Below are positions 1 through 34,010 of a stretch of DNA of 34,010 bases, piece after piece. The translations under genes and the position numbers were made by a program. Position 1 is the stretch's first letter. Each line of letters opens with the position of its first letter. The notes under the pieces are model-generated. The model was not told where the DNA came from. It did no database searches and saw nothing but the letters and a program-made list of their open reading frames with translations. This stretch comes from Planctomycetota bacterium. GTDB lineage: Bacteria; Planctomycetota; Phycisphaerae; Sedimentisphaerales; Anaerobacaceae. The stretch covers positions 1 to 34,010 of the forward strand of contig JACNGQ010000272.1 of the NCBI GenBank assembly GCA_014384025.1. The letters run 5' to 3'.

Positions 1-240
1 TTGGCAGATGCCAGGAAGTGCCGTTTCTGCGGGGAGTGGTTTACGGAGGAAAACAAACATTCTGTAAATAGCAGCCCCACAACTGCTCAGGCTCCAGAAC
101 TCAAGCACAAACTGCAGCCCGAACCTGAAGAAGAACGAACCAAATGCCCTCATTGTTCTGAACAGATATTGGCAGATGCCAGGAAGTGCCGTTTCTGCGG
201 GGAGTGGTTTACGGAGGAAAACAAACATTCTGTAAATAGC
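1..240 (+). repeat. In-frame tandem repeat coding for zinc-ribbon linker, 168-base period
   Basis: Bases 1-72 and 169-240 are identical. The offset of 168 bases is 56 codons, so the reading frame is kept. Each copy encodes the second half of the Cys4 ribbon (K-C-R-F-C-G-E-W-F) and the linker to SVNS. The first copy is cut by the window edge, so the array may have more units upstream. Identity at every third codon position points to a very recent duplication or to ongoing copy-number change. Confidence 0.9.
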
Positions 241-933
241 GACCACAGAACTTCTGAGAAAGTTATTTTTGGCGATAGGAATGTGCCAGTTAAAACAAAA
301 GGGCTTGGATTAGAAGAATACGAAAGGCTAAAAAATAATATTCTTTCTTTGGGTTCTGGAAAAGCCATTAAAACCATTATGGTATCCGGTTCTGTTGCTG
401 GCGAAGGCTGTTCAACTGTAGCAGCACATCTTGCAAGATCTCTTGCAAAAAACAGCGTTTTTAAGGTACTGTTGATAGATGGAAATCTAAGGCATCCCAC
501 TCTACATAAATCCTTTGGGTTAAAAAATAATGTGGGACTGTCAGATTTAATCCTTAGTAAGGCAGGCATTAATGATGTGTTTAAAAAAACTGACTTTCCA
601 AATTTATTGGTTATGCCGAGCGGAAAGAATAAGAAGACAGATCCTCCTCAGATTTTTGAGTCCCAGAAATTAAAGACCCTTATAGGAAAATTGAAAGACG
701 AGTGTAATTATTTGGTCTTTGATTCTCCGCCTGTTAGTACTTACCCCGACTCTACTATCCTCGCATCCCAAATGGATGGGGTCGTCCTTGTTGTTCATGC
801 CGAAAAGACTCGGTGGGAGGTAGCCCAAAGAGTAAAAGAGCAATTAGAAATGGCTAACACAAACATCCTCGGGGTCTTGCTGAATAAAAAGAAGTATGTT
901 ATTCCCAAGTTTATTTATAACCGAATGAAATAG
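1..933 (+). CDS. Zinc-ribbon-fused CpsD/BY-kinase-like ATPase (5' end outside window)
   Basis: This is a MinD/CpsD-type P-loop ATPase of the tyrosine-autokinase family that controls chain length and export of capsule or exopolysaccharide. Residues 49-66 (counted from base 1) form a Cys4 zinc ribbon, C49-P-H-C52 and C63-R-F-C66, followed by the ATPase domain from about residue 105. Walker A is SVAGEGCST (131-139), with Cys137 where the family normally has the catalytic lysine. Walker A' is LLIDGNLRHP (157-166) and Walker B is YLVFDSPP (237-244). There is no C-terminal tyrosine cluster, only Y299 and Y306. The TTG at base 1 corresponds to an internal leucine of the next repeat copy, so the gene probably begins upstream. 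A 72-base segment is repeated exactly (separate entry). It is the first gene of the polysaccharide locus. The family call is firm; kinase activity is doubtful given the missing lysine. Confidence 0.82.
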   Translation: MADARKCRFCGEWFTEENKHSVNSSPTTAQAPELKHKLQPEPEEERTKCPHCSEQILADARKCRFCGEWFTEENKHSVNSDHRTSEKVIFGDRNVPVKTKGLGLEEYERLKNNILSLGSGKAIKTIMVSGSVAGEGCSTVAAHLARSLAKNSVFKVLLIDGNLRHPTLHKSFGLKNNVGLSDLILSKAGINDVFKKTDFPNLLVMPSGKNKKTDPPQIFESQKLKTLIGKLKDECNYLVFDSPPVSTYPDSTILASQMDGVVLVVHAEKTRWEVAQRVKEQLEMANTNILGVLLNKKKYVIPKFIYNRMK

Positions 934-961
934 TGATGGTCGAAAAGACAATGTGGTGACG

Positions 962-1183
962 TTTCTTAAAAAAGTATATAATAATCTTGACAAGTTACAA
1001 ACTTACATGGATAATTGGGTTTACTGCTACAATCAGGAGTGAACGCACAGTGGAACATATTGCTATGGCAAAATGCCAATGAACACATTTGAAGATTCGC
1101 TGCCGTTAGCGAAAGCTAAAAAACTGGACAATTGCTTACAGACAACTATTGAGAAAAATAATGTTGTATGTCCGATGAAGTAG
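962..1183 (+). pseudogene. Relic of an IS481-like transposase C-terminus
   Basis: Read in the frame starting at 962, the bases encode FLKKVYNNLDKLQ, then YCYNQE, an in-frame TGA at 1040-1042, and then THSGTYCYGKMPMNTFEDSL, ending at TAG 1181. This matches the known C-terminal layout of IS481-type DDE transposases, in which a YNNERT-like stretch is followed by a G-(K/R)-x-P-M-x-T-F-x-D segment. The stop sits exactly where the family has arginine (CGA to TGA). No catalytic domain and no upstream part remain between the preceding stop codon at 931 and this segment, so only the tail survives. The match is from memory of the family, not a search. Confidence 0.7.
987..1015 (+). promoter_or_regulatory. 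Possible sigma70-type promoter inside the transposase relic
   Basis: TTGACA at 987-992 is followed after 17 bases by GATAAT at 1010-1015, which is 11 of 12 consensus positions with ideal spacing. It would read toward the sugar transferase at 1222 with a leader of about 200 bases. It lies in a degraded coding sequence and could be a chance match. Confidence 0.35.
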
Positions 1184-1221
1184 TGGCTGCTACATAGCCG
1201 AACAATAAGAAAGAGCCGAAC

Positions 1222-2244
1222 ATGACATCAAACAACAAGGGACATCTTTCTGAACAAAGAACACATACTTCGTCTTCAATAGATCAAAAAAGAAGCAGAG
1301 GGAAGTATGAAAAAGTCAAAATAGATCCTTCGAATTGTGAAACGACGGGCAGCTATACCGAGCCATTAAAGTCGATGGCTGATATTGATAATGTCCTTAT
1401 CGATCTGGATGAACGTAAAGTCAGCTGTGCATACACACTAATAAAAAGGTTGATGGATATATTTATTTCGCTGGCAGTAATATCTCTCACTTGGCCAATT
1501 ATGATATATATTTCAGGATTTATTAAGAAAAATTCTCCCGGCCCGGTAATATTCAAACAAATCAGAATAAAGAAGAATCGAAGAAAATATTGGTCAAATT
1601 CTTTGACCGACAGGTACTATTTAGATCCTAAATCAAACGAGTTTCTAAAGGATAGGAGAAAATATCAAAACCAATCTTTGGTAACAGGTAAAAATCATCG
1701 GAAGTCGAATCAGGGCGACGTGTATTTTTTCTGTCCAAAAGATAAAAAAATGAAAAAAGACAGACGGAAGACTAATTTGCCTGGTAGCCTTTTTGTATTC
1801 AACAAATTCAGAACCATGTATGTGGACGCTAGAGAGCGTCTTCCGGAATTATATACATACGAGTACAACGAAGAAGAAATTAAACAGTTAAGATTTAAAA
1901 AAAACAATGACCCGAGGATTCCGGCATGGGCTCGTTGGCTAAGAAAAAGCAGTCTTGATGAACTACCTAATTTGTTTAATGTTTTAATAGGAGATATGAG
2001 CATTGTGGGACCAAGGCCGGAAATCCCGGAGATGGCAAAATATTACTCAGATGAACAAAAGAAGAAATTTAATGTTAAGCCTGGCATTACAGGCTTGGCA
2101 CAAATAAACGGCAGAGGAAATCTGCTGTTTTATGAAACCCTTGAATGTGACCTTGAATATGTAAACAAGCAATCTTTATTGCTGGATTTGAAGATAATAG
2201 CAAGAACAATTAAAGAAACTGTAAAACAAAACGGAGCCTATTAA
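1222..2244 (+). CDS. Polyprenyl-phosphate sugar-1-phosphate transferase (initiating transferase)
   Basis: This 340-residue protein belongs to the bacterial sugar transferase family (WbaP/WcaJ C-terminal domain type). It transfers a sugar-1-phosphate from a nucleotide sugar to undecaprenyl phosphate at the inner membrane and so starts the repeat unit. Residues 73-100 hold the KRLMDIF motif and the single membrane segment. FNKFRTM (193-199), DELPNLFNVLIGDMS (246-260) and VGPRPE (262-267) are the catalytic-core signatures, and PGITGLAQINGRG follows. About 68 residues (122-190) are inserted between QIRIKKNRR and FVFNKFRTM, where the family normally has a short GRxF link; the insert is Lys/Arg rich with KDRRK twice (143-147 and 179-183). 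The N-terminal 70 residues are polar and do not look like the usual four-TM extension. No strong Shine-Dalgarno is seen. Confidence 0.92.
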   Translation: MTSNNKGHLSEQRTHTSSSIDQKRSRGKYEKVKIDPSNCETTGSYTEPLKSMADIDNVLIDLDERKVSCAYTLIKRLMDIFISLAVISLTWPIMIYISGFIKKNSPGPVIFKQIRIKKNRRKYWSNSLTDRYYLDPKSNEFLKDRRKYQNQSLVTGKNHRKSNQGDVYFFCPKDKKMKKDRRKTNLPGSLFVFNKFRTMYVDARERLPELYTYEYNEEEIKQLRFKKNNDPRIPAWARWLRKSSLDELPNLFNVLIGDMSIVGPRPEIPEMAKYYSDEQKKKFNVKPGITGLAQINGRGNLLFYETLECDLEYVNKQSLLLDLKIIARTIKETVKQNGAY

Positions 2245-2651
2245 CCGAATCAGAGTTAGTAAATACAAAACAAGATATAACTATTGCTTTAACTAAAAGT
2301 GAAGCTAAGCATCTCAAATTCGACGCTATCTTTTTTATCTGCTAATGGCAAATTCTTCTGCTTCACCCCAGTTACAATAAGAATGTCAGTGCTGTCAATC
2401 TAAATGGGGCGAATATAGCGTTACGTTGCGTTATCTTGATTAGTGCCAATTTCCTCAAAAGGTTTGAATAGTGGTACTTCAGGATGGTCTATAATAACCG
2501 TCCATACACATCAAAACCAAGATTTTTGAAAAAATCAAAAAAATTGGCACTATAAAAGAAATTGGCACACCCGAATCTTCTTTTAACTTAGAAAACTGGG
2601 CGCTATCTTTGTTTGATGTTTTCTAAGAGTTGAACGCGAATTAAAACTATC
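2245..2651. other. Gene-free stretch with a 112-base inverted-repeat element
   Basis: No convincing gene is visible. The stretch contains a perfect 12-base inverted repeat (separate entry) and an AT-rich run. On the - strand, bases 2288-2402 read as a protein-like stretch with two stops near its start, ending in LSFTFS and a stop; I cannot assign it and it may be the relic of a gene end. Confidence 0.5.
2441..2552. repeat. Short element bounded by a 12-base perfect inverted repeat
   Basis: TAGTGCCAATTT at 2441-2452 is the exact reverse complement of AAATTGGCACTA at 2541-2552. A partial third copy, AAATTGGCAC, lies at 2559-2568. The arms enclose 88 bases without coding capacity, including a small GATTTTT/AAAAATC hairpin. 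The layout resembles a MITE or a relic of insertion-sequence ends, but no target-site duplication was recognised. Confidence 0.4.
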
Positions 2652-4148
2652 ATGAGAGCAAATTTGGAAATATCGCGATTTTCTTTTGAAAAAACGGCAT
2701 GTGTCCTTTTAGGCGCCGTCTTTGGTATTATATTAATAATTCTACCCATAAAGATGTCGATACTTGCCGTTTTTGGAAGCATAATAACTGTCATTATCTT
2801 AATCAGGACCGAGGTTGGTCTTCTATTGACCATTGCGGCATTCCCTTTTGAAATAGCAGGTAATTTTAACTTAGCCGGCGCTAACACCGCTTTTCAGACT
2901 ATTTCTGTCGTGAAGATACTTGGAGTCATTACAGCTCTATCGTGGTTAATACATCTTTCCAAAAAGAGATATAAAATTGTTATTTCCCCTCAACTTTTCG
3001 TTATAATTGGTCTTATCTTAACGGGAATAATCTCCATCTACTTCGGAACATATCATGGAGAATTTTATGTTAAAAAGGCAATGAAGTATTTATCTATGTA
3101 TATAATATACTTCGCAATATTTTTTATGATGATTAATATCATCAAATCTAAAGCACTAATACAAAACATTATTTTCGTATTGATATTTATAGCTGCTATC
3201 AGTTCCCTATACAGTGTTGTGCAACGTGTTGTACCGAGATTCCGCGTCGAAATTAAAACAAAAGAAGACGATTATTATAGATCTCATGGTGCAATAGTGG
3301 ATCCTACTGAAATGACAACAATTGGATTTATGGTAATCAGAACATCTTCAATAATGGCACATCCTGATGGATTTGCTCTTTTTTTAGCGTTGACAATACC
3401 TCTAACCCTTTATCGTTTTGAACTCTCAAGAGATGGACCCCCGAAAATCGGATGGTTCCTGATATTAATAATGCAGTTTATAGGTCTGACATTAACTTTC
3501 TGCAGAGGAGGAACTTACACGGTTTTCATAATAATGATGTTGATGGTAATTAAAAGAGTAATAAAACCATCATGGGAGAAGATATTCATTGTTATAGCAG
3601 CCTTCGCTATGTTGAGCATACTTGTTTTGAATTCAAAAACGGCTTTGAATCGCCTTTTTGATCCGGGTCATGTTGTAAAAGCTTATTCTTTTCATGGAAG
3701 ATTAGATTTAATACGTGCAGGCGTAAAGATGTTCATAGGAAACAACTGGCTCTTCGGGATTGGCATGGGTAACTACGATTATAATTTGCCATTATATAGT
3801 AATATTCCATTTACTTATGAGCCTACTAATGAATACACACGAATATTATCCGAAATGGGTCTCCTTGGTGTATTCTTTTCTCTTGCTCTTTATTTGTTGA
3901 CATACACAAATTTCAAAGCTGCGGAAAAGCGTTTTAAAAAATATAATGAGTTACAAATGTACTATTTAACAATTACACTTCATGCATGCTTTTTTGGCTT
4001 TTTATTTTATGGCCTTACTCAGGTTACCCTTACAAGAAAGGAATTGCCAATAGTTATGGCTTTAGCATTTGTTCTAAAGCAACTTTCAAATAAACTTGGG
4101 GCTATAAAATCGAAGAAGCCAGAAATTTTAAAACTTGATACTTCTTAA
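2652..4148 (+). CDS. O-antigen ligase/polymerase-like (Wzy/WaaL family) membrane protein
   Basis: This 498-residue, very hydrophobic protein has about 10-12 predicted membrane segments. It carries the O-antigen ligase (PF04932-type) layout: a large periplasmic loop after the mid-protein helices, with the region from HGRLDLIRAG (about 347) through GIGMGNYDYNLP to TNEYTRILSEMGLLGVFF (about 390-408). In the family, the corresponding HNxxLxxxxExGxxG segment sits in the active loop. Here the usual His-Asn pair reads T-N-E. It would polymerise lipid-linked repeats or ligate the glycan on the outer face of the inner membrane. It sits between the initiating transferase and the secreted glycosidase-like gene. 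Polymerase and ligase cannot be separated by sequence alone. ATG at 2652 has no clear ribosome binding site. Confidence 0.85.
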   Translation: MRANLEISRFSFEKTACVLLGAVFGIILIILPIKMSILAVFGSIITVIILIRTEVGLLLTIAAFPFEIAGNFNLAGANTAFQTISVVKILGVITALSWLIHLSKKRYKIVISPQLFVIIGLILTGIISIYFGTYHGEFYVKKAMKYLSMYIIYFAIFFMMINIIKSKALIQNIIFVLIFIAAISSLYSVVQRVVPRFRVEIKTKEDDYYRSHGAIVDPTEMTTIGFMVIRTSSIMAHPDGFALFLALTIPLTLYRFELSRDGPPKIGWFLILIMQFIGLTLTFCRGGTYTVFIIMMLMVIKRVIKPSWEKIFIVIAAFAMLSILVLNSKTALNRLFDPGHVVKAYSFHGRLDLIRAGVKMFIGNNWLFGIGMGNYDYNLPLYSNIPFTYEPTNEYTRILSEMGLLGVFFSLALYLLTYTNFKAAEKRFKKYNELQMYYLTITLHACFFGFLFYGLTQVTLTRKELPIVMALAFVLKQLSNKLGAIKSKKPEILKLDTS

Positions 4149-4502
4149 TAGAAAAGGCCAATATTACGAATTTAATTATACCTCAACCTTCACCTTATGC
4201 AATGGTTAGGGGTATAATATGTTGGAATCAACTAAATTCATTTTGTTAGAAGTTCTTATAATTCACAGAGGCCGCTGATAAAGAATATATTCAAGATAAA
4301 AAGCATGGTCAGCCCCTATTTTCTGATTGCAAAGTTGGTATTTCAGACATAAAATCAGACCTTAAATAAGTTCTACTTGTGGTGCAGTTCTGTTCTTCAA
4401 AGGATCAGAACTGTATCAATAAATCCCGGAAGGGACTAATAAACTAATTTCAGTGTGACAAAAATTATGTATCTCCTGTTCTTAAGAAAGGTGATTGGTC
4501 AA
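4149..4502. other. Gene-free leader region with an 8-base-pair hairpin
   Basis: No gene is visible. A TATAAT at 4212-4217 is a possible -10 element without a good -35. CAGTTCTG at 4385-4392 and CAGAACTG at 4406-4413 are perfectly complementary, giving a stem of 8 pairs and a 13-base loop about 90 bases before the next start. No T-run follows, so it is more likely a regulatory hairpin or operator than an intrinsic terminator. Confidence 0.4.
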
Positions 4503-7500
4503 ATGAAACGCCTACTTTTAATCCTACTCGTCTTGTTATTGCCGGCTATTTGTGTCTGCGAGGAAGAAGAAACAGATCCATTTTATGGCACGCACGGCAT
4601 TCTTTCGAATTTCAATGATGAAAAAGACATCAAACGGTGGTGGGTTTACAAAGGAACAGTATCGATTGCCAAAGATCCGAAAAACATCAAAGAAGGCGCA
4701 GGCGCTTTAGAATGGCAATATGAAATTCGAAACCAGAAATGGAATCTGCTGGCCATAAATAAAATCCCATCTACTAAGTTTAAAGACAAAGAAGGATTAG
4801 CCGTCTGGCTTAAGTCAAATAGAGCCGCTTCATTACTATTACAATTTGTTGAAAAAGATGGCACAAACTACCAATATTTTAATATTGCAAAGCCCGTAGA
4901 ATTAGATTGGAAGTTATTCGAAATAGATTTTGATGAATTTATTCTTGATAAAGATACCCCGGATGACAATAACAAGCTTGATCTGAATCAAATTGACCGC
5001 CTGGAGATCGTCGAAGTTGCAGGTTTTTTTAAAACTTTAGGTGAAGGAGCCAGGACTATTTGGATGGACGATCTCAAGCTTATTGGTGGGGAAAAATCCG
5101 TCGATGATCAGAAGAAAACAGTTTGGCCTATTAAAGCAACCGGAGGTGTTTGTCATGAAAATGGGAAGTTTGGCAAGGGAATATTAATTGATGATGAACA
5201 AGAAAAAGTTGTATTCAACACTCAGAATAATCTAAATCCCACTCAGGGCACTATAGAGATTTGGGTTAAACCATTAAGAAATGAGGAAAAAAAGAAAAAA
5301 GCTTTATTTAGCAGCGAGTGGCCTGAGGATATTTTCGGCCGGAAAGGAAATGAGATAATTCTTTATTTGCATGATAACCAACTGGTTTTTCAAGCAAATA
5401 ATTTAGTTCTTTCAAGCCCAAAGCTGCAATTTCTGAGAGACAGATTTTATCATATAGCAGTTAGTTGGAATAAACAGGGAACGGTTTTGTATTTTGATGG
5501 TCAAAAAGTAGCTGAAAATAACAATAAAAATCTGGGTATGATACCAAAGGAAATGGTTATTGGTAATTTTAGAAATGGTACCGCCCCGGGTCAGGCGATT
5601 ATCGATGAAGTAAGAATATCAAGCTTAAAGCAGAACGAAGAACAGATTCTTGCTTCATCTAAAAATTCTCAGGAATTTGTGTGGGATAGTAATACATTAT
5701 TCTTAGCTCACTTTAATGACTCGATACTTTCAGAAATAGTTATTAAGAACAGCAATTTTAAAAGAGGGGAAAAGATATCATTTGAATTAACCGTGCCAAC
5801 TCCGATTGTTACACGTGAGACTAATAACAGACATAAACTCCAATTTGAGGTTCTTGATAAAGCCAACATCGTCAGGCAAGGGGAAAAAATGCTGACTTGT
5901 ACTATGGGGGATTTATCAGGCCAAAAGAATAATATCAAGCTTGACATCGAAAGTCCCTTACAAGGCGGTGAATATAAACTTCGTCTAAAACTATTTTCAG
6001 ACGAAGATTTATTGAATAAGGGAGAGCAGACGTTTCAAGTACTTCCTCTTCCTGAAAAAGATACAGTTTCTACTTCCGCAAAGCTTGAAACACCTGTTTC
6101 TCCGAAGGAATGGTACAAAAATGTACAGGTCTTTGGGATAATTCCTCTGCCAATAGAAGATGCCAAAGAATTTAATATAACCGTCAATGGCGTATGGGGT
6201 GGTAGCCACACGGCCGACCCTGTGTTGACCAAAGAAAACTTCTCTCCAGCTATTCGAAGAAAATATAAAACTGATACTCAATTTGTATCAGCAATGCATA
6301 ATAACGGGCTTTTAGCATGTGGAGGAATGGTTGCAGCAAGCGGAAATAATACGTCGATGAAACAGCGCCCGGAATTGAGAAAAGCCATAAGTAAAACAGC
6401 CCAGGGTAAAGACGCCATTTCATGGTTAGAGGATTCTTATATAATGTCTGCAAGTAATCCTATATGGTATAACTGGATGATTCAGCTCGGCAAAAAAGCC
6501 ATTGATTCAGGGGTAGATTTGGTAATGTTTGATGATGTTCAGGAATTTCAATTTCCATTTCATTGGGGTTTTGATAGCTACAGTAATGAAGAGTTCAAAA
6601 AATATCTGCGTTCAAATTTTACGATTACTGAAATGAATAGCCGATTCGGCATTGTTGACGTTGATAATTTGCTTCTGGCACAGAGAATCACCGATAAAGC
6701 TGGACAAGATTATGAGACGAGAATAAAAGCAGATCCACTTGTAGATGTTTTTGCAAGATTTCATGAAGAGAAAAATTATCATACAAAAAAACTTATAATC
6801 GAGACCTTAAGAAGATACGCTGAAGAAAAGAACAGGAAAATAGCTATAGCTGCAAATATTATGGCTCTGGGTACTACCCGGTTTGATGGTTATTGGTCAA
6901 AGGGCCTACATTTTAGTGAGTTGGTTGATTTCTTCGCTTTCGAAAGTCTTTATTCCGTTGGTGGGAAAAAAGTAGTTGATATGTCTTTACCCCGAGGGAA
7001 ATGGGTAGCCTGGGAAAAATTGAGTATGGCAGCTACAAAAGGTCCTGCAGTACCTTTGCTTGCCGCAGAAGCTGTTGAACAATTGCAAAAGAAACAAATT
7101 AGCAATTACCTATATATACTCACTGCAGAGGCCTACGCTAATCAGGGAGCCCATATTCTGTGGCATGCACCTTCATATGGAGTTGGCAGGCAATGGAGAA
7201 AATCCGCTGACGCTGCAGGTTTTGTTCTGAAACATCGCGAACTATACGAAAAAGAACAGTCCCTCTATTCCTCATCAGCCATTCTCTATTTATATTCCGA
7301 AGGCATGAGAACAAAGACTTTTACATACCTTGGTTTGGCTCAAGCATTAGCTGAATCCAATATACCGTTTGAGGTTGTCTTTTCCGGGGACGATTATTAC
7401 CTAAAAGATACTTTAACACTCCATGACTTAACAAAGTATAAATTGATTTTAATTCCTTCCGTTATCGATATTACAGATAATCAAAAAGAGATAATAAAAA

Positions 7501-8021
7501 AATATGTAGCCAATGGTGGAAGGGCAATCATCGTCGATGCTTTTGAAATGAATATTTATCAATCAGAGGGAGAAATTAACTTTGGAAAAGGGAGCTTCAT
7601 AATTATGCCTTCATTAAATATCGAAGGAAAACCGGAAGATCCCGGGTCTGCTTACAATCTGACTTATAATGATATGATAAGAAAAGATATCAAAAAAGCC
7701 GTAAATAAGTATGTTGAGGATGCGATCGTTATCAATAACTCAGACCGCAAGATAATTGCCTACCCTTATTGTCAGACAAAAGAAAAGAGGATGGTAATCC
7801 ACCTTATCAATTATGATCATAACTTCAAGAACGATAGGGTCATGGTAAAAAAGAACATAAAGATCAGGATCAAGAAACCGGATTTTTATACTGGTCAACG
7901 AGAAGCATTTATGGTCTCTCCGGATATTAAGAGCAGAATTACATTACCCGTTACTCTCAGTGATGGTTATCTTGAACTCGAAATCCCCGAACTCAGAGTT
8001 TATAATATTATTGTCCTATAA
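4503..8021 (+). CDS. Secreted LamG/glycoside-hydrolase-like multidomain protein
   Basis: The chosen ATG at 4503 gives 1172 residues, follows AAGAAAGGTG at 4484-4493 and begins directly with a signal peptide (MKRLLLILLVLLLPAICVC). The frame is also open from a GTG at 4455, but that start would bury the signal. Visible regions: a CBM-like jelly-roll at about 30-195 (ends WMDDLKLIGG); a LamG/concanavalin-like domain at about 213-400 (TIEIWVKP, IDEVRIS); an Ig-like segment at about 418-516; a TIM-barrel glycosidase-like region at about 533-906 with LVMFDDVQEF (D677, D678, E681) and FAFESLYS (E814) as candidate acidic residues; a GH42-trimerisation/amidotransferase-like fold at about 916-1020; and a C-terminal beta domain. 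It probably cleaves or binds a polysaccharide outside the cytoplasm, perhaps the product of this locus. The exact GH family is not recognised. Confidence 0.75.
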   Translation: MKRLLLILLVLLLPAICVCEEEETDPFYGTHGILSNFNDEKDIKRWWVYKGTVSIAKDPKNIKEGAGALEWQYEIRNQKWNLLAINKIPSTKFKDKEGLAVWLKSNRAASLLLQFVEKDGTNYQYFNIAKPVELDWKLFEIDFDEFILDKDTPDDNNKLDLNQIDRLEIVEVAGFFKTLGEGARTIWMDDLKLIGGEKSVDDQKKTVWPIKATGGVCHENGKFGKGILIDDEQEKVVFNTQNNLNPTQGTIEIWVKPLRNEEKKKKALFSSEWPEDIFGRKGNEIILYLHDNQLVFQANNLVLSSPKLQFLRDRFYHIAVSWNKQGTVLYFDGQKVAENNNKNLGMIPKEMVIGNFRNGTAPGQAIIDEVRISSLKQNEEQILASSKNSQEFVWDSNTLFLAHFNDSILSEIVIKNSNFKRGEKISFELTVPTPIVTRETNNRHKLQFEVLDKANIVRQGEKMLTCTMGDLSGQKNNIKLDIESPLQGGEYKLRLKLFSDEDLLNKGEQTFQVLPLPEKDTVSTSAKLETPVSPKEWYKNVQVFGIIPLPIEDAKEFNITVNGVWGGSHTADPVLTKENFSPAIRRKYKTDTQFVSAMHNNGLLACGGMVAASGNNTSMKQRPELRKAISKTAQGKDAISWLEDSYIMSASNPIWYNWMIQLGKKAIDSGVDLVMFDDVQEFQFPFHWGFDSYSNEEFKKYLRSNFTITEMNSRFGIVDVDNLLLAQRITDKAGQDYETRIKADPLVDVFARFHEEKNYHTKKLIIETLRRYAEEKNRKIAIAANIMALGTTRFDGYWSKGLHFSELVDFFAFESLYSVGGKKVVDMSLPRGKWVAWEKLSMAATKGPAVPLLAAEAVEQLQKKQISNYLYILTAEAYANQGAHILWHAPSYGVGRQWRKSADAAGFVLKHRELYEKEQSLYSSSAILYLYSEGMRTKTFTYLGLAQALAESNIPFEVVFSGDDYYLKDTLTLHDLTKYKLILIPSVIDITDNQKEIIKKYVANGGRAIIVDAFEMNIYQSEGEINFGKGSFIIMPSLNIEGKPEDPGSAYNLTYNDMIRKDIKKAVNKYVEDAIVINNSDRKIIAYPYCQTKEKRMVIHLINYDHNFKNDRVMVKKNIKIRIKKPDFYTGQREAFMVSPDIKSRITLPVTLSDGYLELEIPELRVYNIIVL

Positions 8022-8115
8022 ATTATTCCCTATCACAAAAGTCAATTACCTCCTCTATGTCACTGCCAAAAGACAATAGATGATGTCGACAGGTTTTTCG
8101 GAATGTAGATAAGCT

Positions 8116-9225
8116 ATGTATAATCAATATCCCATTGAACTTATAAAAATAGGTGTCGCAAGTTTCCGTAATTATTGTTCGCGAAGGCTTCATTGCTATT
8201 CTGGAAAAGCCTTCTATAAACCTGTAAATGTTATTATAGATATTACCAATAAATGCAACTTAAGATGCAGACACTGTTCCGTATGGTCGGATTCTCAGAA
8301 GACAACATTTATGTCGGCGCATCAGGTTAAGAAGTTACTGTCTGATTTAGAGGATTGGCTTGGCACTTTTAAGTTCGGTTTTTGCGGAGGTGAACCTCTT
8401 TTAAGAAATGACCTCATTGAAATAATTCAATTTGCCTGCCGGAAAGGAATCATTACCGGTGTAATTAGTAATGGAGTTCTTTTGGATGAAAAATGGGCAG
8501 AACAGTTATTGTCTTCTGGGATATCTAGTGTGACTATATCTCTGGATGGGTTTACTCCACAAACCCATGACTTTGTGAGAGGTGCTCCGGGAACATTTGC
8601 TAAAACAACTGCTGCGGTTAAGCATCTTAAAGATCTCAGGAAAAAGTATAATTCAAAAACAAGGATTACTATCAACACCGTTATTCTGGAATCTAATTTG
8701 GATGAATTAGTGGATATATTAAATTGGGTGGAAACAAACGGTTTAGATGATATTTGGTTCGCTCCTCTGGGACAAAATTTTGGTGCCTCGGTGGGTAATG
8801 CAGATTGGTCTAAAGAAAATGATTTATGGGTAAAACGGTTAGACAAACTGGATCAAGTCTTAGACGAACTGATCCGACGAAAAAAAAATGGGAGCCCGAT
8901 TAACAATACTATTTCCCATTTAAATTCCTTAAGACATTATTTCAGGCCCGACTGTTCAGTAAAGCCACCAACGTGTGAGGCGGGTATTACTACTATAGGT
9001 ATATCAGCAAACGGAGATATGGTCCTGTGTCCGTATATGGAGGCTCTCGGCAATGTTATGAATTCTGACTTAAAGGAGATTTGGAATTCTGATAAGGCTG
9101 TAAGAATTAGGAATCAAATAAAAACCTGCGAAAAAGCTTGTTATGTAAGGTACGGTTTCTATCAAAAGCCCTTGATTGAGCAAATCAGAAGATTCTCCAG
9201 AATGATAAAGGAATCGAGAACATGA
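8116..9225 (+). CDS. Radical SAM protein with SPASM-like C-terminal cysteines
   Basis: This 369-residue protein has the radical SAM cluster motif C47-x3-C51-x2-C54 in TNKCNLRCRHC, followed by FGFCGGEPLL (the SAM-binding GGE motif) and TISLDG. A C-terminal set of cysteines, C280, C287, C305 (MVLCPY), C338 and C342, plus GISANGDMVLCP and LKEIWNS, follows the SPASM/twitch pattern that binds auxiliary Fe-S clusters. Family members modify peptides, sugars or cofactors by radical chemistry in the cytoplasm. The stop overlaps the start of the next gene by ATGA (9222-9225), so the two are translationally coupled. The substrate is unknown; the setting suggests tailoring of the polysaccharide, its lipid carrier or a nucleotide sugar. 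The start at 8116 lacks an obvious Shine-Dalgarno. Confidence 0.88.
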   Translation: MYNQYPIELIKIGVASFRNYCSRRLHCYSGKAFYKPVNVIIDITNKCNLRCRHCSVWSDSQKTTFMSAHQVKKLLSDLEDWLGTFKFGFCGGEPLLRNDLIEIIQFACRKGIITGVISNGVLLDEKWAEQLLSSGISSVTISLDGFTPQTHDFVRGAPGTFAKTTAAVKHLKDLRKKYNSKTRITINTVILESNLDELVDILNWVETNGLDDIWFAPLGQNFGASVGNADWSKENDLWVKRLDKLDQVLDELIRRKKNGSPINNTISHLNSLRHYFRPDCSVKPPTCEAGITTIGISANGDMVLCPYMEALGNVMNSDLKEIWNSDKAVRIRNQIKTCEKACYVRYGFYQKPLIEQIRRFSRMIKESRT

Positions 9226-10751
9226 AGATTTTGTTTATTTATCCGGATTTCGTAAGCACTGGAAAAGACCGGCATGGTATGTATAACCATGGAATCGGCC
9301 TGTTATCTGCCGTTCTAAAAAAAGAAGGACACGAAGTTGCTCTACTTCATATAATCAAGCCAATAACAAAAAATAAATTTACTGACCACCTTAATAGACA
9401 ACAACCTGATATCGTTGCTTTTTCGGCCACTACTAATCTCTATAAGTATGTTAAGGACTGGAGCAAGTGGACAAAAGAACATTCTGAAGCAATAGTCATA
9501 TGTGGTGGAATACATCCGACTTTGGTTCCGGAAGAAGTCATAAAAGAAAAATCCATTGATGCCGTTTGCATTAGAGAAGGGGAATACTCTTTGGCTGAAT
9601 TTTGCAAATACATTGATAACAATATCGATAATAAGCATATCAACGGGATTTGGTTAAAGGAGGACGGGAAAATTTATAAAGGGGAACCCAGACCACTTTC
9701 TAATCTGGACGAGTTGCCTTTCCCGGACAAGAGCATCTTCGATTATAGAAATCTGACTTTAGGAAGCGAGGGTTGTGGAATATTTATGGCCTCAAAAGGA
9801 TGCCCTTATAATTGCACATATTGCTGCAATGAAACCCTTAGGAAAAGTACGAACACTTCTGGGCAGCCTTATGTAAGATTCAAAAGCGTTGACTATATCA
9901 TCGCAGAAATCGAGGATGAATTAACAAAATATCCCTTTATCAATGTCATAGGTTTTGACGATGATATTTTGCCCTTAAAAATCGACTGGTTTGAAGAATT
10001 CGTAAAGCAGTACAAAAGAAATATTCACCTTCCTATGGCATGTAACCTCAGACCTAATCTTGCGACAAAAGAAAGGTTTAAACTGTTAAAAGAAGCTGGT
10101 TGTATTCAGATTGCTATGGGAATAGAAGCTGGAAATGACTTTATTAGAAACACGATTCTTAAACGCAATCTCTCACTAGAACAGATTATTAACGCCTACA
10201 GTTTATGTGAAGAAGCAGGGATAAAAATGTTTGCATATAATATGATAGGCTTGCCTTTTGAAAATGTTTCTACAATGCTGGAAACAATTAAGCTAAATGC
10301 ACAAGTGAAGATCGATATGTGCCAGGCCAGCATTTTCTATCCTTATCCTAAAACCGAACTTTATGAATTATGCAGGAGAGAAAATCTAATTACTAATCGT
10401 TACGGTAAGTTCAGGAATTTTTTTACAGATACCCCTCTTAATTTTACTTTAATTGAAAGATGCCAGATACGTTTTATACAAAGGTATTTCAGAGTCCTGG
10501 TGATAGTGTATTGTTTTATATTCTCATTACCTGAGAAGACCTCAAAAGTGTGTGTAAAAATTTATGATTCTTTTCTTTCCTCCAGGATTACAGCAGTATT
10601 AATTTGCCCTGTTTTATTAATAATCCACCAAGCTATAATGAGTACTAAAATGACCAACAAGGCCGGTAGGTGGATTCTAAGAAACATATTGGAAAATCCT
10701 AATCAATCACGTAAATTAAAAAAATCCTCAAACCTCAAAAAAACAGAATGA
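9222..10751 (+). CDS. B12-binding-domain radical SAM protein (paralogue A)
   Basis: This 509-residue protein has an N-terminal B12-binding Rossmann-like domain (MKILFIYPDF, then VICGGIHPTLVPEE) and a BchE/P-methylase-type radical SAM core with C194-x3-C198-x2-C201 in SKGCPYNCTYCCN. IGFDDDILP, MACNLRPNL and MGIEAGNDFIRN are later core strands. The classical DxHxxG cobalamin-ligand motif is not seen, as in many BchE-like proteins. The C-terminus (about 415-509) has two hydrophobic stretches that may contact membrane. It overlaps the preceding radical SAM gene by four bases. Its closest relative in the window is the protein at 12468, which shares segment after segment. Family members C-methylate or cyclise unactivated carbons; the substrate here is not known. 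Confidence 0.88.
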   Translation: MKILFIYPDFVSTGKDRHGMYNHGIGLLSAVLKKEGHEVALLHIIKPITKNKFTDHLNRQQPDIVAFSATTNLYKYVKDWSKWTKEHSEAIVICGGIHPTLVPEEVIKEKSIDAVCIREGEYSLAEFCKYIDNNIDNKHINGIWLKEDGKIYKGEPRPLSNLDELPFPDKSIFDYRNLTLGSEGCGIFMASKGCPYNCTYCCNETLRKSTNTSGQPYVRFKSVDYIIAEIEDELTKYPFINVIGFDDDILPLKIDWFEEFVKQYKRNIHLPMACNLRPNLATKERFKLLKEAGCIQIAMGIEAGNDFIRNTILKRNLSLEQIINAYSLCEEAGIKMFAYNMIGLPFENVSTMLETIKLNAQVKIDMCQASIFYPYPKTELYELCRRENLITNRYGKFRNFFTDTPLNFTLIERCQIRFIQRYFRVLVIVYCFIFSLPEKTSKVCVKIYDSFLSSRITAVLICPVLLIIHQAIMSTKMTNKAGRWILRNILENPNQSRKLKKSSNLKKTE

Positions 10752-11036
10752 AAACTGTTTTTGTCTTTCGGATATGCTCTCTTAAACATTTTTCTCGAAA
10801 CGTTATTAAGACTACAGAAGACACACTTTCAAATCATTATTACATTTCAATGTATTAAAACCCGTTGAAATGTGCTTGTCGATGAGCTAAATACATCAAG
10901 TGTGAAAATAATTGCATGAAACATAGTTAATTTTAGAGAGATCCTAAATCATACTTATCTTTGGAAGAAATATATTAAGAACGTTTATTGTCATTAAGAC
11001 CTTAGAACACACAAAAATAGAGAGAGTCGTTTTTTA
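10752..11036. other. Intergenic stretch with a 9-base-pair hairpin
   Basis: No gene is seen in these 285 bases. ACATTTCAA at 10842-10850 and TTGAAATGT at 10865-10873 are perfectly complementary around a 14-base loop. There is no T-run after it. It separates the radical SAM pair from the next radical SAM gene and could be a regulatory or mRNA-processing structure. Confidence 0.4.
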
Positions 11037-12455
11037 ATGAAATACAGTCGAGTATTATTAGTAAGAACTTCTGTTCAGTTTTTCGGTTCTTATTTGCCGG
11101 TAGGACTGGGCATTCTGAGTGAAATCTTAAAGGATAAAGCTGTTGACCATGAGGTCATGGATATGAATATAGGAAATAAAGTTGATGATCTCATTTCAAA
11201 AATTTCCATATTCAAGCCGGACCTGATAGGAATTAGTTTATTATCGGTGGCTTACAAAGAAGCCTACGATTTGCTCAGAAAGATTAAAAAGATTTTTCCT
11301 GACGTTGACATTGTTGTCGGAGGTCCCCATATTTCGATATTTAAAGAAAGTGTCCTTAAACAATGTGAGTCTATAGATTTTGGTGTAATTGGGGAGGGAG
11401 AGGAAGTTCTTGTAGAATTATGCAGTGATAAAAAATTAAAAGATATAAAAGGCCTATTTTATCGTAATGGCAATGAAATAGTTTTCTCTGGAGACAGAAA
11501 GCTTATTACTAATCTTGACAGTTTCCCTTTTCCGAAATATGAAAAGTTTGAAATAAATAAATACGAAAAAATTATCCCTGTTTATTCATCAAGAGGTTGT
11601 CCATATAGATGCACTTTTTGCTCCGTTCATCAGGTTATAGGAAGAGGATTCAGAGCCCAAACGGCCGAATATGTACTCAATGAACTAAAATACTGGTACT
11701 TTCAGGGATATCGGCACATATATTTCTTCGATGATGATTTTTCTCAAGACCTTGAAAGGATTTTCAGGTTATGCAAATTAATCAAAAAAGAAAAGATCAA
11801 TGATTTAAGGATGTCTTGTGCTGATGTTAGGGCCGATAAGCTTAATAAGGATTTATTGAAAGCCATGTGGGAAGTCGGTTTCAGGGAAGTAGATCTTGGT
11901 GTGGAAGGGGGCAATAATAAAATATTAAGATCTATAAAGAAAGGTGAGACCATTGAGAGAATAGAAGAAACTATTAGAGACGCATGTGACTTGGGTTTTA
12001 ATGTTCAATTATTTTTTCAAATTGGTTTTCCGGGCCAAACTGTTTCAGATATCGAAGATGCCGTTGAGCTTGCGCTTAAATATCCCATTAAAAGGGCGCA
12101 TTTCTTTAATACTGTTCCAACACCTAACACAGAATTATATAAATGGATTTTACAGAATAGTCGTTTATTAGAGAAGCCGGAAGAGTACATGAATGGAGCA
12201 TATCATACGGTGAATAAGCCCCTTTTTGAGACAGATGAGCTATCTTTAGAGGATAGAAAAAAAATGTTGGATTATACAAGTAAAATCTCAATCCTGACTT
12301 TGAAAAACTACTATTCACGAAAACTGAAAAAATATGGATTGTTAGGAAAATTAATAGTCATAATAGGTTTTAATAAAGCTTTTATAAAATTAAGAGAAAA
12401 TACCAAACTCTGGAACACAATCTCTTCAGTCCCAAAACGTCTTTTGAAAGCATAG
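11037..12455 (+). CDS. B12-binding-domain radical SAM protein (divergent type)
   Basis: This 472-residue protein has an N-terminal cobalamin-binding-like domain (PVGLGILSEIL, VVGGPHISIF) and a radical SAM core with C188-x3-C192-x2-C195 in SSRGCPYRCTFCSV. HIYFFDDDFSQD, DLGVEGGNNKILRSIKKG and FFQIGFPGQT are the conserved strands after the cluster motif. It has the same architecture as its two neighbours but is clearly more distant from both than they are from each other, so it probably acts on a different carbon or substrate. Only 12 bases separate it from the next radical SAM gene, which implies one transcript. The Shine-Dalgarno is weak (AGAGAG before 11037). Confidence 0.87.
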   Translation: MKYSRVLLVRTSVQFFGSYLPVGLGILSEILKDKAVDHEVMDMNIGNKVDDLISKISIFKPDLIGISLLSVAYKEAYDLLRKIKKIFPDVDIVVGGPHISIFKESVLKQCESIDFGVIGEGEEVLVELCSDKKLKDIKGLFYRNGNEIVFSGDRKLITNLDSFPFPKYEKFEINKYEKIIPVYSSRGCPYRCTFCSVHQVIGRGFRAQTAEYVLNELKYWYFQGYRHIYFFDDDFSQDLERIFRLCKLIKKEKINDLRMSCADVRADKLNKDLLKAMWEVGFREVDLGVEGGNNKILRSIKKGETIERIEETIRDACDLGFNVQLFFQIGFPGQTVSDIEDAVELALKYPIKRAHFFNTVPTPNTELYKWILQNSRLLEKPEEYMNGAYHTVNKPLFETDELSLEDRKKMLDYTSKISILTLKNYYSRKLKKYGLLGKLIVIIGFNKAFIKLRENTKLWNTISSVPKRLLKA

Positions 12456-12467
12456 TGGTAAATTATA

Positions 12468-13907
12468 ATGAAAATTCTTTTTGTTTACCCGGACATACTT
12501 CCTTATCTTCCTTTTTGGAAAGGCTATTATTATGAAGGCATAGGATCTTTATCTTCGTATCTAAAGCAACATGGGCATAACACATCCCTAATCCATATTA
12601 CTAAACCTATCAGCAAAGAAAACTTAATTAACACAGTTACTAATGAAGCCCCTGATCTCATTGGATTTTCCTCTACGTCACATGCCTTCCCTATTGTAAA
12701 AAAACTCGCACGTTGGATTAAAGAAGAGAAAATACCTGCGCCTGTTGTTTGTGGCGGGGTACATCCTACCATATCTCCCGATGAGGCCATAAATACAGAA
12801 GGCATCGATATGATTTGTAGAGGAGAAGGGGAAGAAACTCTGCATGAACTATGTAATAAATTAGCAAAAGGCAAGGACATCAGAAAAATTCAAAATATCT
12901 GGTATAAAGATAATGATGTAATTTTCAAAAATCCGCTAAGGCCGCCTTGTCAGGATTTGAGTGAGCTTCCTTTTCCTGATAGAAATATTTTCGAGTATAA
13001 AGATCTATTTCACGAAAGATTAGGTGAAGCATCGGTTATGATTTCAAGGGGCTGCCCTTATCAATGTAGTTATTGTTGTAATCATGTCCTGAATGGGCTT
13101 TATGGCCAAAATAATAAACGAGTCAGATTCAGGAGCGTAAATAATGCAATTGGCGAGATTAAACAAATACTGAATGATTTTTCTTTCATAAAGGCTATAC
13201 ACTTCGACGATGACATACTCTTCTTGGATAAGAAATGGGGTACTGATTTCATGTTAAAGTATAAAGAAGAAGTAGGAGTGCCATTTCGCTGTAATATGAG
13301 ACCTAATTTGTTGGATAAAGATAAAGTGGAACTTATGAAAAAAGCCGGATGTTTCCAGGTCGTAATCGGGCTTGAAAGTGGCAATGATTATATAAGAAAC
13401 AAGATTCTAAAGCGAAATTTAAGCAACGACCAAATAGTAAACGCTTTACAACTACTAAATGACGCAAAAATTCATACCAAATCTTTCAATATGGTAGGAA
13501 TCCCATTTGAGGATACAAGCACGATTCTGGACACAATAAAGTTGAACGCAAAAATGCATGTCGATGAAATTCAAGCTACAATTTTTCAGCCTTATCAGGG
13601 AACAACGTTGTATAATTTATGTTTAGAAAAGGGATTATTGACAAATAAGGAATTAGCCGAGGATTTCTTTTCGCCATCTCCGGTGTTGTTGGACACTGTT
13701 ACCCCTGAACATGTCTTGATGTTTAGAGATTATTTCAAAATTTTCGTAAGAATGTATCAAATACTATACTTGTTTCCAAACATCTTATCTCGCGTCCTAA
13801 TAAATTCTACGGATAAAGTTTTATCGCTTAAATATACTCCCAAAGTATTAAATAAAATCTTCCCAAGCATAAATTCAATATATAGATTAATCCAGTACAA
13901 AACCTAG
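12468..13907 (+). CDS. B12-binding-domain radical SAM protein (paralogue B)
   Basis: This 479-residue protein is built like the one at 9222: MKILFVYPDI, VVCGGVHPTISPDE in the B12 domain, then C196-x3-C200-x2-C203 in SRGCPYQCSYCCN, IHFDDDILFLDK, RCNMRPNLLDKD and IGLESGNDYIRNKILKRNLS. The same phrases occur at matching places in the 9222 protein, so the pair arose by duplication although a divergent family member now lies between them. The C-terminus lacks the long hydrophobic tail of the 9222 protein. It is likely co-transcribed with the gene ending at 12455. The reaction and substrate are unknown; a C-methyl or ring-forming tailoring step is an inference from the family. Confidence 0.88.
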   Translation: MKILFVYPDILPYLPFWKGYYYEGIGSLSSYLKQHGHNTSLIHITKPISKENLINTVTNEAPDLIGFSSTSHAFPIVKKLARWIKEEKIPAPVVCGGVHPTISPDEAINTEGIDMICRGEGEETLHELCNKLAKGKDIRKIQNIWYKDNDVIFKNPLRPPCQDLSELPFPDRNIFEYKDLFHERLGEASVMISRGCPYQCSYCCNHVLNGLYGQNNKRVRFRSVNNAIGEIKQILNDFSFIKAIHFDDDILFLDKKWGTDFMLKYKEEVGVPFRCNMRPNLLDKDKVELMKKAGCFQVVIGLESGNDYIRNKILKRNLSNDQIVNALQLLNDAKIHTKSFNMVGIPFEDTSTILDTIKLNAKMHVDEIQATIFQPYQGTTLYNLCLEKGLLTNKELAEDFFSPSPVLLDTVTPEHVLMFRDYFKIFVRMYQILYLFPNILSRVLINSTDKVLSLKYTPKVLNKIFPSINSIYRLIQYKT

Positions 13908-13959
13908 ATGACAATAGAATAATTGTTTCATTTACAAAAAAGCCTCAGGAATATCATCC

Positions 13960-15102
13960 ATGGATAAGATAAATGTCATGCATATTACGAATAATATTGG
14001 CTATGCGTCAAGTGTAGAACGTTTAATCTTGACTTTGACAGAAAAGATAGAAAAGCCCAGGTTCAGCATAAGTATTGTGTCCTTGACCGAGCCTGAGCGC
14101 GTATCAAAAACTTTTTTAAATAGTGCGAGAGCTCTGGGAGCGCCCACGAACCTCATACCATGGAAAAGGTCTAAGCCTTTTGCTACTTCGATTTTAAAGT
14201 TGACTAAACTAATAAAAAAATATGAAATAGATATAGTGCATACACACGAAGTGAGAACAAACCTTGTTGGCCTGATAGCAGCCAGGTTAACTGGTGTCAA
14301 GATGGTTGCCTCCATCCATGGGTGGGTTATGAACACAGTTCCATTTTTATGGAAACTCTATCAACATTTTGACAGACGAGTTATTAGATGCTGTGACCAT
14401 ATCATTGTTGGCTCAAATTTCCTAAGAAACGAAATAATTAAAATGGGCATTCCTTCTCAGAAAGTAACCACTATTCACAATGCCATAGATACTACAAGTT
14501 TAGACTTATCTGCTTCTTCAATGAACTTCAAGAAAAAATATAATCTTAATCCAAAGGATACACTAATTGGTACTGTAGGAAGGATCAGCAGGGAAAAGGG
14601 GCATAAATATTTACTGGAAGCCGCAAAGATTGTGATCCAGCAGCATCCTGATGTAAAGTTTTTAATCGTGGGAGAGGGAGAGATAAGGGCTGAACTGGAA
14701 ATATATGCTAAATCGCTGGGTATATTTGATAATGTCATTTTTACCGGATATTATAAGAACCTGTCCGAGGCACTCGCTGTTATGGATCTTTTTGTTATAC
14801 CTTCTCTTACAGAAAGTCTGCCCCTGGCTGTCCTGGAGGCTATGGCCGCAGGCAAGCCTGTTATTAGCACAAATGTTGGCGGCATACCGGAAATCATAAT
14901 TCATGGAGAAACGGGACTTCTTGTAAGACCACAGAATGGAATGGAACTGGCTAATTCAATTATTACTATGTTAAACAATAATGATCTTCTTTTCAAAATG
15001 GCAAAGAAAGGCAAGGAGCTTGTGAATACTGAATTTTCTATTCATAATTTCATAGAACAAACAGAAAACCTTTATTCTAATATAATCCGCAATCATACAT
15101 GA
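13960..15102 (+). CDS. GT4-family glycosyltransferase
   Basis: This 380-residue GT-B retaining glycosyltransferase adds a sugar to the lipid-linked repeat unit at the cytoplasmic face. The N-terminal domain has HITNNIGYASSVERL, where most relatives have a GGxE(R/T) motif, and DIVHTHEVRTNLVG. The C-terminal domain has IGTVGRISREKGH, FLIVGEGE and the E-x7-E donor-site motif (E285 and E293) in ESLPLAVLEAMAAGKPVI, followed by GGIPEIIIHGETGLLV. The ATG at 13960 follows a CAGGA element. It directly follows the radical SAM genes (52 bases). The sugar donor cannot be told from sequence. Confidence 0.93.
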   Translation: MDKINVMHITNNIGYASSVERLILTLTEKIEKPRFSISIVSLTEPERVSKTFLNSARALGAPTNLIPWKRSKPFATSILKLTKLIKKYEIDIVHTHEVRTNLVGLIAARLTGVKMVASIHGWVMNTVPFLWKLYQHFDRRVIRCCDHIIVGSNFLRNEIIKMGIPSQKVTTIHNAIDTTSLDLSASSMNFKKKYNLNPKDTLIGTVGRISREKGHKYLLEAAKIVIQQHPDVKFLIVGEGEIRAELEIYAKSLGIFDNVIFTGYYKNLSEALAVMDLFVIPSLTESLPLAVLEAMAAGKPVISTNVGGIPEIIIHGETGLLVRPQNGMELANSIITMLNNNDLLFKMAKKGKELVNTEFSIHNFIEQTENLYSNIIRNHT

Positions 15103-15256
15103 TTGTAATATGCCACCATCTCATTATGAACAGAGATGCTGATAAATACTTAATTTAAAAATTAGCCTTCTTGTATATTTTATATTCTTGAGCATATTTA
15201 TTACCAGAATTCCAATCTGACCTTTGAAATACTTATACTGACAGGCAAGATACTAT

Positions 15257-16372
15257 ATGAAAATTGGAATTTGTGCTGAAATGATAGGAACCACACACGG
15301 TGGGCCTGAAAGCTATATCTTTAACCTTGTCAAAGCGTTAATGGAATTAGACCAAGAGAATGCATATAATTTGTATGTTGTCAGAAAAGATGTGCTTAAC
15401 AATATAAATGTCCCCTCCAATTTCCGCGTTTCCCCCATCGGCCTTTATAACTCATGGATCCGAAATTTAATCATTATGCCGTTCATATCTTTAACGGATC
15501 CGGTAGATATCTTGCATGTGCAAAATGTTGTTCATCCGTGTTATAGAGGAAAACTCGTCGCTTCCATCCATGATCTCTCCTTTGAGATTTTCCATGATAC
15601 CTTTACAAAAGGTATGCAGTTTAGATTGTCAAAATTGGTTAGACGAACCGCCCGCAAAGCAGATGCAGTATTAACCGGATCTCAAAATACAAAAAAAGAC
15701 CTAATAAATTTTTATGGAATTCGCCCTGAAAAAATCGAAGTAATTCCTTATGCACATGACCGGATATATAGACCTGTAAAAGATCATGAAATATTCGATA
15801 CTATAAAAAGGAAATACGGGCTCCCCGAAAAGTTCATACTTTATGTGGGAGCTCTACAGCCCAGAAAAAATATAACCGGTCTGATAAAGGCATGGAATAT
15901 ATTAAGAAGAAAATACGGTTTAGAGATAAAACTGGTTATTACCGGCAAACAAGCCTGGTTATGTTCTGAGATAATGAAAGCCGTAACAAATATTGAATAT
16001 TCGCAAGAGATCATTTACACAGGCTATATCCCAAAAGAGGAATTACCTTTCGTCTTTAATGCTGCTGATTTATTTGTTTTTCCTTCTTTTTACGAGGGAT
16101 TTGGACTTGTTGTTTTGGAAGCGATGGCTTGCGGAACTCCTGTCATTACAGCTGACAACTCTTCTTTACCCGAAGTGGTTGGTGATGCTGGAATATTAAT
16201 TGATCCCAATAACTGTGAAGAAATTGCCGAGGCAATGCATAATGTACTAACAAACCCGGAACTCAAAGAAAGTATGATTACAAAAGGACTTAAAAGGAGT
16301 GAAAGTTTTTCCTGGAAATATACTGCTGAAAAAACCATGAATGTATATCATAAAATTGGAAAAAGTTCGTAA
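15257..16372 (+). CDS. GT4-family glycosyltransferase
   Basis: This 371-residue GT-B glycosyltransferase resembles mannosyl- and rhamnosyl-transferases of O-antigen clusters. The N-terminal motif is THGGPESYIFNLV. The linker region has ASIHDLSFEIFHD, and the C-terminal domain has ILYVGALQPRKNI and the E-x7-E motif (E280, E288) in YEGFGLVVLEAMACGTPVITA, with SSLPEVVGDAGILIDP after it. It lies 154 bases after the preceding glycosyltransferase. It is followed at once by an epimerase relic rather than by the next intact gene. The donor sugar is not determinable. Confidence 0.93.
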   Translation: MKIGICAEMIGTTHGGPESYIFNLVKALMELDQENAYNLYVVRKDVLNNINVPSNFRVSPIGLYNSWIRNLIIMPFISLTDPVDILHVQNVVHPCYRGKLVASIHDLSFEIFHDTFTKGMQFRLSKLVRRTARKADAVLTGSQNTKKDLINFYGIRPEKIEVIPYAHDRIYRPVKDHEIFDTIKRKYGLPEKFILYVGALQPRKNITGLIKAWNILRRKYGLEIKLVITGKQAWLCSEIMKAVTNIEYSQEIIYTGYIPKEELPFVFNAADLFVFPSFYEGFGLVVLEAMACGTPVITADNSSLPEVVGDAGILIDPNNCEEIAEAMHNVLTNPELKESMITKGLKRSESFSWKYTAEKTMNVYHKIGKSS

Positions 16373-16375
16373 TTA

Positions 16376-16534
16376 TCCCGGATTACTGGTGCTGGTGATT
16401 TTATTTGATCCCATCTTGTCGAGTATTGTGTGGAACATGGTCATAGTATAAAAGCCTTTGTTCATTATAATTGTTGCAATCTCAATGAGATTTTGATATT
16501 TTGGGCCTTCAAGTATGCAGGGGAGTTTCTGTGA
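16376..16534 (+). pseudogene. Decayed N-terminus of a nucleotide-sugar epimerase/dehydratase
   Basis: In the frame of ATT at 16382 the bases read ITGAGDFI, stop (TGA 16406-16408), SHLVEYCVEHGHSIKAFVHY, NCCNLNEI and on to a second TGA at 16532. This is the start of an extended SDR (normally TGAxGFIGSHLVE, then xKAFVHYNSRN) with the third motif glycine turned into a stop. The same segment of the intact gene at 16660 reads KVKAFVHYNS, and the DNA agrees at 18 of 20 bases between 16451-16470 and 16756-16775. From 16520 to 16650 another frame stays open for about 45 codons but was not recognised. Confidence 0.72.
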
Positions 16535-16659
16535 AGTGTAAATGGGACAATTCCGGCCTTGTTATCATTGTAAGAACATATGTTAGCTGGTTTTTAAGAC
16601 AGGTCGTAATTGATCGTCCAAAAGGTGAAACGTTTCCTTCCTTATTATGAGATTTAATT

Positions 16660-17652
16660 ATGTTGTGGCAGGATAAGACAATTCTGGTTACGGGCGCTGC
16701 CGGATTCATTGGAAGTCATTTAGTGGAATTGCTGCTAAAATATGGTTCTAAGGTAAAAGCGTTTGTTCACTATAACAGTCGAAGCGACATTGGAAACTTG
16801 CGCTTTCTCCCTAAAGAAGCATTTGATCGAATTGAGGTGATTTTTGGTGATGTACGGGACAGTGGCAGTGTTGATCGAGCTGTCAGTGGGTGTGAATGCG
16901 TATTTCATCTGGCTGCTTTAATAGGGATACCCTACAGTTATCTTGCTCCTCGGAGTTATGTCGATACGAATGTTAATGGGTCCCTAAATGTCCTTGAGGC
17001 AGTTCATCGGCAAAGAATCCCGCGTATGATACACACCTCTACGAGTGAGGTGTATGGGACTGCGCAATATGAACCTATAGATGAGAATCATCCCCTCCAG
17101 GGTCAGTCACCATATAGTGCCAGTAAGATCGGCGCAGATATGCTGGTCGAGAGCTACTATCGAAGCTTTGGCCTGGCCGCCACCATTCTTCGACCATTCA
17201 ATACCTATGGGCCAAGGCAGTCAGCAAGGGCAGTTATTCCAACCATAATTAGTCAATTGCTGTCAGGTAAGGAGTTTGTCAGGCTCGGCTCGCTGGAACC
17301 CGAACGGGATCTCACGTTTGTCGAGGATACTGCAAGGGCGTTTGTTGCTGCTGCGGAATCAGAGGAAATGCTGGGAAAAACTGTTCACATTGGTAATGGA
17401 AAGTCGATAAGCATAGGTAAACTTGCAGAGATGTTGGTGGAGATGATAAATCCGAATGCCCAGATTGTTTGCGATGAAAAGCGAGTGCGTCCTTTGAAAA
17501 GTGAAGTTATGAAGCTCATTTGTGATTATTCTAAGGCCGAATCTGATATGGAGTGGAAGCCTACGGTCTCACTGACCGAGGGTCTTGGGCGGACAATTGA
17601 ATTTGTCAGGCAACAAACGGACCATTATAACACGGACAACTATGCAGTTTAA
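16660..17652 (+). CDS. NAD-dependent nucleotide-sugar dehydratase/epimerase (extended SDR, LegB-like)
   Basis: This 330-residue extended SDR is most like the 4,6-dehydratases of the LegB/GDP-mannose-dehydratase-like group. The Rossmann motif is TGAAGFIGSHLVE (G12, G15, G18). The catalytic set is TSTSEVYG with S127-T128-S129-E130 and Y152-S-A-S-K156. LRPFNTYGPRQSARAVIPTI and RVRPLKSEV are typical of this subgroup. It probably converts an NDP-hexose to its 4-keto-6-deoxy form for the polysaccharide. It starts a three-gene cassette with the nucleotidyltransferase (40 bases later) and the RMD-like reductase; the cassette's base composition is more GC-rich than the genes on both sides. A decayed homologue lies just upstream. 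The exact substrate is uncertain, and the ATG at 16660 has no clear Shine-Dalgarno. Confidence 0.85.
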   Translation: MLWQDKTILVTGAAGFIGSHLVELLLKYGSKVKAFVHYNSRSDIGNLRFLPKEAFDRIEVIFGDVRDSGSVDRAVSGCECVFHLAALIGIPYSYLAPRSYVDTNVNGSLNVLEAVHRQRIPRMIHTSTSEVYGTAQYEPIDENHPLQGQSPYSASKIGADMLVESYYRSFGLAATILRPFNTYGPRQSARAVIPTIISQLLSGKEFVRLGSLEPERDLTFVEDTARAFVAAAESEEMLGKTVHIGNGKSISIGKLAEMLVEMINPNAQIVCDEKRVRPLKSEVMKLICDYSKAESDMEWKPTVSLTEGLGRTIEFVRQQTDHYNTDNYAV

Positions 17653-17692
17653 TGGTTTTGTGCTGTGAGCTATCTGAGAACGGGAGAATAAT

Positions 17693-18418
17693 ATGCGTGC
17701 TGTAATATTGGCTGGTGGCAAAGGAACGCGTTTATTACCTTACACAACAACAATCCCCAAGCCCTTAGTACCGGTGGGAGATATGGCTATTATGGAAATA
17801 GTTGTTCATCAGTTGAGTCGCTGTGGTTTCAATCATATAACGGTGGCTGTGAATCATCAAGCGCAACTGATTAGGGCCTATTTCGAAGATGGCAAACGGT
17901 GGGGTATTACAATAGATTATTCTATGGAAGATAAACCACTTGGCACAATGGGTCCTCTCAGGTTGATTGATGACTTGCCCGAGCATTTCCTCGTCATGAA
18001 CGGTGATGTTCTGACGGATATCAATTATGCTGATTTTTATCAATCGCATATAGATAGCGGGTCAATTGGTACAGTTGCTATATATAAACGTGATGTAAAA
18101 ATTGACTTTGGTGTTCTTGGTTTTGGCGGTGAGAAGAATCTAATCTCGGAGTTTGTTGAAAAACCTGTAGAACATTTTTGTGTTAGTATGGGTGTTTATG
18201 CGTTTTCAAGGGAGATAATGAAGTACATCCCCGAAGCGAAGCCCTTTGGTTTTGATGACCTGATGCTCAAGCTCATTGCAGAAAAACAAGATATTCGGGC
18301 TCATCCATTTACTGGATACTGGCTTGATATCGGTCGTCCTGAAGATTACGATAGAGCAAACAATGAATTTGAAGAGATCATAGATCGGCTTTTACCGCCA
18401 AAGCCCAAGTCAAAGTAA
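17693..18418 (+). CDS. Sugar-1-phosphate nucleotidyltransferase (mannose-1-phosphate guanylyltransferase-like)
   Basis: This 241-residue protein is a nucleotidyl transferase family enzyme that makes an NDP-sugar from a sugar-1-phosphate and an NTP. It opens with MRAVILAGGKGTRLLPYT, the nucleotide-binding loop, and IPKPLVPVGD with the conserved K23. VMNGDVLTD has the metal-binding aspartate D105. The segments EFVEKP, VYAFSREI and GYWLDIGRPEDY complete the sugar-binding core. The short length means the left-handed beta-helix tail of larger homologues is absent. It has a good Shine-Dalgarno (GGGAG before ATG). Its position between a 4,6-dehydratase-like gene and an RMD-like gene suggests GDP-mannose or a related donor, but NTP choice cannot be read from the sequence. 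Confidence 0.88.
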   Translation: MRAVILAGGKGTRLLPYTTTIPKPLVPVGDMAIMEIVVHQLSRCGFNHITVAVNHQAQLIRAYFEDGKRWGITIDYSMEDKPLGTMGPLRLIDDLPEHFLVMNGDVLTDINYADFYQSHIDSGSIGTVAIYKRDVKIDFGVLGFGGEKNLISEFVEKPVEHFCVSMGVYAFSREIMKYIPEAKPFGFDDLMLKLIAEKQDIRAHPFTGYWLDIGRPEDYDRANNEFEEIIDRLLPPKPKSK

Positions 18419-18432
18419 TTGCCAAGAAAAAA

Positions 18433-19389
18433 ATGACAGAAAATCGTCTATTAGTGACAGGTGCAACCGGTTTTGTGGGCAGTTGGACCCTGCGGCATTG
18501 GCGTACAGTCCATCCTGAAGTTGAAGTATGGGCTACCAGCAATCAATCCGCAAGTATCGCTGAATTATCATACAAATTTTCGGTATTTGACTTACGTGAT
18601 GGTAATGCTGTTCGAGAATTTGTTCGTGCATGTAATCCCACACAAGTAATTCATTTGGCGGGCCTTGTGGCCGATGCGTCACTTGCTGAACATCTTGCAG
18701 TAAATGTCATTGGTACCGAGAATCTTTATCACGCCTTAGCAGATATGGACGATTCCCAGGAAATACGAATTGTCCAGGCAGGGACGGCAGCAATTTACGG
18801 CCAAGTTTGGCCAGGGGAACTGCCGATATCTGAAAAGAATCCATTTCGGCCTCTGACGGCATACGCGATGAGCAAGATGGCTCAAGACTACCTGGCTGAC
18901 ATGTTATGGCGTACTCGAGGTTTAGGTATCATTCGGGCACGAATATTCAATCTATTTGGGCCAGGTCAGCCCGGGCATATAGTGCCGGCTACTTTCATTA
19001 GACAACTTAAGGCAATAAATGAAGGTGATTTACTGAAGGTGGGCAATCTTGCAACTCGCCGGGACTTTGTGGATGTTCGGGATGTGGTGTTGGCTTTTGA
19101 TAGACTACTGACTGATGGTCGGCCTGGTGAGGCATACAATATCGCCTCTGGGAAAAGCATTGCTATTCGGGATATCCTGAACGATCTGATAAGTATGTCA
19201 CGCCTTAACGATATATCTATAAAGCCGGAGTACGAGAGGATACGAAAAAACGATGTGCCTGATGTTTTTGGAGATATTACTGCGATTGCTGAGACTGTCG
19301 GTTGGCAACCGCAGATTTCCTTGAAGGAATCTTTGGATGCCATGTGGAAGGAAGATTTCAGCGATCATACAAGTGTCAACTTAGGTTAA
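18433..19389 (+). CDS. NAD(P)-dependent nucleotide-sugar reductase/epimerase, RMD-like
   Basis: This 318-residue extended SDR resembles GDP-4-keto-6-deoxy-D-mannose reductase (RMD), the second step to GDP-D-rhamnose. The Rossmann motif is TGATGFVGSW (from T9). The catalytic region is AGTAAIYGQV with T118 and Y144-A-M-S-K148. RIFNLFGPGQPGHIVPATFI and LATRRDFVDVRDVV are the substrate-side segments that match RMD-type proteins, and AYNIASGKSIAIRDIL follows. It begins 14 bases after the nucleotidyltransferase, so the two are co-transcribed. With the gmd gene at 23931 it could complete a GDP-D-rhamnose route. Another 4-keto-reductase or C4 epimerase role is possible. Confidence 0.78.
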   Translation: MTENRLLVTGATGFVGSWTLRHWRTVHPEVEVWATSNQSASIAELSYKFSVFDLRDGNAVREFVRACNPTQVIHLAGLVADASLAEHLAVNVIGTENLYHALADMDDSQEIRIVQAGTAAIYGQVWPGELPISEKNPFRPLTAYAMSKMAQDYLADMLWRTRGLGIIRARIFNLFGPGQPGHIVPATFIRQLKAINEGDLLKVGNLATRRDFVDVRDVVLAFDRLLTDGRPGEAYNIASGKSIAIRDILNDLISMSRLNDISIKPEYERIRKNDVPDVFGDITAIAETVGWQPQISLKESLDAMWKEDFSDHTSVNLG

Positions 19390-19489
19390 TGATGAGAAAT
19401 TATATTATGGTCTTTTGATTGAGAGGCGTAATTTACTCTGTTTTTGGATACAATTTTATCATGAGAGGAAGTAGTTTTAGAAGCTATTA

Positions 19490-20797
19490 ATGGGTAATCA
19501 TTTAAAAGAATATTTTAGATCTAAGGGAACAAAAGATATTTTAGTTGTATCCAGCGGCAAAATAGTTGCATCTGGACTTGGATTCTTTGCAAGCATTATA
19601 TTAGCCAGGGAATTAGGGCCCGAGGACTTCGGTTTGTTTTCACTTTCATTGGCAATGATGATAGTAATTTCCGGAATTACAGGTGGAAGCATAGACCAGG
19701 CTACTGTAAAATTCTCTTCCTTTTATCTTAATAGAGATAAGAAAAAGGCTGAATTAATTTTTCACACAACCTTTAAGATAAAGATAATAATAGGTTTATT
19801 TTTGCTACTCGCAGGCTTACTTATAAGTAAGCCCATATCACGGATTATTTTTACGGAAGCAGGATTAGAAAAACTTGTAACTCTTTCTTTTATCGGGGCC
19901 ATTGGTATCATCTTTATGGGTTATGTGCTTGCATTCTTGCAGTCGCATCAGACATTTGGTAAGCACATCCTCTTGGAAGTATTAAACAACTTCATGAAGC
20001 TTGGCATTATCGGAGTCATGCTGCTCATAAATGTCCTTAATCCTATAAATTCAATGGTCGTATTCGTTGTGGCTCCTTTTTTGACTTTCCTTGTGGGCTT
20101 AACAATTATTCCAAAGACTTTCCTTAAAACCAGCAATTCACATGAAAGTTTATTACCCGAGATAATCCATTTCAGTAAGTGGATAGTGCTTTCTTACATA
20201 ATTTTCGCGATGTACAGACGTATGGATATTTTTTTGCTAAACTACTTAGGGGAGTTCCAGGCAGTTGGTATATATTCGGCGGCATTTATTATGGCATCCA
20301 TGCTGGACCTGGTGGCAGTGTCATTGTTTGTTGTGGTTTTTCCCAAAGTAAACAGGTTTATAACGAGGAATGAATATGTGAACTTCTTAACAAAGTTCTT
20401 AACATATGCCATACCATTATATATCCTCACCTGTGTTGTTTTCTTGTGCATGTCGAAATTCCTCGTTATTAAGTTCTATACTGCCGACTTCGCCGATTCT
20501 GTGTCCATACTGAGGATACTTGTGCCTGGTTATGCCGTCTATATGATAGCACTACCTCTCAGTGCGATTATCCTCGCAAGGAATAAACCTCAGTTAATAG
20601 TGTTAATCGATTTTATTACTCTTTTGGTTATGTTTATTGGAAGCATATCACTTATACCTTTATACGGAGCAAAAGGTGCCGCCGTTGCGGCCCTTATCTC
20701 AAATTTGATATTTCTGATACTCATCATAAGCTGGATCATTAAAGAAGTAAGGAACATTCCTTCTGTGGAAAGTGCTCCTGTTATGGCTGGTAACTAA
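19490..20797 (+). CDS. Wzx-type polysaccharide flippase
   Basis: This 435-residue membrane protein of the MOP/polysaccharide-biosynthesis family has about 12 hydrophobic segments. The start of the first helix region, GLGFFASIILARELGPEDFGLFSLSLA, is the family signature (quoted segments from residues 30-55: RELGPEDFGLFS). RMDIFLLNYLGEFQAVGIYSA in the middle and the paired helices near the end also match. It moves undecaprenyl-linked repeat units across the inner membrane. It sits 100 bases after the GC-rich cassette, and the AT-rich composition of the main locus resumes here. Confidence 0.92.
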   Translation: MGNHLKEYFRSKGTKDILVVSSGKIVASGLGFFASIILARELGPEDFGLFSLSLAMMIVISGITGGSIDQATVKFSSFYLNRDKKKAELIFHTTFKIKIIIGLFLLLAGLLISKPISRIIFTEAGLEKLVTLSFIGAIGIIFMGYVLAFLQSHQTFGKHILLEVLNNFMKLGIIGVMLLINVLNPINSMVVFVVAPFLTFLVGLTIIPKTFLKTSNSHESLLPEIIHFSKWIVLSYIIFAMYRRMDIFLLNYLGEFQAVGIYSAAFIMASMLDLVAVSLFVVVFPKVNRFITRNEYVNFLTKFLTYAIPLYILTCVVFLCMSKFLVIKFYTADFADSVSILRILVPGYAVYMIALPLSAIILARNKPQLIVLIDFITLLVMFIGSISLIPLYGAKGAAVAALISNLIFLILIISWIIKEVRNIPSVESAPVMAGN

Positions 20798-20874
20798 CTT
20801 CTGAAAATGCTCAACATTTTTCTACAAAAGTATCACATGCAAGATTAAGGTTTACGTTCATCATAAATAAGATT

Positions 20875-21738
20875 ATGAAGGCTATCATTACAGGAACGCT
20901 TAAAAGGATATTATATATTGGGGGGTTTTGTGCCTTAACAAAACAAATAAGAATATTATTTTATCATTCGGTAGATAATAGCGGCTCTCCTTTATCGACT
21001 TCCATAGAAACATTTGAAAAACAAATGTCTTACTTAAAAAAAAAGGGATACCGTACGATATCATTATCTCATTACATTAACAATATATATCAAAAACATA
21101 CTCAACACAAAAAATTAGTACTTATTACTTTTGATGATGGTTTTAAAAGTACCTATCTTCATGCATTTCCTGTATTGAAAAAATATGGTTTCTTAGCCAC
21201 CGTCTTTTTGACTACTGATTATATCAATGGATTGGCTGGCTGGATAAAAAGAGACATAAATTTAATAGAGGATAGAATATTCAATTCATCAATAAGTAAA
21301 AAGGAGCTCCAGGAGATTACGAAAGCTTCTGATTTTCCCCTGATGACATGGGAAGAAATAAAGGAGATGGACGACTACGGAATGGAATTTGGTTCACACA
21401 CGTCGAGCCATATCTGGTTGGGAAAAACCACAACAGAGGAAATATTGGAGGATATCAAGAGATCTAAGGCTATAATCGAGGAAAAGCTTAACAAGCCCGC
21501 AGATTTTTTTTCCTACCCTTACAGTGACTATAAGCCTGAGACTAAGGAGATTGTCAAGGATCTCGGTTTCAGGGCGGCATGCGGAGGGGATCCGAGAGCG
21601 GACAGATCAGCCAATGACCTCTTCGGGCTAAAGAGAACGGGCCCTTTTCCTGCAGAGAATTTTTTTGAATTCAAATTCATCTTTTCAGCCGCCTTTGACT
21701 GGTACATCGGCCTGGTAGTAAGGCTTAAAGGTATGTAG
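20875..21738 (+). CDS. Polysaccharide deacetylase (NodB homology domain)
   Basis: This 287-residue protein carries the NodB/CE4 fold, which removes N- or O-acetyl groups from glycans using a metal. Motif 1 is LITFDDGF with D87 and D88, and motif 2 is GSHTSSH with metal ligands H175 and H179. FFSYPYSDYKPETKEIV stands for motif 3. The N-terminus (about 1-25) is mildly hydrophobic and could anchor the protein, but no clear signal peptide is visible. It lies between the flippase and a GT2 transferase, so it may modify the lipid-linked repeat or the exported chain. It could remove acetyls from HexNAc residues, which is inference. Confidence 0.9.
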   Translation: MKAIITGTLKRILYIGGFCALTKQIRILFYHSVDNSGSPLSTSIETFEKQMSYLKKKGYRTISLSHYINNIYQKHTQHKKLVLITFDDGFKSTYLHAFPVLKKYGFLATVFLTTDYINGLAGWIKRDINLIEDRIFNSSISKKELQEITKASDFPLMTWEEIKEMDDYGMEFGSHTSSHIWLGKTTTEEILEDIKRSKAIIEEKLNKPADFFSYPYSDYKPETKEIVKDLGFRAACGGDPRADRSANDLFGLKRTGPFPAENFFEFKFIFSAAFDWYIGLVVRLKGM

Positions 21739-21814
21739 TGTAAGTGGCTGACTGTACATCTGGCCAAACACAGGTTAAAATATGCTCTTAAATCTATAGA
21801 AACTGTATTATATT

Positions 21815-22744
21815 ATGATAAACAATTCCAAGTCTTACATCGATCTTTCTATTATTATTGTCAACTATAATACAAAGAAAAAATTAGATGAATGTCTTTA
21901 TTCTCTATATAATAATATCAGCAATATTTCCTTTGAAGTCATCGTCTCAGATAATCATTCCTTGGACGACAGCATAAATATGCTCGAAAAGAATTACCCT
22001 GAAGTAAGCTTGATTAAAAATGAAAGAAATCTGGGTTTTGCTAAGGCTAATAATAAAGCACTGTCTATTGTAAAGGGTAAGTACATCCTTTTGCTAAACA
22101 GCGATACAATAGTTCCAAAATTATCAATCAGTAATATGATTGACTTCCTGCGAAATCACAAAGAAGTTGGGGCTGTCGGAGCAAAGATGCTATATCCCGA
22201 TCATACCACTCAAAGAACTGCCAGAAGGTTTCCCAATCCAATGGCATTTTTCTTTGGTAGAAAGTCAATATTAACATTATTAATGCCGGAAAACAGATTC
22301 TCCAAAAGATACATGATGTATGACCGGGAACAACAGGAAGAACCTTATGAAGTGGACTGGGTATCCGGGGCGGGATTAATGATAAAAAAAGAAGTCGTAC
22401 AGCAAGTCGGCCTTTTAGATGAAAGATTTTTTATATATTGGGAGGACGCAGACTGGTGTTTTAGAATAAAACAGAAGGGATGGAAGATCTTCTGTATCCC
22501 GACCGCTCCAATAATCCATCACGAAGGCGGTAGCAGCAATAATTGTAAGTTAAAACTAATCATGCACTTTCACAAAAGCGTTTTTTTATTTTATCGTAAG
22601 CATTACATAAAATCCAATCTTAATCCGATGTGTGCTATAGCTGCTGTGGGTTTAAGCTTTAGGGCATTAATCCTGTGCATAATCAGTATCTTAGGCACTT
22701 CTATGAAAAGACTGGCTGGGCAAAACAACGGAAAGCTAAAATGA
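21815..22744 (+). CDS. GT2-family glycosyltransferase (rhamnosyltransferase-like)
   Basis: This 309-residue GT-A inverting glycosyltransferase has the family pattern SIIIVNYNTKKKLDECL, VIVSDNHSLDDS, NLGFAKANNKAL and LLLNSDTIVP, with D97 as the metal/nucleotide aspartate. WVSGAGLMIKKEVV and FIYWEDADWCFRIKQKGW are the acceptor-side motifs common in the WbbL rhamnosyltransferase group. A hydrophobic segment near 265-285 may associate with the membrane. It would add one sugar to the repeat unit. Its sugar is not certain, although a rhamnose would fit with the RMD/Gmd genes in the locus. No Shine-Dalgarno is evident before the ATG. Confidence 0.92.
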   Translation: MINNSKSYIDLSIIIVNYNTKKKLDECLYSLYNNISNISFEVIVSDNHSLDDSINMLEKNYPEVSLIKNERNLGFAKANNKALSIVKGKYILLLNSDTIVPKLSISNMIDFLRNHKEVGAVGAKMLYPDHTTQRTARRFPNPMAFFFGRKSILTLLMPENRFSKRYMMYDREQQEEPYEVDWVSGAGLMIKKEVVQQVGLLDERFFIYWEDADWCFRIKQKGWKIFCIPTAPIIHHEGGSSNNCKLKLIMHFHKSVFLFYRKHYIKSNLNPMCAIAAVGLSFRALILCIISILGTSMKRLAGQNNGKLK

Positions 22745-22942
22745 AGATTGGTATAGTTGACCGGTAATACCAAGTCTGATTATTAATTGCGCTGAGCATA
22801 TTCAATAAAGCAAACTGATTTGACTATTTCCTTATCAAAAGAGCAGCTTTTTGCCGTGCATCAACCGCAGCAAGGCGAAGGGCATTATAATCGGCATAAA
22901 TTCTATTGGCCCAATGGCATTGAACTCTTATAAAATAATCTC

Positions 22943-23824
22943 ATGAAAAAATTATTAAATATATTGGCCTGCCCTGTTTGCAAACAACCCGTGGAACTCA
23001 ACAAAGAACACAGCAAATTACTTTGCACCTCATGCCATCAGCAATATAAGATAAAAGATAATGTGCCCAGGATGCTGGATGAGGAAAGTGAAAAAGAAAT
23101 AAAGGATTATATAAATTCATCAGATGGGCAGAATATGGTGAAAGAGTATGACAAAAAAGGACTTTTTCTGAAATTATACAAGACTGCGGTTAAGATAACG
23201 GGGGGCAGCAATTTCCACACACCTGTCAAAAAAAGACTTCAAAGCATTATTGATTCAACCGGAGAAAACGGCTTTGTGCTGGAAATCGGATCAGGCAACC
23301 ACAGACTGGATGAAAAGGTTATCAACTTTGATATATGTCATTTTAAAAACGTAGATGTTGTAGGCAATGGATCCAAACTTCCTTTTCAGAATGAGTCAAT
23401 TCATGCTATAATGCTTCTTGCCGTTCTGGAACACACTCGACAGCCTCAAAAAGTTATTGATGAGTGCTACAGAGTTTTAAAGAAAGATGGAATTATCTAT
23501 GCAGAAGTCCCTTTTGTATTTAGGTATCATTCTTATCCAACAGATTTTTGGAGATTTTCACTACAGGGGGTAGATGAGCTGTTTCATAAATTCAGTAAAC
23601 AGGACGTTGGTGTATGTGTCGGCCCAAGCTCTGGCCTCTTGACATTCCTAACACATTATGCAACTCTATTCTCCTTTTCCAATAATTTCTTTATCAATCG
23701 CTTAATAAAAGGTTTGACATTTTGTTTTCTGTTTCCATTAAAATATCTGGACTTATTATTAGTTAAGAACCAGAGAGCTCATGAATTAGCTGCCGGCATC
23801 TATTTTATGGGTGAAAAGAAATGA
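22943..23824 (+). CDS. Zinc-finger-containing class I SAM-dependent methyltransferase
   Basis: This 293-residue protein has an N-terminal Trm112-like zinc motif (C10-x2-C13 in ILACPVCKQP and C28-x2-C31 in LLCTSCHQQY) and a class I methyltransferase domain. VLEIGSGNHRLDEK is the SAM-binding loop, and VVGNGSKLPFQNESIHAIMLLAVLEH covers motif II/III with the family pattern. PTDFWRFSLQGVDELF is a frequent signature of polysaccharide-locus methyltransferases. It probably O-methylates a sugar of the repeat or caps the chain. The C-terminal 60 residues are hydrophobic. It precedes gmd by 106 bases. Confidence 0.88.
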   Translation: MKKLLNILACPVCKQPVELNKEHSKLLCTSCHQQYKIKDNVPRMLDEESEKEIKDYINSSDGQNMVKEYDKKGLFLKLYKTAVKITGGSNFHTPVKKRLQSIIDSTGENGFVLEIGSGNHRLDEKVINFDICHFKNVDVVGNGSKLPFQNESIHAIMLLAVLEHTRQPQKVIDECYRVLKKDGIIYAEVPFVFRYHSYPTDFWRFSLQGVDELFHKFSKQDVGVCVGPSSGLLTFLTHYATLFSFSNNFFINRLIKGLTFCFLFPLKYLDLLLVKNQRAHELAAGIYFMGEKK

Positions 23825-23930
23825 TATCTTTTTTAAAGCATTCAATGATAGGGTATTGTCTGCCCACCTTTTGCCAAACAGACAACGTAGATCGAAAGCA
23901 GATTCTGTTTTATGAAAGAGGTAAAATTCT

Positions 23931-24926
23931 ATGAAAAAAAGAGCATTGATTACAGGTATTACCGGCCAGGATGGTTCCTACCTGGCCGAATTCTTGCTTA
24001 CACAGGGCTACGAGGTGCATGGCATTATTCGGAGAGTAGCGCTTGAGGACCCTGAGCATAGGTTAATGCGAATACAGCACCTCCAAGGTAAGGTTCAATT
24101 ACATGCTGCTTCACTAGAAAGTCACCCGAGCATATTCAAAGTAATAAGTACGGTAAAACCACATGAATGCTACCACCTTGCAGCACAAAGCTTTGTGGCT
24201 TATTCTTTCGAGGACGAGTTTTCAACTTTGAACACCAATATCAATGGAACTCACTATGTCTTGTCAAGTATCAAAGAATGTGCGCCAAAATGCCGATTTT
24301 ACTTTGCAGCTTCCAGCGAAATGTTTGGCAACACAGACATGGTACCACAAAATGAAACCTCCCGACTTCAACCCAGGTCGGCTTACGGAATTTCTAAAGT
24401 GGCGGGCTATCATCTCACCAGGAACTACCGTGAGGCCTATGGTATAAAAGCCTGGTGTGGAATGCTTTACAACCACGAGTCGCCAAGGAGAGGGCATGAA
24501 TTCGTTACACGGAAAATTAGCATGCATGCTGCGAAAATAAAGCTGGGATTGACCAATGAAATTTATTTAGGAAACCTTGATGCAAAAAGAGACTGGGGAC
24601 ATGCCAGGGAATATGTCAAGGCAATGTGGCTCATGCTCCAGCAAGATAGACCTTCAGACTATGTGATTGCAACTGGACAATCGCATTCCGTGAAGGACTT
24701 TTTGAATACTGCATTTTCGCACGTGGGCCTTAACTATCGCGATTATATTAAAAGTAACCCAGAGCTTATCAGGCCAGCAGATATACAAATCCTTGTTGGT
24801 GATAGTAGCAAAGCAAAGCGTGAGCTCGACTGGAAGTATAACGTTTCATTTACAGAGCTTGTCCAGGAAATGGTTGATGCGGACCTGGAATTAATAAAAG
24901 AAACGTTAAAGAGCAAAAATCACTAA
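23931..24926 (+). CDS. gmd: GDP-mannose 4,6-dehydratase
   Basis: This 331-residue extended SDR converts GDP-D-mannose to GDP-4-keto-6-deoxy-D-mannose. Signatures are LITGITGQDGSYLAEFL at the start (NADP-binding), YHLAAQSFVAYSFED, the catalytic AASSEMFG (S128, S129, E130) and SAYGISK (Y152, K156), and MLYNHESPRRGHEFVTRKI, which is diagnostic for Gmd. LGNLDAKRDWGHAREYVKAM and PADIQILVGDSSKAKRELDW complete the family set. The product feeds GDP-D-rhamnose (with the RMD-like gene at 18433) or another 6-deoxy sugar. It has a good Shine-Dalgarno (AGAGG, eight bases before the ATG). It is the last gene of the + strand locus, and its composition is closer to the right-hand backbone. Confidence 0.93.
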   Translation: MKKRALITGITGQDGSYLAEFLLTQGYEVHGIIRRVALEDPEHRLMRIQHLQGKVQLHAASLESHPSIFKVISTVKPHECYHLAAQSFVAYSFEDEFSTLNTNINGTHYVLSSIKECAPKCRFYFAASSEMFGNTDMVPQNETSRLQPRSAYGISKVAGYHLTRNYREAYGIKAWCGMLYNHESPRRGHEFVTRKISMHAAKIKLGLTNEIYLGNLDAKRDWGHAREYVKAMWLMLQQDRPSDYVIATGQSHSVKDFLNTAFSHVGLNYRDYIKSNPELIRPADIQILVGDSSKAKRELDWKYNVSFTELVQEMVDADLELIKETLKSKNH

Positions 24927-25097
24927 AAAAGGAGCCGCTCAAATAGGTGGCTGACTGAATTATAAATAATAGCATCTTCTATCACGCTGCCAACATACAC
25001 ATCCGAAACAGCACGTTCGATGATATTTTATGTTCTTTTGCCTTTTATGATTCATTGGCATAGCGCATGATTCGAAGCGTCATGTTCCTGTTTCAAC

Positions 25098-26459
25098 TTA
25101 ATCTGAAAAATGCACATCAGCAAAATCCATAAAACGCTGCCAGTCATACTCTGTAAGGTTATGACCGCCTGAACGAACGTGATAACCGATGGTACCTTTT
25201 TGAACAGGCTGGTCAAGACCCGGCATCTCGCGGACACCCAATCCCTTCAGACCCAGCAAACGATAAACACCGCTGGCATATCTGCACGCTAAGAACTCAC
25301 CCCGCGGGTCGGCCCACAAGTCCCCGTCAGCACTGGTTACATAAACAGGACGCGGTGCCATTAGTGCAATAAGCATATGCTGGTCAACCGGCAGCTCGTC
25401 TTCTTTTCCATTGTATTGTTTGAAATTCTCGCAGAACCAGTGCGGAAAGCTTGTATTAATACGCCCGACGGTTTCGCCGTAAGCCCGGCGGCTCAGTGCC
25501 GCCCCGCCGCAGCCGGAATTATTTGAAATCACAAAGGCAAAACGCTCATCCCTCGCTCCAGCCCAAAGGGCCGTCTTGCCCAAACGCGAATGGCCCAATA
25601 CAGCAACACGCTTATTATCGATATTATCGTCGCTCTCAAAGTAATCCATAGCACGGCTCAAACCCCACGCCCAGGCGCCAATTGAACCCCATGCGTCGGG
25701 TGCACGCTTACCGTCGATTAGTTTATCAAAAACAGGATGTACTCCATTCTTAAAACCATCGTGAAAATCCGGGTCGATATCACCATAATAAATTGTTGCC
25801 AGGCCGTATCCCCTCTTTAGAATCTCTTCGACATTAAATCTCGAACTGCTGCGGCCTCGGGACTTCTCATCTGCGCGGTTCTTTACTACTCCTTCGCCTC
25901 CGGAGCGCATCCACCTTTCAGAAAGTTTGATGGCAGGATCGGAATGTATGGTATGATTGCCCCCAAAGTTCAAGACAACAAAGACCGGAACAGGCTTTGC
26001 GGAGGCATTCGGCAGATAGATAAGGATGTCCATTGTTGGTTCATCTTTTTTACCGGTAAAGTTCACAGTTACCTGCTTGCGAGTAGCCAAACCATCCAGT
26101 GCTTTTTTCTCAAGGTCAAAGACCTCGAATGACATATTCTCCGGCCGAGCTATCGGCGCACGACCATAGACATATTTCCGAAAGAGTTCGAGTATCTCAG
26201 GACGGCGTTTCGTACGCCAGGTTTGTGCGTCGGTTACTTTGGCGCCATCGGTGAGCACTAATGGATTGGGCAAAGTGTATTTCGGAACTCTTTGCTCGGA
26301 ATAGTTCGTCTCGGAGCGTCCCTTTGTAAGCTTCTCAACTAAATCAGGCGAAGCCTTCCAGTTCTTATTCGCTTCGTTACCGAAAGCATAGTTATCATTT
26401 GTAAAACAAAAAATAGCCAAAACAAACAAATACATTACAAGTAATTTTCTGCTGAACAT
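25098..26459 (-). CDS. CE15-like glucuronoyl esterase, secreted
   Basis: This 453-residue secreted alpha/beta-hydrolase has the carbohydrate esterase 15 layout. These enzymes cleave the ester between lignin alcohols and 4-O-methyl-glucuronic acid in xylan. A signal peptide (MFSRKLLVMYLFVLAIFCF) precedes a linker of about 50 residues. The catalytic domain has FVVLNFGGNH (oxyanion region), GHSRLGKTALWAG with nucleophile S291, NNSGCGGAALSRRAYGETV, and SGGHNLTEYDW with catalytic H433. The catalytic acid is not certain; E329 and the acids in DGDLWADPRGE (378-388) are candidates. The gene has its own promoter and a strong Shine-Dalgarno (GGAGG). It runs convergently toward the polysaccharide locus and belongs to the polysaccharide-degrading background of the host. 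Confidence 0.85.
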   Translation of the reverse strand: MFSRKLLVMYLFVLAIFCFTNDNYAFGNEANKNWKASPDLVEKLTKGRSETNYSEQRVPKYTLPNPLVLTDGAKVTDAQTWRTKRRPEILELFRKYVYGRAPIARPENMSFEVFDLEKKALDGLATRKQVTVNFTGKKDEPTMDILIYLPNASAKPVPVFVVLNFGGNHTIHSDPAIKLSERWMRSGGEGVVKNRADEKSRGRSSSRFNVEEILKRGYGLATIYYGDIDPDFHDGFKNGVHPVFDKLIDGKRAPDAWGSIGAWAWGLSRAMDYFESDDNIDNKRVAVLGHSRLGKTALWAGARDERFAFVISNNSGCGGAALSRRAYGETVGRINTSFPHWFCENFKQYNGKEDELPVDQHMLIALMAPRPVYVTSADGDLWADPRGEFLACRYASGVYRLLGLKGLGVREMPGLDQPVQKGTIGYHVRSGGHNLTEYDWQRFMDFADVHFSD

Positions 26460-26493
26460 ATTAAAACCTCCAAGTTCTTATTTTGATTTATGA

Positions 26494-26523
26494 ATTGTAA
26501 TAAATCATATTGCTGCCGGTCAA
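26494..26523 (-). promoter_or_regulatory. Promoter for the CE15-like gene
   Basis: On the - strand TTGACC (26518-26523) and TACAAT (26494-26499) are separated by 18 bases. They lie about 35 bases before the ATG, and GGAGG at 26467-26471 completes the leader. In the same intergenic region (26597-26610) is a small palindrome GTTGAA-GT-TTCAAC that could be an operator. Confidence 0.6.
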
Positions 26524-26724
26524 CAAAAAAAACAAAAGTGTATAGGGATTTTGGTCGAACCAATATTCTAATGAGCGAACGAAAGGGATTTAAATAGTTG
26601 AAGTTTCAACGCAAACTTAGTAGCATAGCATATAGGAAGGTTTAGGGATGTTGCGAAGCAGTGGATTATGAAAATTCCGGGCTCAATAACAAGTATATAT
26701 TTCTAAAACAAAAAGGATTCTTTA

Positions 26725-28500
26725 ATGTTATTTGTATGGTTTATTTACGGTCTGGCTTTTTTCGTACTTGGACTGGTGATTCTTGTTTATCCCAAAAAGC
26801 CAAGCGTATTCAAGCTAGCCGATGATATATGGTTAATCGCAGGCTTCGGCATTGTACACGGCATAAATGAATGGCTTGACATGTTCCTCGCTATTGGAAA
26901 GCCATTTCCTCCGGATATCCTTAAAATAATCCGCCTTGCCACCCTTGTAGGTTCATTTCTTTTTCTGCTTCGATTCGGCACGAAAGTCATTTCTGAAAAA
27001 ATTAAACACCGCTTCATTCAAGTTCTTCCTGTCGTTTTGCTCGCTATCTGGGTAATAATTATAATTATATGCAAACCACGGCTGTTAATGGGAGATATCT
27101 TCGGACGCTACCTGCTTTGTGTACCCGGTACGCTTCTAACGGCACTCGGGCTTTTCCTGCAAATCCCTCAATTTAAAGAGGCAAAATTACCGGCTGCTAC
27201 AAGAAACCTGCGATTGGCCGCAATAGTATTTATTTTTTATATGGTCTTTGCCGGATTGTTTGTAAAAGAAGCTTCGTTCTTCCCTGCAAGTTTTCTAAAT
27301 TACCCTCTTTTTATGACCCTTTTTCATGTCCCCGTCCAGATATTAAGAGCTGTTTGTGCCATTCTTCTTGCATACAGCAACACAAAACTGCTAAGTATAT
27401 TTCGCTGGGAAACGAGGGAAATCCTGCGCAGAAGCGAGCTCCGTTGCAGCACAATAACCTCTGCAGCACCTATTATTTTATTCGTGCAGGATCGCCGCTC
27501 CGTTATTACTTTTATTCAGGGCAAAGGCCTTGAACTTCTTGGTCTCGAATCTAAGGAAATCATCGGACGCCACATACTGGATGTTTTTCCATCCGTTCCC
27601 CAGCTTGACCAGGACAGTCAGCGGGCCTTGTCCGGAGAAGAATTCGTTACCTCCGTTACTTTCCAGGGTATTACTTTCGAATGCTGTTACTCGCCACTTA
27701 GGGACAAAGAGGGTGAGGTTACCGACGTTATCGGCGTGTTCCTTGATATTACCATAAAAGTAAAAGCCCAGGAAGAGATGGATAAATATCGCCGTATGAT
27801 AGAGAAAGACGCTCGAATGGTGGAAATAGGAACGATGGGCTCTGTAATGGCTCAACAGCTTGACGAACCTCTATCACTTACACATTTGCTGCTGAAAAGA
27901 TTGCTCAGTGATCTTGGTGAGTCATCTGCACCGGAAACCATTACCAGCAACCTCAGGAAAAGTCTTTCGGAAGTTTCTCAATCCATTGAAATAGTTGACA
28001 GATTTCGCAGCGCCGCCCAGATATCAGGCCAATCCATTATAGCCCCGGTGGACATTTACCAGATAGCCAAAAGAGTAATGACAGTTTTCGCTCAAAGCGC
28101 TAAAAGCGTCAACCTGAATATTGCCCTTAAAGACATGTCTTTTGTGCCTTTTATGTCAATGACTGCCCGAGAAATTGAGCAGATATTCTTTATCCTTATC
28201 CAGAATGCCATCGACGCTGCCGATTCAAACAAAAAACAGAAACTCATCATCAGTTGTGAATTCCAGGACAAGCAAATCGAATTACGGTTTACGGACACCT
28301 GTGCCTATATCGAACCGGAAAGGCTCCAGCATATTTTTGAACCTTTTTTTACCGGCGAACCGGATGCCAGGGGAAAAAACTTCGACCTTGCCATTGCAAA
28401 GGAGATAATCCGCACCCACGATGGAAGCATCACCGCAGAAAGCCGGCCGGACCAGGGTACAACATTTCGCGTGATACTGCCGGTTCAACACGTTCATTAA
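26725..28500 (+). CDS. Membrane sensor kinase with degenerate kinase motifs
   Basis: This 591-residue protein has about seven membrane segments in residues 4-215, a PAS domain at about 236-345 and a HisKA/HATPase-like module at about 355-588. The dimerisation helix reads IGTMGSVMAQQLDEPLS, where relatives have AHELNxP, so the phospho-acceptor histidine is glutamine (Q377). In the HATPase domain the N box is intact (IQNAIDAA, N494). The G1 box is DTCAYI (524-529) instead of DxGxG, and G2 is GKNFDLAIAKEI (550-561), missing the GLGL glycines. It is divergent from the esterase gene with 265 bases between them. AAGGA precedes the ATG. Signalling by autophosphorylation is unlikely; it may bind a ligand or act as a scaffold. 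No response regulator is next to it in this window. Confidence 0.88.
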   Translation: MLFVWFIYGLAFFVLGLVILVYPKKPSVFKLADDIWLIAGFGIVHGINEWLDMFLAIGKPFPPDILKIIRLATLVGSFLFLLRFGTKVISEKIKHRFIQVLPVVLLAIWVIIIIICKPRLLMGDIFGRYLLCVPGTLLTALGLFLQIPQFKEAKLPAATRNLRLAAIVFIFYMVFAGLFVKEASFFPASFLNYPLFMTLFHVPVQILRAVCAILLAYSNTKLLSIFRWETREILRRSELRCSTITSAAPIILFVQDRRSVITFIQGKGLELLGLESKEIIGRHILDVFPSVPQLDQDSQRALSGEEFVTSVTFQGITFECCYSPLRDKEGEVTDVIGVFLDITIKVKAQEEMDKYRRMIEKDARMVEIGTMGSVMAQQLDEPLSLTHLLLKRLLSDLGESSAPETITSNLRKSLSEVSQSIEIVDRFRSAAQISGQSIIAPVDIYQIAKRVMTVFAQSAKSVNLNIALKDMSFVPFMSMTAREIEQIFFILIQNAIDAADSNKKQKLIISCEFQDKQIELRFTDTCAYIEPERLQHIFEPFFTGEPDARGKNFDLAIAKEIIRTHDGSITAESRPDQGTTFRVILPVQHVH

Positions 28501-28557
28501 AAAATGGATATGAGCTTTCTTAAAACCGGTCTCGATATTCTTCTTTCCACAGGGTGC

Positions 28558-30135
28558 TCAGGAGCAATCACTCTGCATGTCTTTTAGTACCTTGTACTCA
28601 ACGCTATCGACAAGGGCCTGCCAGGATGCCTCAATGATGTTTTCAGAGCAGCCGACTGTACCCCAGATAGAGCTTTTGTCACGCGATTCGATTATTACAC
28701 GTACACGAGCGGCGGTTCCCGCCTTGGCATTGACCACACGAACCTTATAATCAATCAGGTGAACATCCTTAATACCGGGATAAAAATTCACTAATGATTT
28801 TCTCAAAGCAGCGTCAAGAGCATTGACCGGACCATCGCCCTCGCCTACAACATGCTCGGTGATACCGTCCGGCCTTATGAGTTTCACCGTGGCCTCTGTA
28901 ACCAATTCCCCTGTGGCGTATTTTTCAACATTTGTATGATACTTCACAAGCTCAAAAGAAGGCTTATATGTGCCCATAATCTTTTTGACTAACAGGTGAA
29001 AGCTGGCATTGGCGGATTCGAATTGATAACCCTGGTTCTCAAGCTCCTGAACACGAGTGAGGATCTTTTTGGCTAATTCCTTGTCCTCACCTATCTTGGC
29101 CTTTTCCAGCTCAGCCAGGACCGTTGATTTGCCGCTAAGTTCGGATATAAGAAAACGCCTTTCGTTCCCGATAAGCTCCGGAGCAATGTGTTCATAACTG
29201 TATTTACTTTTCCTCAGGGCATCCACATGCAGGCCGCCCTTGTGCGCAAAAGCGCTTTCGCCCACATACGGCATATTCATCACCGGGGCGAGATTACCTA
29301 CTTCAAAAACATAACGAGAAACCTCGGTCAGAGATTTGATATTGTCGGGGCTCATGACATCGAATCCCATCTTAATCGCAAGGTTGGGTATGACTACGCA
29401 TAAGTTTGCATTTCCGCACCGCTCGCCCAGACCGTTAATTGTACCCTGGACATGTCGGGCGCCGGCGCGAACGGCGGCCAGAGTGTTGGCTGTAGCGCAG
29501 TCGGTATCGTTGTGTGTGTGAATCCCAATCATCAAATTGCCAAAACGCTCACACACGGCCTTTGTGATTTCATATACCTCATCGGCAAGGCAGCCCCCGT
29601 TGGTATCACATAGCACAAGCACATCAGCACCGCCCTGAGCAGCGGCATCTAAAACCTTCATCGCATATTCGGAATTCTTCTTGTAGCCGTCATAAAAGTG
29701 TTCGGCATCGAAAAGTGTTTCCATGCCATGCTTTTTCATATACTCGACAGACTCGGCGCAAATAGTGAGGTTCTCTTCAAGTGAACAACCTAATACATCC
29801 GTAACGTGCATGTCCCACGTTTTACCCACCAAAGTAGCAGCCTGTGTCTTGCACTTAAGCATTGAATTCAGCGAGATGTCATCCGAGACACTGTAATCGG
29901 CTCTGCGGGTAGTACCGAATGCGACAATCTTTGAATTCTCCAAATCAAGTTTGGCCGCCTCAGTTAAGAACTGCATCTCTTTCGGATTGGAAGCTGCATA
30001 CCCGCCTTCGATATATTCAAGACCAAGCCCATCAAGACATTTAACAATTGCAAGCTTATCTTCGAGCGAAAAACTGATGCCCTCGGCCTGCATACCGTCA
30101 CGAAGAGTTGTATCATAAACCTTTATCTTTTCCAT
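28558..30135 (-). CDS. cimA: Citramalate synthase
   Basis: This 525-residue enzyme makes (R)-citramalate from pyruvate and acetyl-CoA, the first step of the pyruvate route to isoleucine. The N-terminal HMGL-like barrel has VYDTTLRDGMQAEG (catalytic Arg-Asp and metal), FGTTRRAD, VLCDTNGG, GIHTHNDTDCATANT with the metal-binding His-x-His, and GTINGLGERCGNANL. The C-terminal third contains the LeuA dimer domain (GEGDGPVNALDAALRKSLV), which binds the feedback inhibitor isoleucine. Length and C-terminal form match the CimA group (TIGR00977-like) rather than LeuA. A promoter sits right before the ATG with no Shine-Dalgarno. It lies convergent with the sensor kinase gene and downstream of the prepilin-like genes on the same strand. 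Confidence 0.93.
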   Translation of the reverse strand: MEKIKVYDTTLRDGMQAEGISFSLEDKLAIVKCLDGLGLEYIEGGYAASNPKEMQFLTEAAKLDLENSKIVAFGTTRRADYSVSDDISLNSMLKCKTQAATLVGKTWDMHVTDVLGCSLEENLTICAESVEYMKKHGMETLFDAEHFYDGYKKNSEYAMKVLDAAAQGGADVLVLCDTNGGCLADEVYEITKAVCERFGNLMIGIHTHNDTDCATANTLAAVRAGARHVQGTINGLGERCGNANLCVVIPNLAIKMGFDVMSPDNIKSLTEVSRYVFEVGNLAPVMNMPYVGESAFAHKGGLHVDALRKSKYSYEHIAPELIGNERRFLISELSGKSTVLAELEKAKIGEDKELAKKILTRVQELENQGYQFESANASFHLLVKKIMGTYKPSFELVKYHTNVEKYATGELVTEATVKLIRPDGITEHVVGEGDGPVNALDAALRKSLVNFYPGIKDVHLIDYKVRVVNAKAGTAARVRVIIESRDKSSIWGTVGCSENIIEASWQALVDSVEYKVLKDMQSDCS

Positions 30136-30144
30136 AATCGATTA

Positions 30145-30173
30145 ATTTTAGCTCACTAATCCAGGGATGTAAA
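30145..30173 (-). promoter_or_regulatory. Promoter of cimA, possibly leaderless
   Basis: On the - strand TTTACA (30168-30173), 17 bases and TAAAAT (30145-30150) form a good sigma70-like promoter. The start codon begins at 30135, only nine bases past the -10 element. The transcript would begin within a few bases of the AUG, which agrees with the lack of a Shine-Dalgarno. Confidence 0.6.
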
Positions 30174-30269
30174 GCTCAAACGAAAAATAGCCTGAATTTG
30201 CCATGATGTTGTCTCGATGCGCCGTTTAATGTAGGGGCAATCCCCAATCCCCAATCCCAATCTCAATAA

Positions 30270-31037
30270 TCAATCGGGAAGATATCGCATCCATTCCGGC
30301 CAGTCCTCCGGTATCGCACCGCCGCCCTTCGTCCACGGCCCCGACTCATCATACTCTCGGTTCCATTTCAGTTGCCAAAGCCCTTTGAGCCGCACGTGTC
30401 GCACTGACCAATCCAACATGGCTACGTTAATCGCTTCACCATGGCGGTTCAGGCAGAAACGTTTCATGTTATCACCAAAGCTATAGCTCCAGTCCCCTTC
30501 GAATTCAGGTGGATTGTCCACGTGGTGCGGAGCGCCGCCCACCCAGAGGCAATCGGCAAAAGCCGGGATGTAGCTGGCCAGCTTGACATTCTTCGTCCGC
30601 CAGTTCATCGTGGTTGAGGCCCCCCACTGCTGTTCTACACCAGGGGGCGGATTGAAAAGGAACTCGTTAATACCGTAGCTGCCGGTGTAGTCCCCGGATA
30701 CCCAAAGCTTGAACGTATCGCCCCAATCCGCCCGCCCCACGTCCTTTCGCTCGCTGACCATGGGACAATAGCGCATATCGCTGGCCTTGTAGTAAGGCTC
30801 GGCCGGCTCCATCCATTCGAAATAGTTACCTGCACCGGCCATGAAGAAGCCATTGTTATCATCGGCGTAGAAATTCAGCACCAGACCCCACTGCTTCAGA
30901 TTCGAAAGGCAGACAACAGACTTCGCCTGTTCTTTCACACGCTGAAGCGCCGGCATAAGGATGGCCATCAGAAGAGCAATAATCGCAATCACCACTAATA
31001 GTTCGATCAAGGTAAAAGCGCCTTGTTTACGATTCAT
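30270..31037 (-). CDS. Prepilin-like protein 1 (type II pseudopilin N-terminus)
   Basis: This 255-residue protein has a class III prepilin leader and helix: MNRKQG then [19 protein letters not shown]. In most prepilins the leader ends in Gly and the next residue is Phe; here Ala stands between them, so either cleavage is after Ala or the Glu lies at +6. The rest is a globular domain found in large families of Planctomycetota and Lentisphaerae. The C-terminus has [16 protein letters not shown], an H-x9-D element in which the usual DG is DW. It ends in [11 protein letters not shown] strong Shine-Dalgarno (AAAGGAGG) overlaps the gap after the preceding gene, from which it is only 13 bases apart. 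It would form or join a secretion/pilus-like fibre, but its role is not known. Confidence 0.85.
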
Positions 31038-31050
31038 TATATACCTCCTT

Positions 31051-31854
31051 TCAAGGACCCTTGAAGTTTGCCATCCAAGGTGCTTCGGCCTGCCAGTCAG
31101 GCAATGGTGCCGTTAAACTAAAGTTCTTGGCCCATTTTACTCGCCACAATTCCTTCAGCCAGACCTTCCTCGCCGAATAGTCCAAAAAGATACCGTTTAT
31201 GCCTTGCTGGTGCCTGTTCATGCAAAAGCGGTTCATGGATTCCGAATGAGGAGCGAGCCGTTCACCGTCATATTTGGGGGGGGCATCGTTATTCTCCGGT
31301 CCACCGCAAAAGAACCAGCAGTCCAGAAACAATGGAATGTTATTTCCTCCCCTGACATTAGATGTCCCCCAGTAGTATTTAGCAGACTGGCCATAAAGCG
31401 GATCCTGCCCGGCCACATAAACCCAGTGGTTTATTCCATAGCTGCCGTACGTACCGACTGGTCCCCATTCTTCGTTTGGCGTCATACCCACCTTGCCCCA
31501 CGAAGTAAATGTGTCGCCGCCTGCCTCAAGTGTGCTGCTCGACCCGGGCGGATAAGGGACCTTAATTCTTGTCACCATCGGGCAGACCCGCATCTTATCT
31601 TCACGATAGTAGTAGTCGTACAGCACATTGATCCAGCGCCCGGACGACTGCGTGCGTCTGGGAAAGAATCCGTTGTTGTCGTCGGTATACATCGCAAAGA
31701 TAGTGCCCCACTGCTTGAGATTTGACTGACAGGCAACCCCTCTCGCCTGTTCTCTTACACGCTGCAACGCCGGCATCAATATCGCCAACAACAATGCGAT
31801 AATGGCAATAACAACCAAAAGCTCAATTAGTGTAAAGCCCTCTCGTTTACACAT
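31051..31854 (-). CDS. Prepilin-like protein 2 (type II pseudopilin N-terminus)
   Basis: This 267-residue paralogue has leader MCKREG and the mature start [20 protein letters not shown], giving the canonical Gly-Phe cleavage site and Glu at +5. It carries [16 protein letters not shown], an H-x9-D element with DY in place of DG, and ends in WMANFKGP. Its 5' leader is nearly identical to that of the fourth paralogue (separate repeat entry), including a perfect 13-base hairpin. It has no visible promoter of its own and is probably transcribed from upstream with the third gene. The following gene starts 13 bases later. Function as for the other paralogues is not established. Confidence 0.85.
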
Positions 31855-31856
31855 GG

Positions 31857-31906
31857 CGTTTACCCTTCTCTTTCAAAGAGAGGCAATTAGTTTCATTGGT
31901 ATGCTT
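31857..31906 (-). repeat. Duplicated leader with hairpin, copy A
   Basis: Bases 31857-31887 are identical over 31 positions to 33718-33748, and similarity continues to 31906 with four mismatches. The block contains CTCTTTCAAAGAG at 31868-31880, a perfect 6-base-pair stem with a one-base loop, directly before the GAAGGG ribosome binding site of prepilin-like gene 2. Copy B lies in front of prepilin-like gene 4. The promoter that precedes copy B is absent here, because the coding end of gene 3 abuts the block. Confidence 0.8.
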
Positions 31907-31914
31907 ATCTTTTC

Positions 31915-32682
31915 TCAGTAGTCCTTATAGTGCTGCATCCACTCCGGCCATACAGGCGTACCCGCATTAAGCCGATCTTCACGCCACCCTCGATACCATC
32001 TAAGCTCCCACAGTTCCTTCAGTCCGATAGGCCGAACAGAGAAGTCAACAAAAACACCATTAACAAAACCTGTGTGTCTATCGATACAGAACGACCCCAT
32101 ACTCCGATCTACCAGAGTAAAGTATCCATTCGGTGGATTGTCTGTCGGTCTCGGTAGCGCATCCACCCATTGGGCGTCCACAAAAACCGGTATCTCATTG
32201 CGATTACCCGGTATCGTGTTAATATTCCGCCAATGTTTCTGCTCGCGATCTTCATCACAGAGCCACCAGTTCCACCCATAGCTGCCGTAGTCACCCTCAA
32301 CCGCCCAATCCGGCGTAGTGTAACCATCTTCTCCGAATACCCCCCACCCAACGCGAGGGCCGCCCCTGCCGTCGCTGTCGCTGTAGAAATGATTCACCAG
32401 CGGACAGTTACGTATCTCAGGCTCATGGCTATAGTAAGGACGCATCGCATAGACCCAGTTGTATCGCGGGCCGGCGGGAGACTCCTCGTGGAAATTACCA
32501 TCGAAGTCACTCGTGTACATAGACACAACAAGACCCATCTGTTTAAGATTCGATTGGCAGGCCGCCTTCCCGGCCTGTTCTTTCACTCGCTGTAGAGCCG
32601 GCATTAATATCGCCATCAATATTGCTATAATCGCAATCACCACCAATAGCTCAATTAATGTAAAGCCCTTTCGTCTAAGCAT
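31915..32682 (-). CDS. Prepilin-like protein 3 (type II pseudopilin N-terminus)
   Basis: I chose the ATG at 32682, giving 255 residues that begin [20 protein letters not shown]. The frame is also open from an ATG at 32754, but that start lies in the promoter, upstream of the expected mRNA start, and would place the prepilin signal internally. GAAGGGA before 32682 is the ribosome binding site. The protein has the canonical Gly-Phe processing site, a globular domain, and [20 protein letters not shown], an H-x9-D element with DF in place of DG. It ends [11 protein letters not shown], matching the end of the partial fifth gene. It is likely the first gene of an operon with genes 2 and 1. Confidence 0.86.
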
Positions 32683-32742
32683 GATGTCGTCCCTTCTCTC
32701 TTTTGCCGATAACAAGATTCGCTCGTATGCTTTTCTGCTGTA

Positions 32743-32772
32743 ATTATAACACACTCACCCGCTGTAATACAA
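32743..32772 (-). promoter_or_regulatory. Promoter of prepilin-like gene 3
   Basis: On the - strand TTGTAT (32767-32772), 18 bases and TATAAT (32743-32748) are seen. TGAGTGTG just upstream of the -10 element is shared with the promoter at 33778-33807. It would start transcription near 32735, about 55 bases before the ATG at 32682. Confidence 0.65.
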
Positions 32773-32938
32773 CCTATTGGCTGATTTTTATGGGGGCCTC
32801 TAAACTGCCGCTCTTGACTTCAATGGAAAATGCCCAAACTCAAGCCCATTAATCACTCATCAATAATCATTTAAAAGGGCTTGTCCTCGCTCTATTACTC
32901 AACCAATCCAATTTGACTCTACGTCCTGGACTGCAGGC

Positions 32939-33715
32939 TTAATACTCTTGATGTGGCTTGTACTTGACGGCCTTGTCAAAGAATCTCTTCCAAACATAAT
33001 CCTGACGGCTGTGATCCACGTGATACGTTGTCCCCCCGCCGAATTCTTGTATTTCATGTTGTAGGTCCTTTATGAATTCGCTATGCCCGTCCACATAGGC
33101 AGCATTGTACCCGTTCTCATGATGGTATTGGACACCACGGCTCGGATCAGAAAACATGTCTGCCATAAACGCCATGCTGCTGCTGTCTTTAAAAGAATTC
33201 ACAGCTCGCCATTTATTTTCATCCCAAAGAGACCGGTAGTGATAAGTTGTCTGGACCCACGATTGATTAGGGCCTAAATCCTCGGGAATAGGGCCTCTTG
33301 GCCATCCTCCACCCCTATTGGAAGGATCTGGGGGAAGCTTGGCATATTGAAGCGTAGGATTGTTATTACCGGGGCAATAGAACAGCTTTGGATCCTTTAT
33401 CAGTTGGTGATAGAAAAGCAGGCCGTGAGCCATATAGCCCTTGGTTTCAGGGTCGTCTTGACGGCCGCTTACCCAAACGGCGTAGCTCCCGGAACCCGGC
33501 GAGACTTCCATATGACAATAGGGAAACTGACCGTCATTATCATCGGAGTAGAGGACGCCTGCATACCCGCAGGATTTCAGGTGGGCCGAACAGGCGGCTC
33601 GACGGGCCTGTTGTCGGGCTGCCTGCAATGAAGGCATTAGGATAGCCATCAAGACTGCGATAATAGCAATCACTACTAAAAGCTCTATTAGTGTAAAGCC
33701 GTCTCGTTTACACAT
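32939..33715 (-). CDS. Prepilin-like protein 4 with H-x9-DG motif
   Basis: This 258-residue protein has leader MCKRDG and mature start [20 protein letters not shown] with a canonical processing site. Its C-terminus reads [18 protein letters not shown], the H-x9-DG motif typical of the DUF1559-like prepilin family of Planctomycetota. This differs from paralogues 1-3, which have an aromatic residue after the Asp. It has its own promoter and a leader with a small hairpin that is duplicated before gene 2. The 256 bases after it contain the promoter of gene 3 and no clear terminator. Confidence 0.87.
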
Positions 33716-33717
33716 AA

Positions 33718-33767
33718 CGTTTACCCTTCTCTTTCAAAGAGAGGCAATGAGTTTAGCTGGTATGCTT
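33718..33767 (-). repeat. Duplicated leader with hairpin, copy B
   Basis: This matches copy A (31857-31906). The stem-loop CTCTTTCAAAGAG lies at 33729-33741, next to GAAGGG. Because the stem touches the ribosome binding site it might affect translation; that is inference. Confidence 0.8.
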
Positions 33768-33777
33768 TTCTGTCCTA

Positions 33778-33807
33778 ATTATACCACACTCAATTGTAGT
33801 AAAGCAA
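33778..33807 (-). promoter_or_regulatory. Promoter of prepilin-like gene 4
   Basis: On the - strand TTGCTT (33802-33807), 18 bases and TATAAT (33778-33783). It has the same 18-base spacing and TGAGTGTG motif as the promoter of gene 3. The transcript would begin near 33770, giving a leader of about 55 bases that contains the duplicated hairpin. Confidence 0.65.
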
Positions 33808-33892
33808 GCTGACAGAAAAAAAACTGCGATGATGAGGAAGGGTAAAAGCGAGCGTGCCGCAGGGACGTGAAGACTAAAAAAGTATTCTGTTC

Positions 33893-34010
33893 TCAATAAT
33901 CCTTAAACTTGTTCATCCATTCGGGCCTGTCTCTATAAAAATGGCAGAACGTGTCAAAAGACTTTCCCGCAAACGCCTGCGCATTGTGTTCGGACTGAAA
34001 GACGTTTGCC
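33893..34010 (-). CDS. C-terminal end of a fifth prepilin-like protein (cut by window edge)
   Basis: The last 39 codons of a - strand gene are visible, ending RPEWMNKFKDY and TGA at 33893-33895. The ending closely resembles [11 protein letters not shown] of prepilin-like protein 3, which is the reason for the call. The N-terminal prepilin signal is outside the window, so this is an inference from the tail and position. It lies upstream of gene 4 in the same orientation. Confidence 0.6.
   Translation of the reverse strand, partial: ANVFQSEHNAQAFAGKSFDTFCHFYRDRPEWMNKFKDY

Follow-up and report, generated by a model that had tools for sequence, protein, structure and literature searches.

The window (the whole stretch of DNA analyzed here, 34,010 nucleotides of a Planctomycetota genome) carries a single run of polysaccharide genes on one strand, from position 1 to 24926. 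Four intact radical SAM genes, here called RS1 to RS4, lie inside this run at 8116-13907, all on the + strand. The features are, in order:

1..933, +: CpsD/Wzc-like ATPase (AAA_31/ParA); the window begins within its first codon
1222..2244, +: initiating polyprenyl-phosphate sugar phosphotransferase, PGT (Bac_transf, PF02397; TIGR03025 237 bits, below the cut-off of 295.55)
2652..4148, +: Wzy/O-antigen-ligase-type membrane protein (PF04932)
4455..8021, +: large protein, probably secreted, that contains a concanavalin-A-like domain (PF13385; hydrophobic N-terminus read by eye)
8116..9225, +: RS1, radical SAM/SPASM protein, 369 aa (PF04055 and PF13186 over cut-off)
9222..10751, +: RS2, B12-binding radical SAM protein, 509 aa, paralogue of RS4 (PF02310 and PF04055 over cut-off)
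11037..12455, +: RS3, divergent B12-binding radical SAM protein, 472 aa (PF02310 and PF04055 over cut-off)
12468..13907, +: RS4, B12-binding radical SAM protein, 479 aa (PF02310 and PF04055 over cut-off)
13960..15102, +: GT4 glycosyltransferase (PF00534, PF13439)
15257..16372, +: GT4 glycosyltransferase (PF00534)
16660..17652, +: LegB-like NDP-sugar 4,6-dehydratase (PF16363; TIGR04180 441 bits, cut-off 475)
17693..18418, +: sugar-1-phosphate nucleotidylyltransferase (PF00483)
18433..19389, +: NDP-sugar epimerase/dehydratase-type SDR (PF16363, PF01370)
19490..20797, +: Wzx-type flippase (PF01943; the genome has three such matches, this one included)
20875..21738, +: polysaccharide deacetylase (PF01522)
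21815..22744, +: GT2 glycosyltransferase (PF00535)
22943..23824, +: SAM-dependent methyltransferase with a Trm112-like N-terminus (PF03966, PF08241)
23931..24926, +: GDP-mannose 4,6-dehydratase-like protein (PF16363; TIGR01472 380 bits, cut-off 415)

The phosphotransferase, the Wzy-type polymerase or ligase, the glycosyltransferases, the Wzx flippase and the CpsD-like ATPase together place this region among Wzx/Wzy-type loci; PF04932, on which the Wzy assignment is based, covers ligases too. An earlier note, made from the sequence, had set the radical SAM genes between a secreted glycosidase-like gene and glycosyltransferases. The glycosyltransferases were found downstream, at 13960 and 15257, but a glycosidase was not confirmed, as Laminin_G_3 is the sole Pfam match of the 4455..8021 protein and no PDB entry matched it by sequence. 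A low GC content of 34-38% is shared by the PGT, Wzy, radical SAM, glycosyltransferase and Wzx genes, versus 47-51% at 28-34 kb. A promoter and terminator scan of the sequence gave fewer hits than were obtained in shuffles, and an Rfam search of it returned no match.

The coordinates and Pfam domains of the radical SAM region agree exactly with the one SPASM and three B12-binding genes described before. The SPASM domain of RS1 (PF13186, 40.4 bits against a Pfam cut-off of 21.5) lies C-terminal to its radical SAM domain, the arrangement of SPASM radical SAM proteins. Each protein has one CX3CX2C motif, at residue 47 in RS1, 194 in RS2, 188 in RS3 and 196 in RS4, and in RS2, RS3 and RS4 it is combined with B12-binding and radical SAM domains as in class-B radical SAM enzymes. 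The reported spacing was also seen: RS1 and RS2 overlap by four bases (ATGA), with the RS2 start inside the RS1 stop, and 12 bases separate RS3 from RS4. The 285-base gap that separates RS2 from RS3 contained no convincing gene, so the four fall into two pairs and not into a single tight operon. RS2 and RS4, 41-42% identical, flank the divergent RS3, which shares 28-29% identity with either, again as noted earlier. In the tree, RS2 groups with a protein from another Planctomycetota genome and not with RS4 (support 0.90); the two are therefore not the product of a recent local duplication. The whole genome has 45 radical SAM matches, and thus a lone radical SAM gene would be unremarkable, unlike four within 6 kb amid polysaccharide genes, which is remarkable.

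The relatives of these proteins were examined for the genes around them. The RS3 clade (support 0.996) has 10 members from Planctomycetota, Omnitrophota, Nitrospirae and Woesearchaeota, and glycosyltransferase and/or Wzx-type genes lie near the member in 7/10 loci, with all four phyla represented; in the other three (L043, L135 and L139, the last a 5.5 kb contig) these searches found no glycosyltransferase or flippase. A Wzx gene is present within 10 kb in five of the ten, compared with about 1% of the present genome lying that close to one (binomial 1e-8, a rough value with the Wzx density borrowed from one genome). The RS2/RS4 clade has a support of 0.997, and its three other readable loci (L042, L143/L144 and L148; L149 of genome G372 left out of the count) are all glycan loci. 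The gene types seen here recur in L143, in the order CpsD, PGT, Wzy_C, SPASM, Wzx, GT, GT2, the RS2/RS4 relative and GT4. The proposed link to the polysaccharide was to fail if homologues generally lay elsewhere. This check came out in favor of the link: those of the RS3 and RS2/RS4 clades are mostly in glycan loci, and the link is largely upheld for RS1 too, whose nearest relatives are mostly beside glycosyltransferases. The exact set of four genes had no second instance among the loci examined, although a SPASM gene combined with a B12 enzyme gene recurs in other loci. The SPASM partners fall into different groups of the tree and are not orthologues, and one orthologous SPASM partner common to these loci was rejected.

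Since their relatives across bacterial and archaeal phyla are mostly found in similar islands, RS1-RS4 probably alter sugars. The reading that we prefer, with a probability of roughly two in three, is that they use radical chemistry to modify a sugar that belongs to the surface polysaccharide of this Wzx/Wzy-type locus. Chance co-location, in which the numerous radical SAM genes of the phylum land in AT-rich islands without any functional connection, would fit the abundance of such genes in this genome. It would also fit the result of a co-location test in three genomes, where clusters of B12 radical SAM genes, formed by pooling genes within 15 kb and disregarding contig ends, showed no clear enrichment near GT1 genes (p 0.03-0.3 at 10 kb). 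This weak genome-wide association indicates that the polysaccharide link is specific to the clades above and is no general rule; their clade-specific recurrence in several phyla, archaea included, makes coincidence quite unlikely.

RiPP maturation is a typical role of SPASM enzymes, and the SPASM domain of RS1 raises the question of a peptide substrate, with a RiPP or protein-modification system merely sitting in the island. The solved relatives of RS1 include SkfB. BlsE, a sugar-acid decarboxylase, matches RS1 about equally well, which speaks against a peptide. No convincing small precursor gene was found beside RS1-RS4, and a RiPP system was rejected on that ground; the Pfam matches of the neighbors include no peptide-binding domain, and the relatives of RS1 adjoin glycosyltransferases. 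A peptide target is thus considered very unlikely.

Cobalamin radical SAM enzymes are known chiefly from antibiotics, lipids, cofactors and protein modification. None of the four proteins exceeded the cut-off of any curated NCBIfam family, so membership was rejected for RS1-RS4, and RS1 was without an equivalog. HpnJ (TIGR03471) is the best-scoring NCBIfam profile for RS2, RS3 and RS4, at 126, 163 and 154 bits against a cut-off of 577.6. For the same three proteins, BchE (TIGR02026) gave 118, 109 and 137 bits (cut-off 481.35), AprD4 (NF033070) 63, 71 and 75 bits (cut-off 500), and TIGR04295 B12_rSAM_oligo 46, 70 and 67 bits (cut-off 400). The last is a family of B12-binding radical SAM proteins that, going by its NCBIfam name, has to do with oligosaccharides, and RS2-RS4 do not belong to it. 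RS3 scored 111 against the MgmA-family profile (cut-off 360). The closest known enzymes are HpnJ, AprD4, OxsB and MgmA, and, MgmA excepted, their substrates are sugars or contain sugars: HpnJ completes the cyclitol ether, starting from a lipid that bears glucosamine (PMC12583986), AprD4 acts on an aminoglycoside sugar (PMC5461906) and the substrate of OxsB is deoxyribose (PMC11659888).

The HpnJ profile, together with the lipid B12/radical SAM profile TIGR04072 among the better partial matches, could point away from a sugar and to a membrane lipid as the target, be it the lipid carrier or a different one (HpnJ/HpnR or ladderane type). The HpnI-HpnK-HpnJ system resembles the locus in its enzyme types, a B12-binding radical SAM enzyme being joined by a glycosyltransferase and a deacetylase; the deacetylase of the window is assigned by PF01522. 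It differs in that four radical SAM genes are present here, within a locus for polysaccharide assembly. Moreover, the squalene-hopene cyclase C-terminal domain (SQHop_cyclase_C) had no match in this genome (G000) or in its genus-mate G005, and a hopanoid substrate was accordingly judged unlikely. The lipid-type profiles score far under their cut-offs, and HpnJ itself works on the lipid-linked sugar head (PMC12583986). A lipid target is therefore regarded as improbable.

The type of reaction was approached through solved structures and predicted folds. AprD4, the radical SAM diol dehydratase of apramycin synthesis, is the best PDB sequence match of RS2 and RS4 (83 bits), and MgmA is that of RS3. 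The AlphaFold2 models of RS3 and RS4 (pLDDT 87.9 and 82.8) match full-length cobalamin-type radical SAM enzymes, including OxsB and MgmA. AprD4 leads the RS3 matches by 3 Z units (Z 33.9, followed by OxsB 30.7, TsrM 30.1 and MgmA 29.7). For RS4, OxsB comes first (26.4), with MgmA at 26.1 and AprD4 at 25.6; the top four structures are tied, so this fold favors no single reaction.

It is conceivable, at clearly less than even odds, that the enzymes do act on sugars but in the manner of AprD4, OxsB or HpnJ, as dehydratases, deoxygenases or enzymes of ring contraction, rather than as C-methylases. The AprD4 matches and the leading HpnJ profile speak for this, as does the residue two positions after the third cysteine, which is tryptophan in TokK and CysS, asparagine in RS2 and RS4 and valine in RS3, so that RS2-RS4 lack this aromatic residue. 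In TokK it is W215, which sits between the cluster and cobalamin (PMC11659888). On the other side, AprD4 has a CX3CX3C motif whereas the motif in RS2-RS4 is CX3CX2C, and its sequence match omits the N-terminal domain. OxsB and CysS, both cobalamin enzymes, do align with this domain in RS3 and RS4. MgmA, a proven methylase, is likewise without the tryptophan and has valine as RS3 does, so this residue is not decisive. The target of MgmA is a protein, which differs from the role proposed for RS3. OxsB, which performs the ring contraction in oxetanocin synthesis, aligns over both the N-terminal and radical domains; it is a much longer protein with another substrate, from an antibiotic pathway. 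The gentamicin enzymes GenK and GenD1, class-B radical SAM C-methylases like MgmA and compared here by their described reaction, methylate sugar carbons (PMC5461906).

For the preferred tailoring of a polysaccharide sugar, the following course may be proposed. RS2, RS3 and RS4 would act as class-B, cobalamin-binding radical SAM enzymes whose [4Fe-4S] cluster cleaves SAM, and the resulting 5'-deoxyadenosyl radical would abstract a hydrogen atom from a sugar C-H. The sugar radical could then be methylated from methylcobalamin, or rearranged or deoxygenated, and RS1 may carry out a second radical step such as epimerization or oxidation. The substrate would be a nucleotide-linked or polyprenyl-linked sugar, prior to export by Wzx. 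Cobalamin binding, the sugar as substrate and the order of the steps are what we infer. A multi-step pathway, as the earlier note suggested, is a candidate arrangement, with C-methylation, deoxygenation, ring contraction and epimerization as the candidate reactions. As a guess from the relatives, C-methylation is slightly favored among the candidate reactions while still falling short of an even chance, deoxygenation and ring contraction, taken jointly, would come second, and some other reaction appears less probable, at about one chance in four.

The view that no polysaccharide system with this set had been described agrees with searches of the open-licence literature, in which no polysaccharide system with such enzymes was found; to our knowledge, such radical chemistry has not so far been described for polysaccharides. 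A broader and more tentative proposal is that several cobalamin radical SAM and SPASM enzymes form a recurrent, laterally spread toolkit by which anaerobic bacteria and archaea might build carbon-modified (branched, deoxygenated or ring-contracted) polysaccharide sugars. The RS3 clade offers a small, defined set of proteins for testing the idea of sugar modification. If these clades do act on polysaccharide sugars, the glycans of uncultured Planctomycetota, Omnitrophota and Woesearchaeota would contain carbon skeletons beyond ordinary sugar chemistry, and such carbon-modified surface glycans would bear on phage recognition, the biofilm matrix and resistance to degradation.

The window, taken from a Planctomycetota metagenome-assembled genome of 6.69 Mb (448 contigs, 95% complete), carries at positions 1-24926 polysaccharide-type genes and four radical SAM genes (RS1-RS4) on one shared strand, and this gene run is a locus for polysaccharide assembly. 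All four radical SAM genes reported in the earlier note were confirmed as intact and exactly placed.

Genes of the polysaccharide locus, all within 1-24926 and on the same strand (+)
1-933, +, CpsD-like ATPase
1222-2244, +, initiating sugar phosphotransferase
2652-4148, +, Wzy/ligase-type protein
4455-8021, +, large, probably secreted protein
8116-9225, +, RS1, SPASM enzyme
9222-10751, +, RS2, B12-binding and radical SAM domains
11037-12455, +, RS3, B12-binding and radical SAM domains
12468-13907, +, RS4, B12-binding and radical SAM domains
13960-15102 and 15257-16372, +, two GT4 glycosyltransferases
16660-17652, +, LegB-like dehydratase
17693-18418, +, nucleotidyltransferase
18433-19389, +, SDR
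19490-20797, +, Wzx flippase
20875-21738, +, polysaccharide deacetylase
21815-22744, +, GT2 glycosyltransferase
22943-23824, +, methyltransferase
23931-24926, +, GDP-mannose-dehydratase-like (GMD)

Most genes of the island, the radical SAM genes included, have a GC content of 34-38%, compared with 47-51% at 28-34 kb of the window, so most of the island is compositionally distinct; the CpsD, LegB, nucleotidyltransferase, SDR and GMD genes lie at 41-46%. The 1188-residue protein at 4455-8021 is nearly without relatives, with two weak partial matches in 119 related genomes. Elsewhere in the window, four adjoining genes at 30270-33715 (-) form a paralogous group with type IV pilin-like N-termini.

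RS2 and RS4 share 41-42% identity, and RS3 is 28-29% identical to either. In a FastTree phylogeny of 118 proteins with local support values, RS3 grouped (0.996) with nine other proteins, from Planctomycetota (genomes G005, which belongs to the window's genus, G021, G487 and G387), one Nitrospirae MAG, one Omnitrophota MAG, two Woesearchaeota and one unclassified bacterium. The gene context was tabulated for ten other loci, namely those of the nine proteins plus the fragment L139, a find of the collection scan that is absent from the tree. Glycosyltransferase and/or Wzx-type genes were found nearby in seven (L041, L132, L134, L137, L138, L146 and L147), and neither was found in L043, L135 and L139, the last a 5.5 kb contig; L043 has one polysaccharide deacetylase gene and FemAB-type genes. 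Wzx lay within 10 kb in 5/10. The window's genome has three matches to the flippase family PF01943, with about 1% of the genome within 10 kb of one, which gives a binomial value of 1e-8 that is rough, as a single genome supplied the density and the loci are related by descent.

The clade of RS2 and RS4 (support 0.997) has relatives in genomes G104, G296 and G454, with glycosyltransferases near the gene in all three and a flippase in two. The G454 island follows the order of the window, with CpsD, initiating phosphotransferase, Wzy_C, SPASM and Wzx; next come GT2, the relative of RS2/RS4 and GT4, and behind these four more B12 radical SAM genes together with SPASM genes. Directly before the G104 gene, a gene at 7869-9797 of locus L042 matches the glucuronyl C5-epimerase C-terminal domain. 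In L143, a SPASM radical SAM gene is seemingly split into two ORFs (12677-13279 and 13342-13830), possibly by a frameshift or assembly error.

No close RS1 orthologue was found among 392 genomes of the phylum. Six of the eight loci read for its best relatives contain a GT4-type gene (L178, L180, L181, L182, L183 and L186); L179 has an ABC-transporter-type gene, called by eye, and L185 gave no match in a crude neighbor search. An FAD amine-oxidase-like gene adjoins RS1-like SPASM genes in L134 (by a PF01593 test) and in L182, L183 and L186 (called from the N-terminus). The link to polysaccharide, which the earlier note had proposed as inference, is thus independently supported by the loci of the RS3 clade, the RS2/RS4 clade and the RS1 relatives. 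When every B12 radical SAM gene of three genomes was tested for co-location with GT1 genes within 10 kb, no clear enrichment was detected (p = 0.31, 0.03 and 0.08), so superfamily membership by itself has no predictive value.

The four orthologues were not found together at another locus. An RS3-clade member occurs with a SPASM gene in L041, L043, L134 and L138, and additionally with an RS4-like gene in L041 and L138, the SPASM partners belonging to more than one family in the tree; the components therefore recur and the exact set does not. In the family of the window's genome, five loci (L047, L049, L053, L057 and L078) carry a related RS4-like gene in apparent LPS core/heptose loci, with ORF starts that by eye resemble heptosyltransferase, RfaE, GmhA and GmhB proteins; this gene may encode a separate, conserved LPS-modifying enzyme. 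The window's own genome has a second sugar locus (L080, contig C363, 5422-18162), in which a B12 radical SAM gene is accompanied by a nucleotidyltransferase, a GHMP kinase, a two-subunit transketolase-like pair and several SDRs; L067 and L068 resemble it and contain two to three B12 radical SAM genes.

The superfamily and the locus type are both known, and a literature search of incomplete coverage found no described system that combines such enzymes with such a locus. The predicted models of RS3 (pLDDT 87.9) and RS4 (pLDDT 82.8) align along their whole length with radical SAM enzymes of the cobalamin type. The top fold match of RS3 was AprD4 (Z 33.9, 407 residues, 3.2 A), followed by OxsB, TsrM and MgmA (Z 30-31), and for RS4, OxsB, MgmA and AprD4 were tied (Z 25.6-26.4). 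By sequence, RS3 scored best against MgmA (80 bits) and RS2/RS4 against AprD4 (83 bits). AprD4 has the motif CX3CX3C, whereas RS2-RS4 have CX3CX2C, and the tryptophan of TokK and CysS is missing in RS2-RS4, as it is in MgmA. Reactions on sugars are well represented among known relatives: AprD4 is a deoxygenase of an aminoglycoside and GenK and GenD1 are methylases of aminoglycoside sugars (PMC5461906), OxsB performs ring contraction on a deoxyribose (PMC11659888), and HpnJ converts a lipid bearing glucosamine to a cyclitol ether (PMC12583986). C-methylation would be only slightly favored as the reaction of the B12-type enzymes, because most characterized class-B enzymes methylate (PMC11659888), and the three NDP-sugar SDR genes of the locus suggest 6-deoxy-sugars as the substrates.
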